From Xanthomonas sp. 3793 (GTDB lineage: Bacteria; Pseudomonadota; Gammaproteobacteria; Xanthomonadales; Xanthomonadaceae): a DNA stretch of 64,000 nt. The DNA is taken from contig NZ_JANTYU010000001.1 of the NCBI RefSeq assembly GCF_024806835.1, positions 248,001 through 312,000 of the forward strand. Direction: 5' to 3'. The notes under the pieces are model-generated. The model was not told the DNA's origin. It did no database searches and was given only the letters and a program-made list of their open reading frames with translations. Of this stretch, positions 1 through 64,000 are shown piece by piece; position 1 is the stretch's first letter; each line of letters starts with the position of its first letter. Both the position numbers and the translations under genes were made by a program.

Positions 1-161
1 TGCCAGTCTTCCTGCTCAAGCGATCGCACCACGTGCGCCGGCATGCGTAGCTTGCCAGCGACATCGTCCACACTCAGACCTGCTGCTTCGCGCGCCTCGC
101 GCAACTGCGGCCCGCAGCCCTTTTCCTGCTCGAAAGGGTTCGGATTGGAATCACTGATCAC
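1..161 (-). CDS. rodZ: RodZ-like helix-turn-helix protein (N-terminal fragment)
   Basis: Only the first 53 or so codons lie in the window; the gene continues past the left edge. The visible N-terminus contains the segment LREAREAAGLSVDDVAGKL followed by an RMPAHVVRSLEQEDW-like stretch, typical of the cytoplasmic Cro/CI-type helix-turn-helix of RodZ, which links MreB to the cell envelope. The GTG start overlaps the pilF stop by four bases (GTGA), so translation is probably coupled. A pilF-rodZ order is common in gammaproteobacteria. The membrane and periplasmic parts are not visible, so the assignment rests on this short domain and the context. Confidence 0.7.
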   Translation of the reverse strand, partial: MISDSNPNPFEQEKGCGPQLREAREAAGLSVDDVAGKLRMPAHVVRSLEQEDW

Positions 162-970
162 AATGCATTGGCCCCGGGGTTAGCGGTCGCTGCGTCAGGA
201 AATTCCTTGACCAACCGCTGTTGGTAACGGCTGGCAGCTACCTTGTCGCCTAGCCCTTGCTCAATCTGAATGGCGAGTTGTAACACGGAAGCCGTTACCG
301 GTGCAGCCGCAAGCCGGCGTTCGATAAAGGCACGTGCTTCGAAATAATTGCGACGCCCGGCCTCCAGCCGCGCCATCGACTCCAACGCATAAGGATTGCC
401 CGGATCCATGTCGAGCGCCTTGCGCAAATCGCTTGCCGCTCGCTCGGGCTGCCCCGCCTTGAGTGCGCAACCGCCTGCATTGCCGAGCGCGGACGCAGGC
501 GATGCGTAGGTTCGGTCGGCCAGTGCGCGATCGAACCAGATCAGCGACTCGGCAGGCGACCCATTGGCGCACACCCACGCGCCATAATTGTTCAACACGT
601 CGCCGCGCTGCGGCGCCAGTTCGGCGGCACGGCGATAGGATGCGCCGGAGCCGGCAACATCGCCGCGCCCACCCTGGATCAGGGCCAACATGCCGATCGC
701 ATCCACCGACTGCGGATCTTTCTTCAACGCGGCGCGGATCTGCTCTTCGGCGCCGACATAGTCGCCGGTCTGCATCCGGTTGCTGGCCAGGCCGAGCTTT
801 TCCCGCACCGCCAAGCGATCCTTGGTGGCCTTGTTGTCGCGGAACGAATAGACCGGCGCCACTTCTTCCACGCGCTTGGCCGAGCCGGCCTTGGCATTGC
901 GACCACCGCAGCCGGCCGCGCACAGCGCGATCGCCACGGCGGCCATTAACGCGAGTTCACGCTGCCGCAT
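158..970 (-). CDS. pilF: Type IV pilus biogenesis lipoprotein PilF (TPR protein)
   Basis: A 270-residue protein. Its N-terminus, starting [14 protein letters not shown] and ending in the lipobox CAAGC, is a lipoprotein signal peptide. The rest is made of tetratricopeptide repeats, such as the stretch around [19 protein letters not shown] and the later [15 protein letters not shown]. PilF is the outer-membrane pilotin that helps the PilQ secretin assemble for type IV pili. The ATG at 970 was chosen because it begins the lipoprotein signal; a longer frame upstream has no signal. The start overlaps the rlmN stop by 14 bases, so rlmN-pilF-rodZ is likely one operon. Confidence 0.88.
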
Positions 971-2162
971 CTCGATCGGCCTGCCCTTCCAATGTGCGGC
1001 GGAATTCCGCCTGGCGACGGGTACGGTCCATGACCTGCCCCTTGAGCTGCCCGCATGCCGCATCGATGTCGTCGCCACGCGTACGGCGAACCATCGTCAG
1101 CACCTGCGCGTCGAGCAGAATCTTCTGGAATGCGCGGATCTCCGTCTCTCCGGAACGCTCGTAACGCGTGCCGGGGAAGGGATTGAACGGAATCAGGTTG
1201 ACCTTGCCGGCATCCTTGGACTGCACCGCATTGTCGAACTGACGCATCAATCTGGCCAGCTGGCGTGCGTGCTCCGGCTGGTCGTTGATGCCCTTCATCA
1301 AGGTGTATTCGAAGGTCACCGAGTCGCGCTTTTTGCTGCCACGCAGATAGCGCGCGCAGGATTCCATCAACTCGGCGATCGGGTACTTCTTGTTCAGCGG
1401 CACCAGGCTCTCGCGCAGCGCGTCGTTGGCGGCGTGCAACGAGACCGCCAGCGAGACATCGCTTTCGGTGGAAAGCCGGTCGATCATCGGGACCAGACCG
1501 GAGGTCGACAGCGTCACCCGCTTGCTGGCGAGGCCATAGCCCAGATCGTCGCGCATCACACTCATCGCGCGCACGACGTTGTCGAAATTCATCAACGGCT
1601 CGCCCATGCCCATCATCACCACATTGGTGAGGCGGCGTTGCTGGTGCGGCACGTTGCCCAGATGGCGCGCAGCAACCCATACCTGCCCGATGATTTCGGC
1701 GGTGGTGAGGTTGCGATTGAAGCCCTGGGTGGCGGTCGAACAGAACGTGCAGTTCAACCCGCAGCCGACCTGGGACGACACGCACAGCGTGCCGCGGCCC
1801 TTGTCGGGGATGTAGACCGTTTCGATGGCGTTCTTGCCGTCGGTCCCCATAGCCAGCAGCCATTTGTGGGTCCCGTCGGTGGACGGCTTGTCGAACACCA
1901 CATTGGGAACCAGCACCTCGGCATGCTGGTGCAACTTCGCACGCAATGCCTTACCGAGGTCGGTCATCTGGTCGAAATCGGTGACGTAGCGGTGGTGAAT
2001 CCACTTCATCACCTGATGGGCACGGTAGCGCGCTTCGCCGAGCGTGTCGGCGAAGAAGCGCTCCAGTCCCTCGCGGTCGAGGTCGAGCAGGTTCTGCTTG
2101 CGCAGTTCCGGGGTACGGACTGGGACGTCCTGCAACACGGAGGGGATCACGACCTCATTCAC
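957..2162 (-). CDS. rlmN: Dual-specificity 23S rRNA/tRNA adenine C2-methyltransferase RlmN
   Basis: A 401-residue radical-SAM enzyme that methylates C2 of A2503 in 23S rRNA and A37 in certain tRNAs. The iron-sulfur motif CX3CX2C is visible as C134, C138 and C141 (GCGLNCTFC). A second catalytic cysteine lies near residue 370 in DDIDAACGQ, matching the ping-pong methyl transfer mechanism of the family. Length is normal. It follows ndk after an 18-base gap and overlaps pilF. The order ndk-rlmN-pilF-rodZ is conserved in many gammaproteobacteria. Confidence 0.95.
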
Positions 2163-2180
2163 GATTCGACTCTCTCGGCC

Positions 2181-2606
2181 TCAGCGCGAGACCACTTCTG
2201 TTGCGGCGAAGAAATAGGCGACTTCATTGGCAGCGTTCTCGACCGAATCCGAGCCGTGGGCGGCATTGGCATCGATCGAGTCGGCGAAATCGGCGCGGAT
2301 GGTGCCCGGCGCAGCGTCCTTGGGATTGGTCGCGCCCAGCAGGTCGCGATGCGCGGCAACGGCATTCTCGCCTTCCAGCGCCTGGATCATCACTGGGCCG
2401 GAAATCATGAATTCGACCAGCGCATTGAAGAACGGACGCTCGCGGTGAACGGCATAGAAGCCTTCGGCTTCCCGGCGCGACAACTGCTTGTATTTGGCGG
2501 CCACCACTTTCAGGCCAGCCTTCTCGAAGCGGCTGTAGATTTCGCCAATGACGTTCTTGGCGACGGCATCAGGCTTGATGATGGACAGGGTGCGCTCCAG
2601 CGCCAT
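2181..2606 (-). CDS. ndk: Nucleoside diphosphate kinase
   Basis: A 141-residue enzyme that transfers a phosphate between nucleoside di- and triphosphates to balance NTP and dNTP pools. It starts with the family signature [15 protein letters not shown]. The phosphohistidine H117 is visible in the motif NAAHGSDS. Length is standard. It is the first gene of the minus-strand ndk-rlmN-pilF-rodZ run. A terminator-like hairpin lies just upstream at 2654-2678 on the same strand. Confidence 0.97.
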
Positions 2607-2653
2607 TGGGAATTCTCCGTTGGGCGGGCCACTGAAGGCCCGAGGTTATCATG

Positions 2654-2678
2654 AAAAAAACCCGCGTCAAAACGCGGG
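2654..2678 (-). terminator. Intrinsic terminator-like hairpin upstream of ndk
   Basis: A perfect 7-bp stem (CCCGCGT 2661-2667 with ACGCGGG 2672-2678, 4-base loop) is followed on the minus strand by seven T residues. It lies 48 bases upstream of the ndk start, pointing towards ndk, while the next gene on that side is divergent. It either ends a short minus-strand transcript or acts as an attenuator in the ndk leader. Confidence 0.65.
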
Positions 2679-2789
2679 CTTAGGCTTCTTTGCGATGGTC
2701 AATTCTATCTCGTCGCCCGCATGTTTGCACACCGCCCCCTGAATCGTGCTGCATTGCCGCATGACCTGCCCGCAACCAAGCCCGTAGAC

Positions 2790-2805
2790 TCAAACAATCG
2801 TTTGA
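2790..2805. promoter_or_regulatory. PsrA-type operator upstream of the TetR gene
   Basis: An inverted repeat TCAAAC-N4-GTTTGA ends 19 bases before the repressor start codon. It fits the PsrA consensus known from Pseudomonas, (G/C)AAAC-N2-4-GTTT(G/C). An overlapping outer dyad GACTCAA (2787-2793) / TTGAGTC (2806-2812) adds a second symmetry axis. The position suggests autoregulation of the whole psrA-fadN-fadA unit. Confidence 0.6.
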
Positions 2806-2824
2806 TTGAGTCCGGCCCCAGCGC

Positions 2825-3457
2825 ATGCCCAAGCCCGCCCACTTCTCCACCAAGGACCGCATTCTCGGTGCCGCCGAGGAGCTGTTCGCCCAGCATGGGT
2901 TTGCCGGCACCTCGCTGCGGCAGCTGACCACCCAGGCCGACGTCAACATCGCCGCGGTCAACTACCACTTCGGCTCCAAGGAAAACCTGGTCAACGAGGT
3001 GTTCCGCCGTCGCATGGACGAAATGACAGCCGCGCGACTGCAACAGCTGGAGGCGGCGAAAAAATCCCAGCCCGGCGAGCTCACCGCGGTGCTGGCCGCA
3101 TTCGTCGAGCCGGCCCTGGCGATGGCGCAGGACCGCCAGAACGGCGGCGCCTTCGTACGTGTGATCGCCCGGGCCTATGCGGAAAAGAACGACAACCTGC
3201 GCAAGTTCCTGTCCGACCATTACGGTCATGTCCTGCGCGAATTCGGCAAGGCCATTGCCGGTTGCGTGCCGGGCCTGAGCAAGGAGGAGCTGTACTGGCG
3301 GCTGGACTTTCTGGCCGGGGCGCTTACCTACGCGATGGCCGATTTCGGGCTGATCAAGCGCCCGGCAGGGGTCAGCGAGGCCGACCACCGTGCGCGGGCC
3401 GCGCGCGAACTCATTCGTTTCGCGGAACCCGGTTTCCGCGCTCATTCCACACCGTAA
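2825..3457 (+). CDS. psrA: TetR-family repressor, PsrA-like
   Basis: A 210-residue regulator. The N-terminal TetR helix-turn-helix spans about residues 10-55, ending in the classic VNYHFGSKENLVNEVF. The C-terminal part (ALTYAMADFG region) resembles PsrA of Pseudomonas, which senses long-chain fatty acids or acyl-CoA and represses beta-oxidation genes. The PsrA-type operator directly upstream and the beta-oxidation genes downstream support this. The fadN start follows the stop by 25 bases, implying one operon. The symbol is by similarity and context; a related TetR repressor of fatty-acid genes is the alternative. Confidence 0.75.
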   Translation: MPKPAHFSTKDRILGAAEELFAQHGFAGTSLRQLTTQADVNIAAVNYHFGSKENLVNEVFRRRMDEMTAARLQQLEAAKKSQPGELTAVLAAFVEPALAMAQDRQNGGAFVRVIARAYAEKNDNLRKFLSDHYGHVLREFGKAIAGCVPGLSKEELYWRLDFLAGALTYAMADFGLIKRPAGVSEADHRARAARELIRFAEPGFRAHSTP

Positions 3458-3482
3458 ACGTTCCACCAAGAGGCTAATTGCT

Positions 3483-5855
3483 ATGTCCAATCCGTTGCTA
3501 GTTCGTCGCGCCGCCGTGCTCGGTGCCGGCGTCATGGGCGCGCAGATCGCCGCGCACCTCACCAATGCCGGCGTCGACACCGTGCTGTTCGACCTGCCCG
3601 CCAAGGAAGGTCCCGCCGACGGCATCGTGCTCAAGGCCATCGCCAATCTCGGCAAACTCAGCCCCGCCCCGCTCGCCAGCAAGGCGCTGGCCGAGGCGAT
3701 CACACCGGCCAACTACGAGAGCGGCCTGGAACAGCTGCGCGACTGCGACCTGATCATCGAGGCGATCGCCGAGCGCATGGACTGGAAGCAGGACCTGTAC
3801 AAGAAGATCGCCCCGTTCGTGTCCGAGCATGCGGTGCTGGCGTCCAACACCTCGGGCCTGGGCATCAACAAGCTCTCCGACGTGCTGCCGGAGCAGTTGC
3901 GCCATCGCTTCTGCGGCGTGCATTTCTTCAACCCGCCGCGCTACATGCACCTGGCCGAGCTGATCCCGGCCAGGGGCACCGACAAGGCCGTGCTCGAAGG
4001 ACTGGAGAGTTTCCTGGTCACCACGCTGGGCAAGGGCGTGGTGTATGCGAAGGACACCCCGAACTTCATCGGCAACCGCATCGGCGTGTTCTCGATCCTG
4101 TCCACCATCCATCACACCCAGCAATTCGGCCTGGGTTTCGATGAAGTGGATGGCCTGACCGGCCCGCTGGTCGGCCGCCCGAAGTCGGCGACCTACCGCA
4201 CCTCCGACGTGGTCGGCCTGGACACCATGGCGCACGTGATCAAGACCATGGGCGACACTCTGCCCGACGATCCGTGGCACGAGTATTTCAAGTCGCCGAA
4301 GTGGCTGGATGCGCTGATCGCCAAGGGTGCGCTGGGACAGAAGGTCGGCGCCGGCATCTTCCGCAAGGTGGGCAAGGACATCGTGGTGCTGGACCTGGAA
4401 AAGCAGGATTACCGCGCCGCCGATCGCACTGCCGCACCCGAGGTGGTGGAGATCCTCAAGATCAAGAACCCGGCCGAAAAGTTCGCCAAGCTGCGCGAAA
4501 GCCAGCACCCGCAGGCGCAGTTCCTGTGGGCCACGTTCCGCGACCTGTTCCACTACAGCGCTTATCACCTGGCCGATATCGCCGAGACCGCGCGCGATGT
4601 GGACCTGGCGATCCGCTGGGGCTACGGCTGGTCGCTGGGCCCGTTCGAGACCTGGCAGGCCGCCGGCTGGAAGCAGGTGGCGCAGTGGATTGCCGAAGAC
4701 ATCTCCAACGGCAAGAGCATGAGCAGCGCACCGTTGCCGAACTGGGTCTTCGACGGTCGCGACGGCGTGCATGGTGCCGAAGGCTCCTACAGCCCTGCGC
4801 GCGACGCCAAGCTGCCGCGCTCGGCGCTGCCGGTGTACAAGCGCCAGCGCTTCCCCGATCCGCTGCTGGGCGAGCAGTTTTCGCCGGGCGAGACCGTTTT
4901 CGAAAACGACGGCGTGCGCATGTGGCATGACGGCGACGACATCGCCGTGGTCAGCTTCAAGACCAAGATGAACACCGTGTCCGACCATGTTCTCAATGGT
5001 CTGCAGGACGTGGTGGGTCGTGCGGAGAAGGACTTCGCCGGCCTGGTGATCTGGCAGCAGAAGGAGCCCTTCTCCGCCGGTGCCGATCTGGCCGGTGCGC
5101 TGGGTCTGCTGCAGGCCGGCAAGGTGGACGCGTTCGAAGCGCTGGTCGCCAACTTCCAGGCCACCAGCCAGCGCATCAAGTATGCGCAGGTGCCGGTGAT
5201 TTCGGCGGTGCGCGGGCTGGCGCTGGGTGGCGGTTGCGAGTTCCAGATGCATAGCGCCAAGACCGTGGCCTCGCTGGAAAGCTATATCGGCCTGGTCGAA
5301 GCCGGCGTCGGCCTGCTGCCGGCCGGTGGTGGCCTGAAGGAGATCGCGGCGCGTGCCTCGGTGGCGGCAGGTCCGGGCGGCGATGTGTTCGCCGAGCTGA
5401 AGAAGACCTTCGAAACCGTCGCGATGGCCAAGGTCTCCAACTCGGCGGTCAACGCCCAGGAGCTGGGCCTGCTGCGCACCACCGACAAGATCGTCTTCAA
5501 CAGCTACGAGGCACTGCACATCGCCAAGGCCGAAGCGCGCGCACTGGCCGAAGGCGGCTACCGCGCGCCGTTGCCGGCACGCCGCATCCAGGTCGCCGGC
5601 GACGTGGGCATCGCCACCTTCAAGATGCTGCTGGTCAACATGCTGGAAGGCCGCTTCATCAGCGAATACGACTACGAGATCGCCACCCGCATCGCCACGG
5701 TCGTGTGCGGCGGCGAGGTCGATCGCGGCGCGCTGGTGGACGAAGAATGGCTGCTCAAGCTAGAGCGCAAGCACTTCGTCGAACTGGCCCAGCAGGAAAA
5801 GACCCAGGCGCGGATTGGGCACATGCTCAAGACGGGTAAGCCTCTCAGGAACTGA
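3483..5855 (+). CDS. fadN: 3-hydroxyacyl-CoA dehydrogenase / enoyl-CoA hydratase (FadN type)
   Basis: A 790-residue multifunctional beta-oxidation enzyme. The N-terminus has the NAD-binding motif GAGVMG (residues 14-19), and the dehydrogenase histidine is near residue 146 in GVHFFNPPRYMHL. A 3HCDH C-terminal domain follows. A crotonase (enoyl-CoA hydratase) fold fills about residues 490-700, with FSAGADL and LALGGGCEFQ. This domain order, dehydrogenase first and hydratase last, is that of Bacillus FadN (789 aa), not Escherichia FadB. ATG 3483 is preceded by AAGAGG. It pairs with the thiolase gene downstream. Confidence 0.88.
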   Translation: MSNPLLVRRAAVLGAGVMGAQIAAHLTNAGVDTVLFDLPAKEGPADGIVLKAIANLGKLSPAPLASKALAEAITPANYESGLEQLRDCDLIIEAIAERMDWKQDLYKKIAPFVSEHAVLASNTSGLGINKLSDVLPEQLRHRFCGVHFFNPPRYMHLAELIPARGTDKAVLEGLESFLVTTLGKGVVYAKDTPNFIGNRIGVFSILSTIHHTQQFGLGFDEVDGLTGPLVGRPKSATYRTSDVVGLDTMAHVIKTMGDTLPDDPWHEYFKSPKWLDALIAKGALGQKVGAGIFRKVGKDIVVLDLEKQDYRAADRTAAPEVVEILKIKNPAEKFAKLRESQHPQAQFLWATFRDLFHYSAYHLADIAETARDVDLAIRWGYGWSLGPFETWQAAGWKQVAQWIAEDISNGKSMSSAPLPNWVFDGRDGVHGAEGSYSPARDAKLPRSALPVYKRQRFPDPLLGEQFSPGETVFENDGVRMWHDGDDIAVVSFKTKMNTVSDHVLNGLQDVVGRAEKDFAGLVIWQQKEPFSAGADLAGALGLLQAGKVDAFEALVANFQATSQRIKYAQVPVISAVRGLALGGGCEFQMHSAKTVASLESYIGLVEAGVGLLPAGGGLKEIAARASVAAGPGGDVFAELKKTFETVAMAKVSNSAVNAQELGLLRTTDKIVFNSYEALHIAKAEARALAEGGYRAPLPARRIQVAGDVGIATFKMLLVNMLEGRFISEYDYEIATRIATVVCGGEVDRGALVDEEWLLKLERKHFVELAQQEKTQARIGHMLKTGKPLRN

Positions 5856-5856
5856 G

Positions 5857-6001
5857 ATTCGGGAGTCGGGATTGGGGATTCGTAACAGCGGGTCCCCTGC
5901 CCTCCACCATTCTCGCTTCCACCAAATTCATCCGCCGGGCAGGAACATTCAGGAATCAGGATCCGCAGTTGCGAATCCCCAATCCCGAATCCCCAATCCC
6001 G
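5857..6001. repeat. Intergenic palindromic repeat, copy A (GGGATTGGGGATTCG family)
   Basis: The gap between fadN and fadA holds a left arm at 5857-5882 and a right arm at 5970-6000 that share a 17-base reverse-complementary core, TCGGGATTGGGGATTCG. About 90 bases separate the arms. Related copies occur at 34074-34194, 37163-37409 and 41529-41660. The element sits inside an apparent operon and could fold in the mRNA. Confidence 0.8.
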
Positions 6002-6017
6002 GCTATCGGAGATAGCC
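6001..6017 (+). promoter_or_regulatory. Hairpin enclosing the fadA ribosome-binding site
   Basis: A perfect 7-bp stem, GGCTATC (6001-6007) with GATAGCC (6011-6017), has the loop GGA. It ends exactly at the base before the fadA ATG. The only Shine-Dalgarno-like sequence, GGAGA, lies in the loop and the first stem bases. The structure could limit translation initiation of fadA. Confidence 0.5.
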
Positions 6018-7223
6018 ATGAGCAAGCAGATTCAAGAAGCCTACATCGTTGCCGCCACCCGTACCCCGGTCGGCAAGGCGCCGAAGGGCGTGTTCCGCAA
6101 CACCCGTCCCGACGACATGCTGGCGCACGTGCTGCGCGCGGTGGTCGCGCAGGCGCCGGGCATCGATCTGTCGCGCATCGACGACGCCATCATCGGCTGC
6201 GCGATGCCGGAGGGCGAGCAAGGCATGAACGTGGCGCGCATCGGCGTGCTGCTCGCCGGCCTGCCCAACACCGTCGCCGGCCAGACCATCAATCGCTTCT
6301 GCTCGTCCGGTATCCAGGCGGTGGCGATGGCGGCCGACCAGATCCGTCTGGGCAATGCCGACCTGATGCTGGCAGGCGGTACCGAGTCGATGTCGATGGT
6401 GCCGATGATGGGCAACAAGGTCGCCATGTCGCCGAACGTCTTTGCCGACGACCACGTCGCCATCGCCTATGGCATGGGCATTACCGCCGAGAAAGTCGCC
6501 GAGGAATGGAAGGTCTCGCGCGAGGACCAGGATGCGTTTGCGCTGGCATCGCATCAGAAGGCCATCGCCGCCATTGCCGCAGGCGAATTCCGCGACGAGA
6601 TCACTCCGTACGAAATCCTGTCGCACCAGCCCGACCTGGCCGGCAATGTCATCGCGCTGCGCAAGCGCCTGGTCGACACCGACGAAGGCCCGCGCCCGGA
6701 CAGCTCGCTCGAAGGCCTGGCCAAGCTGCGCCCGGTGTTCCGCAACGGCCAGTTCGGCGGCAGCGTCACCGCCGGCAATTCCTCGCAGATGAGCGACGGC
6801 GCCGGTGCGGTGCTGCTGGCCTCCGAGCAGGCGATCAAGGATTACGGCCTGACCCCGCTGGCGCGTTTCGTCAGCTTCTCGGTGGCCGGCGTGCGCCCGG
6901 AAGTCATGGGCATCGGCCCGATCGCAGCCATTCCCAAGGCACTCAAGCAGGCCGGCCTGACCAAGGACCAACTCGACTGGATCGAGCTCAACGAAGCCTT
7001 CGCCGCGCAGGCCTTGGCGGTGATCCGCGACAGCGAGCTGGATCCGTCCAAGGTCAATCCGCTGGGCGGCGCGATCGCCCTCGGCCATCCGCTGGGCGCG
7101 ACCGGCGCGATCCGTGCCGCCACCCTGGTGCACGGCCTGCGTCGCCGTCAGCAGAAGTACGGCATGGTCACCATGTGCATCGGCACCGGCATGGGCGCGG
7201 CAGGCATCATCGAAGCGTTGTAA
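6018..7223 (+). CDS. fadA: Acetyl-CoA acyltransferase (3-ketoacyl-CoA thiolase)
   Basis: A 401-residue thiolase that cleaves 3-ketoacyl-CoA to acetyl-CoA and a shortened acyl-CoA, the last step of beta-oxidation. The nucleophilic C95 is in NRFCSSG, the catalytic H357 in GHPLGATG and the second C387 in CIGTGMG. It forms the expected pair with fadN. The start has an unusual hairpin around its ribosome-binding site and is separated from fadN by a palindromic repeat, so its expression may be uncoupled from fadN. A biosynthetic acetyl-CoA acetyltransferase is less likely given the neighbour. Confidence 0.93.
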   Translation: MSKQIQEAYIVAATRTPVGKAPKGVFRNTRPDDMLAHVLRAVVAQAPGIDLSRIDDAIIGCAMPEGEQGMNVARIGVLLAGLPNTVAGQTINRFCSSGIQAVAMAADQIRLGNADLMLAGGTESMSMVPMMGNKVAMSPNVFADDHVAIAYGMGITAEKVAEEWKVSREDQDAFALASHQKAIAAIAAGEFRDEITPYEILSHQPDLAGNVIALRKRLVDTDEGPRPDSSLEGLAKLRPVFRNGQFGGSVTAGNSSQMSDGAGAVLLASEQAIKDYGLTPLARFVSFSVAGVRPEVMGIGPIAAIPKALKQAGLTKDQLDWIELNEAFAAQALAVIRDSELDPSKVNPLGGAIALGHPLGATGAIRAATLVHGLRRRQQKYGMVTMCIGTGMGAAGIIEAL

Positions 7224-7553
7224 GCACGGGTTCGACGAGATCGGCCAAGGTGCCGATCTCGCGAACGCGATCAGCAGTGACCGAAGGCGTGCGCAAGCAC
7301 GCCTTCTTTATGGCCAACCGCAACCCGTCGTCGGCCGGAGCTGCGCTGCGAGCGGAATCACTTGCACCAGTCGACATCTCCGGTGGGTGCGCCGATCGCA
7401 CCTTGTTGCGCTCTGTTTTAGCGACCGCAGCGCTCGGCTGCATCGTGGGAACCGCCGCGCCCGCAGTGCCGCACACCCCGAGATAACCGCCGCATGCAAT
7501 GCCGCCGGGAAGCCTTCGCCAGCAAACTTCAGCACCTACAACAAGGCCGATGC
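7224..7553. other. Gap between fadA and crcB (convergent)
   Basis: No convincing gene is seen in these 330 bases. They contain a perfect 9-bp hairpin without a T tract (GAGATCGGC 7237-7245 with GCCGATCTC 7252-7260), then the terminator listed separately. The remaining sequence up to the crcB stop has only short, low-quality reading frames. Confidence 0.6.
7283..7309 (+). terminator. Rho-independent terminator after fadA
   Basis: A perfect 10-bp stem, GAAGGCGTGC (7283-7292) with GCACGCCTTC (7297-7306), carries a GCAA tetraloop and is followed by TTTA. It lies 60 bases after the fadA stop and ends the psrA-fadN-fadA unit. Confidence 0.75.
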
Positions 7554-7955
7554 CTAGCGCGTCACCAGCCACTGGCCTGTCCGCGCACCCGCAAACACCA
7601 GCAACAGCCCGGCCACCAGCGTCATTGCCAGATACACGCCGATCATCGTGGACCGATCGGTACGCGCAAACACCAGGCATTCCATCATCAGCGATGAAAA
7701 CGTGGTCAGCCCGCCGATCACGCCGACGATCAACAGGGCCCGCAGCGGCCAGCTCGATGGTCCGCGCGCATCCAGCCAGACCAGCAGTACGCCGGCGACG
7801 AACGAGCCGAGCAGATTCACCGCCAGCGTTCCCCACGGAAAACCGGTACCGAAGCGCTGCAACAACGACGCGCCAATGGCAAAACGCAAACCGGAACCCA
7901 GTGCACCGCCGGTCATCGCCAGCAACAGCTGTTGCCACCACACCGGTGCATTCAT
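7554..7955 (-). CDS. crcB: Fluoride ion channel CrcB/FluC
   Basis: A 133-residue inner-membrane protein with four hydrophobic segments. It carries the FluC signatures [10 protein letters not shown] (residues 16-25), [10 protein letters not shown] (43-52) and GGLTTFSS (81-88). FluC dimers export fluoride. It is the last gene of the minus-strand run ftsK, DUF3857, lolA, rarA, crcB, with a 180-base gap after rarA. I looked for a fluoride riboswitch in that gap and could not support one. Confidence 0.93.
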
Positions 7956-8135
7956 GCGTGCACCCCGCTATCGGGGAGAGTATTCGGAGAAATAGCGTGC
8001 GACATCGGCGTCATCCATCCTGAGTCAAGAAGCGATGCCGGGGCACAGGCCTGCCGCCCCGGCGGGGGTGGCAGGCATCATCAGCACGCAGAGTGCGCGC
8101 GGTTCAAGGAGGAATGCCATCTCCTGTACGGGCGA

Positions 8136-9509
8136 TTATGCCGTGGGTTTGCCGGCCTTGTCAGCCCGCGCCTGCGCACGTGCCTCGCGCAGCCGATCCA
8201 GCTTTTCTTTCAGCTTGATCTCCAGCCCGCGCGGCACCGGGTTGTAGTACACCCGCTCGCCCATCGCATCCGGAAACCCGGTCTGGTCCAGCGCGATGCC
8301 GCCTTCGGCATCGTGGTCGTATTGATAATCCTGCCCATAGCCGAGCGTCTTCATCAGTTTGGTCGGTGCATTGCGCAGATGCAGCGGCACCTCTTGCGTG
8401 CCGGTCGCGCGCACCTCGGCCTTGGCCTGATTGAAGGCCGCGTAGCCGGCATTGGATTTTGCGGTGCTGGCCAGGTACAGCACCAGTTGTGCGAACGCCA
8501 GCTCGCCTTCCGGACTGCCGAGGCGCTCGTAAATATCCCAGGCCTCCAGCGCCATGCTCTGCGCGCGCGGGTCGGCCAGACCGATGTCCTCGATCGCCAT
8601 GCGGGTCAGACGCCGCGCCAGATACGCCGGGTCGCAACCGCCGTCGAGCATGCGGGTGAGCCAGTACAGCGCCGCATCCGGATTGGAGCTGCGTACCGAT
8701 TTATGCAGCGCCGAGATCTGGTCGTAGAACTGCTCGCCGTTCTTGTCGAAACGGCGGGTGCGGTCGGCCAGCACCTGCAGCAGCGTCTGCGGCGTGATTT
8801 CCCCGCCCTCGCCGCCCGCCAGTTCGGCGGCGATCTCCAGCAGGGTCAATGCGCGCCGTACATCACCGTCGGCCGCACTGGCGATTTCCAGCAACGACGC
8901 GTCGCTGACCTGGATCGTCTCCTGCCCCAACCCGCGCTCGGGGTCGTGCAAGGCCCGCTGCAGCGCTTCGACGATGTCCTGCGGCGACACCGATTCCAGC
9001 ACGTGCACGCGGCAGCGCGACAGCAAGGCCGAGTTCAATTCGAACGACGGGTTTTCCGTGGTCGCACCGACGAACAGGATGGTGCCGCGTTCGATATGCG
9101 GCAAAAACGCATCCTGCTGCGCCTTGTTGAAGCGATGCACCTCGTCGACGAACAATACGGTGCGACGGCCGCTGGCGAACCGCTGCGCGGCCTCGGCCAG
9201 CACCTGGCGCACATCGGGCAGCCCCGACAACACTGCGGAAATCGCCTTGAATTCGGCATCCGCGTAGTGCGCCAGCAGCAACGCGAGCGTGGTCTTGCCG
9301 CATCCCGGCGGACCCCACAGGATCATCGAATGCACGCGACCGGATTCCACCGCGCGACGCAGCGCACTGTCGGGCGTCAACAGGCGTTTCTGGCCGACCA
9401 TTTCGTCCAGCGTCCGCGGACGCATGCGCTCTGCGAGCGGGCGCAGATGGTCCGCGTCCACGCTAAGCAGATCGGCGGTGCTGTCGATGGTGGATCTGGT
9501 TCGTGCCAC
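8136..9509 (-). CDS. rarA: Replication-associated recombination AAA+ ATPase RarA (MgsA)
   Basis: A 457-residue clamp-loader-like ATPase that acts at stalled replication forks. Walker A GPPGCGKT is at residues 66-73 and Walker B LFVDEVH at 119-125, followed by the RFNKAQQD sensor region. The C-terminal part contains the RarA tetramerisation domain (LARRLTRMAIEDIGLADP). The GTG at 9509 is the first possible start, because an in-frame TGA lies two codons upstream. lolA-rarA adjacency is conserved in gammaproteobacteria. Confidence 0.95.
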   Translation of the reverse strand: MARTRSTIDSTADLLSVDADHLRPLAERMRPRTLDEMVGQKRLLTPDSALRRAVESGRVHSMILWGPPGCGKTTLALLLAHYADAEFKAISAVLSGLPDVRQVLAEAAQRFASGRRTVLFVDEVHRFNKAQQDAFLPHIERGTILFVGATTENPSFELNSALLSRCRVHVLESVSPQDIVEALQRALHDPERGLGQETIQVSDASLLEIASAADGDVRRALTLLEIAAELAGGEGGEITPQTLLQVLADRTRRFDKNGEQFYDQISALHKSVRSSNPDAALYWLTRMLDGGCDPAYLARRLTRMAIEDIGLADPRAQSMALEAWDIYERLGSPEGELAFAQLVLYLASTAKSNAGYAAFNQAKAEVRATGTQEVPLHLRNAPTKLMKTLGYGQDYQYDHDAEGGIALDQTGFPDAMGERVYYNPVPRGLEIKLKEKLDRLREARAQARADKAGKPTA

Positions 9510-9750
9510 AGCTCATTCTATCGCGGCGGGGCGTTATCGCATTGCAGCCATGTGGTGTTGCGCGGACGCGACAGGACTCGCACGGTCGCACAGGCGTTCG
9601 CGGCACTGATGCACGTTGGCGACCGCATCCGGAGCACGACAGGCGCCGTGCAGACGCCTTCGCGCAGAAAGGCGCGATATCCGCGGGCAAAGCGCAAGGG
9701 GCTCGGAGCGCAGCCTGACGATGCAGAGTCAGTGCCCCGCAACTACAGGG

Positions 9751-10380
9751 TTACTGCGCGTCGCCCACCACATCCACGCCCTTGGCCGGGGCGTAACGGA
9801 AAGTGTCGGCCGCGAACGCGGGGTTGCGCTTCCAGCCACTGAAACTGATCGCAGTGCGTTGACCTACCGCATCGACCACTTCCATTTTGGCCAAGCCATC
9901 CTTGCCGAAGCCCAGCGACGCCATCTGGAAGCTGGCCTCGGTGTCGACCTTCGGCGTCAGCGACAGCCACTGCAGGCCATCACGCGGGGCCGCTTCTTCG
10001 CTAACATCGTATTGCTTGTCCAGCCGCGCGGGGTCGATCAATGCCACCAGCGGGCTGTTCTGCTCTTCGTTGCCCTGTGCACGCACCGTGACCTGCTCCA
10101 GGTCGGGATCGAAGACCCACACTTTCTTGCCGTCGGCCACGATCAGTTGCTTGTAAGGCTTGGCGTATTCCCAGCGGAACTGGCGCGGCTGCGACAGTGC
10201 CACCCGCCCGCTCGAACGCTCCTTGACCCGTCCGTTGGCATCGGTGACCTGCTGGTTGAACTGCCCATCCAGGCCCTTCAGGCCACGGGTGAACGTGTCC
10301 AGCTCCTGGCGCGCACCGGCAAACGCGGTGCCGGCGAACAGGGCGGTGGCGAGGACGGCATAACGGAGCTGACGATGCAT
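9751..10380 (-). CDS. lolA: Outer-membrane lipoprotein carrier protein LolA
   Basis: A 209-residue periplasmic chaperone that receives lipoproteins from LolCDE and delivers them to the outer membrane. The ATG at 10380 begins a clean signal peptide, MHRQLRYAVLATALFAGTAFA, cut before GARQE. A longer in-frame start 42 bases upstream would spoil the signal. The mature domain has typical LolA features, including RPGRFRWEY-like PRQFRWEYAKPYKQLIVADG and VFDPDLEQV. It sits between a DUF3857 gene and rarA. Confidence 0.93.
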   Translation of the reverse strand: MHRQLRYAVLATALFAGTAFAGARQELDTFTRGLKGLDGQFNQQVTDANGRVKERSSGRVALSQPRQFRWEYAKPYKQLIVADGKKVWVFDPDLEQVTVRAQGNEEQNSPLVALIDPARLDKQYDVSEEAAPRDGLQWLSLTPKVDTEASFQMASLGFGKDGLAKMEVVDAVGQRTAISFSGWKRNPAFAADTFRYAPAKGVDVVGDAQ

Positions 10381-10479
10381 CGCGGTCTTCCAGGAAGGAG
10401 TACGCCAATTCTGAAGCTTCATAGATGAATGGGCGAGCGCTATCGGACGGCGGCGTTCATGCAGCGGCAGCGGCCTGGC

Positions 10480-12402
10480 TCAGTGCGCAGTCTGCACCTT
10501 GGACAGATCGCCGTAGACGATCTGCCCGCGGAAGCCGCGTCGCACCTGCTGATACAACTCGCGAAACGCACGGTAATCCTGTGGCTGGCACAAGGCCTGC
10601 GGCCCGTGCACCGCCGCACGTTGCAGACGATGGACCGCAGTGACCGTCTGTCCCTGGCGCGACCAGTCCACCGCGTACTCGCCGGCGGCATTGCGAAAGG
10701 TGCTGCTGCGCGGGATGGCGATGATCGGCACCGTGTCGGGGAAGGTCACCACGTAGGTTTCCTCGCGCACGCTGTCGTTGCAGTAGAACGGGGTCAGGTT
10801 GTCTTCGGCCGAGGTGGTGGTGTAAATCCCGCGCGTCGACTCGGCACCCGGCATGTCCGGCAAGGTCATACCGCCGACCACCGAAAAATCCACCGCATCG
10901 TTGGCCAGGAAGCTGTAGCGATAGTTGAACGGCGCCTCCAGATCCAGCGGATCGCCCTGAATCAGCAGATCCCCGGTGCCAACGAAACCGGACTGGGCAA
11001 TGATCGATTCCTCGATGCGGTTGCGGTTCTGCGCATTGAGTTGCACGAACATCGCGCGCAACCCCACTTCGCCGGTCTGGCCGCTGTCCAGCGTCGTCAT
11101 GCCCTGCAAGCCGCCCTGCGGCGTGAAGCGGTATTCGGTACGGGCAACGTAGCGGTTGACCTTGCGATCGTTGGGCGGGGTCTGGGTGACCTTACCGTCG
11201 CGTGTATGCACGACCGGCGCGCCGAGATCGCTGGCCGGCAGCTGGCCGAAGCGCGCGTACGGGTTGGTCGAATCGACGTAGAGATCGAAGGCCGGGATAT
11301 AGGTGATGGCGTGATTGAAGCGCCCCAGCACCGGGATTGCCGGCAGCGTCGGACCGCCTTCCGCGCCGATCAGCACCGGTGTGCTGGCGATGCCCTTGGC
11401 CGCCAGCAAGGCTTCCAGGATCACGGTGTGGTCCTTGCAGTCGCCGTAGTGGTTGGCCAGGATGCTGTCGGCACTGTTGGGCTCCAGACCGCCGTTGCCC
11501 AGGTACACCGCCACGTAGCGGATATTGCGCGCCACCCACGCATACAACGCAGCGGCCTGCGCGCGCGGCTCATCGATACCGCGGGTCACCTCGTCGGCCA
11601 ACGACCGGATCGCCGGCGTCACCGCGGCGGCGCGTCCGCCCTTGACGTGATAGGCCAGGCCCATCTGCGACCAGCTGTCGAAGGTGCTGGCCATCAGCGT
11701 GGGGCTGAACTCCCAGGTCGCCGCACTCCAGTTCTGGTTCTTCATCGGCGTGGAGCGCTGGTAGCGCCATTCCCAGCGCGCCTGATCGCCACGCACCACC
11801 GGCTTGGTGCTGCCCTGCAGACCACGCGCGGACAGATGCATCGGCAGCGACTTGGGCGCGACCAATGTCACCACCGCATCGTCGTACTGCGCGAATACGC
11901 TGAAGGTTTCCCACAGGCTGAAGTAACCGGGGAAGTACGGCGTGTTCTGCGCACGTCGCACCCGATAGACGATGCGCGCACCCGGCGCCAGGTTCGGGAA
12001 CACCACGACCTTGACCTTGCGGTCGGCATACATCGCTGCCGAGGCGCTGGAATAGCTTTCCTGGGTGTAGATCTTGTCGGCCGCCACGTCCTGACGCAGC
12101 CCCTCGGCGGTGACGGTATACGCCTCCAGCACCTCCAGCGTCTCCATCTTTTCGCTATAGCTCAGCCGCACCTGGCTGAACTGCTCCACTGCCGACTTGG
12201 TCTTGAGCAGTATCTCGTATTCGTCGGTTTCCACGCTGCTGGCATCGGCGCGCACTTCGTAGTCGGCGCGATAGCGCACGAAGCTGTAGTTGGTATCGGC
12301 CTGGGTGCGCGCCGCCGCGGCAGGCGCGGGGCGCTGCTGCGCCTGGGCAAGCAGCGGAGCGCAGATCAACAGCACGAGCAGCAACAAGGGACGACGCAGC
12401 AT
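10480..12402 (-). CDS. Periplasmic DUF3857 / transglutaminase-like protein
   Basis: A 640-residue exported protein. The signal peptide is MLRRPLLLLVLLICAPLLAQA. An N-terminal DUF3857-type domain is followed by a transglutaminase-like fold with the catalytic triad visible: C322 in YGDCKDH, H364 in FNHAITY and D377 in YVDST. An all-beta C-terminal region follows. Members of this family are widespread envelope proteins and the substrate is unknown; a cysteine-protease or transglutaminase activity is plausible from the intact triad. It lies between ftsK and lolA on the same strand. Confidence 0.85.
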   Translation of the reverse strand: MLRRPLLLLVLLICAPLLAQAQQRPAPAAAARTQADTNYSFVRYRADYEVRADASSVETDEYEILLKTKSAVEQFSQVRLSYSEKMETLEVLEAYTVTAEGLRQDVAADKIYTQESYSSASAAMYADRKVKVVVFPNLAPGARIVYRVRRAQNTPYFPGYFSLWETFSVFAQYDDAVVTLVAPKSLPMHLSARGLQGSTKPVVRGDQARWEWRYQRSTPMKNQNWSAATWEFSPTLMASTFDSWSQMGLAYHVKGGRAAAVTPAIRSLADEVTRGIDEPRAQAAALYAWVARNIRYVAVYLGNGGLEPNSADSILANHYGDCKDHTVILEALLAAKGIASTPVLIGAEGGPTLPAIPVLGRFNHAITYIPAFDLYVDSTNPYARFGQLPASDLGAPVVHTRDGKVTQTPPNDRKVNRYVARTEYRFTPQGGLQGMTTLDSGQTGEVGLRAMFVQLNAQNRNRIEESIIAQSGFVGTGDLLIQGDPLDLEAPFNYRYSFLANDAVDFSVVGGMTLPDMPGAESTRGIYTTTSAEDNLTPFYCNDSVREETYVVTFPDTVPIIAIPRSSTFRNAAGEYAVDWSRQGQTVTAVHRLQRAAVHGPQALCQPQDYRAFRELYQQVRRGFRGQIVYGDLSKVQTAH

Positions 12403-12692
12403 GGGTCTCGATCACGACGGGCCGGAGCGGCACTTGTCCGCTAGGGTAGCCGGTGTGCCCGGCAATGACAGGTATCGGCTTCCAACAATGCGGCATCGGT
12501 GCGTACGGCAGCGCTGGTTGCGGCGATTTGAACAATGCAGATGCGGCATGCGGCGTCCCGCACCGGCAGGCCTGGCGGGTCAAGCACGATCAAGCGGGCG
12601 CCCTGCGCAAGTGGAGCCCCTGCCCGCCGAGTTCCCAATGCGCCGCGTTCCAACGCAGCGCGCCGCACCGCGCAGCGACGTCGCCACTACGC

Positions 12693-15047
12693 TTACTTCG
12701 GCGGTGGCGGCGCCAACACGGTGCGATCGCCGTTGTGCTCGGGCTGGCTGACCACCCCGGCCGCTTCCATTGCCTCGATCAGGCGCGCGGCGCGGTTGTA
12801 GCCGATCTTCAGGCGACGCTGCACACCGGAGATCGATGCGCGCCGGGTTTCGGTGACGATGCGCAGCGCCTCGTCGTACAGCGGGTCGGACTCGTCCCCG
12901 CCGCCACCACTGCTCTCGGGCAAGCCGGTTGCGCCCACCACGGTGCCATCGCCCATGGTCTGCACTTCGTCCAGCACGCCTTCCACGTACGACACCGGCC
13001 CGCTGGCCTTCAGATGCTCGACCACCCGGTGCACTTCCTCGTCGCTGACGAAGGCGCCGTGCACACGGTCCGGCAGCGCGGTGCCCGGCGGCAGGTACAG
13101 CATGTCGCCATTGCCCAGCAGGGCCTCGGCGCCGGACTGGTCCAGGATGGTGCGCGAGTCGATCTTGGAGCTGACCTGGAAGGCCACGCGGGTCGGGATA
13201 TTGGCCTTGATCAGGCCGGTGATCACGTCCACCGACGGGCGCTGCGTGGCCAGGATCAAGTGGATGCCGGCCGCACGCGCCTTCTGCGCCAGACGCGCAA
13301 TCAGCTCTTCGACCTTCTTGCCGACGATCATCATCATGTCGGCGAATTCGTCGATGAAGATCACGATGAACGGCAGCGTCTCCAGCGGCCGCGGCGCCTC
13401 GCCCAGTTCGGGATTGGGCTTGAACAGCGGGTCCATCATCGGCTGGCCGGCGTCGATGGCGTCCTTGACCTTCTTGTTGAAGCCGGCCAGGTTGCGCACC
13501 CCCACCGCGCTCATCAGCTTGTAGCGGCGTTCCATTTCGGCCACGCACCAGCGCAGGCCGTTGGCGGCCTCCTTCATGTCGGTGACCACCGGCGCCAGCA
13601 GATGCGGGATGCCCTGGTAGACGCTCAGTTCGAGCATCTTCGGGTCGATCATCAGCATCCGCAGCTCCTTGTGCGAAGCCTTGAACAGCAGGCTCAGCAC
13701 CATCGCATTGACCGCCACCGACTTGCCCGAGCCGGTGGTACCGGCCACCAGCAGATGCGGCATGCGCGCCAGATCGGCCACGGTCGGACGTCCGGCGATA
13801 TCCTTGCCCAATGCCAGCGTCAGCGGGCTGGCCGACTTGTCGTATTCCTTGGAACGCAGCAGCTCGGACAGGAAGATCATCTCGCGGGTGACGTTGGGGA
13901 TTTCCAAGCCGACCACCGACTTGCCCGGAATCACGTCGACCACGCGCACTGACTTGACCGACAGCCCGCGCGCAATGTCCTTGTCCAGCGAGCTGATCTG
14001 GCTGACCTTGATGCCCGGCGCCGGCTCGATCTCGAAGCGGGTGATCACCGGGCCCGGATAGGCCCCGACCACCTGCGCCTCGATGCGGAAATCCTTGAGC
14101 TTGAACTCGATCTGCCGCGACAGCGTCTCCAGCGTCTCTTCCGAATACCCCTTGGCCTGCGGCTTGGGGTCGTCCAGCAGGGCCAGCGGCGGCAGGTCCG
14201 AACCATCGGTGCTCACGCCCTGGAACATCGGAATCTGCGTATCGCGCTTGGCGCGCTCGCTCTTTTCCACCACCGGTGCCGGCGGCGGTTCGATCTTGAC
14301 CGGCTCACGCTTGGCCTGCTTGACCGCATCGACCTTGCGCACTTCCTCGCGCTCTTCGCGCATCACGCGGGTCTGCTGCCACTCGGTCGCCTGGTGGGTC
14401 TTGCGCTGCATCAACGGGCCCAGCGCCAGCACCCACTTGCCGATGCGCTCCATCACCGCAAACCACGACAACCCGGTCGCCAGCGTGATCGAAACCAGCA
14501 ACAGCACCACCACGAACAGATTGGCGCCCAACGCCCCAAAGCCCGAGCTGAGCGAGCCGCTGACCAGCTTGCCGAGAATGCCGCCAGCCTCCGCCACCTC
14601 GCCCTGGAACAGGCGCAGGTGCAAAAAGCCGGTCGAAGAGATCAAGAAGCCCACCATGCCGACCAGCCGCAATGCCGGCCCGAGATCGCTCTGGCTCTGC
14701 TCCTCGCGCTCGCCGATCAGTGCGATCCAGGCCACTGCGCCCAGGATCACCGGCAGCAGGAAGGCCACGTAACCGAACAGCTGCAGCAACACATCCGCTG
14801 CCATCGCGCCGAATCTGCCGCCCATGTTGTGGATCGGCGCGACCAGATTGCCGGTGCGCGACCAGCCAGGATCGGTCGCCGAGTAGGTGAACAGGCTGGC
14901 CAGCAGATACAGCAGCAACGGCGCCACCGCGATCAATGCCAGGTCGCGCCAGAGCTTTTGCCGACGCGGATTGTCCGCCACCGCCGTCTTGCGCGACGAC
15001 GATTTGCCCTCTGCGGGCTTGCTGCGTTCGGGAACCTGCTTTGCCAC
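12693..15047 (-). CDS. ftsK: DNA translocase FtsK
   Basis: A 784-residue septal DNA pump that clears and resolves chromosome termini. Four or five hydrophobic membrane segments fill residues 36-200, followed by a short linker rather than the long one of Escherichia coli. The motor domain has Walker A GTTGSGKS (436-443) and Walker B IFIDE (563-567). The winged-helix gamma domain ([20 protein letters not shown], about 715-784) recognises KOPS sites. Divergent trxB lies upstream. A possible -10 (TATTAT on the minus strand near 15087) precedes the start. Confidence 0.97.
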
Positions 15048-15156
15048 CTGTAGCCAGACCTTAGAAAAATGCTGTTAGTGGTTGATAATAAACGACTGAG
15101 GCCACGGTTTCAGCAGTTGAATGAGCGCCGGTTGCCAGCATGCCCGGCGGCCAACG

Positions 15157-16299
<1,143 letters not shown>

Positions 16300-16359
16300 G
16301 GTGGCTGCTGACCGCCGGCCGCGCCGCGCGGACAGCGCCGATACCAGCGGGCCGTACGC

Positions 16360-17478
16360 ATGAGCGTCACCGCCCGCTGGTGCCGCCGGCTGGACGAGCT
16401 TCCGACCGGTGCCTGGGACGCGCTGCACGACGGCGCGCACCCATTCATTTCTTACGCGTTCCTGGAAGGCCTGGAGCAGGAGGGCTGCCTGCGCCCGGAC
16501 TGGGGCTGGAACCCGCTGCACCTGACGCTATGGGATGGCGACACGCTGGTCGCCGCCGCGCCGGGATACCTGAAGAACAACTCGCACGGCGAGTTCGTGT
16601 TCGACCATGCATGGGCACACGCGTACGCGCGTTACGGGCAGGAGTATTTCCCCAAGTGGCTGTGCGGGGTGCCCTACTCGCCGGTGACCGGCCCGCGCCT
16701 GCTCGGCGCGCCCAGATGGCGCGGACACCTGTTGGCCGCGATGCGCGAGCTGGTGGACCGCAGCAGCCTGTCCTCGGCGCATGTGAATTTTCATCTGGCC
16801 GATGAAGATGCCGCATTCGATGCCGATTGGCTGGAACGCAACGACCTGCAATACCACTGGCACAACACCAGCGGCTGGAGCGATTTCGAGAGTTTTCTGG
16901 CGGCGATGGACCACAAGCGCCGCAAGAACATCCGCCAGGAACGCGGCAAGGTGCAGCGCGCCGGCGTGCAGCTGCGCGTGGTGCATGGCGATGAGGCCAG
17001 CGAGGCGGACCTGGACGCCATGTACGGCTTCTATCTCAAGACCTTCAACGAGTACGGCAATTCGCCAGCCCTGACTCCGCAATTCCTGCGCCACCTGGCG
17101 CAGCATCTGCCCCGTCAGCTGGTGATGTTCCTGGCCGACCTTGATGGGCAGGCGATTGCCGGCGCACTGTGCCTGCGTGGCCGCGACACGCTCTACGGCC
17201 GTTACTGGGGCGGCGCAGCCCTGCCCGGGCTGCACTTCGAAACCTGCTATTACCAGGGCATCGAATACTGCCTGCGCGAGGGCCTGACCCGCTTCGAGCC
17301 CGGCGCGCAGGGCGAGCACAAGATCGCGCGCGGCTTTCTGCCGGCACTTGTCCGCAGCCGCCACTGGATCGCCGACCCGGGTTTCCGTGAACCGCTGGCG
17401 CAGTGGTGCGCCGACGAGCGCGAGGCCGTGGCCAGGCATGCGATCGAACTGGCAGACCACAGCCCGTTTCGCGACTGA
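16360..17478 (+). CDS. COG3146/DUF482 GNAT-like acetyltransferase
   Basis: A 372-residue cytosolic protein of the conserved DUF482 (COG3146) family, which has a FemAB/GNAT-like fold. Recognisable family stretches are HPFISYAFLEGLE, FDHAWAHAYARYG and KWLCGVPYSPVTGPRLL in the first half, and KRRKNIRQERGKV with RGRDTLYGRYWGG and FEPGAQGEHKIARGF in the second. The acceptor is not known. It lies 60 bases after trxB and 43 bases before aat, so the three may be co-transcribed. Confidence 0.8.
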   Translation: MSVTARWCRRLDELPTGAWDALHDGAHPFISYAFLEGLEQEGCLRPDWGWNPLHLTLWDGDTLVAAAPGYLKNNSHGEFVFDHAWAHAYARYGQEYFPKWLCGVPYSPVTGPRLLGAPRWRGHLLAAMRELVDRSSLSSAHVNFHLADEDAAFDADWLERNDLQYHWHNTSGWSDFESFLAAMDHKRRKNIRQERGKVQRAGVQLRVVHGDEASEADLDAMYGFYLKTFNEYGNSPALTPQFLRHLAQHLPRQLVMFLADLDGQAIAGALCLRGRDTLYGRYWGGAALPGLHFETCYYQGIEYCLREGLTRFEPGAQGEHKIARGFLPALVRSRHWIADPGFREPLAQWCADEREAVARHAIELADHSPFRD

Positions 17479-17521
17479 CCCGATGCGCGCCACGCGCGCG
17501 CGGCACCGCTAGACTCAGCCC

Positions 17522-18271
17522 ATGTCGCGCGCCCTGCCCCACCTGCTGTCACCTGACCCTGCCAGTCCGTTTCCTCCGGTCGAACGGGCCTTGCGCGAGC
17601 CCGATGGCCTGCTAGCCATCGGCGGTGACCTGCAGCCGCAACGCCTGCTCACCGCGTATGCGCACGGCATCTTCCCCTGGTTTTCGGACGGACAACCTAT
17701 CCTGTGGTGGAGCCCGGACCCGCGCATGGTCTTTCGCACTGATGGCGTGCGCCTGTCGTCGCGCTTCAGGCGACAGTTGCGCAATTGCCGCTGGACACTG
17801 CGTGCCGATACTGCATTTGCACAGGTCATTGCCGCCTGTGCGTCCAGTCCGCGTCCCGGACAGGACGGCACCTGGATTACCGAGCAGATGCAGGCTGCAT
17901 ATGTCGATCTGCACCATCGCGGCCACGCGCATTCACTGGAAGTGTTCGATGGCACGCGCCTGGTCGGCGGCATCTACGGCGTGGCGGTCGGCCGAATGTT
18001 CTTCGGGGAAAGCATGTTCAGCGCAGAAAGCGGCGGCTCGAAAGTCGCACTCGCCGCCCTGGCCGGCGACCTGCATGCGCGCGGATGGCCGCTGATCGAT
18101 GCGCAGGTGGAAAACCCGCACCTGCTCAGCCTGGGTGCGCACCACATGCCACGCCCGGAGTTTCTGCAGCACGTGCGGCGCCAGGTTGGCCTGGCGGAAC
18201 CGGCCGGCAGCTGGTCCGAACGCTACGGCGAACGGCCCGTCACGGCGCTGGGTGAAGCCCGCTTAACATAA
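17522..18271 (+). CDS. aat: Leucyl/phenylalanyl-tRNA-protein transferase
   Basis: A 249-residue cytosolic enzyme that adds Leu or Phe to N-terminal Arg or Lys of proteins, marking them for ClpS-ClpAP. The family signature AYAHGIFPWFSDGQPILWWSPDPRMV spans residues 45-70 (quoted in part: GIFPWF, WWSPDPR). FFGESMFS is also present. It is followed by infA, and clpA/clpS lie close by, so the Leu/N-end-rule pathway genes cluster here. Confidence 0.96.
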   Translation: MSRALPHLLSPDPASPFPPVERALREPDGLLAIGGDLQPQRLLTAYAHGIFPWFSDGQPILWWSPDPRMVFRTDGVRLSSRFRRQLRNCRWTLRADTAFAQVIAACASSPRPGQDGTWITEQMQAAYVDLHHRGHAHSLEVFDGTRLVGGIYGVAVGRMFFGESMFSAESGGSKVALAALAGDLHARGWPLIDAQVENPHLLSLGAHHMPRPEFLQHVRRQVGLAEPAGSWSERYGERPVTALGEARLT

Positions 18272-18351
18272 AATTTGCACCACGGGGAGATGGGGCGTAA
18301 AATGCCGTCCCTTACGGCCCTTCCGGGCCAGCTTTGATTGCACAGGATTAC

Positions 18352-18570
18352 ATGTCGAAAGACGACTCCATTGAATTCGAAGGCAGCGTCAGCGAGACGC
18401 TTCCCAACACCACGTTCCGGGTCAAGCTGGAAAACGGGCATGAAATCATCGCCCATATCTCCGGCCGTATGCGCAAGAACTACATCCGCATCCTGACTGG
18501 CGACCGGGTCAAAGTTGAGATGACTCCCTACGACCTGACCAAGGGTCGTATTACCTACCGCATGAAGTAA
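18352..18570 (+). CDS. infA: Translation initiation factor IF-1
   Basis: A 72-residue S1-type OB-fold protein, beginning [11 protein letters not shown] and ending [11 protein letters not shown]. It binds the ribosomal A site during initiation. ATG 18352, preceded by AGGA, gives the canonical N-terminus; an in-frame start six codons upstream would add an untypical extension. The order aat-infA followed by clpA on the other strand matches Escherichia coli, but no tRNA-Ser gene was seen here. Confidence 0.97.
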
Positions 18571-18593
18571 GCGGTTCTGGTGTGAGACGCAAG

Positions 18594-18613
18594 GCGGCCA
18601 TTGGCCGCTTTTT
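18594..18613 (+). terminator. Rho-independent terminator after infA
   Basis: A 6-bp stem GCGGCC (18594-18599) with GGCCGC (18603-18608), 3-base loop, is followed by five T residues. It lies 23 bases after the infA stop. Confidence 0.8.
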
Positions 18614-18918
18614 GTCGTGCCCGCGATTTGGTGAGGGGCGTGTGTCTTAGCCAAGCGTGGGCAGGTGCGCTGCATACTCGTTGGTCGAATGCGATCGGTG
18701 AGTGCTGACGGATGTCCGATCGCGGGCCGACCTCAAACCGCGCACTCGGGCACCGCCCTTCAAACGCATCGCTTGAGCAGATGGCAGTGCCTGCTTGTCC
18801 CGCGCCCCGGCTATCCTGCGTCGCCAGATCTGGTTGCAGAACCCGGGTGTTGCACTGAGCGAGTTCGGGCAATCAGGCGGTCACTCGCCGTTGGCACGAC
18901 ATCGCACCGTCCGGGCAT
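18614..18918. other. Gap between the infA and clpA terminators
   Basis: About 300 bases without a supported gene. In Escherichia coli a tRNA-Ser (serW) sits in the matching place; I searched for an acceptor stem, T arm and CCA-like end and saw none. The reading frames that cross it are short or are antisense to clpA. Confidence 0.5.
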
Positions 18919-18947
18919 AAAAAAGCCGCTCATCCGAGCGGCTTTTC
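18919..18947 (-). terminator. Terminator after clpA
   Basis: The stem AAAAGCCGCT / AGCGGCTTTT (18921-18930 and 18936-18945) gives a strong GC core with a T tract on the minus strand. It lies 27 bases beyond the clpA stop. The symmetrical A and T flanks could make it work in both directions. Confidence 0.8.
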
Positions 18948-18973
18948 TGGAACTCATCGACCTGCTACGGCGA

Positions 18974-21256
<2,283 letters not shown>

Positions 21257-21397
21257 TGGTAACTCCGAACGGCTGTTGCCAACAATATGCGGCTTTTGTC
21301 GGGATTTTCCACAACCCTATCGGATAGGCATGTTCAGACGGCGTTAGCACGTGATCGCAGCCACACTGTTGCGCTGCTGGAACGACCTCCGGCTCGC

Positions 21398-21718
21398 TCA
21401 GGCCTGTTCCATCGTGCACAGCAGCGGGTGCTGGTTCATGCGCGAAAATTCGTTGACCTGCGCCACCTTGGACTCGGCCACTTCGCGGCTGTAGACCCCG
21501 CAGACCCCGCGCCCGCGGGTATGGACATGCAGCATGACCTGGGTGGCCCGCTCCAGATCGAGGTTGAAAAACTGCTGCAGCACGGTCACCACGAAGTCCA
21601 TCGGGGTGTAGTCGTCGTTCAGCAGCAGCACCTGGTAACGCGGCGGTGGCGCCACTTCAGGCTTGCTGGCTTCGACCGTGAGGCCATGATCGTGTTCGTG
21701 AGAGGTCTTCCGAGGCAT
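21398..21718 (-). CDS. clpS: ATP-dependent Clp protease adaptor ClpS
   Basis: A 106-residue adaptor that binds N-degron residues and delivers proteins to ClpA. Family sequences are [35 protein letters not shown] and [23 protein letters not shown] 21718 begins [12 protein letters not shown]; the much longer upstream frame has no family similarity. The gap of about 140 bases to clpA may hold a separate clpA promoter. Confidence 0.95.
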
Positions 21719-21969
21719 CCGGCCATTATACGGTTCATCGCCGCACGCATTGGACGATTTGCGCCGCGGCCCGCACAATTTGTCTCCGATATCCCCGGCT
21801 GGCCCTTGATGACCGATACCCCGACCGCGCTGCGACTGGCGCCGTCTTCCGCAGCATCCCGGCATGCCTGCGCGCCCCTGCCCGCACCACGCGGCCGTGC
21901 GGGTCGCCTCGGCACCGATGCGGTGACCGGCGCAATGGCCGGCCCCGCGCCCGCCCAGGAGCACGACCG

Positions 21970-22428
21970 ATGAGCACTTCCGAACAGCGCTGGCACCCGG
22001 ATGTCACCGTGGCCACCGTGGTGGTGCGCGACGGCCGCTTGCTGCAGGTTGAAGAGACCATCGCAGGCAGGCTGTTGCTGAACCAGCCTGCCGGCCACCT
22101 GGAGCCGAACGAAAGCCTGCTGGACGCGGCGGTGCGCGAGACCCTGGAAGAGACCGGCTGGGACGTGCGGCTGACCCACTTCATCGGCACCTACCAATGG
22201 GTGGCGCCAAGCGGCCAGTGCTTCCTGCGCTTCGCGTTCGTTGGCGAGGCGGTGACCCATCACCCGGAGCGCAGCCTGGATACCGGCGTGGTGCGTGCGC
22301 TGTGGATGACCCCGGATGAGTTGCGCGAGGCGACCGATCGGCTGCGCAGTCCATTGGTGTGGGAAGTGGTGGCCGACTTCCTGGCCGGGCAGCGTTACCC
22401 GCTGGCCTTGGTGCGGCACGTCGCATGA
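21970..22428 (+). CDS. nudJ: Nudix hydrolase NudJ-like
   Basis: A 152-residue phosphatase-type Nudix protein. The Nudix box GX5EX7REUXEEXGU is intact, running from G42 ([20 protein letters not shown], then TGWD). In Escherichia coli NudJ hydrolyses nucleoside di/triphosphates and HMP-PP and lies directly upstream of mnmA, the same order as here. The mnmA start overlaps its stop by four bases (ATGA). Confidence 0.88.
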
Positions 22429-23561
22429 GTACGCCGCGCATCGTGGTGGGCGTCTCGGGCGGCGTGGATTCGTCGGTGGCGGCGTGGAAACTGGCGCAGC
22501 AAGGCGAGCCGATCGCCGGGTTGTTCATGCAGAACTGGGCCGACGATGGCAGTGGCGATTGCCGCGCCGAAGACGACCGGCGCGATGCGGTGGCGGTCTG
22601 CGGGGTGCTGGGTATCCCGTTCCACTTTCGCGATTTTTCCGGAGAATACTGGAGCGGCGTGTTCGAGCACTTCCTGGCCGAATATGCGGCCGGGCGCACG
22701 CCCAACCCAGACGTGCTGTGCAACCGCGAGGTCAAGTTCAAGCATTTTCTGGATGCGGCCCAGGCGCTGGGCGCAGAGCGCATCGCCACCGGCCACTACG
22801 CGCGGGTGGCGCACAGCGGCGGGCGCTGGCGCCTGCTGCGCGGCGCCGACCGCGGTAAAGACCAGAGCTATTTCCTGCATCAACTGGGGCAGACCCAGCT
22901 GGCTGCCACCTTGTTCCCGATCGGTGATCTGGAAAAGAGCACGTTGCGCCGCATCGCCCAGGACGCTGGCCTGCCAACCCACGCCAAGAAGGATTCCACC
23001 GGGATCTGCTTTATCGGCGAGCGCGACTTCCGCGAATTTCTGGGGCGCTACCTGCCCGCCCGCAGCGGCGAGATCCGCGACCCGCAGGGGCAACGCATCG
23101 CCGACCATCCGGGGGTGTTCTATTTCACCCTGGGTCAGCGCGAAGGCCTGAACATCGGCGGCGTGCGTGGCCGGGCGGCAGCGCCCTGGTACGTGGTCGG
23201 CAAGGATGTGGCCAGCAACGTGCTGTACGTGGACCAGGACCGCGACAGCCCTTTGCTGCAATCGCGCTGGCTGCAATCCGAGCAGGCTCACTGGGTGACC
23301 GGTGCCCCGCCTGCGCGCCGCTTCAGCTGCACTGCGCAGACCCGCTATCGGCAGCCGGACGAGCCGTGCACGGTGGATGTGCAGGACGACGGCAGCGTGC
23401 AGGTACGCTTCGAGCGGCCGCAGCGGGCGGTGACGCCCGGGCAGTCGCTGGTGTTGTACGACGGCGAGGAATGCCTGGGCGGTGCGGTCATTGCCGCCAC
23501 CGATGCGCCGCTGGAGCGCCAGCTGGCGGGATCTTCTTTTCCTCTTGAGGGTGTGGCTTGA
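22425..23561 (+). CDS. mnmA: tRNA-specific 2-thiouridylase MnmA
   Basis: A 378-residue enzyme that thiolates U34 of Lys, Glu and Gln tRNAs. The PP-loop motif SGGVDSSV is at residues 11-18. The catalytic C99 is in [10 protein letters not shown] and C195 in GICFIG. ATG 22425 overlaps the nudJ stop; a longer frame exists but lacks family similarity. hflD starts one base before the end of its stop codon. Confidence 0.97.
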
Positions 23562-24175
23562 TGAGTTCTTCCATGGATCACCGTGTGCTGGCGCTTGCCG
23601 GCGTCGCACAGGCCTTGCAGCAGGTGCGGCGGATTGCCGAGACCGGCCATTCGGAAGCGGCGACGGTGCGCACCGCCATGGACAGCGTGTTCCGGGTGGA
23701 TGCGGCATCGCCGGAGGCCGTGTACGGCTCGGCAGCGGCGGTAGCGCCCGGTCTGCGCCTGTTGCACAACTACTTCCGCAACCAGGCGCAGGACGATGTG
23801 CTGCCGCGCCTGGCGCTGGCAGTGCTGCAACTGGAGCGCCGTTTCGTACGCGACACCACGACCGTCTCCACGGTGTCCGGCGGCATCGCGTCCGCCGCCC
23901 GCCAGGCGCAGAACCTGAACGATAGCGCTCATCCGGATGTGCTCAGTGCGCTGGGCGGGCTGTACGCCCAGACCATCAGCCACCTGCGCCCCAAGGTCAT
24001 GGTGCAGGGCAACCCGCATTACCTCGGCCAGGCGGGGGTGGTCGCTGAAATCCGTGCATTGTTGCTGGCAGCGGTACGCTCGGCGGTGCTGTGGCGGCAG
24101 ATGGGCGGCAGCCTGTGGGATTTCCTGTTTGCCAAACGCGCGATGAGCGAAGCGGTGGACCGCGCGCTGCGCTGA
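23561..24175 (+). CDS. hflD: High-frequency lysogenization protein HflD homolog
   Basis: A 204-residue, mostly helical protein of the HflD/YcfC family, with the family stretches [38 protein letters not shown] and [20 protein letters not shown]. In Escherichia coli HflD affects lambda CII; its normal role is unclear. The start overlaps the mnmA stop (TGATG). A TTG start one codon earlier is also possible. The nudJ-mnmA-hflD operon order is conserved in gammaproteobacteria. Confidence 0.9.
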
Positions 24176-24265
24176 GCGGCAAACCAGGCGGTTTCAGGCG
24201 CCCCCAACAGGCGGTAGCGCTCGCCGATCGCAAGCGCATGGGCAGGACGATATGGCGATCGTCGC

Positions 24266-24292
24266 TAAAGACCACGGGGGTAGTGCCGATAC
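24266..24292 (+). promoter_or_regulatory. Sigma-28 (FliA) promoter of the chemoreceptor gene
   Basis: TAAAGACC (24266-24273), an 11-base spacer and GCCGATAC (24285-24292) match the FliA consensus TAAAGTTT-N11-GCCGATAA at 13 of 16 positions. Transcription would start near 24299, which favours the ATG at 24321 over an in-frame ATG at 24252 upstream of the promoter. Confidence 0.8.
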
Positions 24293-24320
24293 AGCAACCG
24301 TGACTCTGCCGAGAACGCCC

Positions 24321-25511
24321 ATGTATTCACGTCCACTCATCCGTCTAGCCGCTCCTTTGGCTCTGACCTTGCTGTTTCCCTTCGCTGTCGGATTCGACTG
24401 GCCCGCCTCGGTGCGCTGGGCAATCCTGGCGACCATGACCCTTAGTTGGTTGGTTTTCGCTGCCTGGGTGACGTATTCCCAGTTCCGGCGCAACCCGGAC
24501 CAGACCCGCATCCTGCGCGAGCAGGACCAGCTGCTCAACGAACTGCGTACGTTCGTCAGCAACGAAGTCGACGGTTCGCGCTCGGAAGTCGAGCGTGCCC
24601 GCGAACTGATCCGCCAGGCCGTGTCCGGTCTTGGTGGCAGCTTCGAAGCGATGAACCGCAAGTCGCGCCAGCAGAGCCAGGCACTGGCCCGCATCGTCGA
24701 CCGCGCAGGCGACGATGGCAGTGCCGGCGTCGACGTCGCCCGCTTCGCCCAGCACGCCAGCTCCCGCATGGAGCAATTGGTGGAAGCGCTGGAACAGGTG
24801 AGCGGCCAGAGCACCAACACCGTCCATCACATCGATGAGATGGCCCAGCACCTGGATGGCATCTTCGCGTTGCTGGAAGACGTCAAGTCGATCGCCGACC
24901 AGACCAACCTGCTGGCGTTGAACGCCGCCATCGAAGCAGCACGTGCCGGCGAAGCCGGTCGCGGCTTCGCGGTGGTGGCCGACGAGGTGCGCAACCTGTC
25001 CGAACGTTCCACCACCTTCAACGAACAGATCCGCAAGCTGGCCCACAGCTCCAAGGAATCGATCGCCAAGGTGCGTGAAACGGTCTCGCAGCTGGCATCG
25101 CGTCACATGGACCGCTCCCGCGAGGCGCGCCATGAATCGGCCGCCATGCTGGAGAACGTCGCCCAGATCAACGCCTCGTTGGGCGATGGCATGCGCGAAA
25201 TCTCCGAGTGCGCTCGGTCCATCGACGGCAGCGTGGCCGAAGCGGTCCGCGCCCTGCAGTTCGAAGACATTGCCACGCAGACCTTGAGCGGGATCCACAC
25301 CCACCTCGATCGCCTCACCGCCATCAACCGTGAAGCGGTGGCACTGCAGGAACTGCTGCATCGCAATGGCGGCGTCTACGACAGCGACCTGGTTGCGTCG
25401 CTGGCCAAGGTGTCCAGCCGTCTGCGCGACATGCGTGTGGAGTGGGAACGCCCGCCACACAAGCCGGTCGCACAGCAGGGCATGGGTGCCGGCACGGTCG
25501 AGTTGTTCTAA
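24321..25511 (+). CDS. Membrane methyl-accepting chemotaxis-like protein without periplasmic domain
   Basis: A 396-residue protein. Two hydrophobic helices sit at the N-terminus (about residues 9-26 and 33-50) with only a few residues between them, so there is no periplasmic sensor domain and no clear HAMP domain. The cytoplasmic part is coiled-coil with the conserved chemoreceptor hairpin tip ([18 protein letters not shown], then [15 protein letters not shown]). The C-terminus lacks a NWETF-type CheR tether. It probably senses an internal cue and signals to CheA. The sigma-28 promoter puts it in the flagellar regulon. Confidence 0.88.
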
Positions 25512-25597
25512 GACCGATGTCTCCCTGCAGCTTCTGATCCCGACATTCCCCGGCCTTCCGGGGATTTGTCGTTCCGTAACAACCCGGTGTTCCGCTT

Positions 25598-25885
25598 ATG
25601 ACGCTTCTTGCCCCCACCACCGATGCCGACCCCACTGCCGCACTGCAGGCAGCAGCCTTGGCCACCGCCCATGCCCAGCGCATCGCACAGAGCGAAGCGG
25701 CCAGACCGGTGCTGCGGCGGGTACGGTTGCCGGCCGCACTGGAACGGCTGGAACTAGCCGCACGCGAGGAAGTCAAGGCGCTGATCAACCCGCGCCGCGA
25801 TTGCAGCGAAGACGAGCTGCTGTTTGCGACCGTGGCCTGGGACCTCGGCCTGGACGGCGCCGCCGTCGGTGCGTCGGCCCGCTGA
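25598..25885 (+). CDS. Hypothetical small protein
   Basis: A 95-residue frame starting ATG at 25598. The product is alanine-rich and mostly helical by composition, with a charged middle (ERLELAAREEVKALI) and an acidic CSEDELLFATVAWDLGLDG segment. No signal peptide, membrane helix or known domain was recognised. It is a stand-alone unit: a hairpin precedes it (CCCCGG 25548-25553 with CCGGGG 25558-25563) and a strong terminator follows. Codon use and the flanking signals make it a likely gene of unknown function. Confidence 0.55.
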   Translation: MTLLAPTTDADPTAALQAAALATAHAQRIAQSEAARPVLRRVRLPAALERLELAAREEVKALINPRRDCSEDELLFATVAWDLGLDGAAVGASAR

Positions 25886-25894
25886 CCCCGTCAA

Positions 25895-25931
25895 CGGCGG
25901 GGCGTGCCTCGGCAGGCGCCCCGCCGTGTTG
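25895..25931 (+). terminator. Terminator-like hairpin after the small hypothetical gene
   Basis: A perfect 10-bp stem, CGGCGGGGCG (25895-25904) with CGCCCCGCCG (25917-25926), 12-base loop, is followed by TGTTGTTGG. The T tract is interrupted, but the stem is very stable and lies 10 bases after the stop. Confidence 0.6.
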
Positions 25932-26158
25932 TTGGACTGCCCGATCTCAGCTGCCTGAGCCGTCCGCTTCCTTCGCTCCTCCCGGCATCGCTGATGCCGT
26001 GCGTGGCGCTCCTTGTCCCCTGCCCGGCCGAGACTCGCTCACACCGGCTGTGGTTTGTCAGGCCTGGCCAAGGCCTCTACCATCCATCTCACTTCCCGAG
26101 CCCGTCACCAAGTCGGGCGATCAGCATGCTGTCTTCTTCGGATTGAGCACTGGATGCC

Positions 26159-26842
26159 ATGAAAGCCGGTCGCCTGGCGTTGTTCGCGGCAGCACTTTCT
26201 CACTCGGCCAATGCGGCAGATGACAAGGTGTATCTTGAATTTCTCTGGGATGCGCGGCCACCTCATTCGATTGCCCGCCAGCAAACCATCCAGTTTTTGA
26301 CCGATGGTCAGCACACTCACCAGGTGTGTGTCGCGACCAATCTCGCCGACACCGATGTAGGTGGGTTGGTAGTGAAGGCGTTCGATGCCTCCGGGCAGGA
26401 AGTGTCGAGCCACCATTACCCCGACTACCGGGGCGTCAAGCGCTGCTACGGTGCCGATCTGGGCCAGGGAGGCAAGCCTGGCCTGTGGACGTTTCGCGCA
26501 AGCACGGGAGATGGGCGCACCGGGGAAGAGACGTTGCAGGTCCATGCCAGGCTGGCAGACTCGCCACTGTCGAACGATCCGGGAACACCGTATGTCGTTG
26601 GCCGCCCGAACTATGACACAGCGATCCCGCCTGCCGAGTGGCATGGCCGCCTTGTCTGGGAAATGCAGGTCAATCCACAAGGCACGGTGACCGCGGTGAC
26701 CGTGGTGACAGCAGAAGGCGTTGGCTTGAAACTTCACAGCCGTGCGATCGCAGCCGGCTATCTGTCCCTTTTCTTCCCTGATGAACGGCGAGAGCGCACA
26801 CCGCTGCTCTGGAGGCGCGAGCTGTCGTTCGAACCGGAGTAA
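26159..26842 (+). CDS. Exported hypothetical protein with TonB-C-terminal-like domain
   Basis: A 227-residue protein with a signal peptide, MKAGRLALFAAALSHSANA, cut before ADDK. The C-terminal half (from about residue 160) reads HGRLVWEMQVNPQGTVTAVT, then VVTAEGVGLKLHSRAI and a FFP turn, and ends in a beta strand WRRELSFEP. This pattern (GxV, G, A, FP, beta strand) resembles the TonB C-terminal domain, but there is no N-terminal membrane anchor or proline-rich spacer. Two cysteines in the first half could form a disulfide. Function is unknown; the TonB likeness is by eye. Confidence 0.6.
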   Translation: MKAGRLALFAAALSHSANAADDKVYLEFLWDARPPHSIARQQTIQFLTDGQHTHQVCVATNLADTDVGGLVVKAFDASGQEVSSHHYPDYRGVKRCYGADLGQGGKPGLWTFRASTGDGRTGEETLQVHARLADSPLSNDPGTPYVVGRPNYDTAIPPAEWHGRLVWEMQVNPQGTVTAVTVVTAEGVGLKLHSRAIAAGYLSLFFPDERRERTPLLWRRELSFEPE

Positions 26843-27310
26843 GGCCGGCACGACGCCGGTCGATCACGCTACATCGGTCGATGCGTATCGCGTGACACGG
26901 GTACGCTGGCAGTCATGCATGCACTGAACAACAGCCCTCGTTGTTCGTGGCGCTATCGAGCCATGCTGGATCCGTTCGGAGGATGTTCCAACCGCTTCCG
27001 GGGAGATCCATAACATCTTGCAGTGACCCATCAGGCGACGCGTCTGGACCGGGTTGTGTCCCTGTCCAGCAACGACAACATCGAGGTGTCCTACACGATG
27101 CCAGTGTCGCCTGTGACGAGCAAGCGCGATCCGCGCCGCTTGCGCTGCACGTGCTGCACATCAGGTCGGGTTCTGCGCCAGATCGCCGGCAACAGGCAGG
27201 CAGCAAACCGGTCACCTGTCGTCGCACCGCAGCGCAGCGGCACGGAGCCAATCGGATAACTAGGTGATAGTGCGCGGCGCCACGTATGCGGTGCCAGCAT
27301 CGCCAGCGGC
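26843..27310. other. Gap between the exported hypothetical gene and the GGDEF-EAL gene
   Basis: These 468 bases hold several short frames on both strands, none with recognisable domains, good start sites or a consistent codon bias. The two flanking genes converge here. No strong terminator hairpin with a T tract was found. Confidence 0.5.
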
Positions 27311-30097
27311 TTAGCTGGCAACTACCAAGCGTGCGCCCAGCCGCATGCCGGCTTCGGCCTCGCGCAGCCACTGCGCCATGTCGCGTGGCGACAACGGGCG
27401 CGAGTAGAAGTAGCCCTGGATCTCGTCGCAGCCCTGCTGGCGTAGCAAGGCATCTTCCTGCACGGTCTCCACGCCTTCGGCGACGACCTGCATGCCCAAC
27501 GCATGGCCCAGATGCACGATGGCCTGGGTGACCTCGGCGGTGTTGGCATCGTCGAGCATGCCTTGCACGAAGCTGCGGTCGATCTTCAGGCGCTGCACCG
27601 GGAAGCGGTTGAGGTAATGCAGGTTCGAAAAGCCGGTACCGAAGTCGTCCACCGCCAGCAGCACACCATTCTGCTCGAACAATTCGAAGCAACGGCGCAG
27701 CGAATCCGAATCGCGAATCAGCGCGGATTCGGTCAATTCCAGCTCCAGCCGCGATGGCGGCCAGCTGTTGTCGCGGCAGATTTCCAGCACGCGCTCGGCA
27801 AAGCCGCGTTCGCGCAACTGCACGGCCGAGACGTTGACGGCGATGCGGCTGAAATTGAGGCCGGCGCGGTCCCAGACCACCGCCTGGCGGCAGGCTTCGC
27901 CGATCACCCACTCGCCCAGACGCACGATCTCGCCGCACTCTTCGGCGATCGGGATGAATTCGACCGGGCTGCAGGGACCATGGCCAGGACGATTCCAGCG
28001 CATCAGCGCTTCGATCGCCGGCGACGCATCGCCCACGGTATTGACCAGCGGCTGGTAGACCAGCGTGAACTCTTCACGCTCGAGCGCGCCCTGCAGCGCA
28101 TGCTCGAGCTCAAGCCGGCGCTGCGCACGCAGCAGCACGTCCTGACTGTAGTAATGGAAGGTGTTGCGACCGGATTCCTTGGCCGCATACATCGCCGCAT
28201 CGGCGGCGCGCAACAGGCTGTCGAAATCCGACAGGCCCTCTCCCTGCAGCGCAATGCCGATGCTGGCGCCGAGCTTGAGGGTGACGTGGTCCTTGCGGAG
28301 CGGCTCGCCCAGCGCGCTGATCAACTTGCGCGCGACGTGGCCGGCGTCCTCCGGCTCGGAGAGATCGCGCAGCAGTACGATGAATTCGTCGTCGCTGAAG
28401 CGGCCGAACAGATCGCTGTTGCGCAGATGCTGATGCAGGCGCGCCGACGCGAGCTTGAGCAGATTGTCGCCGGTGGCATGGCCGAACGAGTCGTTGATGC
28501 TCTTGAAACCGTCCAGATCGATCAGCAGCATGGCCAGCACCTGGCCGCGCTCGTGCGCCTCGCGAATGGCGTTCTCTGCCTGCTCGCGCAGCAGGAAGCG
28601 GTTCGGCAGTCCGGTCAGGCGGTCGTAGTGCGCCAGCAGCTCGATGCGTTCGTTGGCTTCGCGCTCGCGGGTGACATCGCGGAACAAGGCGACGAATCGT
28701 GGCGGCAAGCCTTCACGACGGTCCAGTTCGATCAGCACCTGCACCCAGATGCGTTGACCGGAGTTGCGGTAGAAGCACAGCTCCAGTTGCTCGGGCAGGC
28801 CGCCATCGGAGATGCGCAGCAGCGCCGCTTCGAAAGCATCGCGCGAATCCTGGGTGTACAGCGCAAGCGCCTGCTCCAGGGTGATGTTTTCCTTGCGCAG
28901 GCCGTGGATGCGGTAGCACTCCTCGGTCCACTGCATGCGGCGGGTGTCGACCTCGATTTCGCAGCCGCCGATCTTGCCCAACGCGGAAACGCGATTGAGC
29001 AACTCGGTGCGCCAGCGGATCAGCGCATCGGTCTGCCGCTGCTCGGTGACGTTCTGCAACTGGCCCAGCACACGCACCATGCTGCCATCGCCATCGAACA
29101 CCGGCTGCGCCCAGACCCGCAGATGATGCGGATTGACGTCGAGCAGGCCATTGACCTCCAGCTCGAAATGCACCGGCAGGCCTTCGTGCTTGATCTTGCG
29201 CCAGGCACCGCGCAGTTGCGCGACCGAGGGCCGGGCGAGCAGGCGCAGCAGATCGCGAATCCCACTCAAACGCAGTTGGGTCATGCCGAGCTGCTGCAGG
29301 AAATCCTGAGAGATCCACAGGTTGTCCTTCAGCGAATCCCAGCTCCAGCTACCCATGCTGGCGATGCGCTGGGCCTCTTCGAGCTGGGCCTGCTGCTCGC
29401 GCAGCTGCTGCTCGAGTAATTTGTGGTGATGCACGTCGGTATGGGTGCCGACCATGCGCAGCGGGCGGCCATCGGCGGTGCGCGAGACCACGCGGCCGCG
29501 ATCGAGGATCCAGCGCCATTGGCCGTCGTGCTGGCGCAGCCGGAACTCGGCAACGTAGGTATCGGTACGCCCGTCCAGATGCGCCTGGACCGCGGCGCTG
29601 ACCTGCGCGTGGTCGTCGGGATGAATCAGCCCGGACAACGCGGTGAGATTGTTCGGCAGGGGCTGCTCGGAATAGCCGAGCATGCGGGTCCAACGTTCGG
29701 AGCGGTACACCACGTCGGCCGGGATATCCCAGTCCCACAACCCATGGTCGGCGCTGTCCAGGCCCATTTCCCAGCGGCTGGTGCCATCGGCGCCCACCGG
29801 CTCGGGAATGCTCAGGGTGAAGGCCATGATCTGGCCATGTTCGTCGCAGACCGCACGCAGCCAGCCTTCCAGCCGTCCGCCCCCGGCTCCAGGCAACACG
29901 CAGGCCGCCATGCCGCCGTTTTCGGCCACCTGGACGCGGCTGCTCTCCAGCACTTCGGCATACGCACCAAGGGTTGCCGGCAGCCCCAGGGACTGCGCAA
30001 CGCGATTGGCCGCCAGGGGCTGGCCATGCGCATCCAACAACACCACCGCTGAGGTCAGCGGGTGCTGCAGCATGCTTGCAATGACGCCTGAGTCCAC
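27311..30097 (-). CDS. PAS-GGDEF-EAL cyclic-di-GMP signalling protein
   Basis: A 928-residue cytosolic protein. PAS-like domains fill the first 490 residues, with a PAS/PAC signature around SADHGLWDWDIPADVVYRSE. The GGDEF domain (about 500-660) has SDDEF near residue 567 instead of GGDEF, so cyclase activity is doubtful. The EAL domain (about 680-915) keeps all motifs: IEALMRW, VNVSAVQL, ELTESAL, VDDFGTG, KIDRSF, AEGVET and QGYFYSRP. It should therefore be a c-di-GMP phosphodiesterase tuned by the other domains. GTG 30097 has a GGAG site ten bases upstream; an ATG eight codons later is possible. Confidence 0.9.
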   Translation of the reverse strand: MDSGVIASMLQHPLTSAVVLLDAHGQPLAANRVAQSLGLPATLGAYAEVLESSRVQVAENGGMAACVLPGAGGGRLEGWLRAVCDEHGQIMAFTLSIPEPVGADGTSRWEMGLDSADHGLWDWDIPADVVYRSERWTRMLGYSEQPLPNNLTALSGLIHPDDHAQVSAAVQAHLDGRTDTYVAEFRLRQHDGQWRWILDRGRVVSRTADGRPLRMVGTHTDVHHHKLLEQQLREQQAQLEEAQRIASMGSWSWDSLKDNLWISQDFLQQLGMTQLRLSGIRDLLRLLARPSVAQLRGAWRKIKHEGLPVHFELEVNGLLDVNPHHLRVWAQPVFDGDGSMVRVLGQLQNVTEQRQTDALIRWRTELLNRVSALGKIGGCEIEVDTRRMQWTEECYRIHGLRKENITLEQALALYTQDSRDAFEAALLRISDGGLPEQLELCFYRNSGQRIWVQVLIELDRREGLPPRFVALFRDVTREREANERIELLAHYDRLTGLPNRFLLREQAENAIREAHERGQVLAMLLIDLDGFKSINDSFGHATGDNLLKLASARLHQHLRNSDLFGRFSDDEFIVLLRDLSEPEDAGHVARKLISALGEPLRKDHVTLKLGASIGIALQGEGLSDFDSLLRAADAAMYAAKESGRNTFHYYSQDVLLRAQRRLELEHALQGALEREEFTLVYQPLVNTVGDASPAIEALMRWNRPGHGPCSPVEFIPIAEECGEIVRLGEWVIGEACRQAVVWDRAGLNFSRIAVNVSAVQLRERGFAERVLEICRDNSWPPSRLELELTESALIRDSDSLRRCFELFEQNGVLLAVDDFGTGFSNLHYLNRFPVQRLKIDRSFVQGMLDDANTAEVTQAIVHLGHALGMQVVAEGVETVQEDALLRQQGCDEIQGYFYSRPLSPRDMAQWLREAEAGMRLGARLVVAS

Positions 30098-30143
30098 TCT
30101 GGAACACTCCGAAGGATCGCCCCCTGCCTCGGGGTCGCAATGG

Positions 30144-30170
30144 ATAACGGCCGCCCGGCGGATTAGTTGA
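30144..30170 (-). promoter_or_regulatory. Possible sigma-28 promoter of the PAS-GGDEF-EAL gene
   Basis: On the minus strand TCAACTAA, an 11-base spacer and GCCGTTAT precede the GTG start by about 47 bases. The -10 element and the two bases after it are identical to those of the flgM promoter. The -35 matches only about half of the consensus. Confidence 0.35.
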
Positions 30171-30216
30171 GGCGGGTGTTTGGGGCGCGACCGAACCGGG
30201 ATCAGTTACGGCTAAT

Positions 30217-32349
30217 ATGTCCGCATCGCCAGCTCCAGAGGTCGTCCGCGGACCCATGCACCAACCTGTCGCAGCGCCCGCGTTCTCGTCGCCTCCGGTT
30301 TCCCGACTTCGCCTGGCCGAACGCCTGCAGCAAGGCCTGTGGACGCTGACCGGGCTGTACCTGTTGATCGGCGTGGTGTGGCTGCTGCTGGGCAACCGAT
30401 TGCTGAACCTGGCTGGCGCGACGGTACCGGAGCGCTGGTCCGACGCCAGCTTCCTGCTGGTGTCGAGCATCGTGATCCACCTGGTGCTGCGGCGCTTCAT
30501 GACCTTGATCGTGGAAGAGCATGCGCAATTGGCGCAGTCCGAGGCCCTGCTGCAGGCCAAGTTCCTGGCCCTGCCCAGCCCGGCCTTCATTTACGACCTG
30601 GCCACCTTGCGCATCCTCGACGCCAATCCGGCGGCGCTGGAATTCTTCGGCTGGGAGCGCGACGAATTCCTGCAGCAGACGCTGCAGGCGATCTGGCCCA
30701 ACGCCGATGGTGCGCGGCTGGAAGACATCATTGCGCAGATCCGCGGCAAGGGCGATGCCACCTGCGTGTTGAACGAAGATCTGCTGACCCGCGGCGGGCT
30801 GCGGCATGTCGAGGTGCGCAGCAACCAGCTGCATCTGGCCAGCGGCCCTGCCCGCCTGGTGGTGACGGTGGACCGCAGCGAAGAGCGACAGGCGCAGCAT
30901 CTGCGCGACGAAGCGCTGGAGCGGCTGGAAGAAGCGCAAGGCATCGCGCGGTTGGGCTCATGGCAGCTTGATCGCACCACCGGCCTCGGCCGTTATTCGT
31001 CGGCGGTCTACCGCATCCTGGGGCGCGGCGTGCCGATGCATCGCCGCGAACATCGGCTGGAAGAGCTGCTGACCGCGTCCGACACCGCCACCCAGACGCG
31101 CATCGAACGCATGATCGAAGACATGTGCACCGGCGGCGAAGTACAGATCGATGTGCTGCTGCCGCTCACCGGCGGCGATTCGCAACCGCGCACCGTGCAT
31201 CTGCGCGCGGAGAGCGTGACCCTGCCCAGCGGCGCGCGACATGTGCACGGCACCTTGCAGGATGTCAGCGAACGCGAACAGTCGCGGCGTCTGCTGCGCG
31301 AACGCGAAGAACAATTCCGCGAGTTGGTGCGGGTGCTGCCGGACGGCGTGTTGATCCTCGCCGACGAGCACGTGATGTACGCCAATGCCGCCGGCTCGAT
31401 CCAGTTCGGCTTCCAGGGCGAAACCATCCTGGGCGAGCCGCTGCAGACGCTGGTCGGCGATTCCGACCTGTCGGTGGTGCGCGAGTATCTGCGCGCCGGC
31501 AGCGATCGCAATGAGCCGGTGTCCAGTGCGCGGGCGATGCGCCGTCGCGATGGCAGCACGTTCTATGCAGGCTTGTCGGCCGGTGATATCCGCTATGGCG
31601 GGCGCAGCTGCAAGCTGCTGGTGGTGCGCGACCTGAGCGAGCCCGAGCGCATACGCGACGCGCTGGCCGAGAGCAATGCGGAGCTGCAGGCCATGGCCAA
31701 GCGCCTGTTCTCGCTGCAGGAAGACGAACGCCGCGCGATCTCGCGCGATCTGCACGACGATATCGGCCAGGCGATCACGGCAATGAAGCTGTCCGCGCAC
31801 GCCGCGCTGGACGAACCGGATCCCGACGCGCGCCGCGAAGACCTGCTGGAAGTGGTGTCGCTGGCCGACAGCACCGTGACCAAGCTGCGCAACCTGTCGA
31901 TGCTGCTGCGTCCGCCGCAACTGGACGCGCTGGGGCTGGAAGCGGCGTTGCGCTGGCAGGCGTCGATGCTGTTCCGCGCCTCGCACGTGCGCCTGGAACT
32001 GGACATCCAGGCGCTCGACGTCCGCCCGGGCAACGAGATCGAGCAGGCGTGTTTCCGGATTGCGCAGGAAAGCCTGACCAACGCCTTGCGGCATGCATGC
32101 GCGGGCGAGGTGCGCATGAGCCTGCAATCGATCGACAGCGAGAGTTTCCGCCTGGAAGTCAGCGACGACGGCGATGGCTTCGAGCCGGAAGGCCCGCGCG
32201 GGCTTGGACTGATCGTGATGCGTGAGCGCGCGCAAACCGTCGGCGGCGTGCTCGCGATAGACTCTGCACCCGGAGCAGGCACGCGCGTCACGTTGCGCCT
32301 GCCCTATCACCCGGCCGGCGAGTCCGTCCACGAAGATGGTGGACGTTGA
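30217..32349 (+). CDS. ravS: Membrane PAS histidine kinase, RavS-like
   Basis: A 710-residue kinase. Two membrane helices (about 40-60 and 78-95) are followed by three PAS domains (about 115-225, 240-350, 365-475). A HisKA_3-type dimerisation domain has the phosphorylated H513 in SRDLHDDIGQ. The ATPase domain with DDGDGFEPEGPRGLGL ends the protein. The gene stops three bases before the GGDEF-EAL-REC gene, so the two are co-transcribed. In Xanthomonas campestris the RavS/RavR pair has this layout and controls virulence and c-di-GMP; the name is by architecture and context. Confidence 0.8.
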   Translation: MSASPAPEVVRGPMHQPVAAPAFSSPPVSRLRLAERLQQGLWTLTGLYLLIGVVWLLLGNRLLNLAGATVPERWSDASFLLVSSIVIHLVLRRFMTLIVEEHAQLAQSEALLQAKFLALPSPAFIYDLATLRILDANPAALEFFGWERDEFLQQTLQAIWPNADGARLEDIIAQIRGKGDATCVLNEDLLTRGGLRHVEVRSNQLHLASGPARLVVTVDRSEERQAQHLRDEALERLEEAQGIARLGSWQLDRTTGLGRYSSAVYRILGRGVPMHRREHRLEELLTASDTATQTRIERMIEDMCTGGEVQIDVLLPLTGGDSQPRTVHLRAESVTLPSGARHVHGTLQDVSEREQSRRLLREREEQFRELVRVLPDGVLILADEHVMYANAAGSIQFGFQGETILGEPLQTLVGDSDLSVVREYLRAGSDRNEPVSSARAMRRRDGSTFYAGLSAGDIRYGGRSCKLLVVRDLSEPERIRDALAESNAELQAMAKRLFSLQEDERRAISRDLHDDIGQAITAMKLSAHAALDEPDPDARREDLLEVVSLADSTVTKLRNLSMLLRPPQLDALGLEAALRWQASMLFRASHVRLELDIQALDVRPGNEIEQACFRIAQESLTNALRHACAGEVRMSLQSIDSESFRLEVSDDGDGFEPEGPRGLGLIVMRERAQTVGGVLAIDSAPGAGTRVTLRLPYHPAGESVHEDGGR

Positions 32350-32352
32350 GTC

Positions 32353-34074
32353 ATGTGGAGCCCCGTAATCCCGCCCGGATTGGAAATCGTCAAACCGACA
32401 CGCCTGGGCGCGGGCAATCCCGAATTGCTGCATCTGGTCGACGCGGCCGCGTCCGGCGGCCAGCCGTTGATGATCTTCCATGTCGATATCGACCACTTTG
32501 CCTCGATCAACGAGAACATGAGTGGCGAGGTCGGCGATCAGGCGCTGACGCTGGCCGCGCGCCGATTGCAGGAATTTCTTGGCACGCGCGGCAAGCTGTG
32601 GCGGCACGGCAGCGACGAGATGATCATCGTGGCGGTGCGCCGCGACGACACCCCGTTGCCGGAGGATTTTGCCGAAGAGATTCGCCAGCAGCTGGAATTG
32701 CCGCTGTCGGTGCTGCCGTACACCTTGTTCATGACCGGCAAGGTCGGCATCAGCCTGTGTCCGGAACACTCGACCTCGCTCTCGATCCTGCTCGACTACG
32801 CCGAGGAAGCCAGCTACCAGGCCGCGCGCGAAGGCGGCAACACGGTGCGCCTGTACACGCGCAATTCTGCGACCAACGCGCATAGCGAAAGCATCATTGC
32901 GCGGCAGATCGTCGATGCGATCCCGCATGGCGAGCTGCGCCTGCGCTATCAACCGCTTGTCAGCGCGCGCGACGGCCGCATCGTCGGCATGGAGGCGCTG
33001 CTGCGTTGGCAATCGCCCACCCTGGGCATGCTGGTGCCGGAGCGCTTCATGCGCACCGCCGAGCGCCTGGGCGTGATCGTGCAGATCGGCGAATGGGTGC
33101 TGCAGAACGCAGTGCGTCAGGCGCGTCTATGGCGCGACCAGGGCTTCGACGACTTCAGCATCGCGGTCAATGTCTCCACGCTGCAGCTGTTGCGGCCGGG
33201 CTTCTTCAACGAAGTGATGGCGATGCTGCAGACCGCCGGCGTGCCGGCGCAGTTCGTGACCCTGGAGATCAACGAAAGCGCGTTGACCAACAACGTCAAC
33301 TTCGTCCACGAGACGATGGCCAACCTGCGCAATGAAGGCATCAGCCTGAGCCTGGACAACTTCGGCACCGGCGATTCCAGCCTGAGCGCCCTGGTGCGTT
33401 ACCCGGTGGACCGGCTGAAGATCGACCGCAGCTTCATCAAGAGCGCGCCGGCCGGCAGCCGCGAGGCGGCGATCGCGCGCGCCATCATCGCGATGGGCCA
33501 TCAGCTGGGCATGACGGTCATTGCCAATGGCGTGGAATCGCAGGCGCAGCTGGGGTTTTTGCGCCGCAACGATTGCGACATCTTCCAGGGCTACCTGTTC
33601 GGCGAACCGATGTCGGCCGAGTCCGCCGGCATGGCCTTGCGCCGGCGTTATCTGCGCCCGGAATCGTTTGCCGAAAGCCGCCCCGACCGCACCCTGCTGC
33701 TGCTGGACGACGAAGAGAACGTGCTGCGCTCGCTGGTGCGCTTGTTCCGCCGCGACGGCTACCGCATCCTGGCCGCCGGCAACGTGCGCGATGCCTTCGA
33801 CCTGCTCGCCACCAACGACGTGCAGGTGATCCTGTCGGACCAGCGCATGAGCGACATGAGCGGCACCGAGTTCCTGGGCCGGGTCAAGATGCTTTATCCC
33901 GACACCGTGCGCCTGGTGCTGTCCGGCTATACGGATCTGGCCACGGTGACCGAGGCGATCAACCGCGGCGCGATCTACCGCTTCCTGACCAAGCCCTGGA
34001 ACGACGACGAACTGCGCGAGCATATTCGCCAGGCGTTCCGTACCCATGACGAATTGCGGAATGGCCGGGAATAG
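32353..34074 (+). CDS. ravR: GGDEF-EAL-REC response regulator, RavR-like
   Basis: A 573-residue protein. A degenerate GGDEF domain (HGSDE) fills the first 170 residues. The EAL domain (about 185-425) keeps MEALLRW, VNVSTLQL, EINESAL, KIDRSF and FQGYLFGEP, but has DNFGTG where DDFGTG is usual and NGVES where EGVET is usual. A C-terminal receiver domain carries the phosphoacceptor D496 (ILSDQRM). By published work on Xanthomonas campestris RavR it is a c-di-GMP turnover protein controlled by RavS or RavA; the altered EAL residues make its activity here worth testing. Confidence 0.82.
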   Translation: MWSPVIPPGLEIVKPTRLGAGNPELLHLVDAAASGGQPLMIFHVDIDHFASINENMSGEVGDQALTLAARRLQEFLGTRGKLWRHGSDEMIIVAVRRDDTPLPEDFAEEIRQQLELPLSVLPYTLFMTGKVGISLCPEHSTSLSILLDYAEEASYQAAREGGNTVRLYTRNSATNAHSESIIARQIVDAIPHGELRLRYQPLVSARDGRIVGMEALLRWQSPTLGMLVPERFMRTAERLGVIVQIGEWVLQNAVRQARLWRDQGFDDFSIAVNVSTLQLLRPGFFNEVMAMLQTAGVPAQFVTLEINESALTNNVNFVHETMANLRNEGISLSLDNFGTGDSSLSALVRYPVDRLKIDRSFIKSAPAGSREAAIARAIIAMGHQLGMTVIANGVESQAQLGFLRRNDCDIFQGYLFGEPMSAESAGMALRRRYLRPESFAESRPDRTLLLLDDEENVLRSLVRLFRRDGYRILAAGNVRDAFDLLATNDVQVILSDQRMSDMSGTEFLGRVKMLYPDTVRLVLSGYTDLATVTEAINRGAIYRFLTKPWNDDELREHIRQAFRTHDELRNGRE

Positions 34075-34194
34075 GGATTGGGGAGTCGGGATTGGTTAGA
34101 AGCGGGCTCTGCGCTGTTGTGTCAGATGGCCCATTGACGATCAGCAACAGCAAGAGCCGCTTTTGCGAATCCCCAATCCCGATTCCCCAATCCC
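34074..34194. repeat. Intergenic palindromic repeat, copy B
   Basis: The left arm GGGATTGGGGAGTCGGGATT (34074-34093, plus GG) and the right arm at 34165-34194 are reverse complements with one mismatch over 22 bases. The copy fills the convergent gap between the ravR-like and ravA-like genes and could terminate both. Confidence 0.8.
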
Positions 34195-34206
34195 AGCGCG
34201 CCAGCG

Positions 34207-35451
34207 CTACTTCGGCTGCCGGATCGGCAGCACGATGCGGAAGCTGGCGCCCTGCCCTGGCACGCTTTCCACGTCGATGCGGCCGTGGTGCTTGTTGATG
34301 ATGCCGTAGGAGATCGACAGGCCCAGGCCGGTGCCGCTGCCGACCGGCTTGGTGGTGAAGAATGGATCGAAGATACGCTGAAGCAGATCCGGAGCGATAC
34401 CGGCGCCGCTGTCCTGGAACTGGATCCAGACGTTTTCGGCCTCGTCGCGCCCGGTGGTGACGGTGATCGTGCCGCGCTCGACGATCGCCTGGCCGGCGTT
34501 GAGCAGCATGTTCATGTAGACCTGGTTGAGCTCGGACGGCAGGCATTCCACCAGCGGCAGCTCGGCGTAATTGCGCTCCAGGGTCACCTTGTACTTGAGC
34601 TCGTTCCAGATGATGTTGATCGTGGATTCCAGGCCTGCGTGCAGGTCGACCATCTTCCAAGACTCGGAACGGTCCGAGTACGAGAAGTCCTTGAGGTCGC
34701 GCACGATACGGGTCACCCGCTCGATGCCTTCGCGCGATTCGGCCATCAACTGCGGCAGATCGCGGCTGATGAAGTCGATGTCGGCGCGGTTGCGGATTTC
34801 GTCGATTTCCGGAATCAAGGCCTTCGGGTCCGGCGCCTGCAGCGCGCGCTCGTAGGCTTCGATCAGCGTGAACAGGCTGCGCAGGTATTCCTGCAGGCTG
34901 CCCAGATTGGAGTGGACGTAACCGATCGGGTTGTTGATCTCGTGCGCCACGCCGGCGGCCAGCTGGCCGATGGAGGCCATCTTTTCCGACTGCAGCAGCT
35001 TGTCCTGCGCCCCGTTCAAGCGCATATAGGCCTGGCGCAGTTCGGCATGGCGCTGTTGCAGCTCGCGCTCGTAATCCTGCTGCCCTTCGATGTTGTGGAA
35101 CAACGCGAGGAAGTGGCCGACGCCCTGCTCTTCGTTGTAATACAGGTGCGCGATGACCACGCGGTCGGCCACCGGCAGACTGCCGGTCCAACTGCCCTTG
35201 CTGCGTGCCTGATTCAGTGCATCCGATGGCAAGACCTGCGAGATCCGCTCGCCCAGGTTGCGATCGTCGGCGGGGTCTTCCTTGCACAGGCTTTGACGCG
35301 CGACGGCGTTGGCCAGGATCAGCTGCCCATCGGCGCGGAACAGCAACACGCCTTCAAGCATCTGGTCGCCGAATGCGCGCAGGATGGTCGAAGACGGCAA
35401 CAACGATTGGTTGAGAAAAAACTTGGCGGTCACGGGACAGGGCGGCAGCAA
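34207..35451 (-). CDS. ravA: PAS histidine kinase, RavA-like
   Basis: A 414-residue soluble kinase. An N-terminal PAS domain (about 22-122) is followed by a coiled coil and a HisKA-type domain with H170 in AAGVAHEINNPIGYV. The ATPase domain has NQVYMNMLLNAGQAI, DSGAGI and GTGLGLSISYGI. Convergent with the RavR-like gene, it matches the RavA kinase described with RavR in flagellar control in Xanthomonas. The first in-frame start is TTG 35451; a GTG six codons later at 35433 (VTAKFFLNQ) is equally possible, and neither has a strong ribosome-binding site. Confidence 0.78.
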   Translation of the reverse strand: MLPPCPVTAKFFLNQSLLPSSTILRAFGDQMLEGVLLFRADGQLILANAVARQSLCKEDPADDRNLGERISQVLPSDALNQARSKGSWTGSLPVADRVVIAHLYYNEEQGVGHFLALFHNIEGQQDYERELQQRHAELRQAYMRLNGAQDKLLQSEKMASIGQLAAGVAHEINNPIGYVHSNLGSLQEYLRSLFTLIEAYERALQAPDPKALIPEIDEIRNRADIDFISRDLPQLMAESREGIERVTRIVRDLKDFSYSDRSESWKMVDLHAGLESTINIIWNELKYKVTLERNYAELPLVECLPSELNQVYMNMLLNAGQAIVERGTITVTTGRDEAENVWIQFQDSGAGIAPDLLQRIFDPFFTTKPVGSGTGLGLSISYGIINKHHGRIDVESVPGQGASFRIVLPIRQPK

Positions 35452-35733
35452 GGACGCCTCAATATACGCCCAACCCTGGGGCGGCCGTATCGCCGCTTGG
35501 TCTTAGGGCCGTCGCTGAAACGACTTCATGCACGACCGGAGGGCGCGGCCGGTGATCTGCAGTGGCGCGCGTGCGTGATCTCACGGCGGTCACTCCACGC
35601 CGTTCTTCTCTGTCGGTACTGCAACGTCGGCCAGCCCGCCTTGTCGGCGGCAGCAACGCCGCATCGCCTTCTGCCACCGCATCGATCTGCGTGCAGCACC
35701 CACGGTGCGTACGCCCGACGCAGGATGGCTGGC

Positions 35734-36066
35734 TCAGGCCACTGCCAGCGAACGTCCGCCGCGCAGCACGTTGGATTGGCCCTTGGCATCGTACGAAGGC
35801 GCGCTTTCGGTACGCCCCAGGTGCCGCAATGCCCAGTTCACCTCGCGGCGGCGGCGTGCCAGCAGCGCGCCATTGGCACGGTTGGCTTCGGCCAGCTCAC
35901 GCAGGCGGTCTTCTTCGCCTTCGGGCATTGCCGCTTCAAGCGCGCGCAGCGCCGACAGTTTGTCCTGCGTGTGCCGCATCAACCCATCGATGTCGTTCTC
36001 GAGTAATGCCTGGCGCTCGCCGGCCAGCGCATCGCTGAGACGTTGCAGGAACTCGTTCACGTTCAT
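35734..36066 (-). CDS. flgN: Flagellar export chaperone FlgN
   Basis: A 110-residue, highly helical protein starting MNVNEFLQRLSDALAGERQALLEND, typical of the FlgN chaperone that holds the hook-filament junction proteins FlgK and FlgL before export. It follows flgM by 15 bases, the usual flgM-flgN pair, and should be transcribed from the sigma-28 promoter upstream of flgM. Confidence 0.85.
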   Translation of the reverse strand: MNVNEFLQRLSDALAGERQALLENDIDGLMRHTQDKLSALRALEAAMPEGEEDRLRELAEANRANGALLARRRREVNWALRHLGRTESAPSYDAKGQSNVLRGGRSLAVA

Positions 36067-36081
36067 CCTTTAAGTCGGGAA

Positions 36082-36393
36082 TCAACCCGCCAGTTGCTGA
36101 TTCAGATCCATCATGCGGCTGGCGATGGCATCCGGATTGATGGAGTAGCTGCCGTTCTGCAACGCATCCTTCACCGCCTGGACGCGACCGGTGTCGATCG
36201 CCGAGGACTGCGAAAGCTCGCGCTGCAGGTTCTGCAGGTTGGTCGCCTCGCCGGTCAGCTTGACGCTGTCGGTGGGCGGGGTTGCGGCAACCGGGGACGC
36301 GCGATCTTCGCCGGCCGAAGCGATCTTGCTGCTCGTGGCCGCGGTACGAAGGGTGGCAGCGGTCGGTAGATTGCCTTCGATTTTCTGGGTCAT
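36082..36393 (-). CDS. flgM: Anti-sigma-28 factor FlgM
   Basis: A 103-residue protein starting MTQKIEGNL. The disordered, polar N-terminal half and the C-terminal sigma-28-binding part (DTGRVQAVKDALQNGSYSI, then NPDAIASRMMDLNQQLAG) are characteristic. FlgM holds FliA inactive until the hook is complete and FlgM is exported. ATG 36393 has a strong GAGGAG site eight bases upstream. The sigma-28 promoter at 36423-36449 gives negative feedback. Confidence 0.93.
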   Translation of the reverse strand: MTQKIEGNLPTAATLRTAATSSKIASAGEDRASPVAATPPTDSVKLTGEATNLQNLQRELSQSSAIDTGRVQAVKDALQNGSYSINPDAIASRMMDLNQQLAG

Positions 36394-36422
36394 GTCAGGA
36401 ACTCCTCTACAGGTCGTAGGGG

Positions 36423-36449
36423 ATAACGGCACCCAGAAAAAAAACTTTA
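36423..36449 (-). promoter_or_regulatory. Sigma-28 (FliA) promoter of flgM-flgN
   Basis: On the minus strand the perfect -35 TAAAGTTT, an 11-base spacer and GCCGTTAT lie 30 bases before the flgM ATG. The -10 matches GCCGATAA at six of eight positions. Confidence 0.85.
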
Positions 36450-36459
36450 TAGAAAATTT

Positions 36460-37104
36460 TTACCTGGAGACCACAACGGTTCCGCTCGCTTCAACAATCC
36501 CCTGCACCACCCGGCGCGACGAGGAATTTTCGACGGAAACGCGCTCGTTTTCGCCGGCATCGGAGAGTGCGCGACCGCTCATGCGCACCTCCAGACCGCC
36601 ATTTCGCGAGACCAGCGGGACGGTGTCGCCGCGCCGGACCAGCCGCTGCGTCACCAGATCGTTGGCCGAGAGCAGTGAGCCGGCCGGCAGGATGCGGCGA
36701 GCGGACTTGCCCACTGCGGCCACCGGATCGGCAAGTACCGCGCCGACGATGCGGGCGGCGTCACGCTTCTCGATACTGATATCGGCCAGCGAGATGGTTT
36801 CTCCAGCGCTGATGCCGCGGCGCAGCACCAGCACATCCTGATTGCGGCGCACCTTCAACGGCACGAACAGGCGCCAACCGGCCGGCTGCGGGCAGGCAAC
36901 CTCCACCGTATTGGTACCGGTGGGCTGAGCCTGCAATGCGATCGGACAGGCCGGCATGCGCAGCCCCGGATCGAGCGTGGCCTCGGCTTCGGCGTCCGGG
37001 CCGACGGTGGCCAGCGCCGCAGCGCGGATGGAATCGACAGACTGATAGCTCTGGGCCCAGGCCGGAGCGGCAGCCAACAAGATGACAAGCAGGAGCAGGC
37101 GCAT
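36460..37104 (-). CDS. flgA: Flagellar P-ring assembly chaperone FlgA
   Basis: A 214-residue periplasmic protein. The signal peptide MRLLLLVILLAAAPAWA is cut before QSYQS. The C-terminal half is the SAF/FlgA domain, including VLVLRRGISAGETISLADI and GDTVPLVSRNGGLEVRMSG. It assists FlgI in P-ring assembly. ATG 37104 was chosen because it begins the signal peptide; a 30-residue upstream extension in the same frame is made of repeat-derived sequence. Confidence 0.92.
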   Translation of the reverse strand: MRLLLLVILLAAAPAWAQSYQSVDSIRAAALATVGPDAEAEATLDPGLRMPACPIALQAQPTGTNTVEVACPQPAGWRLFVPLKVRRNQDVLVLRRGISAGETISLADISIEKRDAARIVGAVLADPVAAVGKSARRILPAGSLLSANDLVTQRLVRRGDTVPLVSRNGGLEVRMSGRALSDAGENERVSVENSSSRRVVQGIVEASGTVVVSR

Positions 37105-37162
37105 GGGACCAGATCCGGAGGAAGACGGAACAGACACTGCAAGCGGCGTGCCTGTTTTTGCC

Positions 37163-37409
37163 GGGATTGGGGAGTCGGGATTGGGGATTGGCAAGAGCGG
37201 CTTCGCGGGTGATTCATTTACCTGCTGCCAAGGCCATTTTACCTACCGGATCTATCCGACGACTTCTGGAGGTCTCAAGGATGCAGAAGCAGCAGCGGCC
37301 TGAGCAACCAGCTAATGCGCGCCCCTGTAGCGAATCCCTAATCCCTAATCCCAAATCACCTAATCCCGGCGCTCGAGCGAATCCCCACTCCCGAATGCCG
37401 AATCCCGAC
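37163..37409. repeat. Intergenic palindromic repeat, copy C (expanded)
   Basis: The divergent flgA-cheV gap holds a left arm at 37163-37200 (GGGATTGGGGAGTCGGGATT, then GGGGATTGGCAAGAGCGG). Two right-arm blocks follow at 37329-37352 and 37377-37409 with AATCCCTAATCCC and AATCCCCACTCCCG units. The right side is duplicated and more degenerate than in the other copies. Confidence 0.7.
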
Positions 37410-37470
37410 AGCGCCCCCGACCAGCCACAAAGCCCTCAAGTTTCCAGGCGGCGCTGTCGATATCTGCCCC

Positions 37471-38415
37471 ATGACCCACGATCTGCTCAACCGCATCGAC
37501 CAGCGCACCCGACTGGCTGGCCACAACCGACTGGCGCTGCTGCTGTTCCGGCTGGGCGGACGCCAGCTTTTTGGCGTCAACGTCTTCAAGGTCCAGGAAG
37601 TGCTGCGCCGGCCCGAGCTGTTCCAGGTGCCCGGCCTGCCCACCGAGTTCGCCGGCGTTGCCGACGTACGCGGGCGGTCGGTGCCGGTACTGGATCTGGG
37701 CCTGGCCATCGGCCACCCGGAGCGCGACTCGCACTCCGAGAACGGACCGGGCTACCTGGTGGTGGCCGAGTTCAACCGCTCGGTCCAGGGGTTCCTGGTC
37801 AGCGGCGTGGAGCGCATCGTCAATATTGCGGTGGAAGATATCCACCCGCCGCCGGAACTTGGCGCCGAAGCCACTTATTTGACGGCGGTGACGCGGTTCC
37901 AGGGCGAGCTGATCCAGGTGATCGACGTGGAAAGCGTGCTGGCCGACATCGCCAAGGTCAGCAAGGACGTGCAGCTGGACCCGTCGCTGCAGCTGGTGGC
38001 CTACGACCGCCAGTTCCAGGTATTGGTGGTGGACGACTCGCGGGTGGCGCGTCAGCAGATCCGCAGCGTGCTCGACCAGCTGGGCGTGTCGGCAACCTTG
38101 TTGTCCGATGGCCGCCAGGCGCTGGATCACCTGCTGCAGGTGGCCGCGTCGGGCGAGAACCCGGCCGACCGCTATGCGATGGTGATCTCCGATATCGAAA
38201 TGCCGGCAATGGACGGCTACACGCTGACGACGGAAATCCGGCGCACGCCGGGCCTGCAAGGCCTGTACGTCCTGCTGCACACCTCCCTGTCGGGCGTGTT
38301 CAACAACGCCATGGTCGAACAGGTCGGCGCCAATGCCTTCGTGGCCAAGTACAGCGCCCACGAATTGGCCGATTACGTGCTGGCCCGCCTGAAAGTTGTC
38401 GCCGAAGCGGCCTGA
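37471..38415 (+). CDS. cheV: Chemotaxis protein CheV (CheW-REC)
   Basis: A 314-residue coupling protein. The CheW-like domain (about 20-165) has FGVNVFKVQEVLRRPEL and VLDLGLAIG. The receiver domain (about 183-310) has VVDDSRVARQQIRSVL and the phosphoacceptor D241 in VISDIEMPAMDG. It links chemoreceptors to CheA and can be phosphorylated. It stands alone between flgA and flgB, as in many flagellar gene clusters. No clear sigma-28 or sigma-54 promoter was seen directly upstream. Confidence 0.94.
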   Translation: MTHDLLNRIDQRTRLAGHNRLALLLFRLGGRQLFGVNVFKVQEVLRRPELFQVPGLPTEFAGVADVRGRSVPVLDLGLAIGHPERDSHSENGPGYLVVAEFNRSVQGFLVSGVERIVNIAVEDIHPPPELGAEATYLTAVTRFQGELIQVIDVESVLADIAKVSKDVQLDPSLQLVAYDRQFQVLVVDDSRVARQQIRSVLDQLGVSATLLSDGRQALDHLLQVAASGENPADRYAMVISDIEMPAMDGYTLTTEIRRTPGLQGLYVLLHTSLSGVFNNAMVEQVGANAFVAKYSAHELADYVLARLKVVAEAA

Positions 38416-38746
38416 GCAGGTTGCTCGGCCGCCGGATCAGCGCCGATCGCAGGACAGCGCGCTGCGCCTGGCTGCAAGCACACCGCGGCGGATAAACTGG
38501 GTCGGTGCGTCGACGCGCCCTCGAGGCGGTACCTGCGACGCCAGACCGCGCCTCCGGGAAGTCCGAACCTTCCGGCTTGCCGCGCTTGATTGAAGCAAAC
38601 TTCGTGGACAGGGCTCCATCGCATCTTCCGGACGGCAAGTTGCCGTTCGTCGGCAGCGCCGATCGTTCTCCGCGTTCTGCGGCCCGCGCCACCTCGATTG
38701 GCACAAACATTGCTTCCTCCCTGGCAACACTTCGCGGGAGAGCACC
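38416..38746. other. Gap between cheV and flgB
   Basis: No gene is supported in these 331 bases. The only clear signals are the sigma-54 promoter at 38699-38714 and the flgB ribosome-binding site GGGAGA (38736-38741). The rest may hold an upstream activator (FleQ) site, but I could not define one. Confidence 0.55.
38699..38714 (+). promoter_or_regulatory. Sigma-54 promoter of the flgBCDEF operon
   Basis: TGGCACAAACATTGCT matches the -24/-12 consensus TGGCAC-N5-TTGC(A/T) exactly, with GG and GC ten bases apart. Transcription would start about 20-25 bases before the flgB start codon. Confidence 0.88.
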
Positions 38747-39148
38747 GTGTCCAATCCCTTCTCGTCCTTCCTCGGCGTCCATGGCGACGCGTTGACGCTG
38801 CGCGAGCAGCGCATGAAGCTCATTGCCAGCAATCTGAGCAATGTGGACACCCCCGGGTACAAGGCCAAGGATCTCAACTTCGAAGCGGCGCTGAAATCGG
38901 CCCAGGGCGTGCAGGACGGCGGCCTGATGCAGGCCACCGACGCCAAGCACTACGAAGTGGGCGGCAGCGCCGGGCTCAACCCGTTCCAGATCACCCGCGA
39001 ATCCGATCAGCCGAGCCTGGACGGCAATACCGTCGATCCGGATGCAGAACGCGCCGCCTACGGCCGCGCCGCGCTGGAATACCGCGCGTCGCTGAGCTTC
39101 CTCGAATCCAAGGTGCGCTCGATGCTCACCGCGATCACGGGCCAATAA
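38747..39148 (+). CDS. flgB: Flagellar basal-body rod protein FlgB
   Basis: A 133-residue proximal rod subunit. The N-terminal rod signature is ASNLSNVDTPGYKAKDLNF, and the C-terminal helix (EYRASLSFLESKVRSML) has the usual heptads. The GTG start at 38747 has a strong GGGAGA site. It is the first gene of the flgBCDEF operon behind a sigma-54 promoter. Confidence 0.95.
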   Translation: MSNPFSSFLGVHGDALTLREQRMKLIASNLSNVDTPGYKAKDLNFEAALKSAQGVQDGGLMQATDAKHYEVGGSAGLNPFQITRESDQPSLDGNTVDPDAERAAYGRAALEYRASLSFLESKVRSMLTAITGQ

Positions 39149-39151
39149 GTC

Positions 39152-39559
39152 ATGAGCAATCTTCCCATTTTCGATGTGGCCGGCTCGGCGCTGCATGCGC
39201 AGTCGGTCCGCCTGAGCACCATTGCCTCCAACCTGGCCAATGCCGACTCGGTGGCCGGTTCTGCAGAAGCGACCTACAAGCCGATCGAGCCGATTTTCCA
39301 GGCCCAGCAGAGCCGCCAGGACCCCAGCCTGACCTCGGTGAACGTCAAGGAAATCACCACCACCAACGCGCCGCCGATCCGTCGCTACGAGCCAGGCCAT
39401 CCGCTGGCCGATGCCGACGGCTACGTGTTCTCGCCCGACGTGGACCCGGTCTCGCAGATGGTCAACATGATTTCTGCCTCGCGTAATTACCAGGCCGGCG
39501 TGGAAATGCTCAATACCGCCAAGGAACTGGCGCTCGCGACTCTCACGATGGGTCGCTGA
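39152..39559 (+). CDS. flgC: Flagellar basal-body rod protein FlgC
   Basis: A 135-residue proximal rod subunit with the N-terminal signature FDVAGSALHAQSVRLSTIAS, then NLANADS, and a C-terminal SRNYQAGVEMLNTAKELAL helix. It starts three bases after the flgB stop, so the two are translated together. Confidence 0.95.
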   Translation: MSNLPIFDVAGSALHAQSVRLSTIASNLANADSVAGSAEATYKPIEPIFQAQQSRQDPSLTSVNVKEITTTNAPPIRRYEPGHPLADADGYVFSPDVDPVSQMVNMISASRNYQAGVEMLNTAKELALATLTMGR

Positions 39560-39596
39560 CCCTTCCTAGCTGACCTTTACCAACGGACCATTCCAG

Positions 39597-40268
39597 ATGA
39601 GCACGATCGGCAGTGACCTCTACGCCAGCCTCGGGCTGAGCACCAGCAGCGCCGCCTCCACAAAAAAGAAGGAGGAGTCCCTGGGCCAGGCCGACTTCCT
39701 CAAGTTGATGACCGAGCAGTTGCAACACCAGGACCCGCTCAAACCGATGGAAAACAGCGCGTTCCTGGGCCAGTTGGCGCAGTTCTCCACCGTGCAGGGC
39801 ATTGGCGACCTCAATACCAAGGTCGGCAACTTCTCCGATTCGATGAACGCCGACCAGGTGCTCAAGGGCGCGGCGCTGGTCGGGCACAACGTGCTGGTGC
39901 CCTCCGCGCAGGTCGCCATCGACGCCACCGGCTCGGCCAAGGGCGTGGTCGCGGCGACCTCGGCCGGCACCGTCAACTTCGAAATCACAGATGCCAACGG
40001 CGCCTTCGTCAAGCAGCTCAGCGTGCCGGCCAGCGCCGCCGGCGAGGTGTCGTTCGCCTGGGATGGCACCGACGCCAACGGCAACCGCATGGCTGCCGGC
40101 AAGTACGGCATTACCGCCACCCAGACCGACACCGCCGGTTCCAAGAGCAAATTGTCCACCTATGTCGATGCACCGGTGGACAGCGTCACGATCGGCTCGG
40201 ACGGCCTGTATCTCAACCTGACGGGGCTCGGTACGTCCCCGCTCGCCAACGTGCTCCGCGTCAGCTGA
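39597..40268 (+). CDS. flgD: Flagellar hook assembly scaffold FlgD
   Basis: A 223-residue hook-capping protein. The N-terminal region has LGQADFLKLMTEQLQHQDPL, the family signature. A FlgD Ig-like and tudor-like C-terminal part follows, with VSFAWDGTDANGNRMAAGKY. It guides polymerisation of the hook protein FlgE, encoded next, and is removed after hook completion. Confidence 0.95.
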   Translation: MSTIGSDLYASLGLSTSSAASTKKKEESLGQADFLKLMTEQLQHQDPLKPMENSAFLGQLAQFSTVQGIGDLNTKVGNFSDSMNADQVLKGAALVGHNVLVPSAQVAIDATGSAKGVVAATSAGTVNFEITDANGAFVKQLSVPASAAGEVSFAWDGTDANGNRMAAGKYGITATQTDTAGSKSKLSTYVDAPVDSVTIGSDGLYLNLTGLGTSPLANVLRVS

Positions 40269-40299
40269 GCCGGCAACCGACACTCAAAGGAACTCATCC

Positions 40300-41523
40300 A
40301 TGGCTTTCAATACCTCGTTGTCCGGCATCAACGCAGCCAATGCCGATCTGAACGTCACCTCCAACAACATCGCCAACGTCAACACCACCGGTTTCAAGGA
40401 ATCGCGTGCCGAGTTCGCCGACATGTTCCAGAGCACCAGCTACGGCCTGTCGCGCAATGCGGTTGGGTCGGGCGTGCGGGTCAGCAACGTGGCGCAGCAG
40501 TTCTCGCAGGGCAATATCGACCCGACCGGGCGCAGCCTGGACCTGGCCGTCTCCGGCGAGGGCTTCTTCACCGTGACCTCCAACGGCGCCAAGATGTACA
40601 CCCGCGCCGGCAACTTCCAGACCGATGCCAATGGCTACGTGGTCAATCCGCAGGGTGCGCGCCTGCAGGTGTTCGCGCCCAACCCCAGCGGCAATGGCTT
40701 CGACGTGGGCCGCCTGTCGGACCTGCAGCTGCTGACCACCGACAGCCCGCCCAAGTCGACCTCCACGGTCAACCTGGCCTTTACCCTGCCCGGCAATGCC
40801 ACCGCACCGACGGTGACCCCGTTCAGCCCGGCCGACGACAAGACCTACAGCCATTCCACCGGCGGCATCAACGTCTATGACTCGCTGGGCGTCAGCCACG
40901 TGCAGACCTCCTATTTCGTCAAGACCGCCAACCCGAACGAATGGCAGGTGCACAACTACGTGGACGGTGCGGCGGTCGGTGCGCCGACCACGCTGCAGTT
41001 CTCCGACACCGGCTCGCTGACCACCCCGGCCAACGGCATCATCACGATGGACCCGTTCACCCCCAGCACCGGTGCCGGCGTGCTGAACATGCGCCTGGAC
41101 GTCAGCGGCTCCACTCAGTACGGCGAAGCCTTCGCCCTGCGCGACACCCGCCAGGACGGCTATGCCAGCGGCAAGCTCAACGAGATCAGCATCGACACCA
41201 GCGGCGTGGTGTTCGCGCGCTATTCCAACGGTGCCGACAAGCCGCTGGGCCAGGTTGCGCTGAGCAGCTTCGTCAACCCGCAGGGCCTGCAGTCGCAGGG
41301 CAACAACATGTGGGCCGAAAGCTACACCTCCGGCGCCGCCCGCACCGGTGCGCCAGACACCTCGGACCTGGGCCAGATCGAATCCGGCTCGCTGGAAGCC
41401 TCCACGGTGGACCTGACCGAGCAGCTGGTGAACATGATCGTGGCCCAGCGCAACTTCCAGGCCAACTCGCAGATGATCTCGACCCAGGATCAGGTCACCC
41501 AGACGATCATCAATATTCGTTAA
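40300..41523 (+). CDS. flgE: Flagellar hook protein FlgE
   Basis: A 407-residue hook subunit. The N-terminus has FNTSLSGINAANADLNVTSN and NIANVNTTGFKESRAEF; the C-terminus ends in the flagellar axial helix LVNMIVAQRNFQANSQMIST. A strong AAAGGAACT site precedes the ATG. It is followed by a palindromic repeat that separates it from flgF. Confidence 0.96.
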   Translation: MAFNTSLSGINAANADLNVTSNNIANVNTTGFKESRAEFADMFQSTSYGLSRNAVGSGVRVSNVAQQFSQGNIDPTGRSLDLAVSGEGFFTVTSNGAKMYTRAGNFQTDANGYVVNPQGARLQVFAPNPSGNGFDVGRLSDLQLLTTDSPPKSTSTVNLAFTLPGNATAPTVTPFSPADDKTYSHSTGGINVYDSLGVSHVQTSYFVKTANPNEWQVHNYVDGAAVGAPTTLQFSDTGSLTTPANGIITMDPFTPSTGAGVLNMRLDVSGSTQYGEAFALRDTRQDGYASGKLNEISIDTSGVVFARYSNGADKPLGQVALSSFVNPQGLQSQGNNMWAESYTSGAARTGAPDTSDLGQIESGSLEASTVDLTEQLVNMIVAQRNFQANSQMISTQDQVTQTIINIR

Positions 41524-41528
41524 CGGCT

Positions 41529-41660
41529 GGGATTAGGGATGGGGGATTAGGGATTGGCAAGAGCGGGCATTGCATCCAACCGATGCCCGCAATGTCCCCT
41601 CCTCTCCCAGGTCATAACAGCCCGCGTTTACGAATCCCGAATCCCGACTCCCCAATCCCG
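41529..41660. repeat. Intergenic palindromic repeat, copy D
   Basis: Between flgE and flgF a left arm of GGGATTAGGG-type units (41529-41567) faces a right arm CGAATCCCGAATCCCGACTC (41631-41650, continuing to 41660). A separate perfect 8-bp hairpin, GCGGGCAT (41563-41570) with ATGCCCGC (41583-41590), is nested inside. The element lies within an operon and could lower expression of flgF. Confidence 0.75.
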
Positions 41661-41667
41661 GTGCCTC

Positions 41668-42423
41668 ATGGACAAAGCTCTCTACGTTGCGATGACCGGT
41701 GCCCGTGCCTCCCTGCAGGCACAGAGCACCGTGTCGCACAATCTCGCCAACGTCGATACGGTGGGATTCAAGGCCGCGTTGGCCAATACCGAGGCCTTCA
41801 AGATCCAGGGCAAGGGCTATCCGTCGCGGATCGATGCGCTGCACGTGGACCAAGGCTTCGACCGCAGCCAGGGCCATCAGAAGGTGACCGGCAACCCGCT
41901 GGACGTGTCGCTGCAGCAGGACCGCTGGCTGGCGGTGCAGTCGCCCGACGGCAGCGAGGCCTACACCCGCAACGGCGAGTTGGCGCTCACCGCCAACGGC
42001 CAGCTGGTCACCGCCAACGGCCACGCGGTGCTGGATGAAGGCGGCAACCCGATGACCATCCCACCGCACCAGGCGATGGAAATCGGCAGCGACGGCAGCA
42101 TCTCGATCATTCCGCAGGGCGAAGGGCCGCAGACCATGGCCATCGTCGGCAAGATGAAGGTGGTCGATGCCCCCGCCGACCGGCTGACGCGGCGCCCCGA
42201 CGGGCTGATGCGCAACACCAGCACCGACCCGGCGCAGGCGTTCGCGGTGGCCACCGGCAAGACCGTCAACAGCGGCATGCTGGAAGGCAGCAATGTGGAT
42301 GCCGCCGGCGCGCTGGTGGAGATGATCCAGCTGCAGCGGCAGTTCGAAATGCAGGTCAAGATCATCAAGAACGGCGACGACAACGCCCAGTCGGCCAATT
42401 CGCTGCTGCGTGTCAGCGGTTAA
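41668..42423 (+). CDS. flgF: Flagellar basal-body rod protein FlgF
   Basis: A 251-residue proximal rod subunit beginning MDKALYVAMTGARASLQAQS, with HNLANVDTVGFKAAL. The C-terminal axial helix reads ALVEMIQLQRQFEMQVKIIK. ATG 41668 was chosen for similarity; the frame extends upstream into the repeat. A long gap separates it from flgG, with which it is usually contiguous. Confidence 0.95.
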   Translation: MDKALYVAMTGARASLQAQSTVSHNLANVDTVGFKAALANTEAFKIQGKGYPSRIDALHVDQGFDRSQGHQKVTGNPLDVSLQQDRWLAVQSPDGSEAYTRNGELALTANGQLVTANGHAVLDEGGNPMTIPPHQAMEIGSDGSISIIPQGEGPQTMAIVGKMKVVDAPADRLTRRPDGLMRNTSTDPAQAFAVATGKTVNSGMLEGSNVDAAGALVEMIQLQRQFEMQVKIIKNGDDNAQSANSLLRVSG

Positions 42424-42677
42424 GCGCGACTGACGCCCACTGCCCTCCCGCCGATTGGCTTGCTGCTCTGCCGCGCACCTGGATGGCGGCCGCCCGGGGG
42501 ACGTGGCTCGCGAGCGAAGTGACATGTCCTTCGACTCCGACTCCTGCGGTCTCGCAGGCGGTTCGTACGCGGTTGACGCTGACTACCGATGGTTTGTCGG
42601 CCAGGTGTGTGAGGTTGGCAATGCTGCTGATCTGGGCCTTCGCTGCAGAGCGCTGGTTTGTGACTTGGTTGCAGGGC

Positions 42678-42739
42678 CCTTGCCCGCCCACCGTCGCGGG
42701 ACACGCCGCAAGTACGTCCCTGACGGTGGGCGGGCAAGG
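42678..42739. repeat. Long palindrome 1 in the flgF-flgG gap
   Basis: Perfect 18-base arms, CCTTGCCCGCCCACCGTC (42678-42695) and its reverse complement (42722-42739), enclose a 26-base loop beginning GCGGGACACGCCGCAAG. The same 26 bases occur in exact reverse complement at 42934-42959 in palindrome 2. Confidence 0.88.
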
Positions 42740-42874
42740 ACCAGTCGAGACGGTCGGTCCGCAGGGTGCAAACACTGCCTGACATGGGTTGCTGAGGAAC
42801 GGCGCCACCCCTCATCTTCTCAATACAAGCCGAGCAATGGACAAGCTTTGAAAGCAACCGGCAAACGCTCTGGT

Positions 42875-42977
42875 GCGGTGCCCTCGCCGCTTGCGGGACC
42901 GTGTGGCGGCATGGATGCCGCCACCGAGCCTACAGGGACGTACTTGCGGCGTGTCCCGCGAGCGGTGAGGGCACCGC
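42875..42977. repeat. Long palindrome 2 with nested hairpin in the flgF-flgG gap
   Basis: 17-base arms GCGGTGCCCTCGCCGCT (42875-42891) and AGCGGTGAGGGCACCGC (42961-42977) pair with one mismatch. Inside lies a second palindrome, GGCGGCATGGATGCCGCC (42905-42922). The 26-base block at 42934-42959 is the exact reverse complement of the loop of palindrome 1. Confidence 0.85.
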
Positions 42978-43234
42978 GCGCTCGACCAACCAGGCTGTTG
43001 ACTGTGTCGCAGTGCCAGCCGGCACATCCCAAGAACCCTTCCGCACGCAGCGCCAAGGGCTCACACCTCGTCGAACTCCTCGCTGACCGGCGAGCGCTCT
43101 GCCGCGCCTGATCTGCGGCGCAGGTTTCCACCGCTTCCGCCTAGCCGCAGCCTATCCGCCCCCCCGCCCCGCGCAGGCCGCCGCGCCCGCTCCGCGTGAT
43201 CCAGCGCACAGCCGGCAAAAATCCGGCGCGGCTT

Positions 43235-43250
43235 TGGCACGGCACGTGCA
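43235..43250 (+). promoter_or_regulatory. Sigma-54 promoter of the flgGHIJKL operon
   Basis: TGGCACGGCACGTGCA has GG and GC separated by ten bases and a perfect -24 element TGGCACG; the -12 reads GTGC instead of TTGC. It lies about 52 bases before the flgG ATG. Confidence 0.75.
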
Positions 43251-43302
43251 TATACCCAGCCGTACCCGGAACACATCCCCGGGTCTAACGAGGAATCGGG
43301 TC

Positions 43303-44088
43303 ATGAATCAGGCTTTGTGGGTCGCCAAAACCGGACTGGATGCGCAGCAGACGCGCATGTCGGTCATTTCCAACAACCTGGCCAATACCAATACCACCGG
43401 CTTCAAACGCGACCGTGCCGCGTTCGAAGACCTGCTGTATCAACAGGTGCGCGCTCCCGGCGGCTCGACGTCGGCGCAGACGCAGCTGCCGACCGGCCTG
43501 CAGCTGGGCACCGGCGTGCGCGTGGTGTCCACCTTCAAGGGCTTTGACCAGGGCAGCCAGCAGCAGACCGGCCGCGCGCTCGACGTGATGGTCAACGGCC
43601 GCGGCTTCTTCGAAGTGCAGATGCCTGACGGCACCTCGGCCTACACCCGCGACGGCACCTTCCAGATCAACGCGCAGGGCGAAGTGGTCACCAACAGTGG
43701 CTACCCGCTGCAGCCGGGCATTCAGGTGCCCGAAGGCGCGCAGTCGCTGACCATCGGCAACGACGGCACCATCAGCGTCACCCTGGCCGGGCAGGCCGCC
43801 GCGCAGGAAATCGGTGCGCTGACGCTAACCGACTTCATCAACCCCTCGGGCCTGCAGTCCAAGGGCGAGAACCTGTTCGTCGAAACCACCGCCTCCGGCC
43901 CCGCGCAGAACGGCACTCCGGGCCTCAACGGCCTGGGTACCACCGTTCAGGGCGCGCTGGAAGGCAGCAACGTCAATACGGTGGAAGAGCTGGTGAGCAT
44001 GATCGAAACCCAGCGCGCCTACGAAATGAACGCCAAGGCGATCTCCACCACCGACTCGATGCTCGGTTACTTGAACAACAACGTCTGA
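43303..44088 (+). CDS. flgG: Flagellar basal-body rod protein FlgG
   Basis: A 261-residue distal rod subunit beginning MNQALWVAKTGLDAQQTRMS, with NNLANTNTTGFKRDRAAFED. The C-terminal helix reads VEELVSMIETQRAYEMNAKA. ATG 43303 has an ACGAGG site. It starts a new operon behind its own sigma-54 promoter. Confidence 0.97.
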   Translation: MNQALWVAKTGLDAQQTRMSVISNNLANTNTTGFKRDRAAFEDLLYQQVRAPGGSTSAQTQLPTGLQLGTGVRVVSTFKGFDQGSQQQTGRALDVMVNGRGFFEVQMPDGTSAYTRDGTFQINAQGEVVTNSGYPLQPGIQVPEGAQSLTIGNDGTISVTLAGQAAAQEIGALTLTDFINPSGLQSKGENLFVETTASGPAQNGTPGLNGLGTTVQGALEGSNVNTVEELVSMIETQRAYEMNAKAISTTDSMLGYLNNNV

Positions 44089-44126
44089 TCGGCCCGCCGG
44101 TCGCTGCCCTCTCAGGAATCCACGCC

Positions 44127-45948
<1,822 letters not shown>

Positions 45949-45949
45949 C

Positions 45950-47128
45950 ATGCGTATCGCAGCCTCGCCCATTGATCTCAACCCGAGCACCAAGGCCGAT
46001 CCGGCAAAGATCGACAAGGTCTCCCGTCAGCTCGAAGGCCAGTTCGCGCAGATGCTGGTCAAGAGCATGCGCGATGCGAGCTCCGGCGACCCGATGTTTC
46101 CGGGTGAAAACCAGATGTTCCGCGAGATGTACGACCAGCAGATGGCCAAGGCGCTGACCGAAGGCAAGGGCCTGGGCCTGTCGGCGATGATCTCCAAGCA
46201 GCTGAGCGGCGACACCGGCGGCCCGGCGTTGAACACCTCGCTCAGCACCGCCGACGCTGCCAAGGCCTATTCGCTGGTGGCCGGCAAGCGCGATGCCTCG
46301 TTGCCGCTGCCCGCCCGCGATGGCGCCGCCAGCGGCATCGGCGCGACCCTGGGCGCGGCAGCCAAGCTCGGCGCAGGTGCGCTGGGCGGCGTCGGCATGA
46401 GCCAGGTACTGGACCTGATCGCCGGTCGCACCGGCAGCAGCGATGCCGGCAGCGACGATGCGGCCGCACTGAGCTGGCCCTCGGCCAACGACCGCTGGAG
46501 CGACGTGGCCGCCAGCGATGCCGCCGATGCCAATGCCGCGGTCAACGCGAGCGCGGCCAGCAGTGCTGCGGCCAGCCTGGGCGAGCGCACTCCGGAAGGC
46601 TTTGTCGCCAAGATCTGGACGCATGCGCAGAAGGCCGCGCGCGAACTGGGCGTGGACCCGCGTGCGCTGGTCGCGCAGGCCGCGCTGGAAACCGGCTGGG
46701 GCCGGCGCGGCATCGGCAACGGCGGCGATTCCAACAACCTGTTCGGCATCAAGGCCACCGGCTGGAACGGCGCCAAGGTCACCACCGGCACCCACGAATA
46801 CGTCAATGGCGTCAAAACCACCGAAACCGCCGATTTCCGCGCCTATGGCTCGGCCGAGGAAAGCTTTGCCGACTACGTGCGCCTGCTGAAGAACAACAGC
46901 CGCTACCAGGGCGCCTTGCAGGCCGGCACCGATATCCGCGGTTTTGCACGCGGCTTGCAACAGGCCGGTTACGCCACCGATCCGGGCTACGCAGCCAAGA
47001 TCGCGGCGATCGCCAACGGGCCGACCATCGACCGCGCGGTGGCCGCCATCGGCAACGCAGCGGCAGATCTGTCCAACCGTTACGCCAGTACCGCCGAGCC
47101 CGCCGGGTTCGGCACCACCCGTCGTTGA
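45950..47128 (+). CDS. flgJ: Flagellar rod-capping protein and peptidoglycan hydrolase FlgJ
   Basis: A 392-residue bifunctional protein. The N-terminal rod-binding domain (about 20-85) has QLEGQFAQMLVKSMRDAS. An alanine- and serine-rich linker follows. The C-terminal glucosaminidase domain (about 215-365) has ALVAQAALETGWGRR with the catalytic glutamate and NLFGIKATGWNG. It opens the peptidoglycan for the growing rod. It starts one base after the flgI stop. Confidence 0.95.
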   Translation: MRIAASPIDLNPSTKADPAKIDKVSRQLEGQFAQMLVKSMRDASSGDPMFPGENQMFREMYDQQMAKALTEGKGLGLSAMISKQLSGDTGGPALNTSLSTADAAKAYSLVAGKRDASLPLPARDGAASGIGATLGAAAKLGAGALGGVGMSQVLDLIAGRTGSSDAGSDDAAALSWPSANDRWSDVAASDAADANAAVNASAASSAAASLGERTPEGFVAKIWTHAQKAARELGVDPRALVAQAALETGWGRRGIGNGGDSNNLFGIKATGWNGAKVTTGTHEYVNGVKTTETADFRAYGSAEESFADYVRLLKNNSRYQGALQAGTDIRGFARGLQQAGYATDPGYAAKIAAIANGPTIDRAVAAIGNAAADLSNRYASTAEPAGFGTTRR

Positions 47129-47139
47129 GGTAAACGCCC

Positions 47140-49014
47140 ATGTCCATCATGTCCACCGGGACCAGCGCGCTGATCGCCTTCCAACGGGCGTTGTCGACCG
47201 TTAGCCATAACGTCGCCAACATCAATACCGAAGGCTACAGCCGCCAGCGGGTGGAATTTGCAACGCGCACGCCCACCGACATGGGCTACGCGTTCGTGGG
47301 CAATGGCGCCAAGATCACCGATGTGGGTCGGGTGGCGGATCAGCTGGCCATCTCGCGCCTGCTCGACAGCGGCGGCGAGCTCTCGCGGCTGCAGCAGCTG
47401 TCCTCGCTGTCCAACCGCGTGGACGCGCTGTATTCCAACACCGCCACCAATGTGGCCGGGCTGTGGTCGAACTTCTTCGACTCCACCAGTGCGGTGTCGT
47501 CCAATGCGTCCTCCACCGCCGAGCGCCAGAGCATGCTCGACAGCGGCAATTCGCTGGCGACGCGTTTCAAGCAGCTCAACGGGCAGATGGACAGCCTGAG
47601 CAATGAAGTCAACAGCGGATTGACGTCCTCGGTGGACGAAGTCAACCGTTTGACGCAGCAGATCGCCAAGATCAACGGCACCATCGGCAACAGCGCGGCC
47701 AACGCGTCGCCGGACATGCTGGACCAGCGCGATGCGCTGGTGAGCAAGCTGGTGGGCTACACCGGCGGCACCGCGGTGATGCAGGACGGCGGCTTCATGA
47801 ATGTCTTCACCGCCGGTGGCCAGGCGCTGGTGGTGGGAACCACCTCGTCCAAGCTCACCACCGTCGCCGACCCATACCAGCCGACCAAGCTGCAGGTGGC
47901 GATGCAGACCCAGGGGCAGAACGTCAGCCTCAGCGCCAGTTCGTTGGGCGGCCAGATCGGCGGCCTGCTGGAATTTCGCAGCAGCGTGCTGGAGCCGACC
48001 CAGGCCGAACTGGGCCGCCTTGCGGTGGGCATGGCCAGCACCTTCAATGCCGGTCATGCGCAGGGCATGGACCTGTACGGCGCGATGGGCGGCAACTTCT
48101 TCAACATCGGTTCGCCCACCACTGCGGCCAACCCGGGCAACACCGGCACCGCGTCGCTGACCGCCAGCTTCAGCAACATGTCGGCGGTGGATGGGCAGAA
48201 CGTCACGCTCAGCTTCGACGGCACGGCGTGGAAGGCCACCAGCGCCAGCACCGGCGCGGCGGTGCCGATGACCGGCACCGGCACCCCTGCCAACCCGCTG
48301 GTGCTCAATGGCGTGAGCATGGTGGTGGGCGGTACACCGGCCAACGGCGACAAATTCCTGCTGCAGCCCACCGCCGGACTGGCCGGTACCCTATCGGTGG
48401 CCATCACCGACCCGTCGCGCATTGCCGCGGCCACCCCGGTCAAGGCCACCGCCACCGTCGCCAACCTGGGCTCGGGCAAGATCAGCGACGTCAAGGTCAC
48501 CAATGCGCAGAACCCGGCGCTGCTGACCCCGTCGTCGGTGGAGTTCATCGACGCCAATCAATACACCATTGACGGTACCGGCCCGTTCGCCTACACCGCC
48601 GGCCAGACCATCAGCGCCAACGGCTGGAGCTTTACGCTGGATGGCGCGCCCAAGGCCGGCGATACGTTCGGCGTGGGCCCGATGGGCGCCGGCTCCAGCG
48701 ACAACGGCAATGCCAAGTTGCTGGCCAAGATCGACGATGCCAAAGCGCTCAGCGGCGGCACCGTCACGCTCAACGGCGCGCTGTCGGGCCTGACCACGTC
48801 GGTGGGCTCGGCGGCGCGTGCGGCCGATTACGCCGCCGACGCGCAGAAGGTCATCAACGACCAGGCGCAGGCCAGCCGCGATTCGATTTCCGGCGTCAAC
48901 CTCGACGAGGAAGCCGCCAACATGCTCAAGCTGCAGCAGGCCTATCAGGCCGCCGCACAGATGATCTCCACCGCCGACACCATCTTCCAAGCCATCCTGG
49001 GCGCCGTACGCTGA
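47140..49014 (+). CDS. flgK: Flagellar hook-associated protein 1 FlgK
   Basis: A 624-residue hook-filament junction protein beginning MSIMSTGTSALIAFQRALST, with NINTEGYSRQRVEF. The C-terminal part has SGVNLDEEAANMLKLQQAYQ and AAAQMIST. The middle region is rich in Ser, Thr and Gly. Export is expected to need FlgN. Its stop overlaps the flgL start (TGATG). Confidence 0.96.
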   Translation: MSIMSTGTSALIAFQRALSTVSHNVANINTEGYSRQRVEFATRTPTDMGYAFVGNGAKITDVGRVADQLAISRLLDSGGELSRLQQLSSLSNRVDALYSNTATNVAGLWSNFFDSTSAVSSNASSTAERQSMLDSGNSLATRFKQLNGQMDSLSNEVNSGLTSSVDEVNRLTQQIAKINGTIGNSAANASPDMLDQRDALVSKLVGYTGGTAVMQDGGFMNVFTAGGQALVVGTTSSKLTTVADPYQPTKLQVAMQTQGQNVSLSASSLGGQIGGLLEFRSSVLEPTQAELGRLAVGMASTFNAGHAQGMDLYGAMGGNFFNIGSPTTAANPGNTGTASLTASFSNMSAVDGQNVTLSFDGTAWKATSASTGAAVPMTGTGTPANPLVLNGVSMVVGGTPANGDKFLLQPTAGLAGTLSVAITDPSRIAAATPVKATATVANLGSGKISDVKVTNAQNPALLTPSSVEFIDANQYTIDGTGPFAYTAGQTISANGWSFTLDGAPKAGDTFGVGPMGAGSSDNGNAKLLAKIDDAKALSGGTVTLNGALSGLTTSVGSAARAADYAADAQKVINDQAQASRDSISGVNLDEEAANMLKLQQAYQAAAQMISTADTIFQAILGAVR

Positions 49015-50219
49015 TGACCGACCGTATCTCCACCAGCATGATGTACAGCCAGTCGATCGCCTCGATGGGCGCCAAGCAGACGCGGCTGAACCAGCTCGAG
49101 TCGCAGCTGTCCAGCGGCCAGCGCCTGGTCACCGCCAAGGACGATCCGGTCGCCGCAGGCACCGCAGTGGGCCTGGACCGTGCGCTGGCCGCGATCACGC
49201 GTTTCGGCGAGAACGCCAACAACGTGCAGAACCGCCTGGGCCTGCAGGAAAACGCGCTGTCGCAAGCCGGTGACAAAATGGCGCGCGTCACCGAGTTGGC
49301 GGTGCAGGCCAACAACTCCTCGCTCAGCCCCGACGACCGCAAGGCGATCGCCTCGGAGCTGACCGCGTTGCGCGACAGCATGGTCAGCCTGGCCAACAGC
49401 ACCGACGGCACCGGGCGCTATCTGTTCGGCGGCACCGCCGATGGCAGCGCGCCGTTCATCAAGAGCAATGGCGGCGTCGTCTATAACGGCGACCAGACCC
49501 AGAAGCAGGTCGAAGTGGCGCCGGACACCTTTGTCAGCGACACCCTGCCCGGCAGCGAAATCTTCATGCGTATCCGCACCGGCGACGGCACCGTGGACGC
49601 GCACCCTTCCAACGCCAATACCGGCACCGGGCTGTTGCTGGATTTCAGCCGCGATGCCAGTACCGGCAGCTGGAACGGCGGCAGCTACAGCGTGCAGTTC
49701 ACCGCCGCCGACACCTACGAGGTGCGCGACAGCACCAATGCAGTGGTCAGCACCGGCACCTATAAGGATGGCGACGACATCACCGCAGCCGGCGTGCGCA
49801 TGCGCATCAGCGGCGCACCGGCGGTCGGCGACAGCTTCCAGATCGGCGCCTCCACCACCAAGGACGTGTTCTCCACCATCGACGATCTGGTCGGCGCGCT
49901 CAACTCCGATACGCTGACCCAGCCGCAGAAGGCGGCGATGATCAATACGCTGCAGACCTCCATGCGCGACATCGCGCAGGCTTCGTCGAAGATGATCGAT
50001 GCGCGCGCCTCCGGCGGCGCGCAGTTGTCGGCCATCGACAACGCCAACTCCTTGCTTGAATCCAACGAAGTCACGCTCAAGACCACCTTGTCGTCGATCC
50101 GCGATCTGGACTACGCCTCGGCGATCGGGCAGTACGAACTCGAGAAGGCCTCCCTGCAGGCCGCTCAGACCATTTTTCAGCAGATGCAGTCCTCGTCCTT
50201 GTTCAACCTGATCCGCTGA
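49014..50219 (+). CDS. flgL: Flagellar hook-associated protein 3 FlgL
   Basis: A 401-residue junction protein with flagellin-like ends: N-terminal RISTSMMYSQSIASMGAKQT and LSSGQRLVTAKDDPVAAG, C-terminal LEKASLQAAQTIFQQMQSSS. It joins FlgK to the flagellin filament. It ends the flgGHIJKL operon. Confidence 0.95.
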   Translation: MTDRISTSMMYSQSIASMGAKQTRLNQLESQLSSGQRLVTAKDDPVAAGTAVGLDRALAAITRFGENANNVQNRLGLQENALSQAGDKMARVTELAVQANNSSLSPDDRKAIASELTALRDSMVSLANSTDGTGRYLFGGTADGSAPFIKSNGGVVYNGDQTQKQVEVAPDTFVSDTLPGSEIFMRIRTGDGTVDAHPSNANTGTGLLLDFSRDASTGSWNGGSYSVQFTAADTYEVRDSTNAVVSTGTYKDGDDITAAGVRMRISGAPAVGDSFQIGASTTKDVFSTIDDLVGALNSDTLTQPQKAAMINTLQTSMRDIAQASSKMIDARASGGAQLSAIDNANSLLESNEVTLKTTLSSIRDLDYASAIGQYELEKASLQAAQTIFQQMQSSSLFNLIR

Positions 50220-50311
50220 TTTGCAGCAGAAAACCTGCGTTTTCTTCGCTCCTGCGCGTGAGCACTTGCGCAGGCGGACGGAGTTTATTTTTCGAACAGT
50301 TATACCAACGC

Positions 50312-50338
50312 TAAAGATTGACGGGGTGCTGCCGAATA
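50312..50338 (+). promoter_or_regulatory. Distal sigma-28 promoter of fliC
   Basis: TAAAGATT (50312-50319), an 11-base spacer and GCCGAATA (50331-50338) fit the FliA consensus at 13 of 16 positions or nearly so. Transcription would start near 50345. Confidence 0.8.
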
Positions 50339-50415
50339 AACCAAACCCCTTGATACACAACGCTTACGCATTTCGTCCCGCAGCAGAAAAACAGTAAAAA
50401 AATACTGGATTTCGC

Positions 50416-50442
50416 TAAAGGTTCCCGACGCAACGCCGTTAT
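50416..50442 (+). promoter_or_regulatory. Proximal sigma-28-like promoter of fliC
   Basis: TAAAGGTT (50416-50423), an 11-base spacer and GCCGTTAT (50435-50442) form a second FliA-type site 104 bases after the first. The -10 is the same as in the flgM promoter. Confidence 0.65.
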
Positions 50443-50537
50443 TCATCTCAGCAGCGGCAACGGCCAACTTGATGGCCCCCCTGCGGAGGCTCCGGGCAAG
50501 TCCCCCTTGCCGGAAAAATCGCTTAGGAGAAATCAAA

Positions 50538-51737
50538 ATGGCACAGGTAATCAACACCAACGTAATGTCGCTGAACGCTCAGCGTAACCTCAACACCAGC
50601 AGCGCCAGCATGTCGACGAGCATCCAGCGTCTGTCGTCTGGTCTGCGCATCAACAGCGCCAAGGACGACGCCGCAGGTCTGGCGATCTCCGAGCGTTTCA
50701 CCACGCAGATCCGCGGCCTTGACGTTGCCTCGCGCAACGCCAACGACGGCATCTCGCTGGCCCAGACCGCCGAAGGCGCGATGGTCGAAATCGGCAGCAA
50801 CCTGCAGCGTATCCGCGAGCTGTCGGTGCAGTCGTCCAACGCCACCAACTCGGCCACCGACCGCGACGCGCTGAACTCGGAAGTCAAGCAGCTCACCGCC
50901 GAAATCGACCGCGTTGCCAACCAGACCAACTTCAACGGCACCAAGCTGTTGAACGGCGACTTCTCCGGCGCGCTGTTCCAGGTCGGCGCCGACGCCGGCC
51001 AGACCATCGGCATCAACAGCATCGTCGACGCCAACGTCGATTCGCTGGGCAAGGCCAGCTTCGCCGCCGCCGTCTCCGGCGCTGGCGTGACCGGCACCGC
51101 CACCGCGTCGGGTTCGGTCTCCGGCATGAGCCTGTCCTTCAATGACGCCAGCGGCGCGGCCAAGAGCGTCACCATCGCCGACGTCAAGGTCGCTTCCGGC
51201 GACACCGCTGCCGACGTGAACAAGAAGGTCGCTGCGGCCATCAACGACAAGCTGGACCAGACCGGCATGTACGCCTCGATCAAGACCGACGGTACGTTGC
51301 AGATCGAATCGCTGAAGGCTGGCCAGGACTTCACCTCGCTGACTGCCGGCACTTCCAGCGCCACCGGCATCACCGTCGGCGCCGGCCTCACCACCGCCTC
51401 GGCCGCTTCCGGCTCCACCGCGTCGACCCTGAGCAGCCTGGATATCTCCACGTTCTCCGGCTCGCAGAAGGCCCTGGAAATCGTCGACAAGGCGCTGACC
51501 GCGGTCAACTCCTCGCGCGCCGACATGGGTGCGGTGCAGAACCGCTTCACCTCCACCATCGCCAACCTGAGCGCCACCTCGGAAAACCTGTCGGCTTCGC
51601 GTAGCCGTATCCGCGACACCGACTACGCCAAGGAAACCGCCGAACTGACCCGCACGCAGATCCTGCAGCAGGCCGGTACCGCGATGCTGGCCCAGGCCAA
51701 GTCGGTTCCGCAGAACGTGCTGAGCCTGCTGCAGTAA
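50538..51737 (+). CDS. fliC: Flagellin FliC
   Basis: A 399-residue filament protein with conserved N- and C-terminal helices (MAQVINTNVMSLNAQRNLN and ARSRIRDTDYAKETAEL-like SRSRIRDTDYAKETAELTRT) around a Ser/Thr/Ala-rich variable centre that could carry O-glycans. The flg22 region lies at residues 30-51 and has Asp at residue 43, the form linked to FLS2 recognition in plants. A strong AGGAGA site precedes the ATG, and a terminator follows the gene. The nearby modification genes at 59-64 kb probably decorate this protein. Confidence 0.97.
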   Translation: MAQVINTNVMSLNAQRNLNTSSASMSTSIQRLSSGLRINSAKDDAAGLAISERFTTQIRGLDVASRNANDGISLAQTAEGAMVEIGSNLQRIRELSVQSSNATNSATDRDALNSEVKQLTAEIDRVANQTNFNGTKLLNGDFSGALFQVGADAGQTIGINSIVDANVDSLGKASFAAAVSGAGVTGTATASGSVSGMSLSFNDASGAAKSVTIADVKVASGDTAADVNKKVAAAINDKLDQTGMYASIKTDGTLQIESLKAGQDFTSLTAGTSSATGITVGAGLTTASAASGSTASTLSSLDISTFSGSQKALEIVDKALTAVNSSRADMGAVQNRFTSTIANLSATSENLSASRSRIRDTDYAKETAELTRTQILQQAGTAMLAQAKSVPQNVLSLLQ

Positions 51738-51775
51738 CTTGCCTGAGGCATCAGCAGCGCTTTGCAGCGAATCAA

Positions 51776-51801
51776 AAGCCCCTCTTCGGAGGGGCTTTTT
51801 T
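51776..51801 (+). terminator. Rho-independent terminator after fliC
   Basis: A 9-bp stem AAGCCCCTC (51776-51784) with GAGGGGCTT (51789-51797), TTCG tetraloop, is followed by further T residues. It lies 39 bases after the fliC stop. Confidence 0.9.
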
Positions 51802-51840
51802 GTGGGCGCGGATTTTTTGACGCCGGGCGATTGACGCGGC

Positions 51841-51856
51841 AGGCACGGAAGTTGCA
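51841..51856 (+). promoter_or_regulatory. Sigma-54 promoter of fliD
   Basis: AGGCACGGAAGTTGCA has GG and GC ten bases apart and a perfect TTGCA -12 element; only the first base of the -24 (A for T) departs from the consensus. It lies about 117 bases before the fliD ATG. Confidence 0.78.
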
Positions 51857-51972
51857 TCAGCGTTGCGGTCAGCCAGACGTATCGGCGCCGCTCAAGTCCC
51901 CCCGGATGCGGCCGATACCCGTCTGGTAATCCCATGCATCCGCTGTCCGGATGCCCAGACGAGGAATGCAAC

Positions 51973-53298
51973 ATGGCATCGGTGATCAGTACGTCCAGCT
52001 CCGGGCTGGATATCCCCACCGTGGTGTCCACCCTGGTATCCCGTCAGAAGGATCCGGAGCAGGCGCGCATCAACAAGGCCGGCACCGCAGCGACCACGCA
52101 GCTGTCGGCCATCAGCCAGATCAAGAGCAGCATGACCACGCTCAAGTCTGCGCTGGACAAGGTCGTCAGCAGCGCCGATACCAACGCCTACAAGGCCACG
52201 GTCCCCACCGATGCCGGCTTTACCGCCACCACCACCAGTTCGGCCGCTCCCGGCAACTACTCGGTGGAAGTGGTCTCGCTGGCCAGCGCGCAAAAGCTCG
52301 CCTCCGGCGCGTTCACCGCCGATGCCACCGTCGGCAGCGGCACGCTGACCATTGGCTACGGCGACAAAAGCATCACCGTGGACATCAGCGGCACCGACAA
52401 GCTCACCGACATCGCCGCCGCCATAAACAAGGCCGCCGGTGGCAAGGGCGTCACTGCCAGCGTGGTGACCGCCAACGATGGCCAGCACCTGGTGTTCAAC
52501 GCGGTCGACTCCGGCACCAAGGGCGCATTGACCGTCAGTGCCAGCGACCCCAGCCTGAGCGGGCTCACCTATGGCCCCGGCGTCACCGGCGGGTTGAACC
52601 AGACCGTGGCCGCCGCCGATGCGCTGGTGCGCGTGGACGGCTTCGAGCGCACCTCCAGCTCCAACACCATCAGCGACATCGTGCCGGGCGTGGTGCTCAA
52701 CCTGACCAAGGCCGCCGAAGGCACCAAGGTCAACCTGGGCGTTGCGGCCGACACCAGCGGCCTGAAGGCCAACCTCACCGCCTACGCGGCCGCCTACAAC
52801 ACCGCCAATACCTTGCTGGCCAAGAGCAGCGCCTACGACGCCACCACCAAGACCGCCGCGGCCTTGACCGGCGACTCGCTGGTGCGCAGCCTGCAACAGC
52901 AACTGCGCGGCCAGGTCAGTGGCAACCTTACCGAACTCAAGGCGCTGGGCCTGAACATCGACAAGGATGGCGTGATGAGCTTCGACGGCGGCAAGTTCGA
53001 CACCGCCATCGCCGCCGACGGCGGCGCCGCTGCCGAGGTGTTCGGCAAGGACAGCAAATACGGCTCGGCCATGACCAAGTTGCTGGACAGCAACGTCAAC
53101 GCCACCAATGGCACCCTGACCCTGCGTTCGGACAGCTTGAACAAGACCATCAAGGGCTACGAGTCCGACCTGGACGACCTCGACGCGCGCATGACCAAGC
53201 TCTCCGATCGCTACACCGCGCAGTTCACCGCGATGGAAACCATGATCAGCAAGCTGCAGAGCAGCACCAGCTCGCTCAGCAGCCTGCTGACAAGCTGA
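51973..53298 (+). CDS. fliD: Flagellar filament capping protein FliD
   Basis: A 441-residue cap protein that folds exported flagellin at the filament tip. The N-terminus has STSSSGLDIPTVVSTLVSRQ and the C-terminus a coiled coil (LNKTIKGYESDLDDLDARMT and QFTAMETMISKLQSSTSSLS). ATG 51973 has a GAGGAA site. Unlike fliC it has a sigma-54 promoter, so it should be made before flagellin. Confidence 0.95.
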   Translation: MASVISTSSSGLDIPTVVSTLVSRQKDPEQARINKAGTAATTQLSAISQIKSSMTTLKSALDKVVSSADTNAYKATVPTDAGFTATTTSSAAPGNYSVEVVSLASAQKLASGAFTADATVGSGTLTIGYGDKSITVDISGTDKLTDIAAAINKAAGGKGVTASVVTANDGQHLVFNAVDSGTKGALTVSASDPSLSGLTYGPGVTGGLNQTVAAADALVRVDGFERTSSSNTISDIVPGVVLNLTKAAEGTKVNLGVAADTSGLKANLTAYAAAYNTANTLLAKSSAYDATTKTAAALTGDSLVRSLQQQLRGQVSGNLTELKALGLNIDKDGVMSFDGGKFDTAIAADGGAAAEVFGKDSKYGSAMTKLLDSNVNATNGTLTLRSDSLNKTIKGYESDLDDLDARMTKLSDRYTAQFTAMETMISKLQSSTSSLSSLLTS

Positions 53299-53316
53299 TT
53301 TCCGTGATGCCAGTCC

Positions 53317-53344
53317 TCAAGTCGTACGCCGATGTTGCCGATAC
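53317..53344 (+). promoter_or_regulatory. Tentative sigma-28 promoter of fliS
   Basis: TCAAGTCG (53317-53324), a 12-base spacer and GCCGATAC (53337-53344) lie about 106 bases before the fliS start. The -10 is identical to that of the chemoreceptor gene. The -35 is weaker and the spacer one base longer than usual. Confidence 0.4.
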
Positions 53345-53449
53345 AAGAAGTACCTATCGTGATGTCGGCCTTGCCTCTTGGCAGGAGCGTTGTCGCAGGA
53401 GCACCCCGCTCCGGGACCAGCGAAGGCCAGCCAATTGAGGGAGTCATCC

Positions 53450-53863
53450 ATGTACGGTTCCAATCGTCAATATGCCGAGCAATACCGCAAGGTCGGCGTG
53501 TCCACCAGCGTCACCGAAGCCGACCCGCACAAGCTGGTGTCGCTGTTGTTCGCCGGTGCCTGCCAGCGCATCCGCCTGGCCCAGGCCTGCATGGTGCAGG
53601 GCGACCAGGCACGCAAGGGCAAGGCCATCGGCGAAGCCTGCGCGATCGTCGGTCATTTGAACGGCTCGCTCGATCACGAAGCCGGTGGCGAAATCGCTGG
53701 TAACCTGTCGGCCCTGTACGACTACGTCATGCAGCGCCTGACCGCTGCCAACCTGCACAACGACGAGACCGCGTTGACCGAAGCGCTGGATCTGCTCAGC
53801 GAAATCGATTCGGCGTGGAACTCCATTCCCCTCGAACAACGCGGCCTCGCTGCGGTTTCCTGA
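53450..53863 (+). CDS. fliS: Flagellar secretion chaperone FliS
   Basis: A 137-residue helical chaperone that binds the C-terminus of flagellin. It has YAEQYRKVGVSTSVTEADPH and KLVSLLFAGACQRIRLAQ, both typical of FliS. ATG 53450 has a GAGGGAG site; a longer frame upstream lacks similarity. The FliT-like gene follows after eight bases. Confidence 0.93.
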   Translation: MYGSNRQYAEQYRKVGVSTSVTEADPHKLVSLLFAGACQRIRLAQACMVQGDQARKGKAIGEACAIVGHLNGSLDHEAGGEIAGNLSALYDYVMQRLTAANLHNDETALTEALDLLSEIDSAWNSIPLEQRGLAAVS

Positions 53864-53871
53864 GTCCAGCC

Positions 53872-54165
53872 ATGCACAGCGCGCAAAGCCTCCAAGCCGA
53901 AATCGCCGACCTCCGCCTTGCCATGGCGCAAGAGGATTTCGAGGCGATGCCGTTCCTGCTCGACAGCCACGACCTGCACTTGCGCGAGTATGCGCAGCAC
54001 GCGGATCTGAGCCAGGACCGCGACGCGCTGCAGACCTTGCAGACGATGCAGCAGGATTTGATGCGGATGATGCTCGACCGTCGCCGCAAGCTCCTGGATC
54101 TGATCCGCGCCCAGCGCACCTCCTCTTCGGCCAGCCGCGCCTACGCCCGGGTCGGACGGATCTGA
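53872..54165 (+). CDS. fliT: FliT-like flagellar protein
   Basis: A 97-residue, all-helical, charged protein (LQAEIADLRLAMAQEDFEAM, then LDSHDLHLREYAQ and a basic tail RRRKLLDLIRAQR). Size, helix content and position after fliS are those of FliT, the chaperone of FliD; direct sequence similarity is weak, as is usual for the family. Its stop overlaps the start of the PilZ-like gene by one base. Confidence 0.65.
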   Translation: MHSAQSLQAEIADLRLAMAQEDFEAMPFLLDSHDLHLREYAQHADLSQDRDALQTLQTMQQDLMRMMLDRRRKLLDLIRAQRTSSSASRAYARVGRI

Positions 54166-54737
54166 TGACCGCGCTCGGCACACTCGCGCCCTCCGCCGAT
54201 GCCGAGCTGTTTGCCGACACGCTCAGTTGCGAACTGCGTCTGCCGGCCGGCTTCCGCGCCGGTGCCGATGCCGATGCGGGCTCGCACAGTGCCGCAGAGA
54301 CGCTGCTGCGCAGCCTGGGCCAGGTCGAAGACCTGCGTAGCGATGAGAGCAGCGAAGACCGTGGCGAACTGCCGCTGCTGGTGCAGCGGATGGACGCCAA
54401 GCTCGATCTGATGCTCGCGCTGATCGGCCGCCTGGTGCGCCAGGGAGACAGCGGCCTGATCCAGACCATGGTGCATTGGTCGGTCCGCGGGATCCGCCTG
54501 AATTGCGCAACCAGCCACGCGCCGGGCACGACCGGCAGCGTCTGCCTGCAACCATCCGACTGGCTTCCTGAATTGGTACAGCTTCCGGCCGAGGTACTGG
54601 CCAGCGCAAGCGATGGTCACGATCAATGGCTTTGGCTGCGGTTCGCGCCACTCTCACCCGGGTTGCAGGAGGCTCTGGAACGTCATCTGTTTCGTCTGCA
54701 TCGCCGTCAGATCGCCGACGCCCGCCGCCAGCGCTGA
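54165..54737 (+). CDS. PilZ-like domain protein
   Basis: A 190-residue cytosolic protein. The central helix (LPLLVQRMDAKLDLMLALIG) is followed by a PilZ-like beta segment with VHWSVRGIRL, which resembles the (D/N)XSXXG motif of PilZ domains, here with His. The N-terminal RXXXR motif needed for c-di-GMP binding is not seen. A PilZ protein at this place in Xanthomonas campestris is reported to affect motility; this is by context. It could act as a c-di-GMP-independent partner of the flagellar machinery. Confidence 0.65.
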   Translation: MTALGTLAPSADAELFADTLSCELRLPAGFRAGADADAGSHSAAETLLRSLGQVEDLRSDESSEDRGELPLLVQRMDAKLDLMLALIGRLVRQGDSGLIQTMVHWSVRGIRLNCATSHAPGTTGSVCLQPSDWLPELVQLPAEVLASASDGHDQWLWLRFAPLSPGLQEALERHLFRLHRRQIADARRQR

Positions 54738-54807
54738 TCCCGATGGTTGGCGCCGGGCGCCGGGTCGGCTAAGGTGCCCCATACCGAAAAAAGGTCTCTT
54801 CTGCGCC

Positions 54808-55440
54808 GTGCGAGTCATCATCGTCGACGATCACACCCTTGTCCGTGCAGGCCTGTCCAGGCTGCTGCAAACCTTTGCCGGCATCGATGTCGTCGGTGAG
54901 GCCAGCAACGCGCAACAAGCCCTGGACATGACATCCCTGCATCGCCCGGATCTGGTGCTGATGGACCTGTCCCTGCCCGGCCGTAGCGGTCTGGACGCCA
55001 TGACCGACGTGCTGCGCGCCGCACCACGCACCCATGTGGTGATGATGTCGATGCACGACGACCCTGTGCATGTGCGCGATGCGCTCGATCGTGGCGCGGT
55101 CGGTTTCGTGGTCAAGGACGCTGCGCCGCTGGAGCTGGAACTGGCGCTGCGCGCTGCCGCTGCCGGCCAGGTGTTCCTGAGCCCGCAGATCTCGTCCAAG
55201 ATGATTGCGCCGATGCTGGGCCGCGAAAAACCGGTGGGTATTGCGGCGCTGTCGCCGCGCCAGCGCGAGATCCTGCGCGAGATCGGTCGCGGCCAGAGCA
55301 ACAAGGAAATTGCCGCCGACCTGGGCATCAGCGTCAAGACGGTGGAGACCCATCGCGCGCGCATGATGGAGTCGCTGGGCTGCCGCCGCGCCAACGACCT
55401 GGTCCTGCTGGCCGCCAAGCATCACAACGAACTGGTCTGA
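54808..55440 (+). CDS. NarL/LuxR-family response regulator
   Basis: A 210-residue regulator. The receiver domain (1-115) has VDDHTLVRAG and the phosphoacceptor D53 in LVLMDLSLPG. The LuxR helix-turn-helix (about 145-205) has LSPRQREILREIGRGQSNKE and VKTVETHRARMMESLG. The GTG start at 54808 gives the canonical MRVIIVDDH N-terminus. No kinase gene is adjacent. It lies between the fliS block and rpoN2 and may be a flagellar regulator. Confidence 0.9.
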   Translation: MRVIIVDDHTLVRAGLSRLLQTFAGIDVVGEASNAQQALDMTSLHRPDLVLMDLSLPGRSGLDAMTDVLRAAPRTHVVMMSMHDDPVHVRDALDRGAVGFVVKDAAPLELELALRAAAAGQVFLSPQISSKMIAPMLGREKPVGIAALSPRQREILREIGRGQSNKEIAADLGISVKTVETHRARMMESLGCRRANDLVLLAAKHHNELV

Positions 55441-55460
55441 GCGATTGCAGCCGCAATCGC
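55441..55460 (+). repeat. Hairpin after the NarL-type regulator gene
   Basis: A perfect 8-bp inverted repeat, GCGATTGC (55441-55448) with GCAATCGC (55453-55460), begins directly after the stop codon. There is no T tract, so it is only a weak terminator candidate. Confidence 0.45.
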
Positions 55461-55520
55461 CGTATCGGTGACTCGAAGGACCCGGCGCGGCCCGCACAGG
55501 GCTGCCGCAACGAAAACAGT

Positions 55521-55534
55521 GACGGAATTCCGTC
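55521..55534. promoter_or_regulatory. Perfect palindrome upstream of rpoN2
   Basis: GACGGAATTCCGTC is a perfect 14-base palindrome 160 bases before the rpoN2 start, in a region where no sigma-54 or sigma-28 site was found. It could be an operator for a dimeric regulator; the binding protein is unknown. Confidence 0.35.
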
Positions 55535-55693
55535 GGGCACGCTTGAGCTCGCCCATCCTGTCAGGGGATTCCCGACACGCTGTCAGGAAAATCATGAGCC
55601 ACCTCACCCGACTCCCTGATTAGAAACCCGTCGCTTTGTCCTGCAAGATGCGTTCCATCGCTGCCGCATGCAGCGCCCTTCGGAAGCGCTTCC

Positions 55694-57097
55694 ATGAAGA
55701 CGACCATTTCCGCCCAGCTTGGCCAGCAACTGCACCTCACCCCGCAGCTGCTGCAGTCGATCCGTCTGTTGCAACTGGACGGCATGCAGTTGGAACTGGA
55801 AATCCGTCGCGCCCTGGAAACCAATCCGTTGCTGGAGTTGGAAGAGCTGGCCGATAACGGGGACGAGGCCGCCACCAACGACGATGGCGCCAGCGATGTC
55901 GCCGCCTTCGACGAGCTGCCGGAAAGCACGATGTGGGACGTGCAGAGCAGTAGCTGGAACGATGGCGACGACGACCGCATGCAGCGCGTGGCCGCCGGCG
56001 AGTCCACCGACCCGCATGTGCGCATCCTGCGCGAACTGGCGCTGGACCTGGACGAGGCCGCATTGGGGGCCGCCGCGTTCTGGTTGGAGCAGACCGACGA
56101 TGCCGGGTATCTGACCGAGGCACTGTCGACGCTGCAGCAGCTCGGCGCCACGCGCCTGGGTATGACCGTCGAGGCAGTGGAAGCGAGCCGCCAACGCCTG
56201 TTGCACGGCGACCCGGCGGGCCTGGCCGCCTGCGATCTGCGCGAATGCCTGCAAGCCCAGTTGAGCGCCCTGCCCGGCCGCGTTCCGGCCCGTCATCTGG
56301 CCGCGCGCATCCTGGCCGGCGATCTGGATCTGCTGGCCGGCCACGACTACGCGCTGCTGGCGCGTGCGCACGATGCCGAAGTGGGCGATGCGCGCGAAGC
56401 GGTGCGGCTGATCCTGTCGCTGCAGCCGCGTCCGGGCGACGACCTGCTGCAAGAAAGCAACGCCAGCGTCATTCCGGATGTGCTCGCCTGGCATGCCGAT
56501 GGCAGCTGGCGCGTGGCGTTGAACCCGGCAACCACCCATCGCGTCAGCATCAACCCGGTGCACGAACGCGCGCTGGCAGAGGCCGGCGATGCCGCACAGC
56601 CGCTGCGCGACATGTTGCAGGAAGCGCGCTGGCTGACCCGCGGTCTGTCGATGCGCTACGAAACCCTGCTGCGCGCCACGCGTGCAATCGTCGAACGCCA
56701 GGCCGCCTTCCTGGCGCGCGGCGAAGAAGCGATGGCACCGCTGACCCTGAAGGAAATCGCCGACGAGATCGGCATGCACGAATCCACCATTTCGCGCATC
56801 ACCACCGGCAAATACCTGCAAACCCCGCGTGGCACCTTCGAACTCAAGCATTTCTTCGCCGTGCGGCTCGAAGGCGCCAGTGTCTCCGGCCAGGCGGTCA
56901 AGGCCATGGTGCGTCGCTTGATCGAGAGCGAGCCGGCGGGTCGCCCGCTGGCCGACGAAGCCATCGCCGGCCTGTTGTCGCGTCAGGGCGTTAATATTGC
57001 GCGGAGGACCGTGGCCAAGTACCGCGAACAACTGGACATCGCCCCGGCCCGCGAGCGCCGCCGTAACAACAAACCGCTGCTTGCGCGAGCGGGATAA
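55694..57097 (+). CDS. rpoN2: RNA polymerase sigma-54 factor RpoN (RpoN2)
   Basis: A 467-residue sigma-54. Region I has LGQQLHLTPQLLQSIRLLQL. The core-binding region and the helix-turn-helix (IGMHESTISRITTGKYLQTP) follow. The RpoN box ARRTVAKYR is at about residues 436-444. It lies in the flagellar cluster with fleQ, which is the RpoN2 arrangement of Xanthomonas, where a second rpoN exists elsewhere in the genome. It should read the sigma-54 promoters of flgB, flgG, fliD and the modification island. Confidence 0.94.
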   Translation: MKTTISAQLGQQLHLTPQLLQSIRLLQLDGMQLELEIRRALETNPLLELEELADNGDEAATNDDGASDVAAFDELPESTMWDVQSSSWNDGDDDRMQRVAAGESTDPHVRILRELALDLDEAALGAAAFWLEQTDDAGYLTEALSTLQQLGATRLGMTVEAVEASRQRLLHGDPAGLAACDLRECLQAQLSALPGRVPARHLAARILAGDLDLLAGHDYALLARAHDAEVGDAREAVRLILSLQPRPGDDLLQESNASVIPDVLAWHADGSWRVALNPATTHRVSINPVHERALAEAGDAAQPLRDMLQEARWLTRGLSMRYETLLRATRAIVERQAAFLARGEEAMAPLTLKEIADEIGMHESTISRITTGKYLQTPRGTFELKHFFAVRLEGASVSGQAVKAMVRRLIESEPAGRPLADEAIAGLLSRQGVNIARRTVAKYREQLDIAPARERRRNNKPLLARAG

Positions 57098-57105
57098 GGA
57101 CTACT

Positions 57106-57489
57106 ATGAGCAAACTCACCGTGCTGCTGGTCGACGACCACGAGGGCTTCATCAACGCTGCGATGCGTCATTTTCGCAAAGTGGAGTGGCTCAACATCGT
57201 GGGCAGTGCCGCCAATGGACTGGAAGCGATCGAGCGCTCTGAGTCGCTGCGCCCCAATGTCGTGTTGATGGATCTGGCCATGCCCGAGATGGGCGGCCTG
57301 CAGGCCACGCGTCTGATCAAGACACAGGACGATCCGCCGTATATTGTCATCGCGAGCCACTTCGACGATGCCGAGCATCGTGAACACGCTCTTCGCGCGG
57401 GTGCTGACAATTTTGTCAGCAAGCTGTCCTATATCCAGGAAGTCATGCCAATCCTGGAGGGCCTGACGGAAGGAGCCAGGAATGAGTGA
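57106..57489 (+). CDS. Single-domain response regulator (lone receiver)
   Basis: A 127-residue receiver domain without an output domain. It has LLVDDHEGFINAAMRHF, the phosphoacceptor D56 in VVLMDLAMPEMGG and the conserved lysine region FVSKLSY. It starts eight bases after rpoN2 and overlaps fleQ by eight bases, so it is made together with both. It may modulate FleQ or RpoN2 activity, or act on the motor; the sequence does not tell. Confidence 0.85.
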   Translation: MSKLTVLLVDDHEGFINAAMRHFRKVEWLNIVGSAANGLEAIERSESLRPNVVLMDLAMPEMGGLQATRLIKTQDDPPYIVIASHFDDAEHREHALRAGADNFVSKLSYIQEVMPILEGLTEGARNE

Positions 57490-58966
57490 GTCCCGCATTC
57501 TGTTGATCGACAGTGACGCCGTGCGCGCCGAGCGCACCGTCTCGCTGCTCGAGTTCATGGACTTCAATCCCCGCTGGGTCACCGACGGCGCCGACATCAA
57601 TCCTGGCCGTCACCGCCACGATGAGTGGATGGCGGTGATGGTGGGCTCGGCGCAGGACGCCGCGCAGGCCGACAAATTCTTCGACTGGCTGGCCGATGCC
57701 AAGCTGCCGCCGCCGGTGCTGTTGATGGAAGGCAGCCCGACCACGTTTGCGCAGACCCATGGCCTGCACGAAGCCAATGTCTGGGCGCTGGACACGCCGC
57801 TGCGCCACGCGCAGCTGGAAGCGCTGCTGCGCCGCGCAAGCCTCAAGCGCCTGGATGCCGAGCACCAGGCCGGCGTGCAACAGGACACCGGGCCGACCGG
57901 CAACAGCGAGGCGGTCACCCGCCTGCGCCGGCTGATCGACCAGGTGGCAGCGTTCGACACCACGGTGCTGGTGCTGGGCGAATCGGGCACCGGCAAGGAG
58001 GTCGTCGCGCGCGCCATCCACCAGCACTCGCCCCGCCGTGATGGGCCGTTCGTGGCGATCAACTGCGGCGCGATCCCGCCGGACCTGCTGGAAAGCGAAC
58101 TGTTCGGCCACGAAAAAGGCGCCTTCACCGGTGCGCTGACCACCCGCAAGGGCCGCTTCGAAATGGCCGAGGGCGGTACCCTGCTGCTCGACGAAATCGG
58201 CGACATGAGCCTGCCGATGCAGGTGAAGTTGCTGCGCGTGCTGCAGGAACGCAGTTTCGAGCGTGTTGGCGGCGGCCAGACCATCCGCTGCAATGTGCGC
58301 GTGATCGCCGCCACCCACCGCAATCTGGAAACCCGCATCAGCGACGGGCAGTTCCGTGAGGACCTGTTCTATCGCCTCAACGTGTTCCCGATCGAAATGC
58401 CGGCGTTGCGCGAGCGCGTCGACGATCTGGCCAGCCTGGTGCAGACGATCGCCGGCCAGCTGGCGCGTACCGGTCGCGGCGAAGTGCGCTTTGCCGATGA
58501 GGCGCTGCAGGCGCTGCGCAGCTACGACTGGCCGGGCAACGTGCGCGAACTGACCAACCTGGTGGAGCGCCTGGCGGTGTTGCATCCGGGTGGGTTGGTG
58601 CGCGTACAGGACCTTCCGGCGCGCTATCGCGGCGACTTCGCATCGTCCATTCCGGTCGAGTTGCCGCCGGAGCCGGCCCTGGTGGCGGCGCCTGCCGACG
58701 TCAACGCCTTGCCTAGCAATGTGGTGACGCTGCAACCCAAGACCGCCGACGCCGAACCGGTCTCTGCTGCCAGCCTGCCCGACGATGGCATCGACCTGCG
58801 TGGCCATATGGCCAACATCGAGCTGGCCCTCATCAACGAGGCGCTGGAACGCACCCAGGGGGTGGTTGCGCATGCAGCCCAGTTACTCGGCCTGCGCCGC
58901 ACCACGCTGGTGGAGAAGCTGCGCAAGTACGGCATCGACCGCGAGCAGACCGAGCTGGCGAACTGA
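57482..58966 (+). CDS. fleQ: Sigma-54-dependent flagellar master regulator FleQ
   Basis: A 494-residue enhancer-binding protein. The N-terminal receiver-like domain (1-120) lacks a phosphoacceptor Asp (VMVGSAQD at the expected place). The AAA+ domain has Walker A GESGTGKE (166-173), the sigma-54 contact loop GAFTGA (213-218) and LLLDEIGDMS. A Fis-type helix-turn-helix (AAQLLGLRRTTLVEKLRKYG) ends it. FleQ activates flagellar sigma-54 promoters and is controlled by c-di-GMP in related bacteria. It overlaps the receiver gene. Confidence 0.94.
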   Translation: MSESRILLIDSDAVRAERTVSLLEFMDFNPRWVTDGADINPGRHRHDEWMAVMVGSAQDAAQADKFFDWLADAKLPPPVLLMEGSPTTFAQTHGLHEANVWALDTPLRHAQLEALLRRASLKRLDAEHQAGVQQDTGPTGNSEAVTRLRRLIDQVAAFDTTVLVLGESGTGKEVVARAIHQHSPRRDGPFVAINCGAIPPDLLESELFGHEKGAFTGALTTRKGRFEMAEGGTLLLDEIGDMSLPMQVKLLRVLQERSFERVGGGQTIRCNVRVIAATHRNLETRISDGQFREDLFYRLNVFPIEMPALRERVDDLASLVQTIAGQLARTGRGEVRFADEALQALRSYDWPGNVRELTNLVERLAVLHPGGLVRVQDLPARYRGDFASSIPVELPPEPALVAAPADVNALPSNVVTLQPKTADAEPVSAASLPDDGIDLRGHMANIELALINEALERTQGVVAHAAQLLGLRRTTLVEKLRKYGIDREQTELAN

Positions 58967-58993
58967 GCCGGCCACCGCTCCGCCAGCGCCCGC

Positions 58994-59009
58994 TGGCATA
59001 GCGCTTGCT
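58994..59009 (+). promoter_or_regulatory. Sigma-54 promoter of the sugar/acyl modification island
   Basis: TGGCATAGCGCTTGCT matches TGGCA(C)-N5/6-TTGC(A/T), with GG and GC ten bases apart. It lies 28 bases after the fleQ stop and 73 bases before the aminotransferase ATG. Confidence 0.8.
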
Positions 59010-59082
59010 TCAACAGGATCACTCCGTCCGCAACCGCCGATTGCGGCGGAATCCCGACATCCACCGTCCCAGCGAGGCATTG

Positions 59083-60192
59083 ATGCCCATCCCCGTCACC
59101 AGTCCGCTGCTGCCGCCGCTGGAAGACTTTCTGCCGTACCTGGAACGGATCTGGACCAGTCGCACCGTCAGCAACGGGGGGGAGATGCACCGTGCGCTCG
59201 AGCAGGCGCTGTGCGACTACCTGGGAGTGCCGCATCTGGCCCTGCTGACCAACGGCACTACCGCGTTGATCACCGCCCTGCAGGCGCTGCGCATCACCGG
59301 CGAAGTCATCACCACCCCCTACTCCTTCGTGGCCACGGCGCACTCGTTGCTGTGGAAGAGCATCACTCCGGTATTCGTGGATATCGACCCGGTGACGCTC
59401 AACATGGACCCGTCCAAGATCGAGGCGGCCATCACCCCGCAGACCACCGCGATCATGCCGGTGCATTGCTATGGCACCGCGTGCGATACCACTGCCATCA
59501 CCCGCATCGCCGACATCTACAACCTCAAGGTGATCTACGACGCAGCGCATGCGTTTGGCGTGCGCGATGCCGGCGGATCGATCCTGCGCCACGGCGACCT
59601 GAGCGTGTTGAGCTTTCATGCCACCAAGGTATTCAACACCTTCGAGGGCGGCGCCATCGTGTGCCCGGACGAAAGAACCTACCAACGCATCGGGCATCTG
59701 AAGAATTTCGGCTTCGTCGACGAAACCACGGTGGTGGCACCGGGCATCAACGGCAAAATGAACGAAATCAGCGCGGCATTCGGCCTGTTGCAGCTCAAGC
59801 ATATCGACGAAGCCATTGCGCAGCGCCGCGCCATCGACGCGCAATACCGGCAACGATTGAGCGAGGTGCGTGGCATCCGCTGCGTCGCAGCACCGCAGCA
59901 TTCCAGCGCCAATCATGCGTATTTTCCGATCCTGGTGCGGGACGACTACCCGCTGGCGCGCGATGCGCTGTACCAATTGATGCGCGAGCACGGCATCCTG
60001 GCACGACGGTATTTCTATCCGTTGATCAGCGACTTCCCGATGTATCGCGCCCTGCCCTCGTCGGCACCGGCGCGGCTGCCGGTAGCGCGCTCGGTGGCCG
60101 CCCAAGTATTGTGCCTGCCGATCTTTCCCGGTTTGACCAGCGAACAGGTCGATACCATTGCCGACCTGATCGCCGGCGCACAGGCAACATGA
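59083..60192 (+). CDS. vioA: DegT/DnrJ/EryC1 sugar-nucleotide aminotransferase, VioA-like
   Basis: A 369-residue PLP enzyme. The fold signatures are LTNGTTALITALQAL, PYSFVATAHSLLWK and the PLP lysine K182 in SFHATKVFNTFEGGA. VioA converts dTDP-4-keto-6-deoxyglucose to dTDP-4-amino-4,6-dideoxyglucose (viosamine) for flagellin glycans in Pseudomonas syringae; the local genes fit that use. The sugar nucleotide substrate is inferred, not proven. ATG 59083 follows a sigma-54 promoter; a longer upstream frame overlaps that promoter. Confidence 0.85.
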   Translation: MPIPVTSPLLPPLEDFLPYLERIWTSRTVSNGGEMHRALEQALCDYLGVPHLALLTNGTTALITALQALRITGEVITTPYSFVATAHSLLWKSITPVFVDIDPVTLNMDPSKIEAAITPQTTAIMPVHCYGTACDTTAITRIADIYNLKVIYDAAHAFGVRDAGGSILRHGDLSVLSFHATKVFNTFEGGAIVCPDERTYQRIGHLKNFGFVDETTVVAPGINGKMNEISAAFGLLQLKHIDEAIAQRRAIDAQYRQRLSEVRGIRCVAAPQHSSANHAYFPILVRDDYPLARDALYQLMREHGILARRYFYPLISDFPMYRALPSSAPARLPVARSVAAQVLCLPIFPGLTSEQVDTIADLIAGAQAT

Positions 60193-60256
60193 TCGCACCA
60201 CGCTGCACCTGCATTTCAGACTCCCATCTCTTCAACAGGCAACCAGGCGAGCTCGC

Positions 60257-60481
60257 ATGACCCAGGCAACATTTATCGAGAACTTCCTCTCCGCCACCGA
60301 CTTCCAGGAGCCGGTGGAGGTCACACTGGACACCGTACTACTGGAATTGCCGGAGTGGGACTCGCTGGCAGCGTTGGGCGTGATCGTCATGTTCGACATG
60401 GAATACAGCAAGACCATCACCGGCGAAGATCTCACTGCCGCCGTCACCGTCGGCGATCTCTACAAACTGACCGAGGCGTAA
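60257..60481 (+). CDS. Acyl carrier protein
   Basis: A 74-residue acidic ACP. The 4'-phosphopantetheine serine is S36 in PEWDSLAALGVIVMF. Helix 2 and the acidic surface are conserved. It is clearly not the housekeeping AcpP. A stand-alone ACP next to a condensing enzyme suggests a dedicated short acyl chain. It lies 64 bases after the aminotransferase and five bases before the KAS III-like gene. Confidence 0.88.
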   Translation: MTQATFIENFLSATDFQEPVEVTLDTVLLELPEWDSLAALGVIVMFDMEYSKTITGEDLTAAVTVGDLYKLTEA

Positions 60482-60486
60482 GCACC

Positions 60487-61527
60487 ATGCCGACCTCCAC
60501 GCTGCACAATGTCCGCTTTGCCGGCATGGCGACCTGCGTGCCGAAGCGGGTCGTGTCCAATCTCACCGACTGCCGGCCGCAGATCCGCTCCGAGCGCGAG
60601 CGCCTGGTGCGCAACATCGGCATCGAGACGCGCCGCATGGCGTCGGAGTGGCAGTGCTTTTCCGACCTGGCTTTCGATGCGACTGAGGTACTGCTGGAAA
60701 AACTGCAGTGGAAGCGCGAGGAGATCGATGCGCTGATCGTGGTGACGCAGTCGCCGGATTACCCGATCCCCGCCACCGCCATCATCCTGCAGGACAGACT
60801 TGGGCTGTCGCACGCCACGGTCGCGTTCGATGTAAACCTGGGCTGCTCGGCCTACCCGTTCGGCATCAACCTGCTCGGCTCGATGATCGCCGCCGGCGGC
60901 GTCAAGAAGGGCCTGCTGCTGGTCGGCGACCGCAGCGCCAACCTGGAAGACCCGATCTTCTCCGACTCCGGCACCGCCACCGCGCTGGAGTTCAGCGCCG
61001 ACGCGCCACCGATGTATTTCGACCTCAACAGCGATGGCAGCGGCTACAAGGCGATCATCCTGCCCGTGGGCGGGCACCGTGAACCGGTCGGCATACAGCA
61101 CCTTGTGCCCTACCGCGAGGAAGCAGATGGCCCGTGGAAGCGCGGTGTGGATCTGCAGCTCGACGGCGTGGCCGTGCTGAGCTTCTCAACCCAGCGCATC
61201 CCGCCCGCAGTGCAGAAAATGCTGGACTACACCGGCGTTTCCAAGGATGAGATCGATTATTTCGTGTTCCACCAAGCCAACCGCATGATCAACGAAACCA
61301 TCCGTAAGAAGCTCGGTCTGCCGGTGGAAAAAGTTCCCTCTACGCTGCGCGACTTCGGCAATACCAGCGGCGCCTCGCTGCCGGTGACCATGACTGCGCG
61401 GATCAACAAGGAACTCGAATCCGGGCCCAAACGCGTGTTGCTGTGCGGCTTCGGCATCGGGCTGTCGTGGGGCACCTGCCTGGTGGATATCAAGGGTGCG
61501 GTGTTTCCTGATTTGATCGAGTCGTGA
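60487..61527 (+). CDS. 3-oxoacyl-ACP synthase III (FabH-like)
   Basis: A 346-residue ketosynthase. The triad is intact: C120 in DVNLGCSAYPFG, H262 in FVFHQANRMI and N292 in GNTSGASLP. KAS III enzymes start acyl chains from acyl-CoA and malonyl-ACP. With the neighbouring ACP and reductases it could make a 3-hydroxyacyl group such as 3-hydroxybutyryl. Its stop overlaps the first dehydrogenase start (GTGA). Confidence 0.9.
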   Translation: MPTSTLHNVRFAGMATCVPKRVVSNLTDCRPQIRSERERLVRNIGIETRRMASEWQCFSDLAFDATEVLLEKLQWKREEIDALIVVTQSPDYPIPATAIILQDRLGLSHATVAFDVNLGCSAYPFGINLLGSMIAAGGVKKGLLLVGDRSANLEDPIFSDSGTATALEFSADAPPMYFDLNSDGSGYKAIILPVGGHREPVGIQHLVPYREEADGPWKRGVDLQLDGVAVLSFSTQRIPPAVQKMLDYTGVSKDEIDYFVFHQANRMINETIRKKLGLPVEKVPSTLRDFGNTSGASLPVTMTARINKELESGPKRVLLCGFGIGLSWGTCLVDIKGAVFPDLIES

Positions 61528-62288
61528 GCATGACGGCTGTGAGCACGGACACATTCGGGCTGCAAGACAAAACCATTTTGGTGACCGGTGCCTCCTCGGG
61601 CATCGGAGCAGCGGTCGCGGCACTGTGCGCCCGGCTCGGCGCGACCTTGGTACTGACCGGACGCGACGAAGCGCGCTTGACTGCCGTGGCCTCGGCATTG
61701 CACGGCAGCGGTCACAATGTGCTAGCAGGTGACCTCACCGAAGAAGCGACCCGCAAGCGGCTGGTGGATGCGGCGCCGGGCTATGACGGGCTGGCATCGT
61801 GTGCAGGCCTTGCCGCCTTGGTGCCGTTTCGGATGGCCGCAGAAAAACACCTGCAGCAAATGCTGTCGGTGAATTATCTGGCGCCGGTCAGCCTGACCCA
61901 GCAGTTGCTTGCCAAGAAGCGTTTACGCGGCTCCGCGTCGCTGGTCTATGTGACCGCACTCTCTGCACGTGCGGCGCCCCAGGCTGCAGCAGGATATGCC
62001 GCGTCCAAAGCCGCACTCGAGGCGGCAGTGCGCACGCTGGCATTGGAACAGGCCAAGCATGGCTTGCGCGCCAATTGCGTGGCGCCTGGCTATGTCGACA
62101 CACCCATGCTGAAAAAACTGGGCACGGCCGCCGACATGGACGACAAGATCGCACTGACGCCGCTGGGCCGCATCGATCCAGATGACGTCGCCAAGGGTGT
62201 GGCCTACCTGCTCTCAACTGCCAGCCGGTGGATCACCCGGAGCACGTTGACCATCGATGGCGGCATCTCACTGCCGATCCGCTTATGA
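61524..62288 (+). CDS. Short-chain dehydrogenase/reductase 1
   Basis: A 254-residue Rossmann enzyme. The NAD(P) motif is TGASSGIG, the catalytic serine lies in VTALSARAAP and the YXXXK pair in YAASK. The C-terminus has TIDGGISLP, typical of the ketoreductase branch (FabG type). The GTG start overlaps the KAS III stop; an ATG two codons on is an alternative start. It likely reduces the ACP-bound 3-ketoacyl chain. Confidence 0.88.
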   Translation: MSMTAVSTDTFGLQDKTILVTGASSGIGAAVAALCARLGATLVLTGRDEARLTAVASALHGSGHNVLAGDLTEEATRKRLVDAAPGYDGLASCAGLAALVPFRMAAEKHLQQMLSVNYLAPVSLTQQLLAKKRLRGSASLVYVTALSARAAPQAAAGYAASKAALEAAVRTLALEQAKHGLRANCVAPGYVDTPMLKKLGTAADMDDKIALTPLGRIDPDDVAKGVAYLLSTASRWITRSTLTIDGGISLPIRL

Positions 62289-63064
62289 GTCTGGAAATCC
62301 CTATGCCCGCTCCAGATACTATCTCAGCGTTGCTGCGCGACTTGTATGGATTGCACGGCAAGACTGTGCTGGTCACTGGCGCCTCTAAGGGCATCGGTGA
62401 GGCGGTAGCGCAGGCCTGTGCAAATGCGGGCGCGCAGCTGCTGATTGCAGGGCGCGACGAGCAACGCCTGCAAGCCACGCTCGCCGCGTTGCCGGGCGAT
62501 GGGCACCGCCTTTTTGCTGGCGACCTGAGCGATGCGGCTGCCGTGCAACAGCTCGCTGCTGACTGCGGGCCGGTCGACGGAGTGGTACACAGCGCTGGCA
62601 TTCGCGGGCTTTCGCCGATGAAGCTGGTCAGCGACAAATTTCTGCGCGAGGTGATGGACATCAACTACATGGCACCGGTGATGCTGACACGGCATCTGCT
62701 GGCGCGGCAGTCGCTGCGCCCCGGCGGCTCGGTGCTGTTCATTTCATCCATCGCCGCGCTCACCGGCACCGTCGGCGTCGGCCCTTACGCAGGCTCGAAA
62801 GCCGCCCTGATCGGTACCTTGCGCCCATTGGCACTGGAACTGGCACGGCGGAAGATTCGCGCCAATGCGCTTTGCCCGGGCCTGGTCGAGACCTCGTTGA
62901 TCAATAAGGACAAGGCCTGGTTCGAGGAAAGCCGCAAGCGCTATCCGCTGGGCATCGGCGACCCAAACGACGTGGCGCTGGCCTGTCTGTATTTTCTCTC
63001 GGACGCCAGTAGCAAAGTGACCGGCCAGGCTTTCAGTATGGATGGCGGCGTGGAATTCGCATGA
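62285..63064 (+). CDS. Short-chain dehydrogenase/reductase 2
   Basis: A 259-residue Rossmann enzyme. It has TGASKGIG, the catalytic serine in LFISSIAALTG and YAGSK. The C-terminus has FSMDGGVEFA. ATG 62285 overlaps the stop of the first dehydrogenase (ATGA). The two dehydrogenases are related but clearly different, so they probably act on different keto groups, one on the acyl chain and one on the sugar or on a second chain position. Confidence 0.88.
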   Translation: MSLEIPMPAPDTISALLRDLYGLHGKTVLVTGASKGIGEAVAQACANAGAQLLIAGRDEQRLQATLAALPGDGHRLFAGDLSDAAAVQQLAADCGPVDGVVHSAGIRGLSPMKLVSDKFLREVMDINYMAPVMLTRHLLARQSLRPGGSVLFISSIAALTGTVGVGPYAGSKAALIGTLRPLALELARRKIRANALCPGLVETSLINKDKAWFEESRKRYPLGIGDPNDVALACLYFLSDASSKVTGQAFSMDGGVEFA

Positions 63065-63708
63065 GCACTCGACCACGCTATCAGGTGTTGATCATCGGCG
63101 CCGGCGGCTTTGGCAAGGGTGTGGCAGCCATGGCCTATCACGACGATCCCGAGTACGGAACCGATTGGGAGATCAAGGGATTTTTGGATAGCCGCAGCGA
63201 GCTCGGCACTACGACGCGATGGCCGATTCTCGGAGATCCAGACAGCTACCAAATCGTCGAGAACGATCACTTCGTCTGCGCGCTGGGCGATCCTGCCGCA
63301 CGCCGTCGCTACACTCGCCCGCTGATCGAGCGTGGCGCCCACTTCATGATATTGCGGCCGCGCCTGCGCGAAGCATCACCCACGCCGATCGGACGCGGCA
63401 GTCTATTCGAAGTCGGCGTGTCCATCGGCGCCGACAGCCGCATCGGCGAGTTTGTCACCATCCTGGCCACCACCATCGTCGGTCACGATGTCACCATCGG
63501 TGACTACGTGCAGATCGGCAACTTCGTGTTCATCGGTGGCGGCGTGCGCATCGGCAACGACGTGACGATCCATCCGCATGCGACCTTACTGCCAGGGATC
63601 GCGGTGGGCGATGGCGCTTTGATCGGCGCCGGCAGCGTGGTGATCAAGGATGTCCCGCCAAACGTCACGGTGGCCGGCAATCCCGCACGCACCATCTTCA
63701 GCAAGTAG
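63061..63708 (+). CDS. Left-handed beta-helix sugar acyltransferase (NeuD/PglD/VioB type)
   Basis: A 215-residue protein. The N-terminal part has the nucleotide-sugar-binding GAGGFGKGVAAMAYHD. The C-terminal half consists of hexapeptide repeats (IGADSRIGEFVTILATTIVG, then GDYVQIGNFVFIGGGVRIGN) ending in AGNPARTIF. Enzymes of this family N-acylate amino-sugar nucleotides from acyl-CoA or acyl-ACP. Here it may join the ACP-made chain to the amino group made by the aminotransferase. It overlaps the preceding stop (ATGA). Confidence 0.88.
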   Translation: MSTRPRYQVLIIGAGGFGKGVAAMAYHDDPEYGTDWEIKGFLDSRSELGTTTRWPILGDPDSYQIVENDHFVCALGDPAARRRYTRPLIERGAHFMILRPRLREASPTPIGRGSLFEVGVSIGADSRIGEFVTILATTIVGHDVTIGDYVQIGNFVFIGGGVRIGNDVTIHPHATLLPGIAVGDGALIGAGSVVIKDVPPNVTVAGNPARTIFSK

Positions 63709-63722
63709 CAGGGCCCCGCACA

Positions 63723-64000
63723 ATGACCCGCCACGCACTCGATGCCGAGCACTACATCACCGAGCACAGCCTGCGCCTGGAACAGCAGCGGTTGTTCGGC
63801 AAGCTGTGGAATTTCGTCGGCTTTTCCTCAATGGTGCGCGAACGCAACCAGTTCTTTGCGCGCCAGGTGGCCGGCGTCCCGGTATTGGTCCAGCGCACCG
63901 ACGCAGGTATCCGCGCCTTCCTCAATCAGTGCCCGCATCGGCAGTCGGCGATCCAGATCGAACGCCACGGCAAGCGCCCGCTGGTCTGCCCTTACCACGC
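63723..64000 (+). CDS. Rieske [2Fe-2S] oxygenase (N-terminal fragment)
   Basis: The first 92 codons are visible; the gene continues past the right edge. The Rieske ligands are present as CPHR (near residue 71) and CPYH (near residue 89). The start MTRHALDAEHYITEHSL and the KLWNFVGFSS segment resemble the alpha subunits of ring-hydroxylating oxygenases. It starts 14 bases after the acyltransferase. A hydroxylation of the acyl chain or sugar is a possible role; the catalytic iron domain is not visible. Confidence 0.75.
   Translation, partial: MTRHALDAEHYITEHSLRLEQQRLFGKLWNFVGFSSMVRERNQFFARQVAGVPVLVQRTDAGIRAFLNQCPHRQSAIQIERHGKRPLVCPYH

What the first reader, a model, noticed from the sequence alone, without database searches (positions are those of the whole stretch)
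59083..64000. Seven-gene, coupled pathway for an acylated amino-sugar next to fleQ
Aminotransferase, ACP, KAS III, two ketoreductase-type dehydrogenases, a beta-helix acyltransferase and a Rieske protein follow each other with four-base overlaps or very short gaps. The sequence suggests that a 3-hydroxyacyl chain is built on a private ACP and attached to a dTDP-4-amino-sugar. A related modification (viosamine with a 3-hydroxybutanoyl group) is known on Pseudomonas syringae flagellin, and a glycosylation island (Gig-X) has been described in Xanthomonas. The exact sugar and acyl group here are open.
Basis: partly seen in the sequence, partly recalled or inferred. Interest (0 to 1): 0.75.

Follow-up and report, generated by a model that had tools for sequence, protein, structure and literature searches.

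The report
Flagellin sugar island with oxygenase pairs
This is the front half of a Xanthomonas gene island that very probably makes a decorated sugar for the flagellum; such islands are known, but this one points to a Rieske oxygenase and a beta-helix partner that form a gene pair, are inherited together and are exchanged between strains.

Summary
In detail: aminotransferase, ACP, KAS III, two SDRs, a VioB/NeuD-type acyltransferase and a Rieske oxygenase follow fleQ in one tight operon. It runs about 10 kb past the window: Rieske R1, LbH protein L1, a second Rieske R2, LbH L2, a broken sulfotransferase-like gene, an FkbM methyltransferase, an 1184-aa glycosyltransferase, then fliE. A conserved sigma54-type site lies 89 nt before the first gene.

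Sugar and acyl group remain undetermined.

What my searches did not find in print is the Rieske-LbH pair. Its Rieskes form one clade. LbH follows 48 of 52 such Rieske ORFs (44 loci, several proteobacterial families) and none in 35 loci with more distant Rieskes. Rieske and LbH distances correlate at 0.94, against 0.69 with equally adjacent NeuD. LbH has the PerB/PglD fold but rarely PerB's His (3 of 30). Between two genomes of one species the 8.6 kb from KAS III to the glycosyltransferase is replaced, while flagellin is identical at 394 of 399 residues. I read the pair as a tailoring oxygenase for the activated amino-sugar (inference).

The parts
57482..58966 (+). fleQ, sigma54-dependent flagellar regulator, directly upstream
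   Evidence: Pfam FleQ 72 bits, Sigma54_activat 246 bits; orthologue upstream of the aminotransferase in 18 of 19 mapped relatives
58994..59009 (+). sigma54-type -24/-12 site TGGCATAGCGCTTGCT, 89 nt before the aminotransferase start codon
   Evidence: 2 matches in the window, 0.32 expected; a TGGCN7TTGC match 73-97 nt upstream of the aminotransferase in 23 of 27 loci, at -146 in 1, none in 3 (28 loci given, L045 has no aminotransferase start)
59083..60192 (+). DegT/DnrJ sugar-nucleotide aminotransferase (VioA-like), 369 aa
   Evidence: PF01041 339 bits; top NCBIfam model DesI 285.7 bits (below its cut-off of 650); best solved chain 2po3
60257..60481 (+). private acyl carrier protein, 74 aa, with a WDSL serine
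   Evidence: PF00550 E 0.005, 17.5 bits (under the cut-off of 20.8); motif read from sequence
60487..61527 (+). beta-ketoacyl-ACP synthase III, 346 aa; last gene of the conserved front part
   Evidence: DNA 98.7% identical to a second genome of the species up to 61520
61530..62288 (+). SDR1, ketoreductase-type dehydrogenase (alternative GTG start 61524); first gene of the exchangeable block
   Evidence: (42% identical to SDR2)
62285..63064 (+). SDR2, ketoreductase-type dehydrogenase
63061..63708 (+). NeuD/VioB-family sugar N-acyltransferase (PglD N-domain plus left-handed beta-helix)
   Evidence: TIGR03570 170.6 bits over its cut-off of 160.8; best solved chain VioB 7txp, E 5.6e-24; His142 column is His in 28 of 34 loci, Tyr in 5, gap in 1
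63723..64000 (+). Rieske oxygenase R1, first part (gene is 63723-64862 on the window scale, 379 aa, L003:5224-6363). Followed outside the window, on the same scale, by L1 64859-65488, R2 65526-66671, L2 66661-67284, g11 about 67316-68205 (frame interrupted), FkbM methyltransferase 68326-69927, glycosyltransferase 70115-73669, fliE from about 74257
50538..51737 (+). fliC flagellin, 399 aa, presumed acceptor of the glycan (acceptor role inferred)
   Evidence: Flagellin_N 161 bits, Flagellin_C 104 bits; 394 of 399 residues identical between two genomes of the species that carry different glycan blocks

Best explanation
The locus is the Xanthomonas flagellin-glycosylation island, a viosamine-type pathway extended by Rieske-LbH pairs. 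The aminotransferase makes a dTDP-4-amino-4,6-dideoxy sugar. KAS III and the SDR reductase(s) build a short 3-hydroxyacyl chain on the private ACP. The NeuD/VioB-type enzyme puts that chain on the 4-amino group. Each Rieske oxygenase with its LbH partner (R1-L1, R2-L2) then oxidises the activated, acylated sugar; LbH holds the nucleotide-sugar or finishes the product by a second acyl transfer. FkbM-type methylation follows, and the large glycosyltransferase moves the sugar to flagellin or to its glycan stem. The front (aminotransferase to KAS III) and back (glycosyltransferase) are nearly constant; the middle from SDR1 onward is an exchangeable block that sets the variant. Shown here: gene content, order, sigma54-type site, conservation, block exchange between two genomes, Rieske-LbH coupling. 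Known from relatives: the role in flagellin glycosylation. Inferred: every chemical step, and above all the substrate of the Rieske enzymes.
Against: No product has been measured; sugar and acyl group are unknown. Pairs of the same Rieske-LbH family also stand alone, away from any ACP/KAS genes, in a second genus of the family (all 5 such loci fetched), so the pair is not tied to acyl building. L094 and L096 lack KAS III nearby (end-of-contig or short sequence). No Rieske reductase was recognised in the island. The aminotransferase and KAS III match NCBIfam models only below their curated cut-offs. The ACP is under Pfam's cut-off. The neighbouring g11 is broken in this genome, so parts of the pathway may be decaying. 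In many beta-proteobacterial loci no flagellar gene was found within the fetched stretch of at most 21 kb, so flagellin is not the only possible target of this pathway type. The high-scoring Rieskes are by construction the relatives of Xanthomonas island rows.
Confidence: 0.66

Rival explanations
1. Plain viosamine pathway: the core makes the same 3-hydroxybutanoyl-viosamine as in P. syringae, and the Rieske-LbH genes serve another, unrelated reaction (for example on a host compound or lipid) and only sit in the operon.
For: The core set equals the P. syringae viosamine island, whose seven listed ORFs include no Rieske gene. Stand-alone Rieske-LbH pairs exist. The nearest Rieske folds are demethylases of small amines.
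Against: LbH has the fold of nucleotide-amino-sugar acyltransferases and keeps the N..R motif of the PerB N-terminal domain. Co-location with KAS III in 42 of 44 loci over several families. In one search the 13 g7 genomes with a weaker second copy (424-453 bits; two pieces of 267 and 118 bits in G239) all also carry a strong copy; the strong copy was seen in the flagellar island in the three of these genomes whose strong copy I fetched (G040, G228, G309).
Confidence: 0.15
2. The LbH proteins are true second acyltransferases: the Rieske enzyme creates a hydroxyl on the sugar or acyl chain and L1/L2 acylate that position from acyl-ACP or acetyl-CoA.
Against: The column of PerB His141 is His in only 3 of 30 LbH rows; the only invariant non-glycine residues, N67 and R70, are in the N-domain; the close co-inheritance with the Rieske gene suggests a nearer tie than successive steps.
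Confidence: 0.35
3. The island decorates lipopolysaccharide or another surface polymer rather than flagellin.
For: Many beta-proteobacterial relatives of the cluster show no flagellar gene within the fetched stretch.
Against: Position between fleQ and fliE in Xanthomonas, a sigma54-type site, published flagellin phenotypes of the island in X. oryzae, and a fliC match near the cluster in Pseudomonas dryadis, a Pseudomonadaceae MAG and Paracidovorax valerianellae.
Confidence: 0.05

Closest known systems
Flagellin glycosylation island gigX1-gigX10 of Xanthomonas oryzae pv. oryzae (Yu et al. 2018; only its title in reference lists and passages of a review seen; the paper is not held)
   Same: Genus, flagellar cluster with rpoN2-fleQ, control by RpoN2/FleQ (site here). 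By recall its first genes are a transaminase, an ACP and a KAS III.
   Different: 13 genes counted here (aminotransferase to glycosyltransferase, g11 broken), with two Rieske-LbH pairs; how many pairs gigX has, and the gene-by-gene correspondence, could not be read.
Viosamine island of Pseudomonas syringae pv. tabaci 6605 (PMC3927599, parts 1-2 of 5 read)
   Same: vioA, acp, vioS (KAS III), vioR, vioB, methyltransferase and a glycosyltransferase of 1173 aa, making 3-hydroxybutanoyl-2-O-methyl-viosamine on flagellin.
   Different: That island has 7 ORFs, one reductase, no Rieske or extra LbH gene, and lies between gs and hk.
PglD/PglB/PerB/VioB left-handed beta-helix sugar N-acetyltransferases
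   Different: The PerB His141 column is His in only 3 of 30; a 3-residue insertion in the FVA..N..R loop; translationally coupled to a Rieske gene.
Rieske monooxygenases for aliphatic amines (stachydrine demethylase, CntA, GbcA)
   Same: Domain order, iron-sulphur and iron-site residues, fold (TM by model length 0.66-0.77 for the stachydrine demethylase and CntA rows; sequence).
   Different: Only 19-21% identical over the model; GbcA equivalog scores 85 and 91 bits against a cut-off of 670; separate clade in a tree with 8 other Rieskes.

Membership tests
Viosamine-type acyl-amino-sugar island | DegT/VioA aminotransferase + private ACP + KAS III + ketoreductase + VioB-type acyltransferase in one cluster | tested here: met
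   ACP weak by Pfam (17.5 of 20.8 bits)
Viosamine-type acyl-amino-sugar island | methyltransferase and large mVio glycosyltransferase in the cluster | tested here: met
   FkbM methyltransferase and 1184-aa GT2 protein; orthology to VioM/VioT not tested
Viosamine-type acyl-amino-sugar island | product is an N-(3-hydroxybutanoyl) 4-amino-4,6-dideoxyglucose on flagellin | not testable with these tools
   needs mass spectrometry or NMR
Xanthomonas gigX flagellin glycosylation island | location in the flagellar cluster next to rpoN2-fleQ | tested here: met
   that gigX lies there in X. oryzae is partly recalled (one search says flagellar cluster with rpoN2-fleQ and glycosylation proteins)
Xanthomonas gigX flagellin glycosylation island | control by RpoN2/FleQ | tested here: inconclusive
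   sigma54-type site at 58994-59009, conserved; control itself shown only in X. oryzae
Xanthomonas gigX flagellin glycosylation island | gene-by-gene identity with gigX1-10 | not tested
   paper not held
Rieske non-haem iron oxygenases | CxH / CxxH cluster ligands and His-His-Asp/Glu iron site | tested here: met
   C69, H71, C88, H91, H192, H197, E336, D337 invariant in 15 rows; Pfam Rieske and Ring_hydroxyl_A over cut-off for R1 and R2
PglD/PerB/VioB N-acetyltransferases (for L1, L2) | fold: PglD-type N-domain plus left-handed beta-helix | tested here: met
   for the L2 homologue of X. hortorum; L1 by sequence only
PglD/PerB/VioB N-acetyltransferases (for L1, L2) | catalytic His in the beta-helix (PerB His141) | tested here: not met
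   column is A 10, P 7, S 3, H 3, Y 2, E 2, R 1, M 1, Q 1 of 30
PglD/PerB/VioB N-acetyltransferases (for L1, L2) | NeuD_NnaD family score TIGR03570 over 160.8 bits | tested here: not met
   L1 62.8 bits, L2 71.3 bits

The most novel reading that the evidence does not exclude
The Rieske and LbH proteins form a two-component sugar oxygenase of a kind that my searches found nowhere described: an LbH trimer descended from amino-sugar acyltransferases, mostly without their catalytic histidine but with the nucleotide-sugar-binding domain, docks on a Rieske trimer and presents dTDP-bound acylamino-sugars for C-H oxidation. One or two such pairs, taken from at least three subfamilies (R1, R2, R3) and exchanged as part of a cassette, would set a 'flagellar glycan serotype' that can switch within a species while flagellin itself stays nearly constant.
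Probability: 0.3. Interest if true: 0.75.

Novelty: new variant of a known kind. Interest (0 to 1): 0.5.

Why it matters
Flagellin glycans can affect how plants sense flagellin (general knowledge, not tested here). In one pair of genomes of the same species the glycan block is replaced with sharp borders at the KAS III stop and the glycosyltransferase start, so the decoration can change while the flagellin hardly does. The Rieske-LbH pair would be an oxidative tailoring step on nucleotide-sugars that I found in no paper; it recurs in Gamma- and Betaproteobacteria and can be tested with purified proteins.

Tried and rejected
Considered and dropped: (1) that every gig-type Rieske lies beside KAS III: refuted by the stand-alone pairs of genus g7. 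(2) That the double pair is unique to this genome: among 35 Xanthomonas genomes only G000 has both types, but two pairs in tandem occur in L076, L078, L082, L083 and L084, and 13 of 15 g7 genomes with a hit have a second, weaker copy. (3) That L1/L2 are ordinary acetyltransferases: His not conserved; left open as a rival. (4) That L057 and L093 lack LbH: wrong, the ORF picker missed it. (5) Class-wide frequency of the Rieske: 1 of 369 sampled genomes (the own genome) at E 1e-60, so nothing learned beyond rarity in that sample. KAS III in 369 genomes: 4 matches, the own one and three of 36-39% identity. (6) Tandem repeat between the glycosyltransferase and fliE: none found in the own genome. 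(7) Literature: in searches (20 of 28 hits listed; 4 of 4; 3 of 3; 20 of 61; 0 hits) of an open-licence library I saw no title or abstract joining Rieske genes with flagellin or nucleotide-sugar modification; the one relevant hit is an annotation table that lists XCV2007 as a Rieske protein beside an acetyltransferase and SDRs (PMC3826837, passages).

The distance correlations carry no significance test and the sequences are related (Spearman R-L 0.87, R-NeuD 0.70). The A1 profile was built from Xanthomonas rows, so high scores favour close relatives. 10 of the 35 weak loci are shorter than 12 kb, so absence of KAS III there is less telling. The PerB His column rests on one profile alignment. 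In the tree the program flags long branches.
Full report
WHAT IS THERE. The window is bases 248001-312000 of contig 1 of a 5.21-Mb, 14-contig genome. The intergenic distances are 64, 5, +2 (or -4), -4, -4 and +14 nt, so 'overlap or very short gap' holds for all but the first. fleQ ends 116 nt before the aminotransferase. Pfam confirms RpoN, FleQ, flagellin, FliE and FliF.

BEYOND THE WINDOW. Fetching the next stretch shows that the operon goes on for about 10 kb: R1 63723-64862, L1 64859-65488, R2 65526-66671, L2 66661-67284, g11, an FkbM methyltransferase, an 1184-aa protein with GT2 domains, then fliE and fliF. R1 and R2 are 32% identical and L1 and L2 31%, so the Rieske-LbH unit looks like a diverged, duplicated pair. 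g11 has weak sulfotransferase similarity in its relatives L041, L048 and L054 (all below Pfam's cut-off), and in this genome its N-terminal coding stretch lies in another frame than the rest.

REGULATION. A sigma54-type site, TGGCATAGCGCTTGCT, lies at 58994-59009. The window holds two such sites against 0.32 expected (2 of 100 shuffles had two); the other (38699) lies about 32 nt before a flagellar rod gene. Of 27 loci with an aminotransferase start (28 given), 23 have a match 73-97 nt upstream, P. dryadis has one at -146, and L041, L048 and L054 have none. This fits the published control of gigX1-10 by RpoN2/FleQ in X. oryzae (PMC8657755, passages).

WHAT IS ALREADY KNOWN. The core is the viosamine set of P. 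syringae pv. tabaci 6605 (vioA, acp, vioS, vioR, vioB, vioM, vioT), where mass spectrometry of mutants shows loss of modified viosamine (PMC3927599, parts 1 and 2 of 5). In X. oryzae an acetyltransferase in the flagellar region is required for flagellin glycosylation (cited in PMC4875605, passage). The ten-gene gigX paper is not held.

THE RIESKE-LBH PAIR. In 44 loci there are 52 Rieske ORFs or pieces scoring at least 190 bits; in the other 35 loci the best is 140 bits or less. KAS III is found within the fetched locus in 42 of the 44 and in 0 of the 35. The two without are L094 (match 179 nt from the contig end) and L096 (broken gene on a short contig). An LbH gene follows 46 of 52, plus L057 and L093, so 48 of 52; the others are L060 (contig ends), L094, a piece in L096 (whose second piece is followed by LbH), and the middle copy in L097. 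None of the 35 weak loci has one by the LbH profile. Hosts by record title include Xanthomonas, Pseudoxanthomonas, Pseudomonas, Oxalicibacterium, Massilia, Variovorax, Acidovorax, Paracidovorax and Methylobacillus.

COUPLING. Of 36 R2-labelled pairs 28 overlap by 11 nt, Massilia and Paracidovorax among them, and of 9 R1-labelled pairs 8 overlap by 4 nt (the label is the nearer window-genome Rieske, start codons are my choice). On 26 loci with one pair, pairwise distances correlate R-L 0.94, R-NeuD 0.69, L-NeuD 0.65 and R-KAS 0.32. NeuD is as near to the Rieske gene as LbH is, so adjacency alone does not explain 0.94; relatedness is not corrected for. In the tree the high-scoring Rieskes form one clade (SH-aLRT 100) with R1, R2 and a beta-proteobacterial group (R3) of the upstream copies in tandem loci; long branches are flagged there by the program.

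AGAINST A STRICT TIE TO ACYL BUILDING. In a second genus of the family (g7), 13 of 15 genomes with a hit have a second, weaker Rieske copy (in one, G239, it is in pieces). In 5 of 5 such loci fetched it stands with an LbH gene but without ACP or KAS III. So the pair is a unit of its own. In one search no g7 genome has only the weaker copy.

EXCHANGE. Of 35 Xanthomonas genomes, 31 carry an island-type Rieske: 8 of type R1 (63% or more to R1) and 24 at the R2 level (30-34% to R1; 12 of the 23 relatives were mapped and are R2), and only the window genome has both. Against G006, which the tool labels the same species, DNA is 98.7% identical from 45952 to 61520; blastn finds only parts of R1 (73%) and L1 (74%) from 61521 to 70142; identity is 95.8% from 70143 (glycosyltransferase) and 99.3% from 74018. 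The replaced block is 8.6 kb here and 10.8 kb there, its borders lie at the KAS III stop and the glycosyltransferase start, and FliC is identical at 394 of 399 residues. This is one comparison of two genomes. GC in the second half of the block is 0.56-0.61, against 0.63-0.70 from the glycosyltransferase onward. Over the mapped loci aminotransferase (88-99%), KAS III (71-97%) and glycosyltransferase (83-94%) stay similar, while SDRs, NeuD, Rieske, LbH and cargo vary far more. In X. melonis a C-terminal remnant of a second NeuD lies just before R2, which looks like a scar of such joining.

READING. I take the island as a viosamine-type pathway extended by one or two oxidative tailoring units. 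That it serves flagellin: about 0.9. That the core makes an N-(3-hydroxyacyl) 4-amino-4,6-dideoxy sugar: about 0.75. That Rieske-LbH acts on the activated sugar or its acyl chain: about 0.7. That LbH is a subunit or presenting partner rather than a second acyltransferase: close to even. All are judgements, not measurements.

Noticed in passing
window scale about 67316-68205 (L003 about 8817-9706): g11, a weakly sulfotransferase-like gene, is interrupted in frame here but is a longer single ORF in X. melonis (L054) and X. maliensis (L048); some Xanthomonas flagellar glycans might be sulfated.
   Followed up: partly
L045 / L057 (X. arboricola pv. juglandis CFBP 2528): The fliD 5' part is directly followed by the middle of KAS III; fliS, rpoN2, fleQ, the aminotransferase and the ACP are missing there.
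   Followed up: no
L140-L143, L146 (genus g7): Stand-alone Rieske-LbH pairs outside the flagellar cluster, with no ACP or KAS gene nearby; substrate unknown.
   Followed up: partly
L097 (Bordetella hinzii LMG 13501): Three Rieske genes with two KAS III genes in one 14-kb cluster, and LbH partners whose N-terminal part looks different.
   Followed up: no
L041, 5383-8500: A 321-aa ORF starting VMSINAVQFQ occurs twice in opposite orientation around an FkbM-like gene in the glycan block, possibly a mobile element bringing cargo.
   Followed up: no
NeuD column of His142: The catalytic-type His of NeuD/VioB is Tyr in 5 of 34 loci (L073, L082, L083, L084, L087), all beta-proteobacterial.
   Followed up: no
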